Below are positions 1 through 64,000 of a DNA stretch of 64,000 bases, piece by piece. The stretch is from a virus. The position numbers were made by a program, and so were the translations under genes. Each line of letters starts with the position of its first letter. Positions within the stretch are counted from its first letter, which is position 1. Under the pieces are notes generated by a model. That model was given only the letters and a program-made list of their open reading frames with translations. It ran no database searches and was not told the DNA's origin. The stretch is taken from positions 1-64,000 of the IMG/VR virus record IMGVR_UViG_3300034061_005646. The stretch is one strand, 5' to 3'.

Positions 1-1744
1 GAATATTTGATGGTGTTCCGAGTCCTGATAAGTTGCCTGTTTGGGGAACGTCTGTCCATGCTCCCGAATTATCATCTATGCCCGATGTTCTAACTTGCAT
101 TTTATACATATCTGGCGAAACTCCCATAATAATATCTCCTATGTTTTCAACGCAGTTTATAAAGGCTCGATATAGTTTTGCCGGTGTTGCTCCTAAGTTT
201 ATTTTGGGGCAAATTATACGGTTGTTTACGTCTGCTTGATATTCTAAGTCAGCTGCTAATGGGTATACCGAAAGGCCGTTCACGTTGGAGGTTGCAGATG
301 AGTTGTATATCCAAAACAGCCAACCGTCCTCAACCCAAATAAAAGGCGAAGCCGTGCCGGGGTAGTGTACAAAAATAGGACTGTCGGTATCTCGTAGCGA
401 GGAAATAGTTTGGGAGCTTGCGCATGTTGCTCTCCTGTCAATTTGCTGACCCCCGGTGTAATAATCAGATATATACAACGAGGCAACGTTACCACCTGTA
501 ACGCAAAAAACAAGTTTGTCAATAGTTCCGGCAATGTCTATGGATAAAAACGTACCACTTAAAACGTTTGTATTTGAGCCACCAGGAGGAACCTCATTCA
601 TTTGGTCTGCAATAAAAGTAGTGTTACCTGATGTTACGTTTGCGAGAGGTACACGAATAATTCTTGTAGTTGTAAATAGGTACAAAGACTCAACGCCATT
701 ACCTGCCCCATGGTTTAAAATTGCCACTCGTCCGTTATTATTTTGCGATATGTTTCCGGTAACGGTTTGTGCTCCTGTAATAACCATATTACTTCCTGTT
801 AGTACCATTGCGCCAGCAGTCAAAGTAAGTGGAGTGCGGACATTATATCGGTAAATATTTAAAGATGTTCCAGCTCCTTCGGTGCTGTAAACGTATTGTT
901 CAGTCCATGATGTAAAAGCTCCTAATGCACAACCCCCGATTACGTCATTTGTTATGGTTGCTGCGTCCTTTAACCAATAAGTAGCTTTAATTTTATCTAC
1001 GGTTGTAGCTGCTGGAATAGCAGTTGCCGGGTTTTGAAAGTCAGCATATTGCAATCCTTTTGTAATAAATAGACCCCCGTTTGTTGCTGTAGCATTGGTA
1101 TTAGCATGAATTACTAATACGTCTTGTATAACGTATGGCGTACCCGCTGGAATTGTACCGGCAGAAGTGGTTAGCGTAATGGATGTATCAGAACCAATTG
1201 CCGAAATTTGATACCAAGTTGTAATTGCGTTGGGATTGGTTGAACCAAAGCCTATACGGCTACCAACTGAAAGACCGGTTGCCCAAGCGCTTCCTGTACC
1301 CGTAACACCTGTACCACTTACTCCTACTGTTCCTGTGGTATAATGTTCAATATCTACTCTAAAACCCCTAACAGTATGATTTGTAGCAGTTGGAAAAGTT
1401 AAGGTAACAGCTCCTATAAGTGTATAAGTATTTGTTGACGGAACCCATGTCCATAATTGCACCCTTCGAGTTGCGGCAGTAGCAGCTCCGTCTGAGCCAA
1501 ATATCCAAAAAAGATCATCAGAAACTTTATAAGGATGAACAAAGTTTGAGGGAATAGCAAGCGCACTTTCACCAAAATTTGCAACCCCTACCGGAGCTGG
1601 GCCAACAAACTTGTCAATATCTCCACTACCTAAGTTAAATTGGCCAGTATGTTTCCCCCGATTTATTTTGGTGGAATCATAAGTACCACCAATAGCCACT
1701 TGGTCTAAAGAACCATTAAATATTTGTTCAATTGCTACTTTCAT
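1..1744 (-). CDS. Putative tail fibre/spike protein, C-terminus cut by window edge
   Basis: The frame is open on the minus strand from the ATG at 1744 to the left edge, giving about 581 residues without a stop. It starts MKVAIEQIFNGSLDQVAIGG. Composition is rich in Gly, Thr, Ser, Asn and Val, as in beta-structured phage fibres. Around residues 135-195 there is a stretch of the type GTGSAW..GLSVGSRIGFG.....YQISAI.S.TSITL, a pattern often met in phage baseplate or fibre beta domains. It is the last visible gene of the virion block, just after the fibre gene 1918-3843, and overlaps the small gene 1728-1913 by 17 bases. Function is inferred from position and composition; receptor binding or a carbohydrate-degrading spike are both possible. 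Confidence 0.7.
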   Translation of the reverse strand, partial: MKVAIEQIFNGSLDQVAIGGTYDSTKINRGKHTGQFNLGSGDIDKFVGPAPVGVANFGESALAIPSNFVHPYKVSDDLFWIFGSDGAATAATRRVQLWTWVPSTNTYTLIGAVTLTFPTATNHTVRGFRVDIEHYTTGTVGVSGTGVTGTGSAWATGLSVGSRIGFGSTNPNAITTWYQISAIGSDTSITLTTSAGTIPAGTPYVIQDVLVIHANTNATATNGGLFITKGLQYADFQNPATAIPAATTVDKIKATYWLKDAATITNDVIGGCALGAFTSWTEQYVYSTEGAGTSLNIYRYNVRTPLTLTAGAMVLTGSNMVITGAQTVTGNISQNNNGRVAILNHGAGNGVESLYLFTTTRIIRVPLANVTSGNTTFIADQMNEVPPGGSNTNVLSGTFLSIDIAGTIDKLVFCVTGGNVASLYISDYYTGGQQIDRRATCASSQTISSLRDTDSPIFVHYPGTASPFIWVEDGWLFWIYNSSATSNVNGLSVYPLAADLEYQADVNNRIICPKINLGATPAKLYRAFINCVENIGDIIMGVSPDMYKMQVRTSGIDDNSGAWTDVPQTGNLSGLGTPSNI

Positions 1745-1913
1745 TATTTAATTCATTTATATTTTTTATGACCATTATTGCTAAAAACATTACGTTACAT
1801 TCTGATCCTTTACTGTAGCATAACACAAAATCGTAATCCTCAAAAATACCTCCAGCACAAGTATAATAATTAGTGTTGGATAAAACAATTTGACCAGGCG
1901 TTATAGTGTTCAT
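1728..1913 (-). CDS. Small hypothetical protein between tail fibre genes
   Basis: This 61-residue frame starts MNTITPGQIVLSNTNYYTC at 1913; a longer start at 1946 would run into the preceding fibre gene, so the internal ATG is preferred. It has three cysteines and a central hydrophobic stretch (VMFLAIMVI). The stop overlaps the ATG of the next gene by 17 bases, so translational coupling is plausible. No family is recognised; a small tail accessory protein or fibre chaperone is only a guess from position. Confidence 0.5.
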   Translation of the reverse strand: MNTITPGQIVLSNTNYYTCAGGIFEDYDFVLCYSKGSECNVMFLAIMVIKNINELNNESSN

Positions 1914-1917
1914 ATTT

Positions 1918-3843
1918 TTAAGTATGTTGTAAATAAATATCACCATCTACACCTCCCGATGGTGCTGTTGTTCCTGAAGTAATTTGCTTATTTATTTTTA
2001 CCCAAGATGTTCCGTCATATCCCCACCAACCTTCGGAAGTAACTATAGATCCATTAGGATCATTAGCATATCCCATAAGACCTGCAGGTGGTGTAGCTAT
2101 GCTTTCTAATTGAGCTCCTTCCATTCTAGGCAATAAAAACCCTTTTGTAGTCGAGTCAATTTGCAATTGCGCTGCATCGTTAGCTGAATTGCCATTAAAT
2201 ATAACTTGGCCTGTTGTTGGGTGGACTCTCATATAACTTGCAGAAGCTCCTGAATTTGTAAGCTCAAGTATAGAACTTAACCACGGATCTGATTGTATGC
2301 CATTTGTAGAAGCTCTAACCCTTAAAGCTGCACCAAAATTAAATGTAGGTAAAGGTGCACCCGAATTAAAAATTTCAACGCAAGGTTGTGAGGTTCCTCC
2401 GGCATTGTTTAAATCTTTAAAACCTCCATTTTGTCTATTTACGTCTATATTAATACCCCAAAAACTTTGAAGTAACATTCGGCTTCCAAAATGAGAACCC
2501 AAAGAATTTAACCTATCCCCAAAGGCAAATACTGCTGCTGTATTAGTAGTTAAATCTCCAACACCAAAAATTCTTGGTACAGTTGAAGTTCCACCGGCAG
2601 CACTTGAATAAACATCCCCATTGTCAATTACCCTAAATATATTATTAACACTGCTACTGTCTACTCTTAAAGCTAAAGTACCACTTGTGGCACCTGAACC
2701 TTTTACATGAAGTCTTGCAGATGGTGAAGCTAAACCTACAGCCATGCTTAAAGTTGTTCCTGCTCCCCGAGCTGTAACAGTTTGTAAAGTGTCTACTTCT
2801 GTACCTCCTGAAACAGTTTGCCAAGAACCGTCACCTCTTAAAAATGTAGTTGATGAGGGTGTGCCTGTTATAGCTGAAGAAAACAAAGGTATTCTATTTG
2901 TTGCTATAGCTTGAACTGTTGCTGCACTTCCTGTTACATTTGCAAGAAACGAGTTGGCCGCTACATTTTGTATTTTAGCGTATGTTACTGCTGCATTAGC
3001 TATTGTAGTTGTTATTGCTACTGCTCCACTTCCTGTTACATCACCTGATAATGTTATAGTTTGATTACCTGTTATAAAAGCAGGAGCTCCTGATATTTTA
3101 CTCCAATCTAATGAAGCTAGCCATGATGGATTAGAATAACTTCCGGTTGAAACTAAATAGCCTGCCAAAGCATGATTACCCCAACTAAAAGCCGAATCCC
3201 AATTAGAACTATTATTTGTGGTTGAATACCAACTTGAAGCTGTATATATGGGGTCTGATTCTGAAGTTAAATAACCCGCTACAGCATGATTTCCCCAACC
3301 ATATGCGGTATTCCAATTAGAGATATTTGTATTGGTTATTCCATTTGCGGGGTGTGCTGTTGACATAGCATCAGTTATACCGTAACCAGATAAAGTTGTT
3401 GGTTTAGATGATATTTCAGACCATGAAGGAACATAACTAATAGGCCTGTATAAACCTGCATGGTTTCCCCAACCAAAAGCAGTATTCCAGTTTGATATTT
3501 CGGTACTAGTTATGGCTTTTACATGAGAGGGTACTGTGGGGTCGGATTCTGATATTGTAACTAATCCGTTTACCCATTTAGTTCCATCGTATTTTAAAAT
3601 ATCATTAAGTTGAGGATTAGTTACAGTAAAAGGGCCAGGGGCATATATGATGCTATTATCCGTAAGAGTAATTTTAAATTCCCCAGTGCTTAACCATATA
3701 ACAGATTCTATACCTACCCCGTTTTCTCCTTGTGGTCCTTCAGGAAATATTAACTCAAAATCAATTTCATTTGGATTGGTGTCAACATCAAATGATACTG
3801 TTTGAGGATTAATTTCAACGTCAAATATGATAGGATCTCCCAT
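1918..3843 (-). CDS. Tail fibre protein with repeated WNTAFGWGNHA modules
   Basis: This 641-residue protein has a short collagen-like element (PEGPQGENGVG, about residues 34-44), then three imperfect repeats of the type ISNWNTAFGWGNHAGLY near residues 117, 175 and 212. The repeats are separated by PSWSEISSKPTTLSGYGITDA-like linkers, which are characteristic of phage tail-fibre repeats. The middle is rich in Thr, Ser, Gly and Ala. The C-terminal part has TTKGFLLPRMEGAQLESIA and WWGYDGTSWVKI, an arrangement common at the ends of fibre proteins from Bacteroidetes phages. It probably forms a trimeric fibre that contacts the host surface. It sits between the Ig-like gene 3851-4198 and the spike-like gene at the left edge. 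Confidence 0.82.
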   Translation of the reverse strand: MGDPIIFDVEINPQTVSFDVDTNPNEIDFELIFPEGPQGENGVGIESVIWLSTGEFKITLTDNSIIYAPGPFTVTNPQLNDILKYDGTKWVNGLVTISESDPTVPSHVKAITSTEISNWNTAFGWGNHAGLYRPISYVPSWSEISSKPTTLSGYGITDAMSTAHPANGITNTNISNWNTAYGWGNHAVAGYLTSESDPIYTASSWYSTTNNSSNWDSAFSWGNHALAGYLVSTGSYSNPSWLASLDWSKISGAPAFITGNQTITLSGDVTGSGAVAITTTIANAAVTYAKIQNVAANSFLANVTGSAATVQAIATNRIPLFSSAITGTPSSTTFLRGDGSWQTVSGGTEVDTLQTVTARGAGTTLSMAVGLASPSARLHVKGSGATSGTLALRVDSSSVNNIFRVIDNGDVYSSAAGGTSTVPRIFGVGDLTTNTAAVFAFGDRLNSLGSHFGSRMLLQSFWGINIDVNRQNGGFKDLNNAGGTSQPCVEIFNSGAPLPTFNFGAALRVRASTNGIQSDPWLSSILELTNSGASASYMRVHPTTGQVIFNGNSANDAAQLQIDSTTKGFLLPRMEGAQLESIATPPAGLMGYANDPNGSIVTSEGWWGYDGTSWVKINKQITSGTTAPSGGVDGDIYLQHT

Positions 3844-3850
3844 TGGTTAA

Positions 3851-4198
3851 TTACTTTAGTTTTTTCTTAATAGTTAACTCGCCTTCTCCGGTAACAGTAA
3901 AACCACCTGCTTCTGTAACCGTAAGCTGTACAGTGTATTTACCTGGCTTAACCGATTCATCGGTATTGTGTTGAGCAACTTTAAAAACACCGCCAGAAAC
4001 ATTTGTAATAGCTAATTTTGAATTAGCAGTGCTCATTTCAAGCTTTGGCTCAACAGTATCAATATCTCTTGCAAATACCATTTTAATAGATGCGCCTGTT
4101 AACGAAGCAGCAACTCCATTTTTCTTATAATAGAAAATCTGATCATTGATAGTATTACCGGCAACAACATCGCCCAAATTAAATGACTTAGTTTTCAT
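3851..4198 (-). CDS. Ig-like baseplate/tail accessory protein
   Basis: This 115-residue protein has the order FNLGDVVAGNT...YYKKNG...LTGASIKMVFA...GGVFKV...KPGKYTVQLTVTEAGG. It resembles the Ig-like N-terminal domain of phage upper baseplate proteins (BppU type), in which a beta sandwich attaches a receptor-binding protein. No signal peptide is visible. It overlaps the preceding small gene by 11 bases and lies 7 bases upstream of the fibre gene. The fold is inferred from pattern only. Confidence 0.65.
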   Translation of the reverse strand: MKTKSFNLGDVVAGNTINDQIFYYKKNGVAASLTGASIKMVFARDIDTVEPKLEMSTANSKLAITNVSGGVFKVAQHNTDESVKPGKYTVQLTVTEAGGFTVTGEGELTIKKKLK

Positions 4199-4427
4199 TG
4201 CTTGCTAAATGAATGTAATATAATATAGTAACAGGGCACTTCAATTTTTTTTCATAGTTCTCTTGTATTTTCTTTACAGCTAAACTATCCATAACCTTTG
4301 CCGGAGCATTTACACTATCAATAGATATTGTGTCGTTTATAAACTCTGTTTTAGTTATTCCTAAGAATACCTTCTTTTTAACAGCTATGCTGATGAAAAA
4401 GTAGTTTTTGTATTTTTTAGCTATCAT
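4188..4427 (-). CDS. Small hypothetical tail-region protein
   Basis: The product has 79 residues and begins MIAKKYKNYFFISIAVKKKV, basic and aromatic, with a possible short hydrophobic segment. Both ends overlap their neighbours (4 bases with the collar gene, 11 with the Ig-like gene), as is usual in this tightly packed operon. No family is recognised. Confidence 0.55.
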   Translation of the reverse strand: MIAKKYKNYFFISIAVKKKVFLGITKTEFINDTISIDSVNAPAKVMDSLAVKKIQENYEKKLKCPVTILYYIHLASNEN

Positions 4428-5548
4428 TTAAGTCTTATTAAAAATTTAACTGCTTGAACCGGGTGATACAAATTTACTTCTAATGGCTCTCCAATTGCAA
4501 TACCTGTTACAACATGGTTATCAACAGAAACGGGTAAACCTCCTGAAAAACCTACTGTATGACTATGGGAAAAATCTAATTGTTGAGGGCCAAGAGTAAT
4601 ATTTTGAATAAAATTTACCGCTATTTCGCCTGATGCTGTTCCTTCATGACTATGTGTTACATCAATCATAGTAGATCCGCTATATGCATGCATATGTTCT
4701 GGATCATTAACTGTATGTACTAATGATAATGTAATATTAACTTGGTATCCATCTGTATCAGGAATACTAAAATCAACAACTTGTTTTCCAACTCCTTCTG
4801 CATGTTCTGTTACCCATACGTCAGAATCTAATATATCATGAACGTGTGCTGTAGCTTCTTCAATTGTATCATTATGCGTATCTACTGTTATTCCTGTTGC
4901 AGCATCTTCTGTTGTTCCTGATATCTCAACTGTTGGTGTTCCATTATGAACATCGGTCCATGTTGTTGTAATGTCTGTCAAAGCCAAATCTACAATTTGA
5001 CTGTCTGATAAATTTAATTCAATTTCAAATAAAACTGTATCTTGAAGAATGGCTTCAGAAACAATTGCCTCCATAGCAGAAAAATTTTCTGCAATAGCTA
5101 CGTGAGGATCTATTTCTATATCAAGTACATGATTATGTGCAATATCTGCTGTTTCTGCACCTAGCTTTTGACCGACAACAATTCCCAAGCCATAACCTAC
5201 AGGGCTTCTTCTTCGCAAATCAGGAACTAAAAAGTTACCATTGTCTTCACCGTAAGCATATCCGCAAGCTGCAAATGCTTCTGGATATTCCAAAGGATCG
5301 TAAGAATCACCATTGCACAATACATTATCAGTATCAGGTGCTTCATTTGGTGCACCCATCCATATTTCTCCAATCTTGCGAAGATTGTTATTCGTAGTAT
5401 ATGATAAATCCCCAATGTTAAAATCGTACCGAACAAGAACGTCAAAGCTGTTTTTTATAATTTGCCTTGCACGAACTTCAGCAGGTTTTAATATTGAAGA
5501 TGATAGCTGAAAAGCTGTACCAAAATCAGGTTTGACTACTTGTCCCAT
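4424..5548 (-). CDS. Tail collar-domain protein with HxH motifs
   Basis: The product has 374 residues. Residues about 60-115 read GEIWMG.......VLCNGDSYDPLEYPE followed by NFLVPDLRRRSPVGYG, the signature of the phage tail Collar domain. The second half carries several short histidine motifs: HVHD, HMHA, HSHEG and HSHTVGFSG. In T4 gp12 and related short fibres, HxH motifs from three chains bind metal ions along the fibre axis, so a metal-stabilised trimer is likely. The last part (VNLYHPVQAVKFLIRLK) resembles the usual end of collar proteins, where the final strand reads as NYYIKI-like. The gene overlaps its neighbours by 4 and 23 bases. Confidence 0.85.
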   Translation of the reverse strand: MGQVVKPDFGTAFQLSSSILKPAEVRARQIIKNSFDVLVRYDFNIGDLSYTTNNNLRKIGEIWMGAPNEAPDTDNVLCNGDSYDPLEYPEAFAACGYAYGEDNGNFLVPDLRRRSPVGYGLGIVVGQKLGAETADIAHNHVLDIEIDPHVAIAENFSAMEAIVSEAILQDTVLFEIELNLSDSQIVDLALTDITTTWTDVHNGTPTVEISGTTEDAATGITVDTHNDTIEEATAHVHDILDSDVWVTEHAEGVGKQVVDFSIPDTDGYQVNITLSLVHTVNDPEHMHAYSGSTMIDVTHSHEGTASGEIAVNFIQNITLGPQQLDFSHSHTVGFSGGLPVSVDNHVVTGIAIGEPLEVNLYHPVQAVKFLIRLK

Positions 5549-5783
5549 AAACTATAACTTGTGAATAATTGTCTAATAATTCATTCTCTAGCTCAGGTCC
5601 AAGATATGGCCTTGCTTCCTCATATATTTCATAAAGCAATCCACAAACATCAATTAGGTCTTTATGGATGTGCTTAAATGATACTTCTTCATGGTCGTGG
5701 CTATCTCTGGCCATAGCTGCAAAGCCAAGGATAATAGATAGCCAAGTGTTTTCTAAATCGACAACGTTTCTTACATATCCCAT
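5526..5783 (-). CDS. Small hypothetical virion-operon protein
   Basis: This 85-residue acidic protein begins MGYVRNVVDLENTWLSIILG and contains DSHDHEE and several predicted helices. It follows the 196-residue gene by one base and overlaps the collar gene by 23 bases. No domain is recognised; a role in tail assembly is suggested only by its place in the operon. Confidence 0.6.
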   Translation of the reverse strand: MGYVRNVVDLENTWLSIILGFAAMARDSHDHEEVSFKHIHKDLIDVCGLLYEIYEEARPYLGPELENELLDNYSQVIVYGTSSQT

Positions 5784-5784
5784 C

Positions 5785-6375
5785 TTAGTATTCTCCTTGC
5801 GCTTCTGCTACAAGTGCTTGTAGCTTTTTGAATGATTTAACAGCAGGTAAATACATATCTAAGCTAGTTTGTGCCTTACAGATAGATATGTAGGTTTTGA
5901 TTTCAGCAAAAAGGTTCTTAAGCCTTTCTTTTTGGTCGGTGTATTCAAGGTTTTGATATTTATTCAAAAGCTTTGTTACATCAATCCAGATATGAGGAAT
6001 AAGCAAAAAGATTAATTGGTTTGGCTCTGTAAGATAATCAGTGCCAAAAGTTTCTTGTGGATCATATTTCAAAATGTAAATACCGTCAGGATATTCTTCT
6101 CCTGGAGAGTCTGGCCAATCTTCAGCCAATATTTCTTTTGGATCTTTGTAAAGGTTGTCATATAACGACTCCTCAAATGACAGAGCACCAAAACTTCCTT
6201 GATCATGATGTTCAAGCTCAAGTTTATAGCCTTCCATTATTTCGATGTCTACATCACCGGCAATGGTTAATGAGCTTATTTCCCATCCACCTGTTCCGGT
6301 AGGTGTAGTGTCTTTAAACTGAAGCGATGTCAACAACGGTTGAGCTACGCTGATTTGTAATTTTTCAAGTGCCAT
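5785..6375 (-). CDS. Hypothetical virion-operon protein
   Basis: The product has 196 residues. The first two thirds look beta-rich and acidic (TPTGTGGWEISSLTIAGDVDIEIMEGY), and the last third is helical (LLNKYQNLEYTDQKERLKNLFAEI). It lies directly after the giant cargo gene in transcription order. No family is recognised. A tail or adsorption-apparatus component is likely from position. Confidence 0.65.
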   Translation of the reverse strand: MALEKLQISVAQPLLTSLQFKDTTPTGTGGWEISSLTIAGDVDIEIMEGYKLELEHHDQGSFGALSFEESLYDNLYKDPKEILAEDWPDSPGEEYPDGIYILKYDPQETFGTDYLTEPNQLIFLLIPHIWIDVTKLLNKYQNLEYTDQKERLKNLFAEIKTYISICKAQTSLDMYLPAVKSFKKLQALVAEAQGEY

Positions 6376-6402
6376 GTTTCAAATTTAATTTATTTTTTTT
6401 TG

Positions 6403-9400
6403 TTAATAACCTCCATAAACTCCAGATGAGCTTTTTGGCTTGTTTTTTTCCAAATACTGTAAAGTCATTCTTGATGCCGGTAAAGCTCTTAATGCGTTTT
6501 CTGGTATTTTGCTTGATTTTTTTGGACCATATTTACTTTTTTTACTACGCTTCCAACCATCAGTGCCAAAGCTTTGCAATGTATAGCTTATTGAATTACT
6601 TGCTAACTCAACCAACGAAGCCATCCAAGATAAAGCAGGAAGTGTTTTAGATAAGTTATACACCAAGTTATCTTCTGCTAACACCATTACTTGCTGCATA
6701 GTGGATTTAAACAATTCTTTTCCAGACTTATTTCCAATTTTAACTCCTTTGAATTGCTTACTCCAAAAGTCTTTTTCATCATCATCACCAATATCAATCA
6801 TTGCCCACATAGCTAATCCGGTTATAATTCCTCCCCATGTAGCATTAGATATTGCTTGGTGTTTTTGTTCAGGATTAATTGTTTTTACTCCTGCCAAATG
6901 TTTTGCAACCATTCTGTATTTGCCACCTAAAGTAACACCATTCATATTGTACTCAGCACCAAAACGCGACCAGAAATAATCAGGAGCCCATGATTTAAAC
7001 TGCATTGCTGCATTTAAATAACTATTTGATAAGTACATTCTTTCAGTAGAATTTCTAAATTTACCTAAATTGTGTTCTACATAATCAATAGCGCGTTTAA
7101 CTTTTAGAACTTCTCCTTCTGGCATTCCTAAGATATCTGTTGGCGTTTTATCTCCAGACAATATTTCAAGCATTCCTTTTACACCACCGGTATAAACATT
7201 GTCTTTTTTGTATTGTCTAATTTGTTCTAAATCACCAATAGACAACTGATCTGCAAGCATCATTAGCCTTGGCATATTTCCAGATATCCAATAAGGCATC
7301 ATCATAGCTGCTTTTGTTGTTCCGACAATACTAATATCTCCAGTGCTTAAATCTCTATGGTTAAACATACCAAAAGCCAATGCAACATCTCTAAGCTCTT
7401 GAAAATAATACACAGATTTAAGCAAAGCAGGAACCATATTTACAGGACCAGCATAGGTGCCCAATAATTTTACCCATGGCTTATTGCTTTCTTTACCCAT
7501 TCCGTTATAAGCGGACATTGATGTAATTGTTGTTGCTGTTAAATCTACCGCACCACCAATCCAAGAAAATCCTAACATAGACAAGCGAGCTGCAGTAACA
7601 GAAAAGTCTATTGCTTTAGTAAGAAGTGTTTCATTTGATTGTTCAAACTTCTTATTTAAAATACGAGTTTTCATGTCATTAATAAGAAATTTAGCCAATC
7701 CCGGATTTTTTTCATTTAGCAATAGCATTTCTCCGGCATAGTAAAGCCCTCTTGACTCAGTAAAGGTTTTAGCTTTTTTAACTTCATCAGCATAATTCAT
7801 GAAGGTTTTAAATAAATCAGGTTCACGTAAATCTTGGCTTGTTCTTATCATTCCAGGTAATGCAAGAGATTCGGTTCCTGCTCTGGTAGATTCGCCTTTT
7901 CTTCTTGTCCAAAACTCTCCACCAATCTTATGTGTCATGGTATAGATGTCTGAAATGTTTTTCTCAGATAGTGGTGACTCTCCTATTTTTTCATCTGCAG
8001 CAGCTTCTCTCATTATTTCCCTTGCTGTTACATTTTTAAGAACGCGGCCGCTTGGCAATGTGTAAGATTCAATCTTTCTATCATCTTGGATATTAGTATT
8101 ATGATATGCTTCATACCACCATGTCATAAACTTATTTAAGGTACCTTTTCCTGTTTTGTATCGGTTAAGTACACCAGATGGATAATAAGGAATGTAGTAA
8201 GAAGCTTGGCCATCAGGTTCACCTAATAACTGAGATCCTTCACCCATTCCACCACCATGAAATATACCTGTATTGTTATAGATATAACGACCATACTTAG
8301 CATAAAATTCATTCATGTGTTGTAACACGTCAAATTCTGCTTGTGTCATAGTGCCATTTTGTAATTCAGATATTCCGGCATCCAAAGATTTGAGCTTCTG
8401 AACAAGTACGCTTCCGCTTCCCGGTTCAAGTAAGTTGTTTAACAATGAATTGCTAAAAGAGTTAAACAGTGGAAAACGACCTATAATTTTTCTTCCGCGA
8501 TAAGCTCTGCCAAACTTTTCTTTAGCTACCTGATCTACAAGCTTTGAATACTTTAACTTCCATTTGAGCATTTCTCTGTCATTTTGCTCCATAGTGTTCA
8601 TGATTTCATCTTGTATAAAATCAATTTTATAGTCTGGACTAATCTGATTTAATGATGTTGTAATAGAGCTTATTATGCTATTTATCTTACCTTGTTTAGC
8701 ATTAACTATTTGATTTCTTATAGTGTTTTGCTCTGTCTGCAAAGTAATTGCTTCAGTTAAAGCTTCAGCAACAACTCTCATGTTATTGGTAAAGCCATTC
8801 TGAGCATCGTTTGGCAACATTCTTAATCTTTGAACATGGCCAAGCAATTCAACTGTATCTGCCTTAGTCAAATCCATTATTTTGCCTGACTGAACAAAGT
8901 TTCTAATGTTGTTATAAGCATTTATATATCCGGTTACGGTTGCTTCAAGAGCATCATTTTGTAAATCTTTGTCTAGTAAATCATCACGAAGTTGTTGTCT
9001 ATCTTGCTCAGTAAGGTCTGGTAAGTTTTTTCCAAGCTTTTTCAAAAAGAATGAGGAGTAAACACCTTCGCCTGATATCGCAAATTCTTCTTGTACTCTT
9101 GAAAAGACTGCTTTGCTAAATCCATTTTCAATATGATTCTGAACAATCATTTCTTTAATCATTGGTCGAAGTGTTTCCATAGAGTATTCTTTGGTCGACA
9201 TCGAACCTGATATAGCCAAATCATTTTGGAATAGCCTTACAGTTCCAATCTTTTCACCTTGTTGTTCAAGCAATACTGCTTGTATTCCGGCAGCATATAG
9301 TTGCTTTCTTTCGTTAAATGATAAACTATCAAATGCTGGTAAAGCAGCTCCAGACTCATTCTCTCCAATATTAAAAGATGCTGTATTGATGTTCAGTTCT

Positions 9401-12400
9401 CCATTTGGTCCAACACTAACAATATTGCCATCTACTGCAAGTTCTAATCCAATTGAGTATGTTGGTCGGTTGGATAAATAAGCATCATACTGTTCATTTT
9501 TGATTCTAAGATAGTCAGTTACTTGCTTAGCAAAACCACCTCTGTCAAGTGCATCGGCAGCATGATTGCTAATTGAACCATGACCTGCAGTATAAGAAGC
9601 CAATATGTTTGACAAATTTGTTACACTGTTACCAGATAGCATTTCTTTGATACCTCTATTTAACAGCTTATTTGCTTCAGGTATTATACCTTTTACAAAG
9701 TCTTGTATATCTTTTCGTGTTTGTCCGGGAATTCTGTTTGCAGCATTTTCATACGTTTCAGCATTCATTCCATCAGCTTCCATATTGTCAATAATAGCAT
9801 TTGCGTTATCAAACGTATACTGACCAACAGTTGTGTATTTGCCCGACTGAAGTGTTGGTGGTATCAAACTTTCTACAGTAAACAAATCTTCGTTGTATGA
9901 AAGAATGTTGGTTATTATCTCATAAAGATTTGCATCTTGTATTGGTTGAGCTGTGGTAGCAGCGCTTCTCATTTTGAATACTTTAAAGATAAAGTTTCTT
10001 ATTCTTCCAAATAATGATTTGTCAGATCCAACATAATTTTGAAGCTGAGTGCCTGTTAAGTCAGGATTGATACGAGCAAAGTATTCTTGCATTTCTCCTG
10101 TAGTATCAGACATCATATAAGCAATCATTTCATCCACACGAGCAAAGTTGTTGCCCGCAAGCTGAGGATCTTCCCAAATGTTTTTTACTTTAGCTTGTAC
10201 GCCACTTGCGTTTGCCGGTAATGCACTTACTACCTTACCAAGTACATTTGCAAGGTCAAGTACAGTTTCTTTCAAATCATAATAAGCATCACCCGGTTGA
10301 GCTTGCTCAGCTTCATAAATAGCATCTGTAATCCATGCATGGACTGCTTCGTGAATAACTACCATTGGAGCATCTAAGCTTTTGGAGTCCCCATTTATGT
10401 ATATTTCTCCATTATAAAAGAATGCTTTTGTATTTGGGTTAGGATTTTGGGTGCCGAATGCATTTGCTTCAGCATCTTCAAATTCCTTTTGCGTTAGTAC
10501 ATTGGTTTTAACTTCACCAATAACATCGGTAAATTTCTTAGCTATGTCAGCAACAAATGGATTTGCGTTAAGCTGTTCTTGGTATGCTTTAATAACTTGG
10601 CTAAGTGTATTAGCTTCAATACCTCTTGATTTAAGGTTTTCGTTGATGCTTTTACCTCTCAAGCTTATTGAAGATCCTGTAACATACTTAGAAATATTAT
10701 TTACGATATCTAATGCAGACAATTTAGTTTCTGACCATGAAGTTCTGTTATTTTGGTTTGTGCCTGCAACATTACGCATAGTAAACCTTCTGGCTCTTTC
10801 TTTGGTTTTTTCTTGCTGACTTGGCTTACTTGTTATTTGGCTGTATTTATTAGTATCAACAAACATTTGTTGACCAGGCTGATTCATTGCTGATATTTCC
10901 TGAATAGTTTTTAAAGCCTCAATAAGCTTGTTTACGTTTCTTGCAGTAATTGTATTGCCGGTTTTGGTTTGTACGCTTGGGCTTCCAATAGATGCTTTCT
11001 GAAGCTCTTTAATTGCTAACGTAATAAAGTCTTTATTATTAATAGACTTAACGCCTTTGATTTCAATGTTTTTAAGGACATCACTCAAAAGATTCATTGT
11101 CTCAAGACTATTTCCTGTAATAGCGTGTATTGACTCAAATACAGCACGTTTAAAATCAGCAACACTCATATTGTCAAATTGAGAGTTTGCCGGAATAGAA
11201 ACAATGTCTTGGAATGAGCTCAATGGCATATCGTTGTTTCCTTTTAAAACAGTAACATCGCCATTTTCTGAATAGGTTGCTATTGGAACAAACAAATAGT
11301 TAGGCGATTTTGCTGTGCCCTTTTTACCGTTTGTATTGATATAACCAGATTGTATTCTTTTATAGAGAGTTATTTCACCATTGTTTTCATTTCTATGGTG
11401 CACATATTCATGAGCTGATGCCCATTTAATATCCTTTGCATTTCCGGTTTCCATGTTAGTAATCTGACTGCCGGTTATTTGATAAGCCATTGTAGGCTCT
11501 TTTAGCAATGCATCATTAGCATATTCAAAAAAATTATCTTCATGAGAGTTATTCCATGCTTTGTTCAAATCTTTAACAACATCTACCTGATAAATTCCAG
11601 CATCTTGTCTAATAATACCCAACAAGTTGCGAGATTGTTTATAGCTCATTTGCTCATTGAAATATTGAATCCACATATACGGATCAGAAATAATTCTTTC
11701 GTCAGCAAATGATGTTGGTAATGCTTCATTTTCTAAAGCAGTTATTACCTTATCCATTACGGTTCCTACTTCGTTTCCATCAGAATCAAGTATTGGATTT
11801 CCTAACGCTGCAAAAAGGTTATTTATTCCTTCAGCAATTTCAGCAAGCTGATCACTTGTAAAGTCTGTCATTCCACCTTGGCTTAACAAAATGCTTTGAT
11901 TTGTTGGCTTTTGGTGTCTTGGGCTTGGCTTATTTGGATTGAACGTAGATAAATATGAGGACATTGCCACAAACCATTGTTCTGCAGTAGCTTCACCAAA
12001 AGGCTCATTTGTTGCAAGTGCTGTTTCTGCAAATGTTTTAATAGCTTGATCAATAAAATTATTTGGTTGAGTGTTTGAAAGCACATCCAAATCATTTGCT
12101 TGATTTTCTACAATTGCTTCGTCTTGAATAATATATTCTTGCCCTGTTACAGAATTAAACAATGTTCCAGAAGAAGGATCTGCATAAACATCAAATTGAT
12201 ATTCATTTTGGCTTATAACAATTGCCATCATTATTTTAGCTGCTTCAATTGGATTGTTTCTTAAAGCAATTTCAAAATCAGCAAATGTTGCATTTTCAGG
12301 CAGTTCAATTTTTTGTCCATCAACTTCTTTAAATATACCTGAGTCTTGCTTATAAAGCTTTTCATCATATACAGGTAAGCCATTTTCGTTGCGTATTGGC

Positions 12401-15400
12401 TCTTGATAAACGCTTTGGTATTCTCTAGACTCTAAAAACTTAATAAAGCCATTAGATGCAATTGCAGATCTATTATCATACAAAGCTGTCAATACCTTAT
12501 TCATGGCATAGCTGAAGTTTTGTTTTTCTTCTGGTTTCAGAATATTATCAATCTTCTTTTTAATTTCTTCTCCCATAGCTACACGGCTAAATGCATCTTG
12601 AAAACGAGAAACTGCTTTTTGGAATACTTGGCCGGAAGTAGACTTAATAATGTTTGATACAAACTTATGTATCATTCTGTTAATCTTAGGAGAGTGTGCA
12701 GTAATGGATGAACCGATTACAGACATAGCAGTAAAAAACCCTTCAGCTTTAGCAAACATGATAGGATCTTCTAATATGTGTCTATTTCCGCTTATAACTT
12801 CATTAGCATATACCTTGGCAATATATTTTAAGTATGCTGTTGCTCCGTCATAGTTTAACCCTTTATTAAGCAAAGACTCCATTAAAGGCCCTTTCTTTGT
12901 GCTAAGGGCTTGATTAATTTCGTTTAGTTTGGCTATTGCTTCATTATGGTTTGTGTCAAATTTAATTTGATCTTGTCCGGTAAGAGAAGAGCCCAAAAAC
13001 CTTGTACCAAAGGACATTGGTGTTCTTAACCACCCTCTTGTATTTTCTGTGGCTATTTCTTCGGCAGACTTGCCTTTTTGAATACCATGCAAAACATTAT
13101 CAACTTCATCATCAGTGGCTAATACACCAATCTTTTCCATTTCAGAAATGAATGTTCTGCTTTCCTCAATGCTTACAGGAATATCATCAAACTTTTTAGT
13201 GTTTAATGACAAAGGATCTATTGCTTTTTGCATATCAAGCAAAACACCAAGAGTTTTAACAGCTTCTATTTGGGCGATAGTGTAATCATTGTTTGCTCCA
13301 ACCATTCCCAAATCTGAAGTATAGTCAATATCTTGAACGTGTTTAAGACCATATTCTGAATCAATTGCTGAAAGGTTGACAGTATTATTGTCAAGCATTT
13401 CTTCATAAGGTGTTCCTGCTATTCTTGAACGAAGGTCAGCTTTAATGTTGTCAAATAGCTGATAAGATTGTTGTTCGTATTCATCGGCAATAAGCGAGTT
13501 TCTTTCAGCCATTTCGTAGTACTTCTTAATAATTGGCTGATTAATAAAGTTAACTGCTACAGACATACCTGTTTCGATACTGTTGTTGGTTAACCCTTTC
13601 ATCATACCTATACGTGTACCAAGCAAAATAAACGCACTCATATTCATGTCGTTTACTCCTGGCTTATTTAAATATCCTTTCTTAACAGCATCCACAAATA
13701 TCTGAAGAACCTGAGAAGTTGAGTTTTGCAACCTCTTTTGGTTTTCTTTATACATTGCGGATATAAAAGTTTCGGCAATTAAGTCTTGCTGTTTTTTGTA
13801 TTCGTAAGGAAACTGATCATCTTGCTTTTTCTTATCGTTTTGATATTTATCGTTCAATATCTGACGAGCTCTTTCTTCAGCTATTTGATTCATTTCCTCA
13901 ATGTTTACAGCATTGCTTTTTAAACCAAATTGCTGTTTCATTTCGTTGGTGACAAATGGAATACCTTCAAAGGTTGCCATATCAAAATTAATGTTATTAA
14001 TGCTAAAGTTTACCTGTGTGGCACCTTTTGGTCTAAATTGAACCCTTGCCTTGCTTGCCATAGATACAGCAAGATTAATAACCCTAATTGATGCAGCAGC
14101 CTTTCCAATACCATTTTTACTGTTTTGGATTTCAGCATTACGTTGTATCATGCCAGAGTTTGACATGGTTGTTTTGGCTTTGCCTGTATATCCCTCTCTC
14201 TCAATAACCCTCAAAAAGTCGTTTACATCATTTACCTGCTCTTGCATTTCATTTCCAAACTTGCCTTCAAACAATTCCATATTTGCTTCGTTCTCAACTG
14301 CATCTTGATATGTTTTAAAAACTGCAAGTGCTGTGCTTAGCTTAATTTCTTTGTTTTTACCTCTGGTATCATTATAGTCATTAACCATATTGATTAACTG
14401 ATCCGTAGTGGTATTTTCATCAATTGAAAAACCTCTGTCTGTTAAATACCTTAGTAATTTTTTTGGCTCTTTATGGATTGGGTATATAAAGATACGGTCT
14501 CCGTCATTATCCGAATTAGATAGTGAATAAAACTCCAATGGTGGAATAACCATTGAACCGTTACCGTTTAACGCTTCAGAAAATACAAGTTTTGCTCTTA
14601 TTTGTGTAGCAGCATTATTGTAAGGAACCTTGATCCCTGTAACATAGATATCTCCATTTTCATCAGCAAATTCAGCAAAAACATCTTTAAACCTTTCAGG
14701 AACTACCATTTCTGATATTCCATTTTCGGTATTGTTAGGATCTATTCTGTACTTTGGAGTATTATTGGTTTGTCCGTCTATTGTAAGCAATGGAGAAGTA
14801 ACGGCCATATACATAGACTTCATCTTTGATTTCATAGCTTGCTTAAACTTAGCAGCCTGTATCTGATAAAGAAGGCCTTCATCATACTCAAAGTTGTATC
14901 CAGACTTTATCTTTTGGATAATATTCTCATACATTGATCGCACAGCCTCAGACTCATTTTTGCTTTGCTTGCGTAAGAAGTCTATAATCTTGTCAGCTTG
15001 TAGCTTTTTAGCTAATGGGCTTGCTATTTTTCGGTATTCATTTACCATTTCGGTAAAGTTTTTAGACTCAAGCGTTGCATTTGCTACTGATGCATTAATC
15101 TTGTTAGATACAGCATTTTGTAACTTTTTTAAAGCAGCTACGCTTTTTGGATTTGAAGAGTCTACATACAATGGAGATTGCTTATTCTTTTGGTCTGGAT
15201 CTGAAGAAAACCTATTGCTTTGGCTTTCATTGGTTGGAAGCTGAATATAGATATCTCCGTAATTTGCTGTATGAACATTTACTTCAGTTGGCAAATCAGC
15301 ATTACTATCCCATTCTATTGCTGTTCTTTTTTCGGCACCAATTTTTTCCGTAGAATCGTCAAGCAAAGCATCAAGCTTATTTGCTTGCATAAAATCGTAC

Positions 15401-18400
15401 ATCTTTTGAAGTATTGGATTAGACGCTGCTAATTCTTTAGTAAGCACTATTTGCATCCCTTTGTGTGCAGTAGGAATACCATTTGCGTTTACTGTCGACA
15501 TAGCATACTTATACTGACCTTCAAAACCCATTTGACCACCGACTGAAGTAGGTATAACTTCATTTGCAAGCTCAGATAAGAACATTACCCCATCACCTAC
15601 CTTAACTTCACCAAATGGTGTAGATATGCTTTCTTTACCACCAAACATATTCTTATCCATAATAACATAGTTAAATGGAGCGTCTGCTGCTACTTGTGTA
15701 CCTGGTGCATTAAACATTTTAGTCCTAACAAATGAATTTTCTTCATCCATGGCCATAAAATGCTCTTGGTCTCCACGTAAGTATTGCATATGGTAATAGC
15801 GATTAAATTCACTATTAACCACAAACTCTTGCATTAGCGTAGGAATAGAATGGTTTGTAGCAAGCGCTTGACTTGGAGTATTGGCATTTTTTTTGTACCT
15901 GTCTATATCCAACAATGTTCCTATTGTGTTTTCGTTTATAAAATCCAATAAGCCTTTTGTAACTCCCGGAAGGTCAGCAATGGCTTTTACATCGTTTCCA
16001 AAAGATTGGCTATCTCCGGTTTTATAGTAATTCATATATGCTGCCATAACCATGTTTTTAGCAAGGTCTGCTTCAATAGGATTTTGAGCATTTGCAGGAT
16101 TATAAAACCTTGAAAGTTGAGCATTTAAGTACTGCTCATACATTTTTTGTGCTTCTTGGTTAAGTCTGTTTTGGTCAAAGACAACTGTTCTTTTACCTGT
16201 TGCATCAGTTTTAATACTGAACATACTTGGTATGTGCTTTGTCATTTGAGCAACACTTAATGGATTACCATTTCTATCTGTTGCATTATCCACAGCAGTT
16301 TGAACTTCTGCTTTAAATAAATCAAGTGCGTTATGAGCGCTTGGTTTACCTGTCATTATATCCATTCCGGCAAAAGCAACATCATTTGAGAACTGATATT
16401 CAATTCCTGACTTACCCATAACAGCATATAACCTTGCACCTGATACTGTATATACCCTTGGTGAATCATTTATTTGCTCAATAAAATTAAAGGCATTTGT
16501 TCCATAATTTACTGAATTAAGATAATCTCCCATTAAAGTAAGAATAACCATTTCAGAAGTCAGCTTATCGCTTTCTACTGCATAATTCTTTCCTTTCTTA
16601 ATGTTAAACTCTGAAATAGCAGATATGCTGTATTTTTTAGCAATGCTGGCTATGGCAACAAGTGGGTTATTGGCAAGTCGCTTCATTCTTGCTGTTGGAC
16701 GGCCATTGCTTGTTTTACCACCAAAATGACGAACATCTTGATTATTAAGAACTACGTTGTTTTCTTGAGATAGTGCTGAAAGAAACTTATCTTGATTTAC
16801 TCGTTGTGCTGCTTTTTCAGCAACCCTGACAATGTTTAAGTTTCGGTTTGGCTTTTCAATAGCTGTTAGGTTTTTACCTAAACGAGAACTCCAATAACGG
16901 CTTTCTGATATAACCCCAAATATCTTTTTGTTTTTAGATATGTGTTCGGCAGCAAAGAAAGAGTAGATAGGATCCATTGAAGCATCACTCTTATTTTCTG
17001 TAAGGTTATAATACCTTGTAGCAATTTGTTTCAACGGTTTGATGTTTGGGCTATTGTATTGCTCAACAACCTTTATAGCATCATCAATAGACTGTTCCAA
17101 AATACCACTACCGGCAACAATAAATCTTAAGCTTTGCAATCCTGCAATAATTTCTTTCTTATCCCCGGACTTTCTTCCGGCTTTTAATGCTGTTCTTGCA
17201 TCCTGAAACATAAAGTTAAGACCATAGAGTCCTTTCTTAATCATTTCATTTACTTGCCGTTTAACATCATTTTTAACATCAGTTTCAATCTTACTTCTAT
17301 TAGCGACATAAACAGATACCTTTCCACTTTTATCAAATGCAACAGCTCTTTTTTGAACTACGTTTTGAGCCATTGTAGTACTTAATGATCTCATAGTGTT
17401 TGCTGCCAAAAAAGGATTAACAACCCCATTAACTACGGAAGATTCATTTATTTTATTAGATAGCTTATAAAGTACTTCGCCAATAGATTCCAATAACATT
17501 CTTGTGTTACTGTCTGTTATCGGATTAGTTTTGTTCGAAAGCCTTGCATTAATGTAATTAACAACTTCAAGGACATTTCTTGGTTGTCCGTTAATTTTGG
17601 TAGAAAACAAAGAAGCTATACCTGAAAATATGTATGTTACGTTTGGCGTTTGAGACAACCCGGCTTTTTTCATCTTTTGCAGATAAACATAATGTGCAAG
17701 TTTACCTACTGCTTCAGCAGCTCTTGTATTTAAGTCTGGACCACCTTTATTAATTAAATCAGAAAGGATTTGATCTCCATCAGATATAATCTCAGCAGCA
17801 TCGGTAATCGCTTCGTCTATGTCTTGTATGGCTTCAATAGCTGAATAGTTTTCAATGCCATAGCTTTTTCCAACTTCTTCAATAGCGGTTTTAACAGTGC
17901 TTGCAAAAGATTTGCCGTTAATAGCGTGATCTCTTGCAATTTGTTGTGAAGTTTGAAACAATCCATAAGAACCTTCAGTAGAAGATGCGCCTAATTCAAT
18001 AAACGAAAGTATGTTGTTTAGTGCTTTGTAAAAAGGCTCCATTTCTCCTTGACCTTCAGTTGGAAACTCTCCGTTTCTTCTTCTTTCAAGGCTAATTTGC
18101 TTACCGTACAGAGAATTGATTTTTTCAATTGCTTTTTCAGCAAGCATTCTATGAAGCTTTTGAACATCTTTATCAGTAAGATTGCCACCATTTTTGTCAT
18201 ACATTTCCTTATACATCTTTGCATATTCGTTGTATGCACCCTGAATGGCGTTGATAGCATTAAATTCTATCATTTCTTCGGTAGTGACTATACCTAATCC
18301 ACCTTCTACTTGCGGATCAAACTCTTCATCAAATATTGGAGCTTCGTTACCTTCTTCCTCATTATACACAGATTCCGCTATTTGAAGCTCAGATAGCGAA

Positions 18401-21400
18401 TTTTCAGAAGGAATTGGATTTGGTTCTGGTTCTGGTTCTTCCTCAAATACATCATCTTCAACTGCTATGGCTCTTGGTTGAGCAGTTGGTTGCTTTCCGG
18501 CATTTCTTTCGTATTCTCTTAACACCTTTTGAGTGACAGCATTGATTTCTCGTACTGTCATGTCAGTATTTTTAGATTCACTTAAAAGATAGCTTGCGAT
18601 ATCAGCTTTTGTAGGGTTTGTATTTCCCTGGGCATCAAAATATTCTTTTGTTTTCTTTTTTATTTCACTGTCGTTTGGACGTGGTTTTTTACTTGTCTTA
18701 GCAACCTTTTCTTTTGACTTAGGAAAAGCTGGGCGCTTGTCTGTATCTTTTACATCGGCAACTGTTTTTGGTTGCGCTTTGCCTTGCTTAATAACTTTAG
18801 TGTCATTCTTGGCAATACCATTAGTGGCTGATTTAAGGAATTCTTTTACAACCTTTCTTTCAGAGCTTGTAACATCAAACACACCTTCAGACTCCATTCG
18901 GTCCATAATCTCCAAATCGGTTAATCCTTCAGCTTTGTATGACTGAGCAAGTTTAGCAACATCATCATTTGCCTTAATATTCTCAACACCTTTAATTGGT
19001 GCACCTGAATTTTGGGATTTAAGCCTTTTCATTACTTTTTGTGCAGGCTCAATTTCAACTTCTTCGTTAGCTGCTATTTCTGTATCAGCATCAATTCTTC
19101 TTGCAGGTGCTGAAGCATTAGCATTTGTTGTTTTTGAAGTAGTGCTTTTTCCTTCAGACGGTTTTGCTGTAGCCTGTTCTGCCGCTTTAGCTTTTTGATC
19201 TTGTTGATACTTTAGCTCATTTAAACCTATAAGTTGATTATTTACAGTTTGAAGCTGTTGGTTAGTATATAGCTTTTCATTTTTAAGAACCTGAAGTTCA
19301 GACTTTTTTTGTTCTTCAGTTAAAGATGTATCTGCTGATACCGTAGCTATTTGAGCGTCAAGCTGTGCAGATTTTTCAGACAAGGCTGTTTTTTCAGCAT
19401 TTACTCTAGTTATAGTTGATGGTATAAGACCATCTTTAACCGATTCCTCTGTTGGAGTGTTTGCAGTTACTTCAAGCTCTTGTAAAGCAGAAGCGACCTC
19501 TTGTGTGAGGCCAATTTTTTTTTGCTCTTTTTGTATTGTCTGAAGCTCTGATACCTGTCTTTTAGCAGCATTTTGAACAACCTTATTTTTCTGTTCTTCT
19601 TGAGCATTTGTAAATTGAGTATTTACAGATTCTTTTACTGCTGCTTGTGCTATGTCTGCTTTTTGTTTTTCAAGGGCTGATATTTGATTTTGTACAGCAC
19701 CAATAATAACCGGGTTGTTTTCTGCTTTTGCTTGTTCTAAAAGAACTTGTTGGTTTTTAATTTGATCTTGCACTTGAGCATATTGCATAATCTGCTCTTT
19801 ACTTGCATTAAGCCCAGATGTTTTTAACATTCTGTTTAATTCGTTATATTGATAAAGCTTATCAATATATGGCTTAACCTGTTCTTCTGTTTTTATTCCG
19901 CTTTGCACAAGCTGTCTAAATCCTGCTTCTGCTGAATTTAAATCGCTTGCAAGATCATACATATAAGAATCTACTGCTTGCCCTCTTGAACCCAAAGACA
20001 TTGCAGTAGTTGATAATAATGTAGAAGCCAACATTACACCAAGGTCTCTAATTGTTGGCAAAACATCTTTGTAAACTTCTTGTCCGGCTGCAAGGTTTGT
20101 CATGTATTTGTTGGCTGTTTCTCCAATCATTGCTCCCGTTTCTTCAATTGCTTCGGCACCAAAACTTGACATTAATATTTTACCGCTTTCGGTAAGCTGT
20201 CTCATTTTTCCACCTTTAAGAGCATCAAACCATTTTTTGCCATTAGCTGTATATATCCAACCTTCGTCAAAAATACCTTCACTCATTACGTTAACAAATG
20301 CGTCTGCTGTTGCTTTTTTACCTGCAATAGATACAGCTTCTTCAACATTAATTCCTTTTGTCGTTAAGTTATCTAATTCATCTTCAAATGCTGATTGATA
20401 TGTAGATGCATAGGTTAAATATGTTGATGGAGACATTACAGTGTTTACCAAATAGTTTAATGCAAAATTTCCAATTTTTGCTGCTCTTGTACCTGATTGC
20501 AAGCCTGAGTATAGTCTTGCTATATCTGCTACTGCTTTAACCCTTGAACCCGCTCCAATCGTTCCACCTAGCATAATTGGTGCAGACTGTACTGTAGTGC
20601 TCCAAACATCTAAGATAAAGTTTTCTGTTGGAGAGTATTTTTCTTGTCTTGCTTCGGTCCTTCTTTCAATGTTTGTTTTTTCTTCGCCAAGGTATTTATT
20701 TAACGGTGGCGCAATAAAAGTGGCCAAGTCTAATCCAAAACTCGTTAAAGCATCTTCTGCTTCTGTTTTAAAAACTCCACCCGTTGCATCTCTTAATGCT
20801 CTGTTTTGCGTTTGAATTTCTTTTTTAAGCCTTTCTTCAGCAACGCGAGGATCGTTGTTAATTGCTTCATAAATTTTATTGAATTCATTATGAGCAATTG
20901 ATGCTTGTTCAAGCTTTTTTATTTCTTCAAGTTCTTTACCATAAGGCAAAAGCTTTTCATTTATTTGCTTTTCAAGCAACGGAAGCTGTTCATTATAATA
21001 TTTTTCATAAACAGCTTTTTGTTCTGGGCTAATAGGCCCATTGATTAAAGATTCATATCGCGCTTTTTCTTTTTCAAGTTCCTGTTTTTGGGTATATAAA
21101 CTTAAAACTTCACCAAATTTCTTTTCTCCAATTTTGGCAACTGATTGCTGAAATACTTGTTTTTGATATTCAAGTTCTTTTATTCCAATTTCAGTGGCAA
21201 GTGCTTGAAACTCTAATCCGGTTTGCCCTGGTCTTCTTTCAAGCTGCTTTTTTCTTTGATCAATGACATTAAGTTTTTTTTGGTATTCTTCTCCTTCTGT
21301 ACTTAAATTAACTCCATCATCAAGCGCATTCATTGGCTTTTTAACCATGTTTTTGCTTTGAGTGGTAGTTCTATATTCTTCAGCTTCTTGTTCAAGATCT

Positions 21401-21810
21401 GTAAGATTTTTATAGTTGAGGATTCTATTAGACAATTCCGGATATCTTGCTGCTCTTTTAGCCAAGGCATAGATTTGCTCACCAGACATAGCTTTTGTAT
21501 CCCATGACCAAGCAAGTTTATGAATAAGCTCTTTTATTTTTTTTTCTTCTTCCTCTTGACTTGATGGATCTACAGGCTCAGGTATGCGAGAATTTTTGTT
21601 ATTAATCAATGCTCCTTGTGGTGTTTGACCAACAGGATTACCCCATTTGCTATTTACAAGCTCAGGGAAAGAAGATGGCTGATTTAAAGCAGGCTTTTTC
21701 TGATTTGGATCACCACTTGATTCAACCGTTTCTAATGCATTTTGAAGAGCACTAGACTCTTCTTTTGTCTCATTTATAATACCGCCAATAGTTTTTTTTT
21801 CGTTTTCCAT
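6403..21810 (-). CDS. Giant virion cargo protein with RNA polymerase and metalloprotease motifs
   Basis: This is a single open frame of 5,135 residues. The N-terminus is charged and helical; about residues 600-900 are coiled-coil-like, and a Glu/Pro-rich disordered linker lies near 1110-1180. Around residue 2075 it reads DGVMFLSELANEV and near 2116 AHKGM, resembling the beta-side double-psi barrel of QDE-1/RDR polymerases, with the KG lysine as the likely catalytic one. Near residue 2436 it reads SDNDGDRIFI, matching the metal-binding DxDGD loop of the beta-prime barrel. Known crAss-like virion polymerases (such as phi14:2 gp66) share this architecture. HEAVHAWI near residue 3820, with a later DEMIAYMM, suggests a zinc metalloprotease. 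Hydrophobic helices lie near residues 4750 and 4997. It is last of a trio of ejection-type genes, so it is probably injected with the DNA. Protein boundaries after processing are unknown. Confidence 0.85.
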   Translation of the reverse strand: MENEKKTIGGIINETKEESSALQNALETVESSGDPNQKKPALNQPSSFPELVNSKWGNPVGQTPQGALINNKNSRIPEPVDPSSQEEEEKKIKELIHKLAWSWDTKAMSGEQIYALAKRAARYPELSNRILNYKNLTDLEQEAEEYRTTTQSKNMVKKPMNALDDGVNLSTEGEEYQKKLNVIDQRKKQLERRPGQTGLEFQALATEIGIKELEYQKQVFQQSVAKIGEKKFGEVLSLYTQKQELEKEKARYESLINGPISPEQKAVYEKYYNEQLPLLEKQINEKLLPYGKELEEIKKLEQASIAHNEFNKIYEAINNDPRVAEERLKKEIQTQNRALRDATGGVFKTEAEDALTSFGLDLATFIAPPLNKYLGEEKTNIERRTEARQEKYSPTENFILDVWSTTVQSAPIMLGGTIGAGSRVKAVADIARLYSGLQSGTRAAKIGNFALNYLVNTVMSPSTYLTYASTYQSAFEDELDNLTTKGINVEEAVSIAGKKATADAFVNVMSEGIFDEGWIYTANGKKWFDALKGGKMRQLTESGKILMSSFGAEAIEETGAMIGETANKYMTNLAAGQEVYKDVLPTIRDLGVMLASTLLSTTAMSLGSRGQAVDSYMYDLASDLNSAEAGFRQLVQSGIKTEEQVKPYIDKLYQYNELNRMLKTSGLNASKEQIMQYAQVQDQIKNQQVLLEQAKAENNPVIIGAVQNQISALEKQKADIAQAAVKESVNTQFTNAQEEQKNKVVQNAAKRQVSELQTIQKEQKKIGLTQEVASALQELEVTANTPTEESVKDGLIPSTITRVNAEKTALSEKSAQLDAQIATVSADTSLTEEQKKSELQVLKNEKLYTNQQLQTVNNQLIGLNELKYQQDQKAKAAEQATAKPSEGKSTTSKTTNANASAPARRIDADTEIAANEEVEIEPAQKVMKRLKSQNSGAPIKGVENIKANDDVAKLAQSYKAEGLTDLEIMDRMESEGVFDVTSSERKVVKEFLKSATNGIAKNDTKVIKQGKAQPKTVADVKDTDKRPAFPKSKEKVAKTSKKPRPNDSEIKKKTKEYFDAQGNTNPTKADIASYLLSESKNTDMTVREINAVTQKVLREYERNAGKQPTAQPRAIAVEDDVFEEEPEPEPNPIPSENSLSELQIAESVYNEEEGNEAPIFDEEFDPQVEGGLGIVTTEEMIEFNAINAIQGAYNEYAKMYKEMYDKNGGNLTDKDVQKLHRMLAEKAIEKINSLYGKQISLERRRNGEFPTEGQGEMEPFYKALNNILSFIELGASSTEGSYGLFQTSQQIARDHAINGKSFASTVKTAIEEVGKSYGIENYSAIEAIQDIDEAITDAAEIISDGDQILSDLINKGGPDLNTRAAEAVGKLAHYVYLQKMKKAGLSQTPNVTYIFSGIASLFSTKINGQPRNVLEVVNYINARLSNKTNPITDSNTRMLLESIGEVLYKLSNKINESSVVNGVVNPFLAANTMRSLSTTMAQNVVQKRAVAFDKSGKVSVYVANRSKIETDVKNDVKRQVNEMIKKGLYGLNFMFQDARTALKAGRKSGDKKEIIAGLQSLRFIVAGSGILEQSIDDAIKVVEQYNSPNIKPLKQIATRYYNLTENKSDASMDPIYSFFAAEHISKNKKIFGVISESRYWSSRLGKNLTAIEKPNRNLNIVRVAEKAAQRVNQDKFLSALSQENNVVLNNQDVRHFGGKTSNGRPTARMKRLANNPLVAIASIAKKYSISAISEFNIKKGKNYAVESDKLTSEMVILTLMGDYLNSVNYGTNAFNFIEQINDSPRVYTVSGARLYAVMGKSGIEYQFSNDVAFAGMDIMTGKPSAHNALDLFKAEVQTAVDNATDRNGNPLSVAQMTKHIPSMFSIKTDATGKRTVVFDQNRLNQEAQKMYEQYLNAQLSRFYNPANAQNPIEADLAKNMVMAAYMNYYKTGDSQSFGNDVKAIADLPGVTKGLLDFINENTIGTLLDIDRYKKNANTPSQALATNHSIPTLMQEFVVNSEFNRYYHMQYLRGDQEHFMAMDEENSFVRTKMFNAPGTQVAADAPFNYVIMDKNMFGGKESISTPFGEVKVGDGVMFLSELANEVIPTSVGGQMGFEGQYKYAMSTVNANGIPTAHKGMQIVLTKELAASNPILQKMYDFMQANKLDALLDDSTEKIGAEKRTAIEWDSNADLPTEVNVHTANYGDIYIQLPTNESQSNRFSSDPDQKNKQSPLYVDSSNPKSVAALKKLQNAVSNKINASVANATLESKNFTEMVNEYRKIASPLAKKLQADKIIDFLRKQSKNESEAVRSMYENIIQKIKSGYNFEYDEGLLYQIQAAKFKQAMKSKMKSMYMAVTSPLLTIDGQTNNTPKYRIDPNNTENGISEMVVPERFKDVFAEFADENGDIYVTGIKVPYNNAATQIRAKLVFSEALNGNGSMVIPPLEFYSLSNSDNDGDRIFIYPIHKEPKKLLRYLTDRGFSIDENTTTDQLINMVNDYNDTRGKNKEIKLSTALAVFKTYQDAVENEANMELFEGKFGNEMQEQVNDVNDFLRVIEREGYTGKAKTTMSNSGMIQRNAEIQNSKNGIGKAAASIRVINLAVSMASKARVQFRPKGATQVNFSINNINFDMATFEGIPFVTNEMKQQFGLKSNAVNIEEMNQIAEERARQILNDKYQNDKKKQDDQFPYEYKKQQDLIAETFISAMYKENQKRLQNSTSQVLQIFVDAVKKGYLNKPGVNDMNMSAFILLGTRIGMMKGLTNNSIETGMSVAVNFINQPIIKKYYEMAERNSLIADEYEQQSYQLFDNIKADLRSRIAGTPYEEMLDNNTVNLSAIDSEYGLKHVQDIDYTSDLGMVGANNDYTIAQIEAVKTLGVLLDMQKAIDPLSLNTKKFDDIPVSIEESRTFISEMEKIGVLATDDEVDNVLHGIQKGKSAEEIATENTRGWLRTPMSFGTRFLGSSLTGQDQIKFDTNHNEAIAKLNEINQALSTKKGPLMESLLNKGLNYDGATAYLKYIAKVYANEVISGNRHILEDPIMFAKAEGFFTAMSVIGSSITAHSPKINRMIHKFVSNIIKSTSGQVFQKAVSRFQDAFSRVAMGEEIKKKIDNILKPEEKQNFSYAMNKVLTALYDNRSAIASNGFIKFLESREYQSVYQEPIRNENGLPVYDEKLYKQDSGIFKEVDGQKIELPENATFADFEIALRNNPIEAAKIMMAIVISQNEYQFDVYADPSSGTLFNSVTGQEYIIQDEAIVENQANDLDVLSNTQPNNFIDQAIKTFAETALATNEPFGEATAEQWFVAMSSYLSTFNPNKPSPRHQKPTNQSILLSQGGMTDFTSDQLAEIAEGINNLFAALGNPILDSDGNEVGTVMDKVITALENEALPTSFADERIISDPYMWIQYFNEQMSYKQSRNLLGIIRQDAGIYQVDVVKDLNKAWNNSHEDNFFEYANDALLKEPTMAYQITGSQITNMETGNAKDIKWASAHEYVHHRNENNGEITLYKRIQSGYINTNGKKGTAKSPNYLFVPIATYSENGDVTVLKGNNDMPLSSFQDIVSIPANSQFDNMSVADFKRAVFESIHAITGNSLETMNLLSDVLKNIEIKGVKSINNKDFITLAIKELQKASIGSPSVQTKTGNTITARNVNKLIEALKTIQEISAMNQPGQQMFVDTNKYSQITSKPSQQEKTKERARRFTMRNVAGTNQNNRTSWSETKLSALDIVNNISKYVTGSSISLRGKSINENLKSRGIEANTLSQVIKAYQEQLNANPFVADIAKKFTDVIGEVKTNVLTQKEFEDAEANAFGTQNPNPNTKAFFYNGEIYINGDSKSLDAPMVVIHEAVHAWITDAIYEAEQAQPGDAYYDLKETVLDLANVLGKVVSALPANASGVQAKVKNIWEDPQLAGNNFARVDEMIAYMMSDTTGEMQEYFARINPDLTGTQLQNYVGSDKSLFGRIRNFIFKVFKMRSAATTAQPIQDANLYEIITNILSYNEDLFTVESLIPPTLQSGKYTTVGQYTFDNANAIIDNMEADGMNAETYENAANRIPGQTRKDIQDFVKGIIPEANKLLNRGIKEMLSGNSVTNLSNILASYTAGHGSISNHAADALDRGGFAKQVTDYLRIKNEQYDAYLSNRPTYSIGLELAVDGNIVSVGPNGELNINTASFNIGENESGAALPAFDSLSFNERKQLYAAGIQAVLLEQQGEKIGTVRLFQNDLAISGSMSTKEYSMETLRPMIKEMIVQNHIENGFSKAVFSRVQEEFAISGEGVYSSFFLKKLGKNLPDLTEQDRQQLRDDLLDKDLQNDALEATVTGYINAYNNIRNFVQSGKIMDLTKADTVELLGHVQRLRMLPNDAQNGFTNNMRVVAEALTEAITLQTEQNTIRNQIVNAKQGKINSIISSITTSLNQISPDYKIDFIQDEIMNTMEQNDREMLKWKLKYSKLVDQVAKEKFGRAYRGRKIIGRFPLFNSFSNSLLNNLLEPGSGSVLVQKLKSLDAGISELQNGTMTQAEFDVLQHMNEFYAKYGRYIYNNTGIFHGGGMGEGSQLLGEPDGQASYYIPYYPSGVLNRYKTGKGTLNKFMTWWYEAYHNTNIQDDRKIESYTLPSGRVLKNVTAREIMREAAADEKIGESPLSEKNISDIYTMTHKIGGEFWTRRKGESTRAGTESLALPGMIRTSQDLREPDLFKTFMNYADEVKKAKTFTESRGLYYAGEMLLLNEKNPGLAKFLINDMKTRILNKKFEQSNETLLTKAIDFSVTAARLSMLGFSWIGGAVDLTATTITSMSAYNGMGKESNKPWVKLLGTYAGPVNMVPALLKSVYYFQELRDVALAFGMFNHRDLSTGDISIVGTTKAAMMMPYWISGNMPRLMMLADQLSIGDLEQIRQYKKDNVYTGGVKGMLEILSGDKTPTDILGMPEGEVLKVKRAIDYVEHNLGKFRNSTERMYLSNSYLNAAMQFKSWAPDYFWSRFGAEYNMNGVTLGGKYRMVAKHLAGVKTINPEQKHQAISNATWGGIITGLAMWAMIDIGDDDEKDFWSKQFKGVKIGNKSGKELFKSTMQQVMVLAEDNLVYNLSKTLPALSWMASLVELASNSISYTLQSFGTDGWKRSKKSKYGPKKSSKIPENALRALPASRMTLQYLEKNKPKSSSGVYGGY

Positions 21811-21820
21811 TTTATAATGA

Positions 21821-23320
21821 TTATCTAGCTGATGCTAATTTTTTAGAAGAGTTTTTGTCAGTAGTAATTTCAGAAATTTGATATGATCTTATAAATTGAT
21901 TTACTTCTGGTTCATAAGACTTAAGCATTTTTACAACTTCTGCTGTTGTAATGGTTACTCCTACTTTTGCGGCATATATCATTACACCATCAATCAATTT
22001 GGTAATTGTTGTTGAAGCAATAATTTTTCTATCTGTTTCTGCATTTGCAGCAGCATTCGATTCAGAAACGCCATCTATGTGTGTAATTTCAGTGTATTCA
22101 AGAGCGTTTTGTATAACATCAAATATTGTATTTCCTAAATATTTTGAGTCGTCAGAAGTTGAGAAAGTGCTTGTTTTTGCATTTTTTAAAACTGTTTCAT
22201 ATGATATTCCTGCTGTGGCACCGTTTTTATCTGGTTCATCAAGGTCTGTTTCTTTAAGTAAAACATATGGTTTAACAGATCCATTTGGCAAAAGAACCTC
22301 TCTTTCTACAGCATTTCCACCTTCGTCTTTTGTAGTAACCTTTACTTTTTTAATACCCATTGCTTGATATTCTTCTGTAGCACTTGTCATGTCTACCCAA
22401 TTAACAGGTTGTGCTTTTCCATTTTTGAATGTAGCGCCTTTGTTTGCTTTTGCATCATTCCAATACAAATCTGGTTGTTTTGTAGCTGAACCGCCTCCAC
22501 CACCGCTTGCAGCAGCTTGTTTTATTTTAGCTCCCATTAATCTATTTTGTTCTTGACCAAGCACAAAATTTTGATCGGTGACCATTTTATAATAACCTCT
22601 TCCTTCTGCTGGGTTATATACCTGAGCATAGTTATCGGCTTGTCTTTTTGCAACACTTTCTGTTTTACCTGATTTAAGTGCATGTGCATAGATTTCTTCT
22701 GGAGTCCAAAATTCGTCTCTCATTCCACGAATCGGATCTGGAACTTCAAATGTTGTATCTTCAACTCCACCATAAAATGCTGTTTTGTAATCTCCAGAAT
22801 GAATTCCAACAATGGCATCATTTGGATTTACATAAGAAATAGATCCATCTTTACCTACAACTTTGACGTTCATAAAGTGTTCTTTTCCGTTTAGCAAGCC
22901 TTTTCTATAATCTTCAACCATACGAGAAGATTGCATACCAAAAGCAAATTCTTCTGAGCCTAATACGTTGCTTGCGAATTCGCTCATTTTTGCAGAACCG
23001 CCATTTGCAATAAACCCTTGTACTGAGGAATAATGCTTCATTTCTTCAAGCAGTTTATTCTTTTCTTCAACGTATTTTTTTTCAAAAGCCTGTTTATTAC
23101 CCAATGGCATATTAACACCTCGCTCAAGCATTTGAGCAAAGCTGTCTTCCATTTCTTTTAGCTTGGCTTGTTCTCTACCCTGAAACCGTTCTTCAGCACC
23201 CATATAGGTATTAAACTGCTGAAGCTCGGCCATCTTATTTTGCATAAGCTGTTGCCAAGGAAATTCATTTTTTTCAGCGCCTTTATCAAGTTCGCCAACG
23301 TATAAGTTAAATCCTGCCAT
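21821..23320 (-). CDS. Putative ejection/internal virion protein
   Basis: The product has 499 residues. The first 150 or so are strongly helical and rich in Glu, Lys, Gln and Met (QNKMAELQQFNTYMGAEER). The middle contains a poly-glycine hinge (AASGGGGGSATK), and the C-terminal part is Thr/Val rich. It sits between two other ejection-type genes and the giant cargo gene, the place of T7 gp15-like proteins in podoviruses and of cargo proteins in crAss-like phages. No signal peptide is visible. Function is inferred from context. Confidence 0.65.
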   Translation of the reverse strand: MAGFNLYVGELDKGAEKNEFPWQQLMQNKMAELQQFNTYMGAEERFQGREQAKLKEMEDSFAQMLERGVNMPLGNKQAFEKKYVEEKNKLLEEMKHYSSVQGFIANGGSAKMSEFASNVLGSEEFAFGMQSSRMVEDYRKGLLNGKEHFMNVKVVGKDGSISYVNPNDAIVGIHSGDYKTAFYGGVEDTTFEVPDPIRGMRDEFWTPEEIYAHALKSGKTESVAKRQADNYAQVYNPAEGRGYYKMVTDQNFVLGQEQNRLMGAKIKQAAASGGGGGSATKQPDLYWNDAKANKGATFKNGKAQPVNWVDMTSATEEYQAMGIKKVKVTTKDEGGNAVEREVLLPNGSVKPYVLLKETDLDEPDKNGATAGISYETVLKNAKTSTFSTSDDSKYLGNTIFDVIQNALEYTEITHIDGVSESNAAANAETDRKIIASTTITKLIDGVMIYAAKVGVTITTAEVVKMLKSYEPEVNQFIRSYQISEITTDKNSSKKLASAR

Positions 23321-23322
23321 AA

Positions 23323-24225
23323 TTATTTTTTGCCTACTGTTATTGGTTTGCGATTTAAATAGAAATCTTTTACTGCATCTTCATCATCAATGAATCCTAA
23401 TATTTCTTTATAATCGTTTGTTGGTCTTCGGTCACCACCATTGTCTTCTTTAATATCGTAATTTCTGATATAGTCTGGTATTCTATCTTTATTTGTCGGG
23501 TCTGGTAAAGTTTTATCAAGACCTGCAGCAGACAAAGCCAATAAAATATTAGCAGCCATCATATTTCGCTGTGTGCCATTTTTACCCCATTGTTCTTCAT
23601 ACGAACCCGCTTGTGCAAGACTTCCCATCCCTGAGTTAATTCTGCTCATTGCACCGGCTGTATTTTCCATATCAAGCTTAATCTCTTGCATATGGTTACG
23701 GTACTTGCTTTCGTATGAATATTGTTGATCTTTGAGCTTATTTAACTTATCTTGAACAACAAGGTTTTCAAGGTTTCCTGCAACCGACATAGATTGAACG
23801 CGTCTTGCTTCCATTTCTTTATCAATAGAAAGATTAGCAAGGTTTAACACATCATCTGCAGCAGCTACGTTTGATTGAACAAATGCCCTACTTCCACCAG
23901 AACGAGCAATGGCTGAGTTAACAGCATCATTTTTATTGTTACGTGCGCGTATACGTGCAGCATAATCATCCATTCCAACAAATGCATCACGTACAGCCTT
24001 ATCCCTTAACCCGGGTAAAACAGCACTTGTTTGGTAAGTAGATTCATATACAGGCGCGTTGATATCATCATCTTTAATCATTCCCCATATTCCAAGTCCC
24101 AAATCCATGGCACCTTGAGCCCCGCCAATAAATGTTTGTGGCTGAAACCCAGCAATGGTTGTTGGATTTTCGATGTCATACAAAAGATTGGGCAATCTTT
24201 CTCTTGCGTTAATTGGTGTATTCAT
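23323..24225 (-). CDS. Putative internal virion (ejection) protein
   Basis: This 300-residue, largely helical protein has an Arg/Asn/Ala-rich region (DDYAARIRARNNKNDAVNSA) and a Gln/Met-rich central coiled coil. An N-terminal segment with Gly and hydrophobic residues (FIGGAQGAMDLGLGIWGMI) could touch a membrane. It follows the glycine-zipper gene by two bases and precedes the 499-residue gene by two. Role as an ejection protein is inferred from position and helical character. Confidence 0.6.
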   Translation of the reverse strand: MNTPINARERLPNLLYDIENPTTIAGFQPQTFIGGAQGAMDLGLGIWGMIKDDDINAPVYESTYQTSAVLPGLRDKAVRDAFVGMDDYAARIRARNNKNDAVNSAIARSGGSRAFVQSNVAAADDVLNLANLSIDKEMEARRVQSMSVAGNLENLVVQDKLNKLKDQQYSYESKYRNHMQEIKLDMENTAGAMSRINSGMGSLAQAGSYEEQWGKNGTQRNMMAANILLALSAAGLDKTLPDPTNKDRIPDYIRNYDIKEDNGGDRRPTNDYKEILGFIDDEDAVKDFYLNRKPITVGKK

Positions 24226-24227
24226 TG

Positions 24228-24686
24228 TTAAATGTATTGGTATTCGCTACCAATAGCGTTATAATAAGATGATAAATTATCTTCTCTTGTTTTTCCTTCA
24301 AAAGACTTTATTAATAGCTCATTTGATCGCTGCTTAATGAAATTGTTTTGAATTCTTAATGATTCCTGATTAGCGTTGTATTCTGATGCTGCTGCTTGTG
24401 CTTCTTCATCAGCATTTTGTGATTTTACAGCACTCCATATTCCGCTTCCTAAACCAATAAGTCCACCAACAACGGCTCCAACTGGAGCACCTACACCGCC
24501 TAATAAAGCGCCTGTTGCTGCTCCTGATCCTGCACCTGATAAGGTGGACATTCCTATGTCTTTAAATCCATCCCAAAAACCATAATTGTCGCTTTCGTCC
24601 ATTTTTTGTCCTGGTACTTCAAGCTTTTGTAAACCGGAAAAATTTTGACCGGCACCTCCTTGTAAAAATTGATTTCTTGCATCCAT
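24228..24686 (-). CDS. Glycine-zipper internal virion protein
   Basis: The product has 152 residues. About residues 50-85 form a Gly/Ala-rich hydrophobic hairpin (GAATGALLGGVGAPVGAVVG then GLIGLGSGIW), the kind of membrane-inserting glycine zipper seen in small podovirus ejection proteins such as those of the T7 gp14 type. The remainder is charged and helical. It is first of a three-gene series leading to the giant cargo protein, and probably forms part of the channel through the cell envelope. Sequence pattern supports membrane insertion; the role is inferred. Confidence 0.7.
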   Translation of the reverse strand: MDARNQFLQGGAGQNFSGLQKLEVPGQKMDESDNYGFWDGFKDIGMSTLSGAGSGAATGALLGGVGAPVGAVVGGLIGLGSGIWSAVKSQNADEEAQAAASEYNANQESLRIQNNFIKQRSNELLIKSFEGKTREDNLSSYYNAIGSEYQYI

Positions 24687-24688
24687 TG

Positions 24689-27600
24689 TTATGATGATTT
24701 TCTATAAATATGCTTAACGCTGTGTACAGCAAATTTCTTAAAATAATTGGTGAATTTATACTTTACAATAATAAATACTCCCCTTACCCTTTCTTTGCCG
24801 CGTGAAGATTGAAAATATGGCACAGCAAACCTATACTCATTTAACCTTTTCTTTACAAGCTCTTGAGTTACAATGGTATCTTCGTTTTGCTGTGCACCCA
24901 TTACATTAACTGTTAAATCAGGTTCTACAGTATCGGCAGCAATTACACCATTATCATATACAAATTGGTCAGAGTTTACGTTTACTACACCTGATTCTAA
25001 TGCTCCTTTAGTTGAATTTAAAACCACATGAAGCTCACATTGTGGTTCACATATAGCAGACATTTCTTTTATGTTTAATACAATTGCTGTAAAACCTGAG
25101 CCAGATCCAACCTTTTGATATAAACACAGTGGACTTTCAAAGTTTTCTAAAGCTTCAAATTCAAAGGTTATTTCTTTTAAACCGCTTGCTACATCATAAT
25201 TTTCTTCAGAAATAACAGTCATGTATGGTTCAAATATCTTATGAGGCTGTAAAGCTATCTCTCCTGATGCTGAACTGCTAATAGTTAAGTCTGCTACAAT
25301 TTTGTATTTATAGTACTTTTTAAATAAAAAGTCTTTTTTGGTTACCATTATTAGAAAGCCGTTTGGTACTGAGCTTGCTATTCCAGATACATTAGCTTTG
25401 GTTATTGGACCATCAGATAATGTAAATGATATTGGATTAAAAGTAGCTATTGCAACAGCTCCAGAAGTAGAAAATATAAAAGCTTGATATGGATCTGAGT
25501 AACCAAACGAAGGCAAAGGTTCTGTATTTTTGTATAATGTAGTTTCTTCGCTTGTTTCATACACAATTTCTGCTTTGTTATGAAGCGGAACATGAGCTTG
25601 GTTTTCTTGTAAAAATTGACTCCCTATTGAAGCCTTATCGCTAACATTTTCAAAAAGCTTAAGCGTTTCATCATAATGAAATGTTAATATATCAAAAGTT
25701 GCTTTTGATATAATGCACGGAGCAAATGAAATAATTGAACTTCCAAAAATAAAACTTGCTCTAAATGTTATAGGATCTGTTTCAATTTTATAACATAGAA
25801 AGCCAGAAACGGTTCCTAATTCTTTTATTGTTCCAATAAGTTTAAATCCGCTACCATTAACAATTACAACATCTCCAATAATAAGGTTTTTATTTAATGC
25901 CTTTACCCAAAAAAAACCACCACTAAGTATTACTTCAGATTCGTCTTCTGTTTTGTTTGAAACAGTAATATAAACCTCGTTATTTTGGTTATTGTAGTTC
26001 ATCCAATAACCAATGTGCTTATTTTTATTAACTTCATTTGAAATGCCAATAGAAAATATTGTTTTGAACGAAGCCATTAAGCTTAAATCTATTGGCGGCT
26101 TTTGTCCATCTGTAATACAAAAGCTATCTGTATATGGATCTATAAAATAAACGCCATAATCAGTTCTAAGCACCCTGTCAGTTGTTCCTTTTGTTTCTGA
26201 TGTACTTTCTTCTCTTGAAGTAAGATATGATCCATCACCAACTGCTACTTTAGTTCCTGCTGTCGTTTGTAGCAACTCTTTATCATTTGGAAACAAAACC
26301 ATAACACCCCGTTCAAAAAACACGTATAACAAACCAAAAGTATCTTCTACGGCTGTTATTGCTCCAAGATTGCCTTGCATGTCAACAATATTGTTGGATA
26401 GCAATTTACCAAATGGATTAAACTTTGAGTTGATTTCTTTTGGTAAGGTGTAAATAAGCGTATTATTAAATACAGTTGTAAGCTTTAAAAAGTTGTCTTT
26501 AATCAAAACAAATTTAAGCCAGCTATTTGAAATGGAATAGTCGCGGTTAATTGTAAGCTTGTTATAGTCTGGATCAAACTCTCCGTTAGTTATAAACCAA
26601 CCTTCGTTACCCATAGCATAATTCATACGGCTTAATACCGGCATTTGCCAAAACCAAACGCTTGCATCTGTTGCTGATGTGTTTTGGTCATATGTTATTG
26701 GATAAGCAATTGGCTTCATTACAGTACCTGCATAACAATCGCCTCCAAAAAACCCTTGATATTTGCTATCGTATTTGTAAGTCAAATCTATTTCATGTCC
26801 TGTGTCTTCATAGTTTATAAGTCCTATTTCGGTTGATGGCTGCTCTTTTTTTATAATCTGAGCCATATATGTTCTTGAAAATAAAGATAAATCTTCTTTT
26901 GTTTTAAAAAAAATAATTGTTCTTTCAGCGCCATTTACATCTTTTGTATATAGAGAAGCAATTTCTTCAGTAGAAGCATCAAACCAGACTATTTTAGGAG
27001 TAATGTCTTCCGCTTCCATTGCATATGGTGTTCTTACTAACGCATATTTTGCTCCATTGTAATCAATATATCGAAGCATGTCTCTTTGTGAACTATAAGA
27101 TACATAATAGTTAATTCTGTCGCCATTTGCGGGATAATCTTTTTTAAACGAATTAAAGCCTAACATGTCAGGCGCAAAAACAAGTTTTCTTTCTGATTCG
27201 CTTGCAAGTGTATCTATAAGGCACCAATATCTTTCATCTCTTAAATTGCTTTTTTGTTTTCTTACAAGCTTTGCTTTTTTAGCCCAAGAAGGAAAACTTC
27301 CACTCATTCTTACAGCAGATCCAAACATCCAAAAAGCAAAAGCTGATTGATCTTGTCTAATGTTAGGTGTTTGTCCTGTTGTGTAATGATCATGGTCGTT
27401 ACCTATTTGCGATATAAAGTCAAACCAATTTTGACTATCTGAATTTTGTTTAAATTCATGATTAGTAAAAAAAGCAGGTAATGGATCAGAATAATTTCCA
27501 TATTCATCAATGAATACCCATGCGTATTCATAACTTTCTCCTATTTGTTGAGACTTATACCATTGTTGGTTAAACCAACTTTTGTGTCCTTTAGGTATAG

Positions 27601-29722
27601 TTCCTGTAGTTCCTATTTGGTCAGATCCAATAAACTGAGCAGCTTTTACATTAACTATATTTCCACCAATTACGTTTAGTTTTTCGGTATCTGACAAAAC
27701 CGGATATTGTTCTTCATATCCTGCAATAACAAGTCTATTACTGTTAAAGCAAAAAGATTTAATATTTATTGGAACAATAAAAGGTTTTGTAATTTCGGAT
27801 ATATTAAGACCTCCTCTAACAACATCTATAACTCCTGTATATGTTTTAATAAACTCGTAGTAGTCTTTGTTTTTAAGCTCTCCTTCATGAATTACGTTTA
27901 CTACCGCGCTTCCGTATTGGCCGCTACCAGAAATTGCTTCAATTGAGTAAATTCTTACAAAATTATACCTTCTATCAATATCAGTTATTTTAACTTCAAT
28001 GCTTTGCGTTGTTTTTGTACCTGCAGGAAAACCTTTATATCCGCGATTTTTTTCACTAACCGGTGTTGGATAAGTAGTTGTTTCGCTTTCTTCATTAATA
28101 GTTTCTATGTTTTCTCTTGCAGATCCAATGTGTATAGCATTTGTATGAGTACTTGTTTTTGACCAATTAACTCCGTCAATAGATAATTCATAAGCAAATT
28201 GATAAGCGCCAACAAGTAAAGATCCTCCGGACCTATGCACATTAGAAACAAACACTTTTCCAAAGTTTATAGGCTTATAAACTCTTGTATTAAAGTCAAT
28301 GTCTGTTGTTGGTGGCTCTGAAATATTAAAGCTTCTTAAATGACCACTTTTTGCTGACCAATAAACAAATATGTTATTGTCAGATTCATAACGAATATGA
28401 ATGTTTTTAATTTGATTGTTGATTGAAAAGTCAATGTTTTCAGTTGTATGAATAAGCTTTGTAAGAACTGGATTTGCATTGTTGTTAAAATCAATTTTGT
28501 AAATTAAAACCTCTTCATCATTACCGGCAATACAAAAAGCCAAAGCAATATTAAAAGACACTTTTATAAATTCGTGTATTTCAACAGGTATTGGCTTTTT
28601 TACATAAGATGCTGAATACGTTTGAATATGTTTTGTATAAGCATATGTTTGAGGAGAGCATTCGATTAGTTCTGAATTTTCTACATACGGAGAATACGTA
28701 AAGCTTGATCCGGACGGAATAACTAAAATACTTCCTGGAGCTTTTATTCCATCAGGTGTAGAAATATTAAATTCTGCCCCATCCCATGTATTTGTTAAAT
28801 AACGAGTAGATTCATCAGACTTAATGTAAGACCCAGATTTTACATAATAGTATGTATCATGCTTTAAATAAACGGCACTTCCTTGTGGTTTTGTTTCTGA
28901 ATATGTTTTCCATATTTCGTCTTTACCGGGAGTATAAAACGGAGCTGATACAGGAAATTTTGATGATGAACCATGTTCGCTTCCTTGACCCCATCCATAA
29001 ATGTTAATAGTGCCTTTATCTGTTGTTCCAATTGGAAAACAGTCAATGTTAAAATTTGTATTTTCTGCAAGTTTTGCTTCAAGATACCATGTATAATCTG
29101 TAAAAGCAGGATCATTATGAAGTAATTCTGGTATAATATTAGATTGCCCTTCCATTGTTCCATGCTTTTTAGCAGTTAAAACAATTCCTTGTTTGTCTAT
29201 TGTTGACACTAATGCGTTATACCGAGCAACAACATGCTCACATATTCTTCGTTCAACGCTTAATCCACCAGCTAATGATAAAGCAAAAGAAGCACCTGTA
29301 TTACTATATCCACCAAAGTTTACAAAATCAACTCTAACACGACATTGGTTAGATGCGTCTTGTCTGCAATAAACATGTATAGTGCCAACAAGTGTGGTGT
29401 TTTTATAAAAACCAATTCCAAATCTTCTTCCGTCTGCTGAAGTAACATCAGGTCCTATTATGCTTTCTACATATCCTGTTTTAATTCCTATAATGGGGTA
29501 TATATGGGCAATGTTTGGTTTTTCAGCTATTTCTTCAGCAGGTACAAATGGTATTGTAAATACGTGCTTTGTTCCATCATCTGAAACAAACTTAAAGTTA
29601 CCAGATCCATTGTTAAATATTTTACCATTTCGAATTAAACGACAATCTCCACCAAGCGATTTAATATTTGATGGGTGAGTATCCGAATCTATTTTGCTGA
29701 AAGCGTCTTGACTTTTTTGCAT
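24689..29722 (-). CDS. Large tail nozzle/muzzle-like protein
   Basis: This is a 1,677-residue, mostly beta-rich protein. It lacks coiled coils and has many aromatic and Gly-Asn-Thr strands, for example HKSWFNQQWYKSQQIGESYE and PSWAKKAKLVRKQKSNL. The position between the connector genes and the ejection proteins is that of T7 gp12 / P22 gp10-type nozzles and of the tail stabilisation or muzzle protein in crAss-like phages. It probably forms the lower tube of a short tail. It overlaps the upstream connector gene by one base. Length is about twice the T7 nozzle. Identification rests on position, length and composition. Confidence 0.7.
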   Translation of the reverse strand: MQKSQDAFSKIDSDTHPSNIKSLGGDCRLIRNGKIFNNGSGNFKFVSDDGTKHVFTIPFVPAEEIAEKPNIAHIYPIIGIKTGYVESIIGPDVTSADGRRFGIGFYKNTTLVGTIHVYCRQDASNQCRVRVDFVNFGGYSNTGASFALSLAGGLSVERRICEHVVARYNALVSTIDKQGIVLTAKKHGTMEGQSNIIPELLHNDPAFTDYTWYLEAKLAENTNFNIDCFPIGTTDKGTINIYGWGQGSEHGSSSKFPVSAPFYTPGKDEIWKTYSETKPQGSAVYLKHDTYYYVKSGSYIKSDESTRYLTNTWDGAEFNISTPDGIKAPGSILVIPSGSSFTYSPYVENSELIECSPQTYAYTKHIQTYSASYVKKPIPVEIHEFIKVSFNIALAFCIAGNDEEVLIYKIDFNNNANPVLTKLIHTTENIDFSINNQIKNIHIRYESDNNIFVYWSAKSGHLRSFNISEPPTTDIDFNTRVYKPINFGKVFVSNVHRSGGSLLVGAYQFAYELSIDGVNWSKTSTHTNAIHIGSARENIETINEESETTTYPTPVSEKNRGYKGFPAGTKTTQSIEVKITDIDRRYNFVRIYSIEAISGSGQYGSAVVNVIHEGELKNKDYYEFIKTYTGVIDVVRGGLNISEITKPFIVPINIKSFCFNSNRLVIAGYEEQYPVLSDTEKLNVIGGNIVNVKAAQFIGSDQIGTTGTIPKGHKSWFNQQWYKSQQIGESYEYAWVFIDEYGNYSDPLPAFFTNHEFKQNSDSQNWFDFISQIGNDHDHYTTGQTPNIRQDQSAFAFWMFGSAVRMSGSFPSWAKKAKLVRKQKSNLRDERYWCLIDTLASESERKLVFAPDMLGFNSFKKDYPANGDRINYYVSYSSQRDMLRYIDYNGAKYALVRTPYAMEAEDITPKIVWFDASTEEIASLYTKDVNGAERTIIFFKTKEDLSLFSRTYMAQIIKKEQPSTEIGLINYEDTGHEIDLTYKYDSKYQGFFGGDCYAGTVMKPIAYPITYDQNTSATDASVWFWQMPVLSRMNYAMGNEGWFITNGEFDPDYNKLTINRDYSISNSWLKFVLIKDNFLKLTTVFNNTLIYTLPKEINSKFNPFGKLLSNNIVDMQGNLGAITAVEDTFGLLYVFFERGVMVLFPNDKELLQTTAGTKVAVGDGSYLTSREESTSETKGTTDRVLRTDYGVYFIDPYTDSFCITDGQKPPIDLSLMASFKTIFSIGISNEVNKNKHIGYWMNYNNQNNEVYITVSNKTEDESEVILSGGFFWVKALNKNLIIGDVVIVNGSGFKLIGTIKELGTVSGFLCYKIETDPITFRASFIFGSSIISFAPCIISKATFDILTFHYDETLKLFENVSDKASIGSQFLQENQAHVPLHNKAEIVYETSEETTLYKNTEPLPSFGYSDPYQAFIFSTSGAVAIATFNPISFTLSDGPITKANVSGIASSVPNGFLIMVTKKDFLFKKYYKYKIVADLTISSSASGEIALQPHKIFEPYMTVISEENYDVASGLKEITFEFEALENFESPLCLYQKVGSGSGFTAIVLNIKEMSAICEPQCELHVVLNSTKGALESGVVNVNSDQFVYDNGVIAADTVEPDLTVNVMGAQQNEDTIVTQELVKKRLNEYRFAVPYFQSSRGKERVRGVFIIVKYKFTNYFKKFAVHSVKHIYRKSS

Positions 29723-30408
29723 TATCCAAGTGAATTAAAGTTTTTATATCCTCTTGCACTGTTAAGAGGTGATTTAGTATGCCAGATAGTGTGAATTAAT
29801 TGTCTTTCATCATCTGATGGAGTATCAATGTCTTGCATTGCAATTGCAGATTCATTTTTCCATGATACCTCAGCATCTTTAAAAAGTCCTCTTCCAAACC
29901 TTCCTTTTGCTGTTTGGTAAATTCTATAAGCCTCTTCTTTACGAATGTACCAAATTATAGCTTCTTGCATTACTGAAGGAACCATTGGCTCTCCTTCTTC
30001 GTTCAAATCAAAAGCTCTTAAATCAATTACGGCTTGCTTTCCTTCCATTGACGCCCTCATAACCTTATTAAGTATTATTGTATTGCCGGATACGGTATAT
30101 GTAGGTCCGTAAGTTTGGTCTTCAATTGCGCTACCGGCAATTGACTCAACATCCATAGCATAAATAAGTCTTTGCCCGTTAATGCTAATTGATCGAACAT
30201 AAAAAAATTCTGCTGGATGATCTATAACTATACGACCATTTGATACTGTTTTTTTGTACTCAAACTTAGAAAGCGCACCAATAGTACCCATTAATTCAAT
30301 TGCGCGATAAGCATACCTAAGATAAGTATTAAATTTTCTTGCGCTTATGTCTTCTTCTGCCGCAAGATAAACAATTTGAGAAAGACTGACTTTTTTAATA
30401 ACTTCCAT
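29722..30408 (-). CDS. Head-tail connector / tail tubular-like protein
   Basis: The product has 228 residues. It begins with helices (MEVIKKVSLSQIVYLAAEED, FNTYLRYAYRAIELMG), then strands with HPAEFFYVRSISINGQRL, then a C-terminal helical part with ALIWY-like EAIIWYIRKEEAYRIY. This helix-strand-helix order is typical of podovirus adaptor proteins of the T7 gp11 / P22 gp4 kind and of tail tubular proteins in crAss-like genomes. It lies directly before the nozzle gene. Assignment is by position and general fold. Confidence 0.65.
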   Translation of the reverse strand: MEVIKKVSLSQIVYLAAEEDISARKFNTYLRYAYRAIELMGTIGALSKFEYKKTVSNGRIVIDHPAEFFYVRSISINGQRLIYAMDVESIAGSAIEDQTYGPTYTVSGNTIILNKVMRASMEGKQAVIDLRAFDLNEEGEPMVPSVMQEAIIWYIRKEEAYRIYQTAKGRFGRGLFKDAEVSWKNESAIAMQDIDTPSDDERQLIHTIWHTKSPLNSARGYKNFNSLG

Positions 30409-30907
30409 TTTTTATAGTTTTTGCAAGTCTATACATGAATTTGCTTGTTAACGAATAAGTTCTTTTTTCATTCAAATATCGATTAATAATCTCTTTTTTA
30501 GAATTATTTGTAAATTCAATGCTTAATCTACTTAGTTGAGAAAGTGGATTATATTTCAATGGATTGATAGATGTTGTCTGCATAATTCTATAATCAGGCA
30601 GTTCTACAAACTGCTTTTCTTTCCATGGTTTATTTCTAGACTTAGGCAATTGAGCCTTTTTCTGATAAATCTCAATTCCAATAGCTCCAACATAAGCCAA
30701 TTTTATTGGCATTCCATTGATAAGGTTTTCTTTTACAGCTAACGTGTAACTGTTAATAAATTCTTTGAATTCGGTTTTTGTGATAATCCTTTTACCGTCA
30801 AACAATACCGTTGGTCGGTATTCGAGTAAAAGGTCATAAAGCATACCCTCATTTACATAAGTACAATATTCTCTGGAATTTTGATGCACGCTTCTTGATT
30901 GATGCAT
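30395..30907 (-). CDS. Structural-block protein, possibly IHF/HU-like
   Basis: From the ATG at 30907 the product has 170 residues; an upstream ATG at 31006 would add 33 residues but overlap the previous gene by 77 bases, unusual here. Residues include TKTEFKEFINSYTLAVKENL followed by INGMPIKLAYVGAIGIEIY, a helix-then-beta-hairpin pattern that recalls HU/IHF subunits (...L..G..V.L.G.G.F.V). IHF-like genes are known in the structural block of crAss-like phages. The DNA-binding arm is not evident, so a neck-ring role on an HU-like fold is equally possible. Confidence 0.55.
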   Translation of the reverse strand: MHQSRSVHQNSREYCTYVNEGMLYDLLLEYRPTVLFDGKRIITKTEFKEFINSYTLAVKENLINGMPIKLAYVGAIGIEIYQKKAQLPKSRNKPWKEKQFVELPDYRIMQTTSINPLKYNPLSQLSRLSIEFTNNSKKEIINRYLNEKRTYSLTSKFMYRLAKTIKNGSY

Positions 30908-30929
30908 CTCAACAACTTTTTTAAAGCTG

Positions 30930-31598
30930 TTACTCCTCTTCTCCTTGCTGCTGTCGCTGAGTTTGTTGAGGGAACGGCCTAATCGTTTCTGAAGAGTTAT
31001 TTTCATTTTCTTTCGGTCCTGACATTTTTATGAGATATGTGTTAAACATTACTTCAATTAAGTTGGTCAAATAGCCAGGGCTAAATGGAAATGGTGATAC
31101 ATCATTAAATGTTATATCATCAAAAGGATCATAAAGCACAGCAATTAAAGAAACTTGGCTTGGTAATGATATGTTTGGCGCTGTTTTGATATATATCGTA
31201 TTGCCTGACATGGCAACCTTGGCTTTTTTATTTGTGTAGCGATCATACTTGCTATGCATAAACTTGACAAGAGAAACAGGTTCTACCGGAATTTCAGTAT
31301 TTATGTTATTAAGCATACACTTAATCATGTACACCCCAGCACCTTCTCTTGTTTCATTTATTGTTGGTACAGATGCAGTGTAATAAAAACCGCCTTGTTC
31401 AACTACTTTGGTTAAACTTACAGTTATTTTTTGCAACCATTGATGGTCAAATATAGGAGTAGCAAGAACAATGCTTGCACGAGCTTGAAAAGCAAGTTCA
31501 TTTATGAAGGCATTTTGCAAAGACCTGTCTTCAGTATCAAAACCTTCTTGATAGGTATTAATAAAAGTCTGACGTATTTTTTGAAGTGTTAAACTCAT
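30930..31598 (-). CDS. Connector/neck ring protein
   Basis: The product has 222 residues. The first 190 look globular and beta-rich (HQWLQKITVSLTKVVEQ, TIYIKTAPNISLPSQ), and the end is a Gln/Glu/Pro-rich tail (PFPQQTQRQQQGEEE). It overlaps the previous gene by 4 bases. It is one of four to five co-oriented small genes between the capsid and the nozzle, which in podoviruses build the neck. Specific role unknown. Confidence 0.6.
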   Translation of the reverse strand: MSLTLQKIRQTFINTYQEGFDTEDRSLQNAFINELAFQARASIVLATPIFDHQWLQKITVSLTKVVEQGGFYYTASVPTINETREGAGVYMIKCMLNNINTEIPVEPVSLVKFMHSKYDRYTNKKAKVAMSGNTIYIKTAPNISLPSQVSLIAVLYDPFDDITFNDVSPFPFSPGYLTNLIEVMFNTYLIKMSGPKENENNSSETIRPFPQQTQRQQQGEEE

Positions 31599-32230
31599 GG
31601 TACAATTGGAAGCAATTTAGCACGTTCGGTTTCTTCAGCAACATTAAGCGCTATTCTGAATGCTGTTGTAACTACATTTCTATGTTCAAGCTCTGGAAGT
31701 TCGCAAGAATCTACCTCAGTTATCAATTCTGGATTTTTGCAATAAATAAGTCTTGCGTTTGTTGGTTGCGTTAAAGAACAAAGAAGTATTTTGTTATTGT
31801 GCCAAATAATGTAAACATTATCAGTGTTGTTTGGCGTAGCAAAAGGATCTGAAAACACTTGATTAATTTCATCATAGCTTTTTACAGTAACTTTTTGAGC
31901 TATTGTTGTTCCCCAACGTAATTGAATTGTTTCAAAGTGTCGGTAATCTTCAGGTAAATCAAAAAAGCAGGTTGCTCCAAACAACGAATTGTCTGGAGCA
32001 TTGGGAGTAACATCAGCACTTTTGATTAAAGTATGTATCCCATCCAAGCTTCTTTGACTTTGACCTACAGATCCCGATTCGCTTTTTTGGTTTTTCTTTG
32101 GATAGTATGAGTCAACTATGGCAATGGTAGCTTTGTTTAAAAACCCAATAATATCAACATCATCAAAAAATGGTGCCTGATACAAGTCTTTAAGGAGATT
32201 AAACTCCGTTATCATTTCCTCTGTTGTCAT
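31595..32230 (-). CDS. Head-tail adaptor-like protein
   Basis: The product has 211 residues. N-terminal helix FFDDVDIIGFLNKATIAIVD is the type that opens many connector proteins; the middle contains FDLPEDYRHFETIQLRWG, and the C-terminal helix ELPELEHRNVVTTAFRIALN resembles the terminal helices of podovirus adaptor proteins. It follows the 281-residue gene and overlaps the next by 4 bases. Function is inferred from pattern and gene order. Confidence 0.62.
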   Translation of the reverse strand: MTTEEMITEFNLLKDLYQAPFFDDVDIIGFLNKATIAIVDSYYPKKNQKSESGSVGQSQRSLDGIHTLIKSADVTPNAPDNSLFGATCFFDLPEDYRHFETIQLRWGTTIAQKVTVKSYDEINQVFSDPFATPNNTDNVYIIWHNNKILLCSLTQPTNARLIYCKNPELITEVDSCELPELEHRNVVTTAFRIALNVAEETERAKLLPIVP

Positions 32231-32235
32231 TTTTA

Positions 32236-33081
32236 TTATCCCTCAACTTCTTGTTTAATCATTGCATAGATTGAAGCGTTTTGTTTAAGATACCTTCTAA
32301 TAGACTCAACGCTTGAACCAAGCTCATAACGATTGTATAAATACATGCCAGACTGCTCTTTAAGCACTCCATTTGTAATTGCAGCATGTATCATCAAAAT
32401 GGTTTCGTTATCATCATTCATAGAAACATTTACAATAACTTCTGGATTTTCTTTAGCAAGATTCATTAAGCTAATGTACAAATCATCCGGCTCTGTTTCT
32501 AATGTTGGAACTCCAACAAGAATGCACAAATTCTTTCTTTGCTCTTCAGTAGCTTCATTTACAATGCGAACAGCTTGTGCAAACGCTGTTGTAGTTTTAA
32601 GTTTTGTTTCTTTTTCTTTGGCCAATGAAACAATTTTGAAGAAAATATCATCGCGTTGGTTAAGCGATCCATACACAAACGGCTCAGTCATTAAAGCCAA
32701 AAACATATTGTAGTCATAGTCCTTTTTTAAGTCAAGAGGAGTCTCTGGCTTAGTAATATTGTAACGACCAAGTTTTGTTTTGTCGTCTTTGTCTTTGTAC
32801 TGATATCCAAAAATTTCACCTGTACGCGGGTTTCTGTAAGAAGAAACACCAATCATTTGAAGACGTTTTTTGTCTTCTTTTACATAAGTAACTTTTATCT
32901 TACCTAATGCTTGAATTTTCTTTTTTTGGATTTTACCATCTTCATCAAGATAGTCTCTGATTTTTAAAATAGGACCCGTTTCTCCAAGATTAACTTGTGC
33001 TTTTGGAGGCATTACTTTACTTGGAATTGCATTTGATACATCAATGTCTAATTCACCTAGATCTTTTTTCTTATTGTTCAT
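32236..33081 (-). CDS. Hypothetical virion-block protein downstream of capsid gene
   Basis: The product has 281 residues and a Lys/Asp-rich N-terminus (MNNKKKDLGELDIDVSN), a beta-like middle (GEIFGYQYKDKDDK) and a helical C-terminus (VESIRRYLKQNASIYAMIKQ). It is the first gene after the capsid terminator and has its own predicted promoter about 22 bases upstream. No family is recognised; a capsid-associated or connector protein is likely by position. Confidence 0.6.
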   Translation of the reverse strand: MNNKKKDLGELDIDVSNAIPSKVMPPKAQVNLGETGPILKIRDYLDEDGKIQKKKIQALGKIKVTYVKEDKKRLQMIGVSSYRNPRTGEIFGYQYKDKDDKTKLGRYNITKPETPLDLKKDYDYNMFLALMTEPFVYGSLNQRDDIFFKIVSLAKEKETKLKTTTAFAQAVRIVNEATEEQRKNLCILVGVPTLETEPDDLYISLMNLAKENPEVIVNVSMNDDNETILMIHAAITNGVLKEQSGMYLYNRYELGSSVESIRRYLKQNASIYAMIKQEVEG

Positions 33082-33102
33082 TTTGTTGATTTATTTGATA
33101 CA

Positions 33103-33110
33103 CAAATATA
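33103..33110 (-). promoter_or_regulatory. Bacteroidetes-type -7 box for the connector operon
   Basis: On the minus strand the bases read TATATTTG, a perfect match to the Bacteroidetes TAnnTTTG -7 element, about 22 bases before the ATG at 33081. The upstream region is T-rich (TTTTTTG), but the nearest TTTG is only 16 bases away, closer than usual for a -33 box. It lies just after the capsid terminator, which makes a new start of transcription reasonable. Confidence 0.5.
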
Positions 33111-33121
33111 AGAGAATATAT

Positions 33122-33155
33122 AAAAACAAAAAAGGGAGACAAAATTGCCTCCCTT
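33122..33155 (-). terminator. Rho-independent terminator after the capsid gene
   Basis: The minus strand has AAGGGAGGCAATTTTGTCTCCCTT followed by a T-rich run. The stem is AAGGGAG/CTCCCTT (7 base pairs, extended by weaker pairs) and sits 22 bases after the capsid stop. It would end the scaffold-capsid transcript before the connector operon. Confidence 0.8.
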
Positions 33156-33176
33156 AGTTTTGCACATTTTATGTGA

Positions 33177-34589
33177 TTAGGATTTACGGATCCACTGACC
33201 ACACGCGTATGGGTTTTTAATAACCACACCCGATTCTGATAGCCATTCAACGTCAAATCCGTCATTTGAATTTGTAGCCAAAGAGCCCATTTTCAAATTA
33301 AAAGGATCTGCCATTCCAGGAATGTATTTCTTAATCAAACCACGGTTTCCTTGAGCACCTTTACGAACACCAATCATGATATTCGATTCTTTGTCAATTT
33401 TACCATAGTTCATAAATACCATGCGGCTTGACTCCAACAAATAACCATTTGAGTCGCGTTTTGAGTGGATGTTTTCATCATCAAAAATCGCAGCACGAAC
33501 AATTGATATTGTGTTTGTTCCCACACGATAGCTGGTAAAGTTACCACCCATTTCGATTGGTTTTCCGTGTACATAAGAGTAACACATGTTTCCGTTATCA
33601 ACCATAGATGCTTCGAAATACTTATGCCACAAGTTAGCACCACGAGCACCGGTCATTACAACCCAATGGTTGTTGTCAAAGTCTGTTGACTTTGTTGCAA
33701 GATGCGAAATGTAATCCGCAAGGTTATCGCGGTTGATTTCATCATCATTGTTTACTGACCAGTCGTTGATACCTTCGATTTGAGCAAATACTCCGTCACC
33801 TGCCCATACAGGTTTGCCTGCATAGTTCACAAATGGTTTTCCGTCAGCAGAAATAGTCTTACGACCATACAACCTCCAACGGTCCATATGCTGAAGCATT
33901 TGTTTTTCAACTTCGTCCTCAGCTTCGAAATACCACATTGATTGACGGTTTTTCGTGTTGGTTACCCAAGCTACGTTTTGCAATCCAGAACCAGATACAG
34001 TCAAAGAACGTCTGTGGATAGACAAGAAGCTTTTGTATTTATCAGGAAAGCTGATAGTACCGAAACCTTCTTTAGATCTTTCCTCGTTCAAGTTTGAGTA
34101 TACGCTGATTTGCGTTCCAACCGGAATATCCGCATTGGTTACAGTTAGCTGTAAACCTGTTGACTCGTCAATGGTAATAATCTCGAATGGGTAAAAATAA
34201 GGACCAGAGCCTTGAGCTTCTCCGGTAATGAATGCCATGTAGCCATTTTCAAACTTCACAACTTCTTTCTTGTTGAGATAGTTTTCAGCTACCGGCAGTA
34301 CAAACTTCGAAGTACCAGAACCGCTTTGAATTGCGCCAGCAACAGTCGATGGGCGTTCGCCACGACCTTTGATGTACCATTCAAGGGTGTTGTTACCCCA
34401 TTCAGTTTGTTCAGTTTCAAACATTTTAACACGGCCAGTACCTTCTGTGAGGTATGTGAAACCGTATTGATCGCGCAAACGAATCATAGCCGCGTAAATT
34501 TCGGGCTTTTGTAGCGCATTTTCGGTAAGCGAATTGTCTTTTAGGTTCGCTTTACCGTACTTTCCTTTGGATACGTTAAATAGTGCCAT
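33177..34589 (-). CDS. Probable major capsid protein
   Basis: The product has 470 residues and begins MALFNVSKGKYGKANLKDNS. It has a compact mixed alpha/beta composition with few cysteines and no transmembrane segment, as expected for an HK97-type capsid protein of a large phage. It follows the acidic scaffold-like gene by 29 bases, after the portal and terminase, the usual capsid place. It is more GC-rich and regular in codon use than the surrounding genes, consistent with high expression, and has its own terminator. Segment DRWRLYGRKTISADGKPF and the C-terminal GVVIKNPYACGQWIRKS are not diagnostic. The call rests on order, length and expression signals. Confidence 0.78.
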   Translation of the reverse strand: MALFNVSKGKYGKANLKDNSLTENALQKPEIYAAMIRLRDQYGFTYLTEGTGRVKMFETEQTEWGNNTLEWYIKGRGERPSTVAGAIQSGSGTSKFVLPVAENYLNKKEVVKFENGYMAFITGEAQGSGPYFYPFEIITIDESTGLQLTVTNADIPVGTQISVYSNLNEERSKEGFGTISFPDKYKSFLSIHRRSLTVSGSGLQNVAWVTNTKNRQSMWYFEAEDEVEKQMLQHMDRWRLYGRKTISADGKPFVNYAGKPVWAGDGVFAQIEGINDWSVNNDDEINRDNLADYISHLATKSTDFDNNHWVVMTGARGANLWHKYFEASMVDNGNMCYSYVHGKPIEMGGNFTSYRVGTNTISIVRAAIFDDENIHSKRDSNGYLLESSRMVFMNYGKIDKESNIMIGVRKGAQGNRGLIKKYIPGMADPFNLKMGSLATNSNDGFDVEWLSESGVVIKNPYACGQWIRKS

Positions 34590-34618
34590 TTTGATTTTTT
34601 AGATTAAGAATTGATTTT

Positions 34619-35758
34619 TTACCAATCTTTCGAGCTGATTTGCCCTACTTTTGGTGCTGGATTTGTTCTTGTTGGTTTCTTAATCTGCTGATTGGCTAAC
34701 ACTGATAAAACTAATCCTTTTCCATCTTCAAAGCCATTGTCTTTTATGATGTTTAGAATTTTGTCTCTGTTTTTGTAGAAGTACACAAGTTCCGCATGAG
34801 TCTTGGGATCTTTGATCGCCTTTTGTAACCCACCCGCTTTTACGTCTTCTAGTATGTCCTTTATGTCAGTATTTTGCAATTTGAAATAACCATTAAACAC
34901 TTTAGGATTTTCCTTTAAGTGAGAAAGCATTGTAGTTAAATTCTGCTTTGCTATCTGGTTATGCTTTTCTTTATTTTTAACAAGCTCATTGCGTTTATTT
35001 TCAACGTATGTGTTGCTTGCTTGTTCTACGGCTGCTCTTACAGCTTTTGCTTTTGTTTCGAATTCATCAGCCTCTTTCATTTGCTTGATTTCAAAAGCAG
35101 CATCTTCTGGTGTTTTTTTGAATTTCTGAATCAAATACTCTTGATATAAGTCTTCATCATTCATTCTTAACACAGGCTCAAATGGTGAAGCAAAAGTCTG
35201 AAGATAATCGTAAACATTCTTTTCCGGATTTAATGCCTTAAAAATTTTCATCTGTCTTACATCTTCATCTTCTTCAGAATCAAATGTGCGAAGCCTTTTA
35301 ATTTCAGATAATACAGTATCTAATTCCGGCTCTTTGCCATCTTCAACCTGAATACCTAACTCTTTGGCAAGCAAAGCAGTTGTTACTTTTGGTAATTCTG
35401 GTTCTGCATTACCGTCTGAATTAATCAGTTTTTCAAGATCTTCATCAGAAATATCTCCTTCGTTTCCTGCAGGTGGTGGATCTCCCGCATTATTTTTTAT
35501 GATAGGATTTCCTTCAGCGTCAAGCTCTACATCATCATCTCCTTTATTATCTTCAAATTCAACATCATCATCATCGCCAAATCCGCTTTTACCGGCTGGC
35601 GCTTCTAATGGGTTGCCATTCGCGTCTGCACCAAATGGAAATACTCCGGCAAGATTGTCTTCTGCAGGGGTATTATCAAAATCAATTGGTTCGTTGTCGG
35701 TTTCTGGATTAAAGCCTGAATCTTCAAACTCATCTCCGGGTTGATTTTTTTTTGTCAT
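34619..35758 (-). CDS. Probable scaffolding protein
   Basis: The product has 379 residues. The first 110 or so are very acidic and disordered (FGDDDDVEFEDNKGDDDVEL), the middle is a long helical region (EIKQMKEADEFETKAKAVRA, then AVEQASNTYVENKRNELVKN), and the C-terminus is basic (KKPTRTNPAPKVGQISSKDW). Acidic N-terminus, coiled middle and basic capsid-binding tail directly before the capsid gene is the standard layout of scaffolding proteins. It should be absent from mature virions. Confidence 0.75.
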   Translation of the reverse strand: MTKKNQPGDEFEDSGFNPETDNEPIDFDNTPAEDNLAGVFPFGADANGNPLEAPAGKSGFGDDDDVEFEDNKGDDDVELDAEGNPIIKNNAGDPPPAGNEGDISDEDLEKLINSDGNAEPELPKVTTALLAKELGIQVEDGKEPELDTVLSEIKRLRTFDSEEDEDVRQMKIFKALNPEKNVYDYLQTFASPFEPVLRMNDEDLYQEYLIQKFKKTPEDAAFEIKQMKEADEFETKAKAVRAAVEQASNTYVENKRNELVKNKEKHNQIAKQNLTTMLSHLKENPKVFNGYFKLQNTDIKDILEDVKAGGLQKAIKDPKTHAELVYFYKNRDKILNIIKDNGFEDGKGLVLSVLANQQIKKPTRTNPAPKVGQISSKDW

Positions 35759-35786
35759 TTTGTTTTTTTTGATTGATATTATATTA

Positions 35787-35819
35787 CAAATTTATAATTA
35801 AAAATTTGATTACAGCAAA
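35787..35819 (-). promoter_or_regulatory. Bacteroidetes-type promoter for scaffold-capsid genes
   Basis: The minus strand has TTTG (35819-35816), a 21-base spacer, then TAAATTTG (35794-35787). This matches the Bacteroidetes -33 TTTG / -7 TAnnTTTG promoter. The scaffold ATG at 35758 lies 29 bases downstream. The -33 box lies inside the last codons of the portal gene. Confidence 0.6.
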
Positions 35820-38029
35820 TTCTCGGTTGATCCTGGCTTTTCTAATTCATTTTCAACAATAGTACTTTCAAGCCCTTTTCGTGCATAAATATTAGCAATT
35901 TCTTTTTGATCTGCACCTTGTTGTTGTTTAATAAGCAAATCAATTTGACCTTTAAGAGCAAGCAATTCTTTTGGTGCCATGGTCTTCATTTGCTCCATTT
36001 GCTGCTGTATTTGCGCTGCTTGCGCTTGCTTCTGCTCAAACTCAACAAAAGCTTTGTCTATTTTTGCAGAACTCTCATTTAGGTTTGTGGTTAGAATTAA
36101 GTCTTTTACCGTTTTAAAAGTAACAACTCCTGATTGAATACCTAATTGAGCAAGCTGTAAAAGCATTCCTCTTTTCTTTTCTTCTTCAAATCCATCTCTA
36201 AAGAAAAAGTCATATTCGCCATAAGGATAATTGCCATCTATTTGAAACACTTTTATTCCGATTTCTGGCATCAAAAGCGATAGTTTTCGGTCTTTTCCTT
36301 TGTTAATCTCTTTAAGTATGCATGAAGCTGATTTATACACTTTTCTTACTCCTTCACGATAAAACGTATAAATTGGTTTAGTAATAAAGTTTGCTTGATC
36401 AATTGCTTTATCAAGTGTGCCTACATAAGTATCTGAAGGAATGTTTCCTTGTGCCATAGCATTAATACCTGTAAGTCGGTCAATAAACTGTTCAACATAC
36501 ATTGCTACGTTTAAATAGATTGTTGCAGCATTAGGTCCAAGATTTACCTGATTAAACATATGTCCTTGACCATTAGAACGTGTTTTGTCTACTTGTATAA
36601 GCTTATTGGCTTTCATGTGATAAAACACATCTGTTAAAGGCACATTCTTTGGTTTATACCTTACATCATATTCAACTACGTTTCCTGGAGATGTTGCCAA
36701 TTCAAGTTCTAACATTGCCATGCATGCATTAAACAATTCTTGTCCGCTTTCAATTAGCTCGCCAAGGCCATTTGGCTTATAGCCATTAATACGATTGAAT
36801 AAAAACGCTGTAAACGGATTTACTGTGTCTACTAATTCATCATATTTGCGTGGAGCAAATATTGGCTCACATTTAAGAACAACTCTGTCTCCTACCAATA
36901 CACCGCGATACCAATCGTACTTTTCTATTTCAATAATTTCTGCACCTTCTTTTTTTAGTTTCTTAGGGTTTGGCTCTTCGTCATTATTGAGAATTTTATA
37001 GATAAATTTACCTTCAAGATACTTATTAGGCACTTTTTTAACGCGTTTGGTAGTTGATGCTTTCCATATCATGTCAACAACCTCAACTGTATTTGTATAG
37101 CCCATAGCAAGCGTGTATGGATCAGAAGATGTTCCGTTCAAAGAGAACAGTTCATCTTTGATGTACTGCATGTATTCTTTTTCCGGCTGAAACTCTGTTG
37201 TTATTTGAGAAAGCGTCATGTATCGTTTTTCTCCAAAATACATTGCATCATCACCATAATCATTTTCACAACCCCAATCAAAAATTACGTTTCTTAAGTT
37301 TGGTTTTTTAACTCTGACATCTGTTTCGTTATGCGGATCAATGCGTAAAAATGTAAAACCGTAAAGAGCTGTGTCGCGCATACCTTTTGACAACTCATTC
37401 CCCCATTGCATTTTATTGAAATTGTAAACAATGAGATTGCTCATATTTATTTCATGTATTTGCTTAAAAGTCATTGAAGCATACATTTCAATATCTTCAG
37501 GAATGGTTTTGTCTGGCTCAAGATCAGCGCCACTCATTTTTTCAAGTTCTTTGATAAATGGCATTAACAATTTAAGAAAAAGCTTTTGTGTTTGAGCGTT
37601 GATTCTTTCTTCGATTGATTTTTCGTCAATTGCTGACATATGTAAGTCGGCCGGTGCCGATTCGTATCTACCCAAAATCCATTCGATTTTATTTCTCATG
37701 ATTGGATAATTTACAAACCTTGTTGGCAATACCTGATCTCCACCATAAAGTTTATTCATGTACTCAAGACTTCCTCCGGCCCATGTATTATCGTAATAAC
37801 TTGTCATTCTATCGACAAATGCTTCATATGGATTTCCTACGTTTGGATTATCTGTGCCGTCTTTACCAAATGATGCTACATATGAAGAATTGGTTTGTGT
37901 TATTGACGTAAGGCAAAAATATGCCCATCGGCCCATTTCCAACGGTGTTTGTACTTTTGGAGCTTCATGAATTTTATAATCCCCATACATAGGGATTTCA
38001 TCGTCTTGGTCTTCTTTGCGTATGTACAT
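35810..38029 (-). CDS. Portal protein
   Basis: The product has 739 residues, the length range of P22-type portals. Segments typical of portals include an N-terminal clip region with RFVNYPIMRNKIEWILGRYE, then GFTFLRIDPHNETDVRVKKP, then the wing/stem with INGYKPNGLGELIESGQELF, and LTGINAMAQGNIPSDTYVGT before a long helix with ANFITKPIYTFYREGVRKVY. The C-terminal 90 residues are Gln- and Lys-rich and helical (QAQAAQIQQQMEQMKTMAPK), which fits a barrel. It lies directly after the terminase gene in transcription order. The protein forms the dodecameric DNA channel at one capsid vertex. Confidence 0.85.
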   Translation of the reverse strand: MYIRKEDQDDEIPMYGDYKIHEAPKVQTPLEMGRWAYFCLTSITQTNSSYVASFGKDGTDNPNVGNPYEAFVDRMTSYYDNTWAGGSLEYMNKLYGGDQVLPTRFVNYPIMRNKIEWILGRYESAPADLHMSAIDEKSIEERINAQTQKLFLKLLMPFIKELEKMSGADLEPDKTIPEDIEMYASMTFKQIHEINMSNLIVYNFNKMQWGNELSKGMRDTALYGFTFLRIDPHNETDVRVKKPNLRNVIFDWGCENDYGDDAMYFGEKRYMTLSQITTEFQPEKEYMQYIKDELFSLNGTSSDPYTLAMGYTNTVEVVDMIWKASTTKRVKKVPNKYLEGKFIYKILNNDEEPNPKKLKKEGAEIIEIEKYDWYRGVLVGDRVVLKCEPIFAPRKYDELVDTVNPFTAFLFNRINGYKPNGLGELIESGQELFNACMAMLELELATSPGNVVEYDVRYKPKNVPLTDVFYHMKANKLIQVDKTRSNGQGHMFNQVNLGPNAATIYLNVAMYVEQFIDRLTGINAMAQGNIPSDTYVGTLDKAIDQANFITKPIYTFYREGVRKVYKSASCILKEINKGKDRKLSLLMPEIGIKVFQIDGNYPYGEYDFFFRDGFEEEKKRGMLLQLAQLGIQSGVVTFKTVKDLILTTNLNESSAKIDKAFVEFEQKQAQAAQIQQQMEQMKTMAPKELLALKGQIDLLIKQQQGADQKEIANIYARKGLESTIVENELEKPGSTENLL

Positions 38030-38050
38030 GTTTTCAAATATAAATAATTA

Positions 38051-39955
38051 CTATCCGACAATTGCAACTATTTGTCCATTAACCTTTTTGTATTTAATCA
38101 GACTTGTTCCTGTTGCTTGCTGTTCTTCTTGTTCTTGCATGTGTACTCCATCAATAGCGTAATATTCTGCTGCACTCATTAAACACATACCAAAAGCGTA
38201 TGCGTGGTCAGTATTTTTAGATCCAAAAAATTTCCAATCATTCAATAGTACAGGATCTTGTACATCGTCAATTTGTTCGTTGATATATTCTGCCGTATGG
38301 CCAACCATAATCTTTTTTACAGGTGGCGACATTCTCCGTCCGTACTTATTTTTTGCTTTGGTTTCAAATTCATCATATTCTTTTGGTGCTGCTTTTAAAT
38401 ACTTCTCTGCTTTGTGTTGCTCCATAAACGAAAAGAACTCTGCTGCCATGTTTGCTTCAGCATCGACTTGTGCATCATAAGCCATCAAACTAAAAAATAT
38501 TTGATAATGCAAGTCTTTTATGTTTATCGGCCTGCCTGATAGTTTAAATATCATTTTGTTGTCGCTTGGCGTTTTTGCTGTTTTTAACCTAAAGCCGTAT
38601 AACACTCCTTCAGAGTCAGAAGTGATTGTATCTTCTTGCCCATACGGATCGAGTCCAAATATATCCGTACCTAATCTGTTTGGCCGTTTCCACATAACAC
38701 ATGAGCCTTCTTCATCTTCTACAAATTCTACGCATTCCGAGCACCATTCGTATCCGTTTTGCGCGTACACTTCTTTCCAATTGTGTACTAGTTTAAAGTT
38801 TCCTTTTATTGCTCCTTCATAAAGGGGTAAATCGTTTAGCTTGTTGATTTGGTTGTCTATAAGAACCTGATTAAAGACTCCGGACCCTTTCGTAAGAAAG
38901 ATATGTTCTTCCTTTGTTGGATTGTTTTGGTAGAACAAATAGAGCTCGCTCTTGTCCGGTGCTTTTTTCAGTTTTGCTTCTTCTCGTTTCCACCATTCTT
39001 TTGCGCCAATCATAACCTCTTCGACAGAAACACCATACATTTCTGCTACTTCTCTGGCTGCTGCTTTTTCTATTGGATCTTCAATAGATTTGCCATTCTT
39101 ATCAATATATGGTGGCAATCCTTTAGTAGATGGCACAAACATCCATCGCATATTAAAGCTTTCGGGATTCATGCTCATATACATAAAGTCTTTAGATCCT
39201 TTCTCCACATCTCCACCAGTTCCACCAAATATTCCTGTGCCGATTGTCTTTGCTCCAAACTTAAAGCAGTCTTTTGTACCTCCATAAGTTGCACGTAGCT
39301 TTTCAAACTTACCAACTTCTTCAAAAAGCACATGCTTCATGATAAGTCCTTTAAAGAGTTCTACGTTTTTACTGAACAGCTCCATACGTAGCACGTTGCC
39401 GGTTCCAAACTTTCTAGTTCTTCCCTTTTCGTCTTTTTCTTCCCAACCAAAAGTCATGGTGCTTTTGTTCATCACTAGTGTTTGCAAAAAGAAAAAGCTA
39501 TCTGTGTGCTCAATATGACTCCACAACATGCTTCTCATTGAAGATAGTGTTTCATCATCACCTACTGCAATGCCATCAATAATAGCATCGTAGAATATCA
39601 TGTCATAGTAAATAATACCCATCAGCGATAAGAATGAGAATCCTTTACGCCTGGCTTTTTTCATTCCGGTATTTACCCCTTCATCATCATTGTCTTCGAA
39701 AAATCCAAAATATTCATTCTGATAATCGCGAAATTCTGGGTGCACCCAACCCATATCTGTCTGTGCTTTTGTAAAATTTAGCACAAAGTAATACCGACCT
39801 TCTATATAAACGCTTGGATTTAGTGGAGAGATATAACCAATTAAACACCTTTCAATTTCTTCCTGCCAATATTCAATCCATTCATCGCTCCCTTCTTCTA
39901 AGTTTGCAATAAATCCAGATTGTATATTTTCAACGTGCGGGTTATACCATGCCAT
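38051..39955 (-). CDS. terL: Terminase large subunit
   Basis: This 634-residue packaging motor has an N-terminal ATPase and C-terminal nuclease. A Walker A-like loop GMKKARRKGFSF lies at residues 97-108, with RRKGFS in place of classic GxxGxGKS/T, as in many phage terminases. A Walker B-like segment HVLFEEVGKFEKL follows. The RNase H-like nuclease has IFGLDPYGQEDT (first metal aspartate) and later NTDHAYAFGMCLM (last metal aspartate). It starts four bases after the 213-residue gene ends and precedes the portal. The protein cuts and translocates DNA into the procapsid through the portal. Confidence 0.88.
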   Translation of the reverse strand: MAWYNPHVENIQSGFIANLEEGSDEWIEYWQEEIERCLIGYISPLNPSVYIEGRYYFVLNFTKAQTDMGWVHPEFRDYQNEYFGFFEDNDDEGVNTGMKKARRKGFSFLSLMGIIYYDMIFYDAIIDGIAVGDDETLSSMRSMLWSHIEHTDSFFFLQTLVMNKSTMTFGWEEKDEKGRTRKFGTGNVLRMELFSKNVELFKGLIMKHVLFEEVGKFEKLRATYGGTKDCFKFGAKTIGTGIFGGTGGDVEKGSKDFMYMSMNPESFNMRWMFVPSTKGLPPYIDKNGKSIEDPIEKAAAREVAEMYGVSVEEVMIGAKEWWKREEAKLKKAPDKSELYLFYQNNPTKEEHIFLTKGSGVFNQVLIDNQINKLNDLPLYEGAIKGNFKLVHNWKEVYAQNGYEWCSECVEFVEDEEGSCVMWKRPNRLGTDIFGLDPYGQEDTITSDSEGVLYGFRLKTAKTPSDNKMIFKLSGRPINIKDLHYQIFFSLMAYDAQVDAEANMAAEFFSFMEQHKAEKYLKAAPKEYDEFETKAKNKYGRRMSPPVKKIMVGHTAEYINEQIDDVQDPVLLNDWKFFGSKNTDHAYAFGMCLMSAAEYYAIDGVHMQEQEEQQATGTSLIKYKKVNGQIVAIVG

Positions 39956-39958
39956 AGC

Positions 39959-40600
39959 TTACTTTTTTGTTGATTTTGATATTTTCTCCAACTCTGCAGC
40001 TACTTTTTCTTTTGCCATCTTTTTAGCTTCCGCTCGTTTAATCCTCGTCTTATTCCTAAAGACCTCATCTTCTTTCTGCTTTTCCCTAGCCATTTTGTAA
40101 AATTGCTCAATACCTGATAACATCGACTCAGCAATATTTCTTTTTATTGCCCCCCGATTGCTTATCATTTGTATTACCTCATCAAACTGTGCCTGTATCG
40201 TTTTTGATGTCTTAATATAAGAATCAATCTTCCCCGCATTCGTTTCATTAAACGGCAATTTCTGTATCTGCTCATTTACCTCTCCCAACTTCTTCTCCAA
40301 CGTCCTCCGCATCTCTATCAACGGATCAGGTGCCAACACCATATACAAATACCGACTCTCTATATAATCCTTGCTCTTCAAAAAATCCCCAGCCCTTGCC
40401 TTCAAATAAGTCTTTGCCGCTTTCTGCTCCCTATCTACTTCATTCATCCTACTGATTGCCGAATACGGGTCCCATGCCAATATAACCGCCTTCATCCCCT
40501 CTTCCCCAAACCGCTCCACCAAATTCCTAAATACTTCTATCTCCCTCCATCCATTCTCCTCCAAATTCCCTTCCTTATCTATCCCTATCAACAAACTCAT
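39959..40600 (-). CDS. Candidate small terminase / packaging accessory protein
   Basis: The product has 213 residues, mostly helical, with a central coiled coil (EMRRTLEKKLGEVNEQIQKL) and a very basic C-terminus (KNKTRIKRAEAKKMAKEKVA-like, ending ISKSTKK). It lies immediately before the terminase gene, where small subunits usually sit, and overlaps the upstream gene by 4 bases. No clear helix-turn-helix is visible. The coding strand is unusually purine-rich with AGG, GAG and GGG codons in its first half, unlike the terminase. Assignment is positional. Confidence 0.5.
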   Translation of the reverse strand: MSLLIGIDKEGNLEENGWREIEVFRNLVERFGEEGMKAVILAWDPYSAISRMNEVDREQKAAKTYLKARAGDFLKSKDYIESRYLYMVLAPDPLIEMRRTLEKKLGEVNEQIQKLPFNETNAGKIDSYIKTSKTIQAQFDEVIQMISNRGAIKRNIAESMLSGIEQFYKMAREKQKEDEVFRNKTRIKRAEAKKMAKEKVAAELEKISKSTKK

Positions 40601-41061
40601 TTTACACCTCCTACCTTTACCACAAACAGCGTTTGTATCAATTCCAAAAACCTTTCCGTAAATACCCCATTCACCTTATATTCCATCAACCCCTTTATCA
40701 ATATCGAAAAATCAGCTTCCTTACCAGAATCAATATAAACCGGAACTATTGTATTGCTTATTCCTATCACCATCAACAAATGCTCCTCCCCCATATTATC
40801 CCCATTCATATCAAAATTCCTTAACCCCAAACTCTCTAAACTGCTTATCTGAAACAATATCCGTACATATGTCCTATGTGTACTTTCACCAACAATTTCA
40901 TCTATATCCGCATAGTACTCTACCAACCCATTCGTAAATACCGTTAACCGTTTTATACTTGTTTCTTCTTCCCCATAACTTTCCCCCATTTTTACTGCCG
41001 GTAATGTAACACTCAACAATACCTTAGTCTGATTTTGATTTGCCCCTTCTGTTGTTTTCAT
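40597..41061 (-). CDS. Hypothetical protein at start of virion block
   Basis: The product has 154 residues and starts MKTTEGANQNQTKVLLSVTL. It has alternating strands (VYIDSGKEADFSILIKGLME) and no membrane segment. As the first gene on the minus strand after the divergent spacer it may be the first of the packaging operon. Its coding strand is C-poor and G-rich, like the following gene. No family is recognised. Confidence 0.55.
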   Translation of the reverse strand: MKTTEGANQNQTKVLLSVTLPAVKMGESYGEEETSIKRLTVFTNGLVEYYADIDEIVGESTHRTYVRILFQISSLESLGLRNFDMNGDNMGEEHLLMVIGISNTIVPVYIDSGKEADFSILIKGLMEYKVNGVFTERFLELIQTLFVVKVGGVK

Positions 41062-41304
41062 ACCACAAATATGTGACTTTTTTATAAAATACCTTCAATG
41101 GTGTATGTAAAGGTAGGACACCATTCGATTTGGGCTTCGCTTCACTTCGGGTTCACACCCCCCGGGGTTCGGCATCTTTCGAGGCCCCCCCCCTTTCACT
41201 TCATCGGGCATCGCGATCATCGGTCGACTCGCGTTCGCTCGCTCATCGTTCGACCACATTAATAAACAAACTGTAAGGCTTGCAGACTCAAACCATGTTT
41301 AGTT
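41062..41304. other. GC-rich divergent intergenic region
   Basis: This spacer of about 240 bases lies between the minus-strand virion block and the plus-strand early block. It is far richer in G and C than the rest of the window, with a run of nine C (about 41185-41193), CACCCCCCGGGG, and repeated TTCGCTCGC-like words. Inverted repeats include AATGGTGT/ACACCATT (41097-41104 with 41118-41125) and GGTCGA/TCGACC about 20 bases apart near 41222-41255. No open frame is convincing. It may hold divergent promoters, a replication origin or a packaging signal. Confidence 0.55.
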
Positions 41305-41490
41305 ATGAGAACTATTGTATTAGTTGTATGTGCATTGGCATCTATGTTCATGTTTGTATTGATTCCATTTATGTTTCATGATTGGGATATGACAGGAGAA
41401 GATGCTGCATTGTTTTGGTTTATCTCAGCAGCTTGCTTAACAGCATCTACGATACTGTTTGCAGTAGATCAAAACAGAAAGCTTAAGTAG
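41305..41490 (+). CDS. Small membrane protein with two predicted TM helices
   Basis: The product has 61 residues: MRTIVLVVCALASMFMFVLI, a short polar turn with HDWDMTGEDA, then a second hydrophobic helix FWFISAACLTASTILFAV and a basic end. It is the first plus-strand gene after the divergent spacer, so probably among the earliest expressed. Early phage membrane peptides often act on host envelope or superinfection, but no specific role is visible. Confidence 0.6.
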   Translation: MRTIVLVVCALASMFMFVLIPFMFHDWDMTGEDAALFWFISAACLTASTILFAVDQNRKLK

Positions 41491-41493
41491 CTT

Positions 41494-41583
41494 GGTATTC
41501 CTTTGGGCCAAATGGCTGTAACACTCTTTGCGGAGTGCAGGGGAACGATATGGCTGTGATTCAGCCCGAGGGAAGGGAGTATC
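41494..41583 (+). ncRNA. Structured cloverleaf-like RNA element candidate
   Basis: Ends GGTATTCC (41494-41501) and GGAGTATC (41576-41583) can pair over 8 positions with two G-U pairs. Inside are three hairpins in cloverleaf order: a short GCC/GGC arm near 41507-41516, CACTC/GAGTG around a 6-base loop (41522-41537), and GGCTG/CAGCC around a 5-base loop (41552-41566). It is not a canonical tRNA, since the T-loop lacks TTCRA and the middle loop has 6 bases. It shares short blocks with the element at 41747-41795. Confidence 0.4.
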
Positions 41584-41619
41584 TCAGAAATTAACTCCTA
41601 CAACTTTAGCATTATTCTT

Positions 41620-41730
41620 ATGACAGAAGAACAGTACTACGCAATGGTCTGGGAAGAACGTTGCGCTTACGAAGCTCAACTCGAAGCTGAAAAACAGCAA
41701 AAACTTGAGCTCTTTGGTGAATACGATTAG
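41620..41730 (+). CDS. Very small acidic protein
   Basis: The 36-residue frame begins MTEEQYYAMVWEERCAYEAQ and ends LFGEYD. It is acidic and helical with many Glu and aromatic residues. It lies between the two structured elements at 41494-41583 and 41747-41795. Regular amino acid use and a clean frame with ATG and TAG support it; its small size keeps confidence modest. Confidence 0.5.
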   Translation: MTEEQYYAMVWEERCAYEAQLEAEKQQKLELFGEYD

Positions 41731-41746
41731 TATTTGCCAATGGCAT

Positions 41747-41795
41747 TTCCTGCGTTGGGTGTGTGTGTTGGCTCGGTTCGACTCCGAGGCAGGGA
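41747..41795 (+). ncRNA. tRNA-like acceptor plus T-arm minihelix
   Basis: TTCCTGC (41747-41753) pairs over 7 positions (one G-U) with GCAGGGA (41789-41795). Immediately before the latter is a perfect tRNA-type T-arm, CTCGG-TTCGACT-CCGAG (41772-41788), whose loop fits the TTCRANT consensus. The 18 bases between are only GTTGGGTGTGTGTGTTGG, so D-arm and anticodon arm are missing. The bases after (ACAA) resemble but do not equal a CCA end. This looks like half of a tRNA or a tRNA mimic in the leader of the next gene. Confidence 0.5.
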
Positions 41796-41837
41796 ACAAT
41801 GATAGCAATGTCGCTATCAGTTAATAAACAATATATT

Positions 41838-42362
41838 ATGCATCCATTAGAAAATTTAAGAGGATTTACAAACAGCCTTGAACAAAGGCTAAAAGAAAAG
41901 ACAGCCATGCAAGAAAAGATTATGGCTGATGAAACGCCAAAGATTAAAGTCATTGGCAAAATTGAAATACCACAGTTAAAGCACGACTTGTTTCAACATC
42001 GTGAGTTGTGGCCAGCAGAATTGATGGAAGTAATCCAGAAGTATGAGCAACGTGATGATATGGATAATTACAGAGTATTACAGCAAATGCTTGAAGATTG
42101 TAATGCAGTTGGTTATACGTTCGATTACTATCTTGATGCAGCTCCTTATGGATTAAGACAGATTAACGTGCCATTGCATGAGATTCATGGATATGAAGCT
42201 GTATGTGATGAATGCAAGGCTAACATAAGAACTCCTCATGGAGATACAAGAAAAGCTCTAACAAGAGAAGTAGATGGTGTAAAGTCTTATAGGCTTGTAT
42301 GTCCATCATGCATTGATGAACTGTTTAATTTTAATTCTCAACCAAAATCAATTTTCGAATAA
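41838..42362 (+). CDS. Early protein with C-terminal zinc-finger-like cysteines
   Basis: The product has 174 residues from the ATG at 41838; the frame is open upstream, but the tRNA-like element occupies that part. The N-terminus is helical (ENLRGFTNSLEQRLKEKTAM). Near the C-terminus CDECKANIRTPHG and, about 30 residues later, CPSCIDELF form two CxxC pairs, a probable zinc-binding site. No DNA-binding family is recognised. The gene lies at the start of the early block, where small zinc proteins often act on host transcription. Confidence 0.68.
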   Translation: MHPLENLRGFTNSLEQRLKEKTAMQEKIMADETPKIKVIGKIEIPQLKHDLFQHRELWPAELMEVIQKYEQRDDMDNYRVLQQMLEDCNAVGYTFDYYLDAAPYGLRQINVPLHEIHGYEAVCDECKANIRTPHGDTRKALTREVDGVKSYRLVCPSCIDELFNFNSQPKSIFE

Positions 42363-42369
42363 AAAACAA

Positions 42370-42384
42370 TGGCAAGACTTGCCA
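42370..42384 (+). promoter_or_regulatory. Short hairpin before the next early gene
   Basis: TGGCAA-GAC-TTGCCA forms a perfect 6-base-pair stem with a 3-base loop, 8 bases after the stop of the preceding gene and 16 before the next ATG. There is no T-run, so it is more likely an RNA stability or translation element than a terminator. Confidence 0.35.
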
Positions 42385-42400
42385 AATTAAACAAAATAAA

Positions 42401-42814
42401 ATGACAACCAAGATCAAAGAAACCAAAGCACAATTAGCAACCATGTTGGATATTGCTAATTACCAGAATGAGCAATTAAAAGCTCAGTTAGATGCGCTTA
42501 AAAGTGCATCAGTAAAACCTCAGCAGGTAAAATCACCTGTTACCACAGTTAAGCAGAATGAATACTGCCTACTGTTTATTCGTAATGGTAAAGAATACCG
42601 CTTTACATTCAAAAGCAAAGAAGATGCTTGGGCGAAGTATCTTGAAGTTGATAATGTATCTCTATGCATTATATTCACTCGTGCTCAATTCTATGCCAAA
42701 GATGTATGGCAAAAGCTAATGACCTCTATCATAGGCAAGTCAGGCAAAATATCGTTTATCCTACCACCTCCCGGAGCACCTGCTTATGGCGTACAATTCG
42801 AAGTATTCAAATAA
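42401..42814 (+). CDS. Hypothetical early protein
   Basis: The product has 137 residues. An N-terminal coiled segment (QLATMLDIANYQNEQLKAQL) is followed by a Pro/Val linker and a compact domain with YCLLFIRNGKEYRFTFKSKE. It starts with MTTK like several other genes of this block. The end overlaps the next frame by 29 bases. No family is recognised. Confidence 0.65.
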   Translation: MTTKIKETKAQLATMLDIANYQNEQLKAQLDALKSASVKPQQVKSPVTTVKQNEYCLLFIRNGKEYRFTFKSKEDAWAKYLEVDNVSLCIIFTRAQFYAKDVWQKLMTSIIGKSGKISFILPPPGAPAYGVQFEVFK

Positions 42815-43196
42815 CAGTTTTGATACTTTAATACAAATGGTCCTCGAGTCGGAGACATACAATAGTATAAAAATGGCAATAATAACAATAGACTTTTTTG
42901 TCTTTGGCAAGGCCGGAGATAGAAAAGCTACAGAGTCAACATCGCTTGACCTGTACGAAATGGCAATGATACGAACCAATGTGTTCAATATCAGGGCGAC
43001 AAATGCAATCAAACACCTATGTATAACAAAATACGGTGAATGGTACAAAGGCATGGTAAAGGGGTATTCGGTTAACTTAGGCAGGTTAGGTGGCTTCAGG
43101 CTACATCCAAGCCTAATTCCTTCGGACGGCTCTGTATTGCACCAAAAGGGCATTGTGGTGCCTAACTCTCAGGGAGGAGAGGTACCCGTTCAGTAG
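42786..43196 (+). CDS. Hypothetical early protein
   Basis: The product has up to 136 residues. It contains LDLYEMAMIRTNVFNIRATN and a Gly/Leu-rich C-terminal half. An internal ATG at 42873 (MAIITIDFF) would avoid overlap with the previous gene. A minus-strand frame over the same bases looks less protein-like. Its 3' end overlaps the convergent repressor gene by 35 bases. No function is recognised. Confidence 0.5.
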   Translation: MAYNSKYSNNSFDTLIQMVLESETYNSIKMAIITIDFFVFGKAGDRKATESTSLDLYEMAMIRTNVFNIRATNAIKHLCITKYGEWYKGMVKGYSVNLGRLGGFRLHPSLIPSDGSVLHQKGIVVPNSQGGEVPVQ

Positions 43197-43449
43197 TTAT
43201 TTGGATGCTACCATCACCGAGTGCAATGGTATAGGCATTGGTTGCTTTGGGAACTGCCACAAGGTTGTACCCAAGGCATTCAATCACCGCCAAGTAGTTA
43301 TCAATAGTCATGGACGTCTTTCCCTTCTCTGCATTATACAGCGCTGGGACCGATATACCTGTCTCCTTTGATATCCGCTCTATACTCTTGCCACTTATCT
43401 TGCGCAACTGTCGTAGGCCACTAATTGCCTTATCTTTATTCTCTTCCAT
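43162..43449 (-). CDS. XRE-family helix-turn-helix regulator
   Basis: This 95-residue protein starts from the ATG at 43449; a longer frame up to 43542 starts in the likely promoter region and its extra residues look non-coding. Residues about 10-65 read GLRQLRKISGKSIERISKET then GISVPALYNAEKGKTSMTID, a clear XRE helix-turn-helix. The C-terminus is beta-like (YTIALGDGSIQITTERVPL). It is the only minus-strand gene in the early block, divergent from the gene at 43591, the usual layout for a phage repressor or for a control gene of early transcription. Confidence 0.8.
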   Translation of the reverse strand: MEENKDKAISGLRQLRKISGKSIERISKETGISVPALYNAEKGKTSMTIDNYLAVIECLGYNLVAVPKATNAYTIALGDGSIQITTERVPLLPES

Positions 43450-43453
43450 TAGG

Positions 43454-43484
43454 CAAATATTAGCCTTTTTGTACTTTGTTGCAA
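43454..43484 (-). promoter_or_regulatory. Weak promoter for the XRE gene
   Basis: The minus strand has TTGC (43484-43481), an 18-base spacer, then TAATATTTG, close to the -33/-7 promoter of Bacteroidetes but with one extra base in the -7 box. The ATG is only 4 bases beyond, so the transcript would be nearly leaderless. Confidence 0.3.
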
Positions 43485-43535
43485 GTTTTACTCGGCAACT
43501 TTTTTTATTTAGTATAAAAACGCGTGAGATGGTAG

Positions 43536-43551
43536 TACCCAAAAAGGGGTA
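43536..43551. promoter_or_regulatory. Inverted repeat in divergent spacer, possible operator
   Basis: TACCC (43536-43540), AAAAAG, then GGGTA (43547-43551) form an imperfectly spaced inverted repeat between the XRE gene and the gene at 43591. Its place between divergent promoters makes it a reasonable binding site for the XRE protein; no second copy was found by eye. Confidence 0.35.
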
Positions 43552-43590
43552 AAAGTTTAGTTAAAAGGTATAATAATTAATAAAATTCAC

Positions 43591-43914
43591 ATGAATAAGA
43601 TAGAAGAAACTGTTATGGGTAATCAGGGATTATCTAATGATGGGGTTATGTCTAAACCAAAAAGGCAGCGTATTAAGGTTAATGAGGTATTGTATAGTAG
43701 TGAGGTAGGACAGACATTGGCTGGTTTCTATATGATGAGGGAGAAGGGGAGAGAGAAGAAGGAGGAGAGGGAGAGTTATGAGAGGTATAGGGAAAGGGCT
43801 ATAGCGAATGGGTTTAATGTTGGGATGTGGGGAGAGGGTATGCTTAGGAAGAAGTGGTTGCTTGAGGAGAAGGGGGGCAATATGCCAATTAAGGAGAAGG
43901 GAGAAGTTCTATGA
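43591..43914 (+). CDS. Hypothetical basic protein with purine-rich coding strand
   Basis: The product has 107 residues: a basic linker (SKPKRQRIKVNEV), then a highly charged helix (MREKGREKKEERESYERYRE) and a Gly/Trp segment (NGFNVGMWGEGMLRKKWLL). The coding strand is nearly free of C, with AGG, GAG and GGG codons, unlike its neighbours but like the genes at 39959-41061. It is divergent from the XRE gene and overlaps the next gene by 4 bases. No family is recognised. Confidence 0.6.
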   Translation: MNKIEETVMGNQGLSNDGVMSKPKRQRIKVNEVLYSSEVGQTLAGFYMMREKGREKKEERESYERYRERAIANGFNVGMWGEGMLRKKWLLEEKGGNMPIKEKGEVL

Positions 43915-44270
43915 ATTTGTTTGATGAAAGGCCAGATGTGTGGGAAAAGATTGCTGAAGTCCTTGAACAATGGTGTATAACCTTTAAACTAATAGGCTCA
44001 CATAACGAAACACCAAGATATTCTCAAATAATACCATTTGCAGATTCAATACGAAGGGAATTGACCTTTGAAGAACGAATGGCAGATAAAAGAATATGTC
44101 TTAATGGTACGGTTTCGAATGTATGTTATATCATAACAGATTTTACTGAAGAACAAACTGAATGGATGATACAACAATTGAGGTTTAACTCTAATGAGGC
44201 TTATTCAAGCTATAAAGAAAAGCGGACTGAATATCTAAAAACTAATCATCCTACGATTAATCCTTATTAA
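43911..44270 (+). CDS. Hypothetical early protein
   Basis: The product has 119 residues starting MNLFDERPDVWEKIAEVLEQ, with FTEEQTEWMIQQLRFNSNEA near the end. It looks soluble and alpha/beta. Its ATG overlaps the previous stop by 4 bases, suggesting co-translation. No function is recognised. Confidence 0.65.
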   Translation: MNLFDERPDVWEKIAEVLEQWCITFKLIGSHNETPRYSQIIPFADSIRRELTFEERMADKRICLNGTVSNVCYIITDFTEEQTEWMIQQLRFNSNEAYSSYKEKRTEYLKTNHPTINPY

Positions 44271-44309
44271 ATAATGCTATCGGTGACCAATTAATCCGAG
44301 GCAATTTAT

Positions 44310-44417
44310 ATGACAACAGCTACAAAGAAAAAAACAGAAACAATCATTGCCATCACAGGTACAATCCTATTGGTGGCATTAATGACAATGGCCTTAATTA
44401 TGGAGGGGATCAAGTAA
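44310..44417 (+). CDS. Single-TM micropeptide
   Basis: The 35-residue frame begins MTTATKKKTETIIAITGTIL and continues as a hydrophobic helix (LVALMTMALIMEG). A positively charged N-terminus before one helix predicts an inner-membrane peptide with N-in topology. Its TAA overlaps the ATG of the next small membrane gene (TAATG), so the two are probably translated together. Confidence 0.55.
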   Translation: MTTATKKKTETIIAITGTILLVALMTMALIMEGIK

Positions 44418-44635
44418 TGAAAATTAAACACTTGTCTACTGCCCTAAGCATTATTATGTTTTTAGGGATTATCGTATTCTTATCTGCTATTGGTTTAGTG
44501 CCTGTGGGTGGGCTTGCAAAATCCAATCCAAACCATGAGCTACATGATAAGATACTTACAATCGGTTTTATCTCCGGATGTATTGCTTTCGCTTGTCTTG
44601 CAATTTTAATATCAATTAACAACTACAAAAAGTAA
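44417..44635 (+). CDS. Small two-TM membrane protein
   Basis: The product has 72 residues with two hydrophobic helices: LSIIMFLGIIVFLSAIGLV and ILTIGFISGCIAFACLAILI, joined by a polar loop with KSNPNHELHD. It forms a pair with the single-TM peptide before it. Holin-like, superinfection-exclusion or envelope-modifying roles are possible; no lysis gene is adjacent, so holin is not favoured. Confidence 0.6.
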   Translation: MKIKHLSTALSIIMFLGIIVFLSAIGLVPVGGLAKSNPNHELHDKILTIGFISGCIAFACLAILISINNYKK

Positions 44636-44661
44636 GGCTTTCTTTCTAAAACTTCAACAAC

Positions 44662-45156
44662 ATGACAACAACAACCAAAAAAACCAAAATCCAAGGTAAC
44701 AGAGTTGCCTCTTTCAGAACTACTGAAAAAGTATTCATTAACAATGCTCAACTTGCTGCTTGCCTTAAACAAGCTCAGGTAGAAGAAATGCACATCAAAC
44801 GTGCTAAAGAAGAACAAAAGAAAAAGTACGAAATGGATAAGCTTTACTTTAAAGCTACCATTGAGGCTGAATCTAAAAATTACTTCAGTAACCATCCTTA
44901 TGAAGTGGTTAGAGCTTGTAAGAATATTATCAACCGTGGATATAAGATCTACATTGTCAATAATGACAATAAAATATCAGATATGGGTGGTAAACTTACC
45001 TTCCCAGTTAGATATAAAGCTACCGGATCTTATGAGAAAGCATTCATCGCTAAAATTGGCGTAGATAACTCCATAATGAAGTTGGTGATGAAAGACCTTG
45101 CCGAGTATGTCGAAAAGGGCATATTGGTAATGAAAAACAAAAGAAACAGAGGGTAG
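44662..45156 (+). CDS. Hypothetical early protein with helical N-terminus
   Basis: The product has 164 residues starting MTTTTKKTKIQGNRVASF. Residues about 35-60 form a charged helix (KQAQVEEMHIKRAKEEQKKK) and the C-terminal half is compact (KATGSYEKAFIAKIGVDNSI). The basic ends suggest nucleic-acid contact but no fold is recognised. Confidence 0.62.
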   Translation: MTTTTKKTKIQGNRVASFRTTEKVFINNAQLAACLKQAQVEEMHIKRAKEEQKKKYEMDKLYFKATIEAESKNYFSNHPYEVVRACKNIINRGYKIYIVNNDNKISDMGGKLTFPVRYKATGSYEKAFIAKIGVDNSIMKLVMKDLAEYVEKGILVMKNKRNRG

Positions 45157-45268
45157 ATTGTTATCTCCCTATGTTAATTTAATAAAAAAGTGTGATTAAG
45201 CCTTGATATTAATAGACTCCTGGCATTCGTGTCCATGTAAAGTGTCTTGCATAATAAAAGGAAATCGC

Positions 45269-45676
45269 ATGAATTATATAAAACCGCTTAATAACAGCAA
45301 AATGTCAATTAAAGTAAAAATCGCTACCATAGTTATTGGTAGAACCATTTCTATGGAAAAATTCTCAAATGAGAAACAAGAAGTAGTTGTTAATGTGGAG
45401 TATGAGGAAGGAGAGAAAATCTCCAATGTAGCTAAAGCTGCATATGCTGAAGCTGACAAGGCTTTTGTAACCATGTATCCAAAGTACGGTGTTGTAAACA
45501 CTGAGTATACCGGATACATAAAAAGTATAATAACCAAATTAGCTGAAGTAGGAGTGAAAGAGCCAGCTCCACAGGTTTCGAAAGAAACATTGCCAAACAT
45601 TCCTGATAATGTTATTGGTGAGAATCCTTTCAAAAAAAATGATGATGGTGCAATAGGTAAAGGTCCTGAATTTTAG
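45269..45676 (+). CDS. Hypothetical early protein
   Basis: The product has 135 residues from the ATG at 45269, chosen because AAAAGGAAA lies about 5 bases upstream; ATG at 45302 is an alternative and the open frame extends to 45203. It has a beta-like part (KVKIATIVIGRTISMEKFSN), a helix (AAYAEADKAFVTMYPKYG) and a Pro/Asn/Lys-rich tail ending KGPEF. A hairpin follows the stop. No family is recognised. Confidence 0.6.
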   Translation: MNYIKPLNNSKMSIKVKIATIVIGRTISMEKFSNEKQEVVVNVEYEEGEKISNVAKAAYAEADKAFVTMYPKYGVVNTEYTGYIKSIITKLAEVGVKEPAPQVSKETLPNIPDNVIGENPFKKNDDGAIGKGPEF

Positions 45677-45701
45677 CACACCATTTCTCTTAAAAAACAA
45701 A

Positions 45702-45731
45702 AAGGGCTGGCTGGTTAAAGCAGCCGCCCTT
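45702..45731 (+). terminator. Hairpin, probable terminator
   Basis: AAGGGC and GCCCTT enclose GGCTG/CAGCC with a 7-base loop, giving about 11 base pairs with one bulged T. The bases after it (ATTTGTG) are only moderately T-rich. It lies 26 bases after a stop and 70 before the next ATG. Confidence 0.6.
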
Positions 45732-45800
45732 ATTTGTGAATCAATCAACAGATTAGATAGAAGAAAAACAAAATCCATTACAAATTTAATTTTAAATCTT

Positions 45801-46550
45801 ATGACAACCACAAATCAATCAAAACCAGCAAGCAAAAGAATCAAAATCACAAAAAAGGCAAATGTTGAAAATGCTATTCCGGCCACGTCTAATGTGCCTG
45901 TAGCTGTTGAAACACCTGTGCAAACAAAACAGAAAGCATTTGCTGTTTATGCACACATTTCCAATGGTAAAATCAACAACATCGTTGTTATTGACGCCTC
46001 TTTTCAACTGAACCAATCTGATATGCGTATCGTTGGAGAAACGCATGATCGCATCGGAACTATCCATGCGAATGATCTATTTGTGAAAATTCACAAAGGG
46101 TTTGCCGGTAAAGATGAACCTAATGGTAAGCAATATGCTTGCCATGAAAAAGGAAAGTACATCCCTTATGAAGACGGAAACCTTCGCAAGATGTATTTCA
46201 TGTGCCGTTTAAAGAAAGACTTGGCCATTGCACGAGATATCATGCAAAGACCGATTATTGATCCTAACACAAAACAACCAATGACTTGTGAAGTACACAA
46301 GGTTGCAATCGCTTCGCTTATCAATACTGGTAAGAAAGAAGTAATAGATGAAATGCTTAAAGCGCGTTGGACTATGCCATTTGCCATCTATACCACAGAT
46401 GAAAAGGCAGTGTTCACGTTCTACACCATTGCGGGTAACAAATACTTTGTTCGCCCAAGCGATGAAGCTCCCAAAAAAGCTATCAAAAATGATGCAGTTG
46501 TTGAAAAATCTATGGAAGTTGCTACAGCAACTGATGATATGCCTTTTTAA
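45801..46550 (+). CDS. Possible ssDNA-binding protein analogue with DDMPF tail
   Basis: This 249-residue protein has a basic disordered N-terminus (SKPASKRIKITKKANVENAI), a compact middle with GKINNIVVIDASFQLNQSDM and KIHKGFAGKDEPNGKQYACH, and an acidic end ATDDMPF. Bacterial and phage SSBs end in DD(D)IPF, which docks replication proteins, so the tail suggests an SSB-type role. An OB fold is not evident by eye. A strong terminator follows the gene, suggesting its own transcription unit. Alternative: a phage protein that mimics the SSB tail to recruit host factors. Confidence 0.5.
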   Translation: MTTTNQSKPASKRIKITKKANVENAIPATSNVPVAVETPVQTKQKAFAVYAHISNGKINNIVVIDASFQLNQSDMRIVGETHDRIGTIHANDLFVKIHKGFAGKDEPNGKQYACHEKGKYIPYEDGNLRKMYFMCRLKKDLAIARDIMQRPIIDPNTKQPMTCEVHKVAIASLINTGKKEVIDEMLKARWTMPFAIYTTDEKAVFTFYTIAGNKYFVRPSDEAPKKAIKNDAVVEKSMEVATATDDMPF

Positions 46551-46588
46551 GATAGCCTTTTATTATCCAAAACATAAAAAATAGAACC

Positions 46589-46618
46589 AATGGTGAGGGG
46601 AGTAATCCCCTTGCCATT
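46589..46618 (+). terminator. Terminator after the SSB-like gene
   Basis: AATGGTGAGGGGA, loop GTAA, TCCCCTTGCCATT forms a 13-base-pair stem with two G-U pairs, followed by TAATTT. It lies 38 bases after the stop and just before the next ATG at 46632. Confidence 0.65.
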
Positions 46619-46631
46619 TAATTTCAAATCA

Positions 46632-46904
46632 ATGTCAAATAAAAATAAGTTAGAGCAGTATCAAAAAATGTCAGTCAATTGTGAAAATATGAAAATGCAT
46701 ATTTCACAATTAAAGACTCTTTATGAAATCGAAAATCGGAATGATTTTAAAGTTCTTTTATCTGGAGATGACAGAGTATCTGTGCCTGTAGATTTAGGAA
46801 TCAAATTAGTTAAAGAAATGATCAAAGAGTCCGAAAACTGGATAAATAAAGAAGCAAAAGACTTAGAATTTAATAGATCTTTATTAGATAAATTTAAACA
46901 ATGA
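46632..46904 (+). CDS. Small helical hypothetical protein
   Basis: The product has 90 residues from the ATG at 46632; a longer start at 46590 lies inside the terminator hairpin. It is helical (MSNKNKLEQYQKMSVNCENM) with a short strand part (FKVLLSGDDRVSVPVDLG) and a charged C-terminal helix. It overlaps the next gene by 4 bases. No family is recognised. Confidence 0.6.
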   Translation: MSNKNKLEQYQKMSVNCENMKMHISQLKTLYEIENRNDFKVLLSGDDRVSVPVDLGIKLVKEMIKESENWINKEAKDLEFNRSLLDKFKQ

Positions 46905-47212
46905 AAAAGCTAATCACAAAGTTTGCAGGCATATTGCTTGCTTTTGCAGTATGGGTAATCAACAATTCCAGAGAAGAAAAGTTAAAACAAACAATCTTAT
47001 TGGATGATGGAATCTATGAGATTAAGCAAGTTGTAGTTACAAACACCAACCCATCAATAGACTCAGGACGGCAAAAGAATAGGATAGCTGATGAAATAAA
47101 CGAAAGCGTAAGAGGTTATATCAAATATTCAGAAGCTTCTTTTAAGAGTCCTTATTCCGGTCCGACTATAACAGGACATACCGGTGAGATACTAGTATTA
47201 AAAAAAGTATAA
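46901..47212 (+). CDS. Small protein with N-terminal membrane anchor
   Basis: The product has 103 residues. MKKLITKFAGILLAFAVWVI is a basic start followed by a hydrophobic helix, so an inner-membrane anchor with an exported domain is likely; no clear cleavage site is seen. The outer part has YEIKQVVVTNTNPSIDSGRQ. It is followed by a hairpin and a 460-base non-coding stretch. Confidence 0.6.
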   Translation: MKKLITKFAGILLAFAVWVINNSREEKLKQTILLDDGIYEIKQVVVTNTNPSIDSGRQKNRIADEINESVRGYIKYSEASFKSPYSGPTITGHTGEILVLKKV

Positions 47213-47250
47213 TACTAGGTAATATAAAAATAGAAATATTTTAATTTTCT

Positions 47251-47276
47251 AGATGATTTATCAATCATCTTTTCTC
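47251..47276 (+). terminator. Rho-independent terminator
   Basis: AGATGATT, loop TATC, AATCATCT gives a perfect 8-base-pair stem followed by TTTTCT. It lies 38 bases after the stop of the anchored protein gene. Confidence 0.65.
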
Positions 47277-47335
47277 TAAAGACAATGCTCTAAAGAGCAT
47301 GTAAAACCTTTACCTAGAGTATAGATTGAGAGAAA

Positions 47336-47396
47336 AACTGAAGAGTGAGTGAATACCTTCCCCTTACCCGTAAGGGGTTGGTCACTTGCTTCAGTT
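47336..47396 (+). ncRNA. Long composite stem-loop RNA candidate
   Basis: From outside in: AACTGAAG (47336-47343) pairs with CTTCAGTT (47389-47396); AGTG (47348-47351) with CACT (47383-47386); ACC (47355-47357) with GGT (47380-47382); CCCCTTA (47360-47366) with TAAGGGG (47371-47377); apical loop CCCG. About 22 base pairs are arranged in order with small internal loops. It has no T-run. The strand cannot be fixed from pairing alone; the plus strand is assumed from neighbours. Confidence 0.5.
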
Positions 47397-47675
47397 ACCA
47401 TTCACCTGTCATATGAGTTGGTCGAATGTACTGCTATGTATGAGGCATATAGGTCTACATAGTTGAGAGGCTACTTTCAAGGGCTATACCCCCTGTTGAT
47501 ATCCTACGGCTCCCTCTCTTTGTGCCACCGTTGCGCTTGCATCATTCCCTCAGTAACGCTTTATTTCATCGATCGCTGACGTCTTTAACCCGACCAATCG
47601 AACACCAAAGGTAAAAATCGATTTGCATTTACCAAATCAATAGAATAATTTTACACTATCAATTTGAAAATCAAA

Positions 47676-48032
47676 ATGAAAAAGTTCATCATGTTTTTGT
47701 TTGCATTATGCCTGGGTGCATTTGTAAACGAGGTTGCCGCTCAATCCCTAAACTACGAGCAAGTCACGACAAATCAAACGGTTAAACCACAGACGATCAA
47801 TGTTTATCAGAACATTTACGGGGTCCAGAGTCCTTTGCCCTCACAGGTAATCAAAGAAACTCCCGGATCTAGTCAACTAAACAAATCCTACGGTGTGTAT
47901 AATACTTATCTTGGATCTCCTGAGCCGTTGCCATCAAAAGTCATACAAAAAAATGGTAATAGTTGGGAAGTATACAATACATATTTAGGAGTGCCGGTTG
48001 GATTACCAATACAGAGTATATTGCTCGAATAA
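47676..48032 (+). CDS. Secreted protein with three YNTYLG repeats
   Basis: From the ATG at 47676 the product has 118 residues. MKKFIMFLFALCLGAFVNEV then AAQS is a signal peptide with probable cleavage after AA. The rest carries three repeats: VYQNIYGVQSPLPSQVI, VYNTYLGSPEPLPSKVI and VYNTYLGVPVGLPIQSI. Export to the periplasm or cell surface is expected in a Bacteroidetes host. It has its own strong terminator. No known family; surface alteration or superinfection block are guesses. Confidence 0.72.
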   Translation: MKKFIMFLFALCLGAFVNEVAAQSLNYEQVTTNQTVKPQTINVYQNIYGVQSPLPSQVIKETPGSSQLNKSYGVYNTYLGSPEPLPSKVIQKNGNSWEVYNTYLGVPVGLPIQSILLE

Positions 48033-48055
48033 TTAAAACAATTTTACGAAAAAGG

Positions 48056-48086
48056 AAAAGCCATGCGAAAGCATGGCTTTTTTTAT
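48056..48086 (+). terminator. Strong rho-independent terminator
   Basis: AAAAGCCATGC, loop GAAA, GCATGGCTTTT forms an 11-base-pair stem with a stable GNRA tetraloop followed by a run of T. It ends the secreted protein gene. Confidence 0.9.
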
Positions 48087-48110
48087 TATTAAAATAGAAA
48101 AAATTATATA

Positions 48111-48118
48111 TAAATTTG
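48111..48118 (+). promoter_or_regulatory. Bacteroidetes-type -7 box
   Basis: TAAATTTG matches the TAnnTTTG consensus exactly, directly after a strong terminator and 5 bases before the ATG at 48123, so a near-leaderless transcript is implied. A -33 TTTG is not present; the region is T- and A-rich instead. Confidence 0.5.
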
Positions 48119-48122
48119 TATC

Positions 48123-48347
48123 ATGATAACAAATATTGGCCAATTAAAAGAAATGCTTAAAGGTATACCAGATGATACCAAGATAGCATCATTGTGTAAA
48201 TCGACTGAGTACTTCCCAATTAAAGAAGTGCAATTAGTTAAAGAGCGCGGTACAGGAAAATCAATTTTGATGATTATTCCAACAAACGTATCTTTATCGG
48301 ACGAATTACTATACGAACAATGCAAAGAGCTACAAACAGCCTATTAA
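48123..48347 (+). CDS. Small hypothetical protein
   Basis: The 74-residue product begins MITNIGQLKEMLKGIPDDTK, a pattern also seen in small bacterial and phage proteins in which a short helix is followed by GIPDDT and strands. It is first of a new unit after terminator and promoter. The next frame starts 28 bases before its stop. Confidence 0.62.
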   Translation: MITNIGQLKEMLKGIPDDTKIASLCKSTEYFPIKEVQLVKERGTGKSILMIIPTNVSLSDELLYEQCKELQTAY

Positions 48348-48679
48348 CGCAAAAACCTTCGATTGCAGAGCCAAATAATTATTTTGGAATATCTGAGTCT
48401 AGGCCATGCATTTTCTGCCATAAGGAGATTTATACGCATGAATTAGAAAAGAATAAATCTGAATACAGAATAACACAATATGGAGCATACCACACCAACT
48501 GCTTTTTATCAAGTACCGATGTTTCACGAATACATCACAGGGAAAGTTTGCCAATACTGCGACCAGAAAACAGAATTACTGCTTTCTTCAAAAGAAATTT
48601 ATATGGTAGATTATGGGCCGGTTTATATTTGTCGAAGATGCAAAGCATACGTTGGTTGTCACAAATCTGGAGAAAATAA
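48320..48679 (+). CDS. Small zinc-binding protein, overlapping the next gene
   Basis: The product has 119 residues. The first 60 contain PCIFCHKEIYTHEL and YGAYHTNCF, a CxxC pair and an HxxC pair forming a plausible zinc site. The last 65 residues lie in a frame shared with the DUF3268 gene and look random (RWLSQIWRK end). Either the two genes overlap by about 200 bases, or a frameshift once shortened this one. Confidence is lower for the C-terminal half. Confidence 0.45.
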   Translation: MQRATNSLLTQKPSIAEPNNYFGISESRPCIFCHKEIYTHELEKNKSEYRITQYGAYHTNCFLSSTDVSRIHHRESLPILRPENRITAFFKRNLYGRLWAGLYLSKMQSIRWLSQIWRK

Positions 48680-48935
48680 AGGACAAAGCCTTGGAGTTGT
48701 TGCTAACAAAGAGTTAAGACAATGGAAAATGCAAGCTCACAAATTCTTTGATGCATTGTGGCAACATAAAATGAAATCCGGGATTAAAAAACACGAAGCC
48801 AGAAAAATGGCTTATCAATGGGTATCAGAAAAACTAGACATTCCTCCATCTTACACCCATATTGGAATGTTTGATATAAAAACATGCAAAGCATTGATAG
48901 CATTATGCGGACCATATTATAACAAAATTACTTGA
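48480..48935 (+). CDS. DUF3268-like zinc-finger protein
   Basis: The product has up to 151 residues; a start at 48519 (MFHEYITGK) is also possible. KVCQYCDQKTELL is followed by YICRRCKAYVGCH, two CxxC knuckles, then LGVVANKELRQWKMQAHKFF, AYQW and HIGMFDIKTCKALI, the order found in the DUF3268 zinc-finger family of phages and mobile elements. Function of that family is unknown. A nucleic-acid or host-protein contact through the zinc ribbon is likely. Confidence 0.75.
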   Translation: MEHTTPTAFYQVPMFHEYITGKVCQYCDQKTELLLSSKEIYMVDYGPVYICRRCKAYVGCHKSGENKGQSLGVVANKELRQWKMQAHKFFDALWQHKMKSGIKKHEARKMAYQWVSEKLDIPPSYTHIGMFDIKTCKALIALCGPYYNKIT

Positions 48936-48936
48936 T

Positions 48937-49137
48937 ATGAAAGTAAAAGTTGAAGTTACCGATGAAGCTGGCAATGTTCAGCAATACGATGTTAGCAGCA
49001 GTGCTTTATATGATGCACTTGCAAGGCTACTCGGATTAATTGAAGTAAGACCTAACCAATGGGTAAATGAACACGGAGAATACTATGCGCTTACGAAATA
49101 TGGATTTAAACGATATGGTGTTGGGTTGCGGTCGTAG
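48937..49137 (+). CDS. Small hypothetical protein of cassette-like unit 1
   Basis: This 66-residue frame starts two bases after the DUF3268 stop and reads KVKVEVTDEAGNVQQYDVSS, then LYDALARLLGLIEVRPNQWV and HGEYYALTKYGFKRYG. Its last codons (GVGLRS) enter the GC-rich sequence of the following hairpin, suggesting that the end was set by insertion of that element. Confidence 0.55.
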   Translation: MKVKVEVTDEAGNVQQYDVSSSALYDALARLLGLIEVRPNQWVNEHGEYYALTKYGFKRYGVGLRS

Positions 49138-49144
49138 CATTGCT

Positions 49145-49197
49145 GCTAACGGTTTCGGGCTTTGTGTCCGTTGGCGACTTTAACCACAAATGTTAAA
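49145..49197. repeat. Double inverted repeat, attC-like element 1
   Basis: GCTAACGG (49145-49152) and CCGTTGGC (49168-49175) form one stem with one G-T mismatch; TTTAAC (49179-49184) and GTTAAA (49192-49197) form a second. The first part is GC-rich against an AT-rich background. It follows a stop codon directly, like a recombination site behind a cassette ORF. No integrase gene was seen. Confidence 0.45.
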
Positions 49198-49216
49198 TTG
49201 AAAAACAAATATTGAT

Positions 49217-49465
49217 ATGAGTACAAATGATGAATTGAAAAACGAAACCGCCAATGGCACAAAACCCGTGTTATATGCCGTTGCGGATGTAATCGGTTTT
49301 CGTTACAAAGGTGGTAGATATGTAAAAGGTGAAATATTGAGAATAGACCCTAAAGGAATATTGATAAGGTTAAAAACCGATTACATTGGTAAAAATGAAG
49401 AATGGTATACTGGTGAAGATAAATATTTCAATAAAGCTGAAATGAAGCGTGTCAGCAAGCAATAG
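49217..49465 (+). CDS. Small protein of cassette-like unit 2
   Basis: The product has 82 residues. After a polar N-terminus it reads VLYAVADVIGFRYKGGRYVK and GEILRIDPKGILIRLKTDYI, which looks like a small SH3-like or Tudor-like beta barrel. It is bounded by hairpin elements immediately behind its own stop and behind the previous gene. No known family is recognised. Confidence 0.6.
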   Translation: MSTNDELKNETANGTKPVLYAVADVIGFRYKGGRYVKGEILRIDPKGILIRLKTDYIGKNEEWYTGEDKYFNKAEMKRVSKQ

Positions 49466-49467
49466 CA

Positions 49468-49520
49468 TATAACGCAAAGCTGGGCGAAGGCCGTAGGCTT
49501 ATCGCTCAGCGACCGTTATA
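49468..49520. repeat. Hairpin, attC-like element 2
   Basis: TATAACG (49468-49474) and CGTTATA (49514-49520) are perfect inverted ends. Inside, GCTGGGCGA (49479-49487) pairs with TCGCTCAGC (49502-49510) with one mismatch. This two-box layout with an imperfect inner stem is that of integron attC sites, whose ends read RYYYAAC and GTTRRRY; the match to RRR is not exact. It lies two bases after the stop at 49465. Confidence 0.5.
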
Positions 49521-49580
49521 CGAAGTTCCGTAGCCATTGCATTGGCCCAGAGCAGGAATTTCGTAATAGAAATAATAAAA

Positions 49581-49931
49581 ATGCAAATGAGTAACGAAAC
49601 ACAAGAGTTGAAGCTCGAATCTGAAGAAAAAAAATTTCAAGCCAAAATCTACATTTTTAAAGGAAGAGGATTTCTATGTCCTCATTCACAACTTCAACCC
49701 GGTCAGGTAGTAATTGGAACACCCGATGGTGAGAATGTAGATCCACTGAAGAAATATCGATTTGTTATTACCCTTGATGGTGAAACAGAGTCCGTATCAA
49801 AGTCAAGACTGCTTTTTGTAGCAAGCGTAAAGGTAAAATGGATGCGAAAACCATTAACAACAGCTATGCAGGAAATGCAAGCTAGAATGGATGCAGCAAT
49901 AGAAGAATTTAATAAATTCATCAAATCATAG
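49581..49931 (+). CDS. Hypothetical early protein
   Basis: The product has 116 residues from ATG 49581 (MQMSNETQELKLES); the frame is open to 49542 but that part belongs to the intergenic sequence behind the hairpin. A compact beta region reads KFQAKIYIFKGRGFLCPHSQ, then KYRFVITLDGETESVSKSRL, and the C-terminus is helical. No family is recognised. Confidence 0.6.
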   Translation: MQMSNETQELKLESEEKKFQAKIYIFKGRGFLCPHSQLQPGQVVIGTPDGENVDPLKKYRFVITLDGETESVSKSRLLFVASVKVKWMRKPLTTAMQEMQARMDAAIEEFNKFIKS

Positions 49932-50207
49932 ATGAAACAACTAAGGCTTGACATATTTCCAAAACCACAAACACAAAAACAAATTCATTACTCTGAATTA
50001 CCAATTGATCAAAAGATAAACCTTAAAGCAAATAGTGCAGGGTTTGCTTTATTATGGATTAAATCATGCCTTTTTTGGAAAATAAAGTATGAAGGTTTTA
50101 TTTATCGTGGAGACAAACATGATCATCTTTCTGAAAAATGGTTTTGGCACCACAAAGTCAATAACAAGCACAGAATAATAAATAAAGGAAGAATAGACTT
50201 AATATAG
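49932..50207 (+). CDS. Small basic hypothetical protein
   Basis: This 91-residue protein starts MKQLRLDIFPKPQTQKQIHY directly after the previous stop. It is rich in Lys, Trp and His (SEKWFWHHKVNNKHRIINKG). No domain is recognised; basic character suggests nucleic-acid or membrane contact. Confidence 0.6.
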   Translation: MKQLRLDIFPKPQTQKQIHYSELPIDQKINLKANSAGFALLWIKSCLFWKIKYEGFIYRGDKHDHLSEKWFWHHKVNNKHRIINKGRIDLI

Positions 50208-50214
50208 TAAATCA

Positions 50215-50925
50215 ATGAAATACATTCATAAAAAAACCAAAGCGATTGCATATCAATCTGACCTAAATCCAGATACCTATGTCTTTATTATGCCGGATAA
50301 AAACATGTACGCTATACCAAGAGAAATAATAGAAATATCAAACGATTGGGAAGAATATAACCATACACCAGAAAACATAAAACAGCTTATGGACGTCCCT
50401 TGCTTATCAATTAATGAAATAGCAATGGTTTATAAAACTGCCAATAGAGAACATCACAAATCAGAATGGGGGTTGGATGATAATGCTAGAAAGCTTGTAA
50501 AAATGGTTCTAGAAAAGGTAATGGGAGAAAATATTGAAATAGGACTTGCTGAAGGAAAAATAACAACAGAGTCTTCAAAAACCGAATTGCCTTTATATCC
50601 AAAAATTATAACATTAAGGGAAAGACAAGACCACAGCTTTAAATATAGAGTACAAACTTTTGTAAAGCCTGATAGCGCACCAGAGGGAGTTTATTTATTG
50701 GTTGAAAGAATCACTATTCATAAACCAGCAGTAACAGCTTTGTTTTCAGAGGTGGTAGAAAAAGATAAAACGTCTTTTATATCAGAAGGTTGTCAAATCA
50801 TTAATACAATATATGATGAACGAAAACCCGGCCCTTGGCTTTGTACAGAAACATACATAAAGCAACATGTCCAAAGACTAATCAACTTATCACAAAATAA
50901 TAACTTTCAATTTCAAATTATATGA
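50215..50925 (+). CDS. Hypothetical early protein, two-domain
   Basis: The product has 236 residues. The first 60 form a small beta-rich part (TKAIAYQSDLNPDTYVFIMP), a helical linker follows (DDNARKLVKMVLEKVMGENI), and the last 100 have LYPKIITLRERQDHSFKYRV and GVYLLVERITIHKPAVTALF. It overlaps the following gene by 4 bases. No known fold is recognised. Confidence 0.65.
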   Translation: MKYIHKKTKAIAYQSDLNPDTYVFIMPDKNMYAIPREIIEISNDWEEYNHTPENIKQLMDVPCLSINEIAMVYKTANREHHKSEWGLDDNARKLVKMVLEKVMGENIEIGLAEGKITTESSKTELPLYPKIITLRERQDHSFKYRVQTFVKPDSAPEGVYLLVERITIHKPAVTALFSEVVEKDKTSFISEGCQIINTIYDERKPGPWLCTETYIKQHVQRLINLSQNNNFQFQII

Positions 50926-51182
50926 AAGGCTTAATTCACAGAGAAGAAGGAAAAAAGATATTTACCTTTGTTTCGATTGAGGATTCAAAAAAAATGATAG
51001 AAGATGGATTCAAAGGACCTTTCTATGGAAGATACGCGCTCAATTCAATATTCAAAGATCCTGTTCTATTTGGCAGTTTTCCACACCCACTTGAAACCTT
51101 AAGAACATGGAAAGAGTTTCCTGAAGATGGTTGCATACCGCTTGCAACATTAGATCAATACAACGAATTTTATAAAAAATGA
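50922..51182 (+). CDS. Small hypothetical protein
   Basis: The product has 86 residues with KGLIHREEGKKIFTFVSIED and a Pro/Phe-rich middle (SFPHPLETLRTWKEFPEDGC). It shares 4-base overlaps with both neighbours, which supports a translated operon. No family is recognised. Confidence 0.6.
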   Translation: MKGLIHREEGKKIFTFVSIEDSKKMIEDGFKGPFYGRYALNSIFKDPVLFGSFPHPLETLRTWKEFPEDGCIPLATLDQYNEFYKK

Positions 51183-51472
51183 AAAACAGCATTCAAAACT
51201 TCACCGAATTCGAATACACGGCAAAAGACCAGGACTCACTTGAAGTCATTACTGATGTAGTTCTTATAAATGACGAATCAACAATTCCAATAGAAGATGT
51301 TATCAAGTCTTACATAAAAAGACACCCTATTATTTCCCTTAATGGAAATACATGGAGTTTGGAAGGGTATCAGCCAACAGGAAAAAGAATAGAAAAACAA
51401 GTAACATACACTGTTACAAGCCAAAGATCAGACGAGTTTGATAAAGTATATCCAATAGTAGATGGCCTTTGA
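51179..51472 (+). CDS. Small hypothetical protein
   Basis: The product has 97 residues with IEDVIKSYIKRHPIISLNGN and EKQVTYTVTSQRSDEFDKVY. It looks alpha/beta and soluble. It overlaps its neighbours by 4 and 11 bases. No family is recognised. Confidence 0.6.
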   Translation: MKNSIQNFTEFEYTAKDQDSLEVITDVVLINDESTIPIEDVIKSYIKRHPIISLNGNTWSLEGYQPTGKRIEKQVTYTVTSQRSDEFDKVYPIVDGL

Positions 51473-51746
51473 AAACCTTTACAAAACCTCTGAGAAACTT
51501 AGAGATTTGTATCTTAAACAAAAAGCGATTGAAGACAAAGCTTATGAGTCCAATGATCCTACCGCTCGTGATGTTGCGAGAGCAGCACAACACAAAATGA
51601 GCGCATATTTGGATAGTATTATCATATTCTACGAAACAACGCTACAGCATGGCAAATTCGTAAGCCAGCGACATCATTGTAAAAGAATGATATTAGAAAT
51701 GAATCAAGCCTTTGGAGAAGGCTATTTCAAAAACAAAAAGTTGTGA
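51462..51746 (+). CDS. Small helical hypothetical protein
   Basis: The product has 94 residues, strongly helical (NLYKTSEKLRDLYLKQKAIE, ARDVARAAQHKMSAYLDSII). The stop overlaps the GTG start of the phosphoribosyltransferase-like gene by 4 bases, so the two are probably coupled. Confidence 0.6.
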   Translation: MAFENLYKTSEKLRDLYLKQKAIEDKAYESNDPTARDVARAAQHKMSAYLDSIIIFYETTLQHGKFVSQRHHCKRMILEMNQAFGEGYFKNKKL

Positions 51747-52276
51747 AAATAAACGTCATATCAGCATTTAAAACCTACGAAGAAGGCAAAGAAATGGCAA
51801 AAGCCATTAAGTACCCAGAAAAAGCAATTTATGAACATTATGAAACAGTATTATACAAAATGCTTAAAAATGTTCGATTAGGTGATGTACTTATACCAAT
51901 ACCAACAAAAAGGACATTTGAGTACACTAAACTATTATGTTTATGGGCATATCGTCAATTCAGAATAGACTTTGCATTTGCCATAAAAAAGCCTGAGCCT
52001 TATCCAAATTTTTGCGACATTAAACAAAAAGCAGATTTTAATATCAGTATGCTTCCTGATATCAAATTTGAGCTTGAGCCAGACATAAGCAAAACATCAT
52101 TTCAAAATAAATCAGGAATTGTATTAATTGACAATGTTTACGATACAGGAAAAACAGCTCAAGCAGCAATAGAGACACTTAGAAAAGTAACAGATTTGCC
52201 AATATCAATTTCAGTTATTGCTCCTGGCAAATATTATGAAAAAGGTATTGGTTATAATATGTCTAACTTGACTTAG
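51743..52276 (+). CDS. Phosphoribosyltransferase-like protein
   Basis: This 177-residue protein starts at GTG. Residues 126-138 read IVLIDNVYDTGKT, matching the PRPP-binding loop of type I phosphoribosyltransferases (hydrophobic strand, then DD-x-x-TTG-x-T). The second acidic residue is Asn and the first Thr is Asp, so PRPP use is uncertain. RLGDVLIPIPTKRTFEYTKL earlier could be the flexible-loop side. ComF- or purine/pyrimidine-type enzymes are the nearest pattern. In a phage this could salvage bases or make a nucleotide signal. It sits in an operon of small unknown genes. Confidence 0.65.
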   Translation: MKINVISAFKTYEEGKEMAKAIKYPEKAIYEHYETVLYKMLKNVRLGDVLIPIPTKRTFEYTKLLCLWAYRQFRIDFAFAIKKPEPYPNFCDIKQKADFNISMLPDIKFELEPDISKTSFQNKSGIVLIDNVYDTGKTAQAAIETLRKVTDLPISISVIAPGKYYEKGIGYNMSNLT

Positions 52277-52300
52277 TACAAAAACAACAGAAGAAAAATT

Positions 52301-52717
52301 ATGACAGATTTTAAACACACAACGGAGCCGTGGGTACTTGAAGAACGAGAATTACAAATGAACATGGTATTTGTAATGTCAGAAACTACAAAAGCACAAA
52401 TCACAGCCTTGCTAAATAGCCGAATAGGTAGAAAAGATGCCAAACGAATCATTGAATGCGTAAATGCCATGGCCGGTATTGAAAGTCCGCAAAAGTTGCG
52501 CGAAGCTTGGGATGCCGTAAAGCACTTGAAACTTTATAAATATCACAGAATAGAAAAAGAACACAAAAGAACACTAAAAAAAATAGGAAAAGCAAAAGCC
52601 GTTATTAATGGCTCATTAGACGGACTTGAGCTAGATAACACATTAGATGTTATAGAAAAGTCAACAGTCATATCAATACTTAGAAACCTAATAACAATTT
52701 TAGAAAATGACAATTGA
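52301..52717 (+). CDS. Phage protein with RIIECVNAMAG motif
   Basis: The product has 138 residues. KDAKRIIECVNAMAGIESPQ matches a motif (RIVACVNALAGI) found repeatedly in small accessory proteins of phages and prophages; their function is unknown. The N-terminus contains TTEPWVLEERELQMNMVFVM, and the C-terminal half is helical and charged. It overlaps the next gene by 11 bases. Confidence 0.7.
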   Translation: MTDFKHTTEPWVLEERELQMNMVFVMSETTKAQITALLNSRIGRKDAKRIIECVNAMAGIESPQKLREAWDAVKHLKLYKYHRIEKEHKRTLKKIGKAKAVINGSLDGLELDNTLDVIEKSTVISILRNLITILENDN

Positions 52718-53201
52718 AGATTTTTATAAAGCAAATCGTTTTGCTGAAGTATTTTTGGTTTATAGACACAGATATGATAAAGCAGAACCTCCTTTACGTT
52801 TTAAAGATTTAGTGACTGAACATGCATTAGCAATTGAAAGAAACTACAATATAGCCCAAGAAATTCAGCAAAAAATCTTTGAAAGAGAAACCATACAAGA
52901 AGGAGATGCCATAACAATAAATGGAGTTATAAGAGGATTTGTTACAAATAATTTGTATCAAAACGAAACAGAAAATGCATTACAAGCATTTGGAGGTGTT
53001 CTTTCTATGAACCACCACAGAAACCCTTACGGTCAAGGATCTTATTCTGGTTTGTGTGGAGATCTATATAAATACAGAAAAGCAATAGATACAGAAATGC
53101 ATATCAGAAGTACTGGGTGGTTTTGGGCTGATAATTCATCAGGAGGTGCAAGAGGGCTTGATTATGCATTTCAAGTTAAAATTTGGAAACTATATGTTTA
53201 A
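52707..53201 (+). CDS. Hypothetical protein before methyltransferase
   Basis: The product has 164 residues. An N-terminal helical part (MTIEDFYKANRFAEVFLVYR) is followed by GDAITINGVIRGFVTNN and a Gly/Ser/Trp-rich C-terminus (STGWFWADNSSGGARGLDYA). It overlaps the start of the methyltransferase by 8 bases, suggesting coupled translation. No family is recognised. Confidence 0.62.
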   Translation: MTIEDFYKANRFAEVFLVYRHRYDKAEPPLRFKDLVTEHALAIERNYNIAQEIQQKIFERETIQEGDAITINGVIRGFVTNNLYQNETENALQAFGGVLSMNHHRNPYGQGSYSGLCGDLYKYRKAIDTEMHIRSTGWFWADNSSGGARGLDYAFQVKIWKLYV

Positions 53202-55146
53202 CGAAGAATTTTACCCAACCCCGCCCGAAATAGCCAAACGGATGTGGCAAAAAGCAAACTGTCACGGAAAAAACGTACTAGATCCATCATGCGGAAAAGG
53301 AGACCTTTTAGCTGACCTTAATGGCAATTATTGGTATACTTGGAGAGATGATGATAATGATGAAAGAGGATTTTGGACAAGGGCTGAAAACAGATTTGGT
53401 ATTGAAATAGAACCAGAGCTTCAGGCTATTGCAAAAGATAAAGGAGTCTCAATCATAGGAAACGACTTTCTTACCACAGATATTGAAGTCAAAATAGATG
53501 TTATCTACATGAACCCTCCATTTAGTAATGGTGATGAACACTTGCTTCGTGCATGGGATGTAATCGCTCCTGGAGGTGTTGTTGTTTGCTTATTGAACGA
53601 AGAAACAATAAATAACCCATATACTAAGCGTAGGGAACTCCTTAAATCCATTATTGAAAAAAATGGTGAAGTAGAAAGATGGGGGGCCTGTTTTGCTGAA
53701 TCTGAAAGACCAACCAACGTAAACGTTGCTTGCGTTAAGCTTGTAAAACCAGATGATGAAAGACGGTTTGAATACAAAGCAGACGGGTTTCAAACAGAAC
53801 AAAGAGCAAAGTTTCAGTCTGAAGAACTTGTTGAAACTGGAGGACTTGTAAAATCAGATATGCTACTTGCACTAGAAAGGGCATATCATGAAGCAAAAAC
53901 AGCATTTGGTGAATTACTTATAGCATTAAGCAAGGCTGAGTCGATTTCAAGAAACTTCAAAGAAGATAATACTTACTCTTTGTTGAATGTAATAGACATC
54001 ATAAAAGAAGCTAATACAAACGAACATCGCTATGAGATATTTACCAATAGATTACGAGCACAGGCATGGAAATTTATCATTGACAAAACCAACCTTCGGA
54101 ACATTGCTACATCACGACTTCGGAACGACCTTGATTCTTTCTTAAAAGAGCAATCAAACATTGCTTTTACAAAAGAAAATATCATTGCTGTCATCGAAAT
54201 GTTATACTTTAACCAAGGAGCATATATCCAAAAAGCCGTTTCTGATGTATTTGACCAGCTTGTTTCCTATGATAAAGAGAATAAGGTACATTGGGAAGGT
54301 TGGAAGACAAATGATGCTTATAAAGTAAATTATAAGGTTATTATGCCTTATATCGTTGAATACGAAAAAGTTTACACTCACAGACCTTGGAGTTTTGCTT
54401 ATCATGGTGGTGGTCGTAATTTCTTAAATGACATTGACATTGCTCTTTGTTTTGTGTCAGGAAGAAAACTAGAAGAGGTAAATACCCTTGAAGCTTCTAT
54501 CAATAGACAGTTTGATGTAGCAAACCGACATAAAGATTTGGAAAGCACAAAAGGATCTTCAACATTCTTTGAATTCCAATTCTATAAAAAGGGTACACTA
54601 CACCTTTGGTTTAGGGATGAAGAAACATGGATGCGATTTAACTTAATGGCTGCTGCCGGTAAAGCATGGCTTCCACCAAATGACATCAAAGCGCAAGAGG
54701 CTGAAGAAAAACTGAGAATGAAAAAACAAAAGTTTTCTGATGCTGCATGGGTAAGAGTAGAAAAAGAAAAAGCAAAACGCGAAAAATGGCTTCGTTCTGT
54801 TGAAATAAACTTTTTTCCGGGTAATGAACGAGGCAATGAGCTTTGCAAAATACTGTCGACTGCGGGATTTATCAATGAAGTAGATAAAGAAGCAGCAAAT
54901 TGGCTTACAACAAGAAGAAAAGCACTGTATCGAATCATGGACAATGTAGGCGATATTAGAATCTACAACAATGAAGATGATTGTATTGGTCGTGTATCGC
55001 TAACAACACCAGAAGGAAAAATAAAACCTATCAAAGAGGTTGCTCAAGATGTTATTGACAACATCCTTGATGAAGAGCCTGAAGAAATCATTCAGCAAAC
55101 AATAGAATTTTTAGACTCAAGTAAACAACAAACAACCCTATTTTAA
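53194..55146 (+). CDS. DNA methyltransferase (N6-adenine type) with DUF4942
   Basis: The start is ATG 53194 (MFNEEFYPTPPE); a GTG at 53146 lies inside the previous gene. The product has 650 residues. Residues about 8-36 read YPTPPEIAKRMW then VLDPSCGKGDLL, the SAM-binding motif I, and near residue 106 YMNPPFSNGDEHLL is the catalytic motif IV (NPPF). The second half has FFEFQFYKKGTLHLWFRDEE and a long helical part that fits DUF4942, a domain found with methyltransferases in Bacteroidetes mobile elements. It probably methylates adenine in phage DNA to resist restriction. No restriction partner is seen. Confidence 0.85.
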   Translation: MFNEEFYPTPPEIAKRMWQKANCHGKNVLDPSCGKGDLLADLNGNYWYTWRDDDNDERGFWTRAENRFGIEIEPELQAIAKDKGVSIIGNDFLTTDIEVKIDVIYMNPPFSNGDEHLLRAWDVIAPGGVVVCLLNEETINNPYTKRRELLKSIIEKNGEVERWGACFAESERPTNVNVACVKLVKPDDERRFEYKADGFQTEQRAKFQSEELVETGGLVKSDMLLALERAYHEAKTAFGELLIALSKAESISRNFKEDNTYSLLNVIDIIKEANTNEHRYEIFTNRLRAQAWKFIIDKTNLRNIATSRLRNDLDSFLKEQSNIAFTKENIIAVIEMLYFNQGAYIQKAVSDVFDQLVSYDKENKVHWEGWKTNDAYKVNYKVIMPYIVEYEKVYTHRPWSFAYHGGGRNFLNDIDIALCFVSGRKLEEVNTLEASINRQFDVANRHKDLESTKGSSTFFEFQFYKKGTLHLWFRDEETWMRFNLMAAAGKAWLPPNDIKAQEAEEKLRMKKQKFSDAAWVRVEKEKAKREKWLRSVEINFFPGNERGNELCKILSTAGFINEVDKEAANWLTTRRKALYRIMDNVGDIRIYNNEDDCIGRVSLTTPEGKIKPIKEVAQDVIDNILDEEPEEIIQQTIEFLDSSKQQTTLF

Positions 55147-55349
55147 TGGCAAAATTCAGAGTAAAAGTAAAGTACGAATTTGTAGTGAATTACGCAATTA
55201 AAGCGAATTCACAAGAAGAAGCAAACAGGTTTGCTTTAGACCATTGTGGTTTGGTATTAGGTGGAGATATCCATTCATCATTACCAAGCGAAGATGTAGA
55301 TTGGGTGGCAAACGTGCACCCGGACAAATCAATATTTATAGATGAATAG
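55146..55349 (+). CDS. Small hypothetical protein
   Basis: The product has 67 residues: MAKFRVKVKYEFVVNYAIKA and EEANRFALDHCGLVLGG, a strand-helix pattern like small phage proteins with a ferredoxin-like half. It overlaps the methyltransferase stop by one base and the next tiny gene by 8. Confidence 0.6.
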   Translation: MAKFRVKVKYEFVVNYAIKANSQEEANRFALDHCGLVLGGDIHSSLPSEDVDWVANVHPDKSIFIDE

Positions 55350-55479
55350 AAAAAACATAAAAGATCTGAAGAAAAATCTTTCCGGATGGTATGTTCTGTG
55401 GTCATACGAACATGGCAAAAACCTATTCTCTCAAACAAAAAAGGGAATGATAGAACTGTTAAAAAAAAATAACAATTAG
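55342..55479 (+). CDS. Tiny basic protein
   Basis: The 45-residue frame begins MNRKNIKDLKKNLSGWYVLW and ends LLKKNNN. It is basic with several aromatic residues. It starts within the last codons of the preceding gene and ends 11 bases before the next, so it fits the packed operon. Confidence 0.5.
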   Translation: MNRKNIKDLKKNLSGWYVLWSYEHGKNLFSQTKKGMIELLKKNNN

Positions 55480-55490
55480 GTATATAAATT

Positions 55491-55721
55491 ATGTCAAACG
55501 GAAAACTAACGCGGGCAAAAGCCCTAAACATGGCCACACCAGAACAAACTATTCAGGAGTTTGTAAATGCTATGAAAACAGCAGGTGCAGAAATCGTATC
55601 AGTCAATCAAAGACCTGAAGATAAAGTGTACATTACCTACACAATAGAATGCTCACCAAACGAGTTTGAAATGGAGCTTAAACCCTTAATTACTGAAATG
55701 AAACAATGGTTGGAGAAATAA
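55491..55721 (+). CDS. Small hypothetical protein, paralogue A
   Basis: The product has 76 residues with NAMKTAGAEIVSVNQRPEDK, then VYITYTIECSPNEFEMELKP. The pattern AGA-E/K-I-x-S ... ED ... I-x-YTI ... NEFE also occurs in the protein at 56658-56900, so the two are probably diverged copies. Alpha-beta-beta layout. No function is recognised. Confidence 0.62.
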   Translation: MSNGKLTRAKALNMATPEQTIQEFVNAMKTAGAEIVSVNQRPEDKVYITYTIECSPNEFEMELKPLITEMKQWLEK

Positions 55722-55885
55722 AAGAGTTTACTTTTTACCTAATACACGACTTAGGTAAAGTGAGAATCAAAACAACCGGCACCGATAAAATGGATGCTGC
55801 ACGGAAAATAGCAAAAGCTGAGAAATGTCCACTTTCAGCAATAGTATTTTTAAAAAAAAGAAAAAATGGAAAATCGGTTAGTTAG
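55706..55885 (+). CDS. Small hypothetical protein in overlap
   Basis: This 59-residue frame begins MVGEIKEFTFYLIHDLGKVR and ends RKNGKSVS. It looks like a strand-strand-helix-strand micro-domain with a basic tail. It overlaps the previous gene by 16 and the RadC-like gene by 20 bases. A clean frame filling an otherwise empty gap supports it. Confidence 0.55.
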   Translation: MVGEIKEFTFYLIHDLGKVRIKTTGTDKMDAARKIAKAEKCPLSAIVFLKKRKNGKSVS

Positions 55886-56315
55886 GTACAATCTTGTAAA
55901 AGAAGAAATCCAAGTTTTAACCCAAACAATTAGAACATCAAAAGATGCAGCAACCTTGTTAAAAGACCTATATACCAAAGAAGGCGTAGGTACAGACATA
56001 GTTGAATCTTTTTTCATAATGACTTTAAATAGAAAAAACAAAGTAACTGGGTATAAAAAGATATCTGAAGGATCGAGAAGCGGAACAATCGTAGACATTC
56101 CAATAGTGCTTAAATTTGCCGTTGACAGTCTTGCTCATGGGATCATTTTGGCTCATAACCACCCATCAGGAGAATTATCTCCAAGCAATCAAGATAAAGA
56201 GCTTACAACCAAAATTATCAATGCCGGGAAATTTATGGATTTGAATGTATTAGACCATATTATCCTTACAGAAAATAGCTATTACTCATTTGCAGACGAA
56301 GGAATTTTATCATGA
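55866..56315 (+). CDS. radC: RadC-like JAB-domain protein
   Basis: The product has 149 residues. It matches the RadC pattern along its length: FFIMTLNRKNKVTGYKKISE, a GT turn, then IILAHNHPSG with His97 and His99 and Asp110 in SPSNQDKELT (the JAMM metal site), and DHIILTENSYYSFADEGIL at the end. The N-terminal helix-hairpin-helix of cellular RadC is missing. RadC genes are frequent in phages, plasmids and islands; the name comes from an old repair phenotype that was later withdrawn, so the true function is unsure, with a role in DNA processing or replication fork handling suspected. Confidence 0.85.
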   Translation: MENRLVRYNLVKEEIQVLTQTIRTSKDAATLLKDLYTKEGVGTDIVESFFIMTLNRKNKVTGYKKISEGSRSGTIVDIPIVLKFAVDSLAHGIILAHNHPSGELSPSNQDKELTTKIINAGKFMDLNVLDHIILTENSYYSFADEGILS

Positions 56316-56668
56316 ACAAAATAATCGAGCAAATAGCTGATCTCATTGAATATGATGATTTAGCTGAAGATCAAAAACTCGAAGCTATCAAAGACATCAT
56401 CAAAGATGTAAAAGATGCTGAGAAAAAAGAAAACCATGACATCATTGTCATATTAGACCACAACTACCAACTTGGTTACGTTTTACCTTCAAGAAAACCA
56501 AAATCAGATGAAGAACCTGAAGAATTGTATGAAAACATTCTCAGAGAAAATGGAAGAAAACCGTCTGAATGTAGCTGGATGGTAGTAAAAGGAAGTGAAT
56601 TCTGTATTCACAATAGATCAAACTACGAAATAGAAATTTACGAAGAGGAAACAGAAAATGAAGAATGA
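56312..56668 (+). CDS. Acidic hypothetical protein
   Basis: This 118-residue, very acidic protein (IEYDDLAEDQKLEAIKDIIK; end EEETENEE) has a central strand part (IIVILDHNYQLGYVLPSR). The acidic nature resembles DNA-mimic or inhibitor proteins of phages, but no family is recognised. It overlaps both neighbours by 4 and 11 bases. Confidence 0.6.
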   Translation: MNKIIEQIADLIEYDDLAEDQKLEAIKDIIKDVKDAEKKENHDIIVILDHNYQLGYVLPSRKPKSDEEPEELYENILRENGRKPSECSWMVVKGSEFCIHNRSNYEIEIYEEETENEE

Positions 56669-56900
56669 TCCAAACGACATCGCAAAACCAGACAGAGTAA
56701 GAATTAAAACTGTCTATGAAATTGAACATGCCGAAGATTTAAGAAATGCTGAAGCAATTATGAGAAATGCAGGTGCAAAAATAGCAAGCACAGAGCCTTA
56801 TTATGAAGATGAGTGCGCTGAAATTGTCTATACTATAGACATTTCCTATAACGAATTTGAAAAGCGTTATGCGGAAGAATACGAAAAGGTTTACGGATGA
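56658..56900 (+). CDS. Small hypothetical protein, paralogue B
   Basis: The product has 80 residues with IMRNAGAKIASTEPYYEDEC, then AEIVYTIDISYNEFEKRYAE. It resembles the product at 55491-55721 over about 40 residues. The copies flank the RadC-like gene. No function is recognised. Confidence 0.62.
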   Translation: MKNDPNDIAKPDRVRIKTVYEIEHAEDLRNAEAIMRNAGAKIASTEPYYEDECAEIVYTIDISYNEFEKRYAEEYEKVYG

Positions 56901-57205
56901 GAATACTCACGTTTGAGTACTCAGAAAATTCATCTGGTGTCATTTACTCATGGGGAGCAACTAACTTCAAGACCAAAGAAGAAGCTATCGAAGCCATTAA
57001 CAAAAAAGCCTACCCTGAGCTTAAAGTCATTAAAGAAGGATTTTCATGGGAAACAAAAGCTGAAAAAGGCTTTACCAAAAAGATTATTCTTGTATCTGAA
57101 GAAACAATAGAAATGTTTAAGGCTGCATTGCCAAGCCTTAACGACCAACAAAGGTCCTTATACAAAAGGATAATAGAAATAATAGAAAAACAACCAATCA
57201 TTTAA
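56897..57205 (+). CDS. Small hypothetical protein
   Basis: The product has 102 residues: MRILTFEYSENSSGVIYSWG, a basic middle (ETKAEKGFTKKIILVSEETI) and a C-terminal helix (LNDQQRSLYKRIIEIIEKQP). It overlaps the previous gene by 4 bases and ends 2 bases before the DUF932-like gene. Confidence 0.6.
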   Translation: MRILTFEYSENSSGVIYSWGATNFKTKEEAIEAINKKAYPELKVIKEGFSWETKAEKGFTKKIILVSEETIEMFKAALPSLNDQQRSLYKRIIEIIEKQPII

Positions 57206-57207
57206 TT

Positions 57208-58122
57208 ATGTCAGAAGTAACAGAATCAACAGTAATTGAGTCAAACTCAAACCATGTATCACCTTTAACAGTTGCGGATCTTGGATTTCGCAATTTCATT
57301 AAAGACAAGCAAGGCAACATCATCGGATCTAACGGTGAAAAGTGTCAGCCTGCTATCAGTATTCCATTTGAGCAATTTAACCGCTCATTAGAACCAGGAA
57401 GAAAGTCAAGGACAGTTCCTTACTCTGGCCATCAGATCCTTCACGGCATTCACAAAAGAATTGCCGAAAAGACAGGACAGGAATATCAATTTGGTCAGGT
57501 GTTTGTTTACCGCGATAGCATGAGCCATCCCGGATTTGTAAACAAGGCTACACCAGAAGCAAACCAAATCTTATTGCCAACCACAACCATTGACAACCTT
57601 GTATTTGAGCGTTTTATTGGTACTGTAGATCTTATCGGTAATGCTGATATGAACCTTCGCCTTGCTGTAAAGTATGAGGAAGATAAGTTTGAAATGGCTT
57701 TAGGTACCAATGTAAAAGTTTGTGAAAACTTTAACATCTTCGGTGGTAAGCGTGAAATGACTCAACGAGGCATCACTTACGAGAAATTGATGGAAAACCT
57801 TGAAGAGTGGTTATCAGACGTAGAAGGTCAATTTAATCAGGATTTAAAAACAATCGCTGAGCTTGCATCAAGACCTATTGACCGTCAAGAAGGCCATCGC
57901 CTTATCGGTGAAATGATGGAACGCTATCACGAACCAAAAGAAACAGTTATGCAAGTAACTGACATTACCCGCTTTGCTGAGAAATTCCACACAAAGCCGG
58001 TAAACAGCTTATGGGATTTTACCCAATTAGGTACCGAAGTTATTCGTTTTGACGATAATTCAGGTAATGCTGTATTGGAGAATATCCAAAAATGGAATGA
58101 TTTTGTCATTTCTAAAATATAA
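57208..58122 (+). CDS. DUF932/DUF3871-like protein
   Basis: The product has 304 residues. The middle contains LRLAVKYEEDKFEMALGTNV followed by KVCENFNIFGG, close to the VGxKxxVCxNxxxxxG segment of DUF932/DUF3871 phage-plasmid proteins, and the end has the NSLWDFTQLGTEVIRFDDNS segment typical of that family. Members are widespread in Bacteroidetes mobile elements and phages, with unknown function and a suspected role in replication or DNA metabolism. A strong terminator follows. Confidence 0.65.
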   Translation: MSEVTESTVIESNSNHVSPLTVADLGFRNFIKDKQGNIIGSNGEKCQPAISIPFEQFNRSLEPGRKSRTVPYSGHQILHGIHKRIAEKTGQEYQFGQVFVYRDSMSHPGFVNKATPEANQILLPTTTIDNLVFERFIGTVDLIGNADMNLRLAVKYEEDKFEMALGTNVKVCENFNIFGGKREMTQRGITYEKLMENLEEWLSDVEGQFNQDLKTIAELASRPIDRQEGHRLIGEMMERYHEPKETVMQVTDITRFAEKFHTKPVNSLWDFTQLGTEVIRFDDNSGNAVLENIQKWNDFVISKI

Positions 58123-58138
58123 CATTACCAAATAGAAC

Positions 58139-58161
58139 AGGTAGGGGATTTTCCCCTACCT
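58139..58161 (+). terminator. Terminator after the DUF932-like gene
   Basis: AGGTAGGGGA and TCCCCTACCT form a 10-base-pair stem with a 3-base T loop, followed by TAATTTTT. It lies 16 bases after the stop. Confidence 0.8.
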
Positions 58162-58175
58162 TAATTTTTACCAAT

Positions 58176-58583
58176 ATGAGCGAAATCAAACCATTGTATG
58201 TGTATTCTGCTGAACAAGCAACAGATATGTTTATTATAGCTACACAAAAAGCGTTAAAACATATAGAAAATCCAAACTCCGAAAAGATTGCTGGAGAAAT
58301 CTTAGGTACCTTCAGTATTCACGTTGCAAGGTTTCATCGCGTAAAAAAGTATTTTGGCAAGGGATTAGAGAACCAAAAGGTTTTAGGACCTTTAGATATT
58401 ATCTGGCTGCACACAACCATGTGTATTGATGCAAGAATAGCTTTATATGCCAAAGGTGTATCAATTGATGAAATTGATACTTTTTTATATGTACAGCAAG
58501 GCATATACTTGCATGATATTATCAAAATAGATCCTGTACTCGAACAAGTAGACAAAGAACAAAATGGAAGACTACAAAATTAA
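58176..58583 (+). CDS. Hypothetical helical protein
   Basis: The product has 135 residues, mostly helical (ATDMFIIATQKALKHIENPN, DIIWLHTTMCIDARIALYAK). It overlaps the next gene by 20 bases. No family is recognised; it is translated after the terminator, so it probably depends on read-through or a hidden promoter. Confidence 0.62.
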   Translation: MSEIKPLYVYSAEQATDMFIIATQKALKHIENPNSEKIAGEILGTFSIHVARFHRVKKYFGKGLENQKVLGPLDIIWLHTTMCIDARIALYAKGVSIDEIDTFLYVQQGIYLHDIIKIDPVLEQVDKEQNGRLQN

Positions 58584-59067
58584 ATTCAAAAACTACGACA
58601 TCTTGCCTAAAGATGCTAAACCTGAAGATGAGCCCATTTTTAGGCTCTGTAACAACAAGAAAAAATCTTTGCTTATTCCCGAAGAGAGAGCATTAATATC
58701 ATTGTTGAATGCTTTTAGCGAATGGGAGCTTAGGGTTAACACTGTCGATTGGACTTATCGTGTATTTCCGCTTATAACAAAAGCTGAGAAAATCAGAACC
58801 ATAAATGATAAAAAGCTAATTGATAAACCAACCGGATCGTGGATTACTTTTGAAATTCTTAATTACTTGCAGATACTTCATGAAATGAAGTTCAACTACC
58901 TAACAAGCAAAAATCCAATTGCTCAGAATTTCAAAGAAATATATTTCCTTCAGCAAAATTTGAAAGGAGATTATGACATTATCATGTCTACAAAAGAACA
59001 TAAGAGCTGGCCAAAAGATTTTGCTTTCGCATTGATCGAGCATTTGATACCAAAAGACAAAGCATAA
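58564..59067 (+). CDS. Hypothetical protein
   Basis: The product has 167 residues with KSLLIPEERALISLLNAFSE and WELRVNTVDWTYRVFPLITK. It seems soluble and alpha-helical with a C-terminal Trp/Lys segment. It ends three bases before the bidirectional terminator. No family is recognised. Confidence 0.62.
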   Translation: MEDYKIKFKNYDILPKDAKPEDEPIFRLCNNKKKSLLIPEERALISLLNAFSEWELRVNTVDWTYRVFPLITKAEKIRTINDKKLIDKPTGSWITFEILNYLQILHEMKFNYLTSKNPIAQNFKEIYFLQQNLKGDYDIIMSTKEHKSWPKDFAFALIEHLIPKDKA

Positions 59068-59069
59068 AA

Positions 59070-59093
59070 AAAGGGGAGCAAACGCTCCCCTTT
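59070..59093. terminator. Bidirectional terminator between convergent genes
   Basis: AAAGGGGAGC, loop AAAC, GCTCCCCTTT forms a 10-base-pair stem with A-run on the left and T-run on the right, so it works in both directions. It separates the plus-strand gene ending at 59067 from the minus-strand gene ending at 59116. Confidence 0.85.
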
Positions 59094-59115
59094 CTGTTTA
59101 AAAGGTTACTATCAA

Positions 59116-60279
59116 TTAAGCATTGATGTCAGATAACATGTTTGGTACTGCAAACAAAGTGTCAAAAGCAACATCACTTCCCCAATCACCAAAGGTAGCA
59201 GTTCCATTTGTTGTTAATGGAATAGGATTACCACCAGCTGTTAAAGAAATTTGAAATGTAGTTGCTGTACGATTTACAACAAAATACGGAGTAAATGTCG
59301 AAAACCCTGTTGTAGTAGCAATTGCAGAAAAGACAACAACTTCACCATTTTTTGGTGTGTTTGCCGCAACAGACGGAGTAATAGTGTCACCAGTATCCTG
59401 AGTTGTTGCAGCAAATCCAGGAAAATGAACAAAAGCTGTTGCATCAACAGCAAACAACGCATTAATTTTTGTATAAAATACAGACTTGTTTGTTGCATCA
59501 GTTTTTACCAAAATCATGTACTCGAAAGGCTCTTGTCCGGCAAAACCAAATGGAGATGTTACAGAACGCTTATTGAAAAGAATTTCAATTACATCATAAT
59601 TAGCAGCAGAATCAATTGTTCCAGTGTTTATCAAAACAAAATCTTTCATTGCTTTCTCTTCTGCACTTGCACCATTTACATACTCCAATACTTCTTTTCC
59701 GGTATAACCAACTTGTGCTATAGGAGCAGTTTTTACAAAAGTCGTAGTACTGTTAACAACACCAGTTAAATGCAATGTTGTAAGTGAAGGCTGTTTCGCT
59801 AATGGAGTAATTTTGAAGTTTTCTGTAATTTTAACAGTCCATGTACCTGAAGCACCTTCTTTAGTAGCTGTAAAATACTTATTACCAGCAAAAGCAGCAA
59901 CAATACGATCACACAATGTTTCTGTGCTAATGAATTCGTTTTTTCCAACACTAACAAAAATACCACTAAACTGACGTTCAGCTTGTGGAGCATCAGCAGG
60001 AAAACCTTGAATGTTAAAACGCAAGCTAATGTCAGTAATGTTTGTTAAATCAACACCAGTGTGTGGATCAAAGGTGTAAAAACCTGCAACAGCAGCAGAA
60101 AAAATCTGCGGCCCAGAATAACGATGAATGTTTTTAAAAGCAAATTCCGGCAAACCGGCTACTTTTACCAAACCCTGATTTTTGGAACCTTTGGTTCCGA
60201 TAAGAACGTCTGTGATCAGGTCACCTGTCGATGCAAATGCATTGGATAGGACAGAGACGCCTCTTGTTTGTAAATACAT
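59116..60279 (-). CDS. Probable virion structural protein in isolated position
   Basis: The product has 387 residues starting MYLQTRGVSVLSNAFASTGD. It is Thr/Gly/Ala/Val-rich and beta-like throughout, with few charged residues, lacking membrane segments, cysteine clusters or enzyme motifs. Segments such as GPQIFSAAVAGFYTFDPHTG and ATKEGASGTWTVKITENFKI resemble virion shell, decoration or head-fibre proteins. It is the only minus-strand gene in the right third and has a promoter-like box and a terminator of its own, consistent with strong separate expression. Capsid decoration, head fibre or major tail-associated protein are the candidates. Confidence 0.55.
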   Translation of the reverse strand: MYLQTRGVSVLSNAFASTGDLITDVLIGTKGSKNQGLVKVAGLPEFAFKNIHRYSGPQIFSAAVAGFYTFDPHTGVDLTNITDISLRFNIQGFPADAPQAERQFSGIFVSVGKNEFISTETLCDRIVAAFAGNKYFTATKEGASGTWTVKITENFKITPLAKQPSLTTLHLTGVVNSTTTFVKTAPIAQVGYTGKEVLEYVNGASAEEKAMKDFVLINTGTIDSAANYDVIEILFNKRSVTSPFGFAGQEPFEYMILVKTDATNKSVFYTKINALFAVDATAFVHFPGFAATTQDTGDTITPSVAANTPKNGEVVVFSAIATTTGFSTFTPYFVVNRTATTFQISLTAGGNPIPLTTNGTATFGDWGSDVAFDTLFAVPNMLSDINA

Positions 60280-60305
60280 AGTTTTTATTTATTAAAATTG
60301 AAATT

Positions 60306-60313
60306 CAAAGATA
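60306..60313 (-). promoter_or_regulatory. Bacteroidetes-type -7 box for the isolated gene
   Basis: The minus strand reads TATCTTTG, a perfect TAnnTTTG, 26 bases before the ATG at 60279. No TTTG lies at the usual -33 distance. The box overlaps the leader of the divergent gene at 60320. Confidence 0.5.
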
Positions 60314-60319
60314 GCAGAT

Positions 60320-60616
60320 ATGCAAAAGAAAAAATTCTTTAAAAGAACGCTAATTAATAACATCTTTTTGGCAGCGTTTGATTTATGGATAAAAGGGTAT
60401 CCGGTAAGGGTAGGTGAGCTCACTTTTAAAACACAGCGAAAGCAAGTGCTTTTCATAAAAAAAAGCAAAAAAAAGTTTAAAAAGCCATACTATGTTATTA
60501 ATTTTACCCCCCAAGATATTTTTCTGACAGAGAAAAAAGAAGTCAGAAGAATCTATAAATTATACAACCTGAATAAGAGACAAATAGAAGCTTTAACTGC
60601 GGTTATCCACAAATAG
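60320..60616 (+). CDS. Small basic hypothetical protein
   Basis: This 98-residue, strongly basic protein (KKKFFKRTLINNIFLAAFDL; KKSKKKFKKPYYVINFTPQD; NKRQIEALTAVIHK) may bind nucleic acid. It is first gene of the replication/recombination module and divergent from the structural gene. No family is recognised. Confidence 0.62.
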   Translation: MQKKKFFKRTLINNIFLAAFDLWIKGYPVRVGELTFKTQRKQVLFIKKSKKKFKKPYYVINFTPQDIFLTEKKEVRRIYKLYNLNKRQIEALTAVIHK

Positions 60617-60634
60617 AAAACAACAATCAACTTT

Positions 60635-61894
60635 ATGAAAGTTAAACAAATCAAAATCCACAACTACAAAAACCTCAAATCGGTAGAAGCCGATGTCGAA
60701 GGTGCCTCGGTTTACATTACCGGAAAAAACGGACAAGGCAAGTCCTCATTTATTCAAGCTGTATTTGCGACTCTGGGCGCTGTAGATGCCCCTGTAAAAG
60801 CAATTATGGAAGGAGAGAACAAAGCAACAGTACAAATCATCATAGGTGATGAAAAACGTGATGTTATTGTTGAGCGCATTTACACAGAGCTTAATCCCAA
60901 AGGAAAGCTTATTGTACGCTCACCTGATGGTGCAAACTATGCAAGTCCGGCAAAGTTTCTTGAAGAACTGTTAGGTGCATCTGTATTTGATATGGAGAAG
61001 TTTCTCCTATTGAAGAACGAAAAGGAAATGATCGCTTTTCTAAAAGATTTTCTAAAACTCGATACAACAGAAATTGATGCTAAGTACAAAGAGGCTTATG
61101 ATAACCGTACAAGCGTAAATCGTGTACTGAAAGAGAAAACAGAGCAGCTTAAAGGTTATGAAGGTGTAGAAGATGTTGAAGTACCATCAGCAGCAGAATT
61201 GCAGCAACAGGCAGACAAAATCAATGAAATGAAATTAAGCCTAACTACCATGCAAATGCGTATTCAAAAAGGTAATGATTTAATTGCAGCCTCAAACAAT
61301 TCTATATTAGATATGGAAGCACAGCTTGAAGAACTGCAACGCAAGCTTGAAGCAGAAAGAATAAGAAACAAAGAATTGAAAGAGACAATGGAGCTTGTTG
61401 TTATATCTGAAATAGAATTGCTTAAAACAATAGACAAAACACCAGATCCAAGCAAACAGCTTGAAAACATAGCTTACCTTACCAAAGAAAAAGCTCGCTA
61501 TGAAGAAAAGGTAAGGCTTGAAGAAGAACTAAGCCTTGTTGAAAGAACAGCTATTGATGTTGATGCCAAAGTAAAACAAATCCAAACAGAACGTGAGGAA
61601 ATGTTCCAAAACAAAGGCGTTGCCGGTATAAGTATTACTGAAGATGGAATAACCTACAAAGGTTTACCATTAAGACGTGAGCAAATCAATACTGCAGAAC
61701 TTGCCAAACTTGCCGTTGAAATTATGTTGGCTGTTAAACCTAAACTTAAAGCAGTTAAGTTTGATGCTTCATCAATGGATAACGAAACCAAAGATGAAAT
61801 CTTATCAAAAATAGAAGCAGAAGGCTACCAATGCTTTATTGAAGAAGTAGATAAAGAAGGTGGTGAACTTAAAATAGAAATAATCGAACAATAA
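60635..61894 (+). CDS. SMC/Rad50-like ATPase (short)
   Basis: The product has 419 residues. The N-terminus IKIHNYKNLKSVEADVEGAS leads to a Walker A GKNGQGKSS at residues 30-38, as in RecF/Rad50/SMC proteins. Residues about 165-330 are coiled coil in two arms. The C-terminal half-domain reads LPLRREQINTAELAKLAVEI, a signature-like helix, then LKAVKFDASSMDNETKDEI as a degenerate Walker B. The length is less than half of SbcC or Rad50. It overlaps the nuclease gene by one base, so the pair probably acts together like SbcC with a nuclease partner in DNA end processing or recombination. Confidence 0.8.
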   Translation: MKVKQIKIHNYKNLKSVEADVEGASVYITGKNGQGKSSFIQAVFATLGAVDAPVKAIMEGENKATVQIIIGDEKRDVIVERIYTELNPKGKLIVRSPDGANYASPAKFLEELLGASVFDMEKFLLLKNEKEMIAFLKDFLKLDTTEIDAKYKEAYDNRTSVNRVLKEKTEQLKGYEGVEDVEVPSAAELQQQADKINEMKLSLTTMQMRIQKGNDLIAASNNSILDMEAQLEELQRKLEAERIRNKELKETMELVVISEIELLKTIDKTPDPSKQLENIAYLTKEKARYEEKVRLEEELSLVERTAIDVDAKVKQIQTEREEMFQNKGVAGISITEDGITYKGLPLRREQINTAELAKLAVEIMLAVKPKLKAVKFDASSMDNETKDEILSKIEAEGYQCFIEEVDKEGGELKIEIIEQ

Positions 61895-62727
61895 TGATTG
61901 AACTTACAGTAACCAACAAAGACGGTTTAGTTATACCTAAACTAAGGTATTCTTACGTGAAGAATTACAGCACTTGCCCAAAAATGTACTTGTTGTCAAC
62001 AACCAAGCCTCAATTGGTTACTCCGCAAGCTCAAAACAACATGTCCCGGGGAAACTTATTTGAGTTTTTTGTTACCGGAGCAACATCTGATCCTAGAGAT
62101 ATAAACAAGGTCATTAAAGACAACAAAGGTCGTTTTGACGGAATGCAGAAAAAAACAGTTGAAAAAATAAAGGCAATGGCTATAGTCACTAAAAGACATA
62201 TCCTTGAAACTTATGAAGCTCAACTTGTATTGCATTACGATAAAGATCCTCGATACATATTCGAATCAAATATTGACCTTGTTTCTCTTGTTCAGTTTGA
62301 TCAACTTAACAACGGACAACCATTTGCTGCCATAGTTGATTTAAAATATACAGCATCAATAGAAGAGGTTTGGAATAACAAATCAACCAAAGAAGATTTT
62401 CTTCAATCTATCATTTACGTTTGGCAGGTCTATGAGGCCACAGGCAAAATGCTACCATTTGTATACATCGTATCACAGATAATGCATGATGAAGTCCTAA
62501 TTAAGCCATTTCTGATAAATGTAACCAAAGAAGACTTTGCTTGGTTTAAAGAAACCTACATAGAAAGAATATTAAGCGATAAGCTGTTTATTCCCAAAGC
62601 AACCCCAACAAATTGCCTTGGTTTTAGAAGCACAAAAGGTAAGTGCAGGTATCTGAATCATTGTGAGGATGGGAAAAGGTTAATTACATCAGCACAGAAT
62701 TTTGATTTTAAAGACTTAGAAAAATAA
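61894..62727 (+). CDS. PD-(D/E)XK nuclease, Cas4/AddB-like, four cysteines
   Basis: The product has 277 residues. Nuclease residues are Asp128 (SNIDLV), Asp149-Leu-Lys151 (VDLKYTAS) and Gln171 in QSIIYVW, the QxxxY-type motif of RecB/Cas4 nucleases. Cys28 (STCPKMY) and a C-terminal triad Cys241, Cys251, Cys257 match the four cysteines that hold the 4Fe-4S cluster of Cas4 and AddB. It is translated from the last base of the ATPase gene. Likely an exonuclease or single-strand nuclease for recombination or DNA end processing. Confidence 0.82.
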   Translation: MIELTVTNKDGLVIPKLRYSYVKNYSTCPKMYLLSTTKPQLVTPQAQNNMSRGNLFEFFVTGATSDPRDINKVIKDNKGRFDGMQKKTVEKIKAMAIVTKRHILETYEAQLVLHYDKDPRYIFESNIDLVSLVQFDQLNNGQPFAAIVDLKYTASIEEVWNNKSTKEDFLQSIIYVWQVYEATGKMLPFVYIVSQIMHDEVLIKPFLINVTKEDFAWFKETYIERILSDKLFIPKATPTNCLGFRSTKGKCRYLNHCEDGKRLITSAQNFDFKDLEK

Positions 62728-64000
62728 TGTCAGAAACAAACAAAGCCCTATTTGGGAGAAAGAAGATTGATTTAGATCAATTAGCACAAAACGAACTTGA
62801 TAACGCCTTTATGGAATATCAAGTGTTTATTGCTGCAAAATCAAAAATAGAAGCCATAGTTATATCAACAATGCTCAACAATAGCAATACTGCTGAGTAT
62901 GTAATGAGAAACATAAGAGAGGATGATTTTACAAACCCAGACAATGTCAAAGCATACAATGTCATAAAAAGCATGTATAAAAAAGGATTGAACATTGATC
63001 CAGAATTCTTTGTTATAGAAGCAAATAACCATGGATTAGAACTTACCTGTCCTGTTGTAACATATATTTTAAACACACCGACTTCGGATAGAATGCTAAA
63101 TGCTTCTAAACTAGGCAAGCTTTGTTTAATCTTAAAAGAGCACTCTATGGAGCAAAAGGCAAAAATGTTGTTTATGAAAACATTTGCCATGTCTTCTCAG
63201 AAAAGCGATAACCAAGACTTCTTTATATGGATGGATGGGTTAAGAAAGGACCTTGATGAAATAATGAACATCAAAGGATCTACTATCACTGACACAAGAG
63301 AAAGAGCTATGGAAGTCGTTGAGATAGAAAAAAACAACAAAGCATTAGGAAAGATATCAAATGTTACCACCGGGTATAAAACATTGGATTATAATACCGG
63401 AGGGTTTCAAAATTCAGATTTGATACTAGTTGCTGGAAGACCTGGAATGGGCAAGACAGCTTTGTTAGTTTCCATAATCAACAAATACATGTTTACGTGT
63501 GATACGCCTTTTGGTTTGTTTTCATTAGAGATGTCTTTTGCTCAATTGATTAAGCGATTATTTGCCCAACGAAATAAAATCAATTTGAACAAGATTACAG
63601 CAGGAAAAATGAACAATGATAACATTGCTGAATTTGAAGACTTTGCTGCTAATTTACCGGCACATGGATATATTATAGACGACATCTACGATATAACAAA
63701 TGTTGAAATTACTTCAGAGATACTTGTTCATAAGCATGGGGTAAAAGCAATTCTTATTGATTATTTACAGCTTATTATAGGTGGTCAAGGAGAAAACAAG
63801 ACAAATCAGGTAGGAGATATTTCCAGAAGGCTTAAAATGTTAGCCAAAAAGCTTGATGTTCCGGTAATAGCGCTTTCTCAACTTTCGCGTGTAACGAAAC
63901 AATCCGGTAATCAAAAGGGGAAACCAAAGTTAGAAGACTTTATACCTGATCTTGAAGATTTGAGAGACTCCGGATCATTAGAACAAGATGCTGATATGGT
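62727..64000 (+). CDS. dnaB: DnaB-family replicative helicase, cut by window edge
   Basis: The ATG overlaps the preceding stop (TAATG). About 424 residues are visible. An N-terminal helical domain (AIVISTMLNNSNTAEYVMRN) is followed by the RecA-like motor: Walker A AGRPGMGKTALL, the segment FSLEMSFAQLIKRLF, Walker B AILIDYLQLI, and later LSQLSRVTKQ and DLRDSGSLEQDADMV, all typical of DnaB. The frame is still open at 64000 with perhaps 40-60 residues missing. It unwinds DNA at the phage replication fork. Confidence 0.93.
   Translation, partial: MSETNKALFGRKKIDLDQLAQNELDNAFMEYQVFIAAKSKIEAIVISTMLNNSNTAEYVMRNIREDDFTNPDNVKAYNVIKSMYKKGLNIDPEFFVIEANNHGLELTCPVVTYILNTPTSDRMLNASKLGKLCLILKEHSMEQKAKMLFMKTFAMSSQKSDNQDFFIWMDGLRKDLDEIMNIKGSTITDTRERAMEVVEIEKNNKALGKISNVTTGYKTLDYNTGGFQNSDLILVAGRPGMGKTALLVSIINKYMFTCDTPFGLFSLEMSFAQLIKRLFAQRNKINLNKITAGKMNNDNIAEFEDFAANLPAHGYIIDDIYDITNVEITSEILVHKHGVKAILIDYLQLIIGGQGENKTNQVGDISRRLKMLAKKLDVPVIALSQLSRVTKQSGNQKGKPKLEDFIPDLEDLRDSGSLEQDADM

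Follow-up and report, generated by a model that had tools for sequence, protein, structure and literature searches.

A giant single-chain RNA polymerase protein, probably carried in the virion, of a deep-branching crass-like phage

Results

The window analysed here is a stretch of 64,000 nucleotides (positions 1 to 64,000) of the 65,154-bp IMG/VR virus record IMGVR_UViG_3300034061_005646. A block of structural genes lies on its minus strand. This block contains genes for the terminase large subunit (TerL; 38051..39955; phrog_6681, E 1.7e-56), the portal protein (35810..38029; phrog_6547, E 1.9e-42), the major capsid protein (MCP; 33177..34589; Crass_capsid PF23898, E 7.8e-34, which exceeds the curated cut-off), a tail ring or tail tubular protein (29722..30408; hhalign probability 96, E 4.4e-9) and a muzzle protein homologous to crAss001 gp44 (24689..29722; hhalign probability 98.5, E 1.8e-15). 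Three small cargo-like genes follow on the same strand. The first encodes a 152-aa candidate membrane or ejection protein with a glycine-zipper-like segment (24228..24686), which gave weak Pfam/PHROG matches to glycine-zipper and tape-measure families. A 300-aa candidate cargo/ejection protein (23323..24225) was assigned by synteny only. The third, a 499-aa candidate cargo/ejection protein (21821..23320), had no family match in Pfam/PHROG-type searches and was assigned from its position between the muzzle gene and the giant ORF, which is syntenic with crAss001 gp45/gp46 and phi14:2 g068-g070. Directly downstream lies a single giant ORF (6403..21810, minus strand). The order of MCP, ring, muzzle, small cargo-like genes and giant ORF is that found in phi14:2 and in the Suoliviridae, including cr273_1.

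The capsid protein, portal and terminase, together with the ring-muzzle-cargo-transcription gene order, identify the record as crass-like. Because proteins such as MCP and TerL share merely ~20-28% identity with those of all named crassvirus families, the phage is judged to belong to a deep-branching and very divergent lineage. No close relatives of TerL or MCP were found in IMG/VR. The record may be incomplete, because the crassvirus genomes fetched for comparison are 92-103 kb long. Beyond the giant ORF, at the end of the record, are tail-fibre-like genes (2-5548), unlike most of the fetched crassviruses, in which replication genes come after the RNA polymerase (RNAP) block. On the early side, a 666-aa protein (53146-55146) has a DNA-methyltransferase-like N-terminal part and a DUF4942 domain. 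From 60635 to 64000 and on to the record end at 65154, the genes include one for a 419-aa SMC/AAA-type ATPase and, to judge by sequence, ones for a 277-aa PD-(D/E)XK-like nuclease and a 506-aa DnaB-like helicase. Gaps of 606 bases (48936-49541) and 719 bases (55147-55865) separate listed plus-strand ORFs. No tRNA was found within the window, and when the intergenic stretches of 41-60 kb were scanned for an early promoter motif in common, only AT-rich words near the shuffled level emerged.

The giant ORF has an ATG start and runs for 15.4 kb with no internal stop (table 11), exactly the uninterrupted frame of 5,135 residues that the preliminary description of this DNA had reported. Its product has a predicted mass of 572 kDa and a pI of 5.7, and contains one DxDxD motif and two HExxH strings (HEYVHH at residue 3467 and HEAVH at 3820). 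Along the chain (all features on the minus strand) lie an N-terminal part without a recognised homologue (residues 1-1879; 16174..21810), which includes a linker-like stretch of charged, low-complexity composition (residues ~870-1170; 18301-19200), then the RNAP segment (1880-2980), an HExxH domain (3715-3985) and a C2 region of ~1,145 aa. Single-sequence searches with the giant protein (phmmer against the PDB, PHROGs, Pfam, tblastn against phages and peptide patterns in IMG/VR) returned no match, so profiles were needed. When residues 1-2050 were compared with 44 crassvirus N modules of the gp47 type, the scores equalled those of the reversed control. The YHEA[FWY]H site of the crassvirus N module is also absent from the N-terminal ~2,050 residues, the first HExxH being at 3467. 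By these comparisons the first ~2,050 residues have no known counterpart, and the term "three-part fusion" thus describes the layout of the protein, not a demonstrated homology of its N part.

The RNAP core was located by profile comparison. An 88-sequence crassvirus RNAP profile aligned collinearly with residues ~2100-2771 (13498..15513) when searched against residues 1900-2900 (hhalign probability 97.4, E 1.3e-11, 513 aligned columns), and a ten-sequence RNAP profile matched residues ~2104-2442 (probability 94, E 1e-7). The reversed sequence and 60 shuffles never fell below E 0.027 against the RNAP profile, and 17 sliding segments of the giant protein revealed no other RNAP site, the remaining segments giving E of at least 0.03. 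A direct match to L020, a giant crassvirus RNAP in IMG/VR, was also obtained (tblastn 3e-10, blastp 4e-6). The identity of the region to any known RNAP is ~15-20%; over the aligned segment it is ~16% to phi14:2 and ~18% to crAss001. In the alignment with ten crassvirus RNAPs, the invariant residues K2117, K2156, Q2190, P2396, S2433, D2434, D2436 and D2438 are all kept. K2117 and K2156, which align to invariant crassvirus RNAP lysines, lie in the first predicted barrel region (residues 2104-2200; 15211..15501). The aspartates lie in DNDGD (residues 2434-2438; 14497..14511; context SNSDNDGDRIF), opposite the crassvirus consensus GSDF-D-I/V-D-K, and D2434-x-D-G-D2438 is by this alignment the predicted catalytic motif. 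In a protein of this length a DxDxD by itself says little; its support comes from the surrounding ~670 residues that match the RNAP profile.

An AlphaFold2 model of residues 1880-2980 (12871..16173) was built from 68 sequences (pLDDT 67, pTM 0.67). Foldseek found the phi14:2 virion RNAP 6vr4 as its best PDB match (E 8.4e-16, TM 0.52 by query), with the RNAi polymerase QDE-1 in second place (E 1e-5). The A3 profile matched 6vr4 at 1e-252. Because the input alignment contained crassvirus relatives, which partly steered the fold, the fold match depends in part on the sequence match. The model is consistent with two double-psi barrels in one chain in a 6vr4-like fold, the barrels being judged jointly and not one by one. 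Residues ~2100-2771 are, on the profile alignment and the predicted fold, a two-barrel RNAP core of the crassvirus type. The preliminary description had proposed the motifs of such a polymerase and had offered a fold search around residues 2050-2450 and an RNAP HMM comparison as ways to refute it; the proposal withstood both. No N4 match was obtained for the RNAP region, and no T7-type polymerase domain was found there.

The HExxH domain (residues 3715-3985; 9856..10668) carries HEAVH at 3820-3824 (10339..10353), located by motif scan and family alignment. Residues 3740-3973 scored 15.4 bits against a 13-sequence crassvirus HExxH profile, and the best of 300 local shuffles scored 2.9; the metalloprotease-like site suspected earlier is thus borne out. 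The domain has the layout seen in RNAP-associated proteins of crassviruses, with an ING/INP strand followed by HExxH, then a variable spacer, E-F/M-I/V-A and an amphipathic helix. Placement of the third ligand is doubtful, as the HMM and hhalign put the candidate in DEMIAY and the A5 family alignment puts QEYF there. The domain sequence by itself matched the PDB internal virion protein 9sfn_G (E 2.9e-4). The HExxH family profile (A5) matched 9sfn (4.5e-12), the tetrameric ejection protein gp48 (8vb2; 7.7e-9) and residues 2144-2346 of the N4 virion RNAP (E 1e-7), where HExxH and the downstream EF-A were aligned. Foldseek with a model of the domain (pLDDT 70) gave no significant match (best E 0.33). 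By these profile matches, this metalloprotease-like domain, with putative protease activity, is homologous to domains of crassvirus RNAP-associated proteins, phage ejection proteins and the N4 virion RNAP. The other HExxH string, HEYVHH (residues 3467-3471; 11398-11412), lies 353 residues before HEAVH and was matched by no profile used.

Residues 3990-5135 (6406..9843) occupy the place of the gp49/gp65-type RNAP-associated protein. At their end, residues 4916-5111 (6478-7065) matched the C-module profile weakly (hhalign probability 76, E 2.3e-5; shuffles gave E of at least 0.11). In this alignment QFKSWAPDYFWSRF and DDDE lie opposite the conserved FRKWM...RF and DDDDE of the gp49/gp65 family. 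No homology was detected in the middle of the module (~4000-4900), which was assigned by position alone, that is by collinearity. C2 (A6) had no match in the PDB, and homology to C2 of N4 was not found. Two features of gp65/gp49-type C modules, the HExxH domain and the conserved C-terminal region, are thus present in the window protein, and the middle went undetected. Since the RNAP and gp49/gp65-family homologies occur in one ORF, the polymerase and the RNAP-associated protein are on sequence grounds fused here, where phi14:2 and crAss001 have a gene for each. The preliminary description had named a fusion of RNA polymerase to ejection and protease parts; its RNAP and HExxH components stand, and its C-terminal component is represented by the weak match. 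The hydrophobic helices described near the C-terminus correspond to real stretches (4738-4765 and 4987-5007), but these are mild (mean Kyte-Doolittle ~1.1) and fall below usual transmembrane levels.

To judge how unusual the protein is, 80 IMG/VR crassvirus RNAP loci were surveyed; these were best matches and not a random sample. The 65 complete RNAP ORFs among them had a median length of 3,513 aa and a maximum of 5,639, and five were of at least 5,135 aa. A profile built solely from separately encoded gp49/gp65 proteins detected the C module in 15 of these 80 RNAP ORFs. We also considered an assembly artefact as the source of the fusion, and think it unlikely because such fusions recur in these 15 independent loci. 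Loci L050, L055, L060 and L080 are single standard-code ORFs of 5,472-5,639 aa that carry the RNAP and a gp49-type module without HExxH. GenBank already holds crassvirus RNAP proteins of 4,460-5,794 aa, including cr10_1 gp32 (4,460 aa, standard code) and cr273_1 gp35 (5,794 aa, 36 in-frame TAG codons read through), and a review gives RNAP proteins of up to ~6000 aa as a crassvirus hallmark (PMC10136315). Size and fusion are therefore not new, and the window protein is an extreme, very divergent case of a known kind. The earlier view that the fusion is exceptionally large beside a known polymerase of about 2,200 residues does not hold, and phi14:2 gp66, on which that comparison was based, is an outdated yardstick. 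Tens of in-frame TAG codons occur in the RNAP ORFs of Suoliviridae (L004 = cr273_1, L006, L012, L013, L016 and L017), so the giant proteins there depend on TAG recoding, whereas the window protein does not. The Bohxovirus regions fetched contained no large ORF under three codes.

The position of the HExxH domain varied among the surveyed loci. It lies in the N-terminal half, ahead of the RNAP motif, in L032, L033, L046 and L048, and after the motif in L062, L078, L079 and the window protein, as if the module had moved.

Discussion

We consider it very probable that this deep-branching crass-like phage makes its virion RNA polymerase from the giant ORF, and that the RNAP and an HExxH/C-terminal module are fused in one chain behind a large N-terminal part. 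The nearest named systems are phi14:2 g067-g066-g065 and crAss001 gp47/gp50/gp49. The likeness extends to the RNAP core (profile and predicted fold), the HExxH domain, the C-terminal region (gp65/gp49) and the position after the muzzle and cargo genes. The RNAP and C module are separate genes in both phages but one chain in the window protein, and the N part is not detectably related. In phi14:2, g067 (1797 aa), g066 (2180 aa, the RNAP) and g065 (1421 aa) are separate neighbouring genes, and the record bases the annotation of all three on virion MS/MS. The L020 phage encodes separate proteins of 3524, 165 and 1484 aa. The Suoliviridae giants (cr273_1 gp35, cr10_1 gp32) resemble the window protein in being single RNAP ORFs of comparable length after small cargo-like genes. 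In these, however, it is the N module (YHEA[FWY]H) that is fused with the RNAP, and where a C module was seen (cr273, cr56, cr6, cr114) the following gene encodes it; the window protein has a fused C module and lacks the N-module HExxH. Like the window protein, the crass-like fused RNAPs in IMG/VR (L050, L055, L060, L080 and others) combine an RNAP with a C module of the gp49/gp65 type in a single ORF, which is 3,400-5,640 aa long and in most cases uses the standard code. HExxH is missing from most of the full-length ones, and none is of close sequence kinship to the window protein.

Two phages outside the group offer parallels. The RNAP-tape-measure protein gp96 of Thermus phage P23-45 (5,002 aa) is likewise a single giant chain of the virion that combines a two-barrel RNAP with a metallopeptidase domain, and serves pre-early transcription in P23-45. 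It differs in being a siphovirus tape measure with the RNAP at the N-terminus (central in the window protein) and a metallopeptidase without HExxH. Homology to gp96 was rejected, since the RNAP and HExxH profiles of the window family do not match it. Coliphage N4 gp50 (3,500 aa) has the same order of N-domain, low-complexity linker, RNAP, HExxH-bearing domain (named C1 in the N4 paper) and ~1,100-aa helical C2 (PMC12633501). Its HExxH domain is related by profile (E 1e-7), but its polymerase is T7-type and unrelated to the window RNAP, and its C2 has no sequence match. N4 gp50, for which beads-on-a-string ejection and dampening of the polymerase by the C-terminal domain were described (PMC12633501), appears to be the closest working analogy for mechanism.

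Three other readings of the giant ORF were weighed. The chain could be a polyprotein, as the preliminary description suggested: its own HExxH protease would release the N, RNAP and C parts, either ahead of injection or after it, and so yield the individual proteins known from crAss001 and phi14:2. In favour of this, other crassviruses encode the counterparts of the fused parts as individual proteins, and next to the RNAP is an HExxH domain that has a candidate third ligand. We regard the polyprotein reading as improbable. The fused giants L050, L055, L060 and L080 have no HExxH at all, and the same HExxH domain occurs in separately encoded gp65-type proteins, where there is nothing to cut. Moreover, P23-45 gp96 is full-size in virions (PMC10770324), and recombinant N4 gp50, a 3,500-aa protein with a homologous HExxH domain, was undegraded on cryo-EM grids (PMC12633501). 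By analogy with these proteins, self-cutting is not supported.

The protein might instead be an RNA polymerase that is never injected and that the infected cell makes to transcribe middle or late genes; two-barrel phage RNAPs of this non-virion kind exist (AR9, phiKZ, P23-45 gp64), and packaging cannot be shown from sequence. Yet the gene sits in the late structural operon right after the muzzle and cargo-like genes, its phi14:2 and crAss001 equivalents are virion proteins, and the product bears an HExxH domain of the ejection-protein type, which makes this reading very unlikely. Slighter still is the chance that the RNAP fold has been kept in a catalytically inactive form and the chain serves solely as an ejection scaffold. 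The strong divergence would fit such a loss, as would DNDGD in place of DFD[IV]D, whose phenylalanine is near-invariant in relatives; against it, the three metal-binding aspartates and two invariant lysines are all kept, and glycine at position 4 is normal because P23-45 and cellular beta-prime have DFDGD.

For the virion RNA polymerase that we favour, packaging and injection are postulated because gp47, gp49 and gp50 are contained in crAss001 virions (PMC10172136) and the phi14:2 RNAP drives rifampicin-resistant early transcription (PMC10136315). By analogy with these relatives, synthesis of the giant protein would fall late, and the product would be packaged in the head close to the portal. 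The small ejection proteins would leave first, and the giant protein would follow them out by way of the tail barrel and muzzle. Ejection would proceed N-terminus first, with the chain partly unfolded and refolding in the host, as N-to-C, partly unfolded ejection was proposed for the cargo protein gp45 of crAss001 (PMC10172136). The two-barrel core, through D2434/D2436/D2438, would then transcribe the early genes without the host polymerase, the target probably being the block of divergent plus-strand genes from ~41.8 kb onward. The HExxH module on the C-terminal side may act in ejection, in envelope passage or in regulation of the polymerase, and the chain most likely stays intact.

The HExxH module common to crassvirus RNAP systems, N4 gp50 and polymerase-free ejection proteins is to us the most interesting lead. 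There is about an even chance that it represents one homologous ejection module attached to unrelated injected polymerases, the two-barrel type of crassviruses and the T7-type of N4, and present too in ejection proteins free of polymerase. If so, giant virion RNAPs would share one ejection scaffold instead of having evolved theirs separately, and the module would have shifted its place with respect to the polymerase (ahead of it in L046 and L048, behind it in the window protein). Within the open-access literature, the N4 paper (PMC12633501), which does not mention crass-like phages, was the sole one found to join HExxH with phage ejection proteins; prior mention in subscription papers is possible.

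The window protein extends the injected-polymerase family of crassviruses to a lineage that PHROG, Pfam or PDB searches with the polymerase region alone did not recognise. It may be viewed as a standard-code, single-chain version of a system that elsewhere is generally divided among two to four large proteins. The comparison also ties the C-terminal HExxH domain found in RNAP systems of crassviruses to N4 gp50 and phage ejection proteins. It thereby poses a testable question: what role the HExxH domain plays when a 570-kDa enzyme must pass the phage tail and refold in the host.
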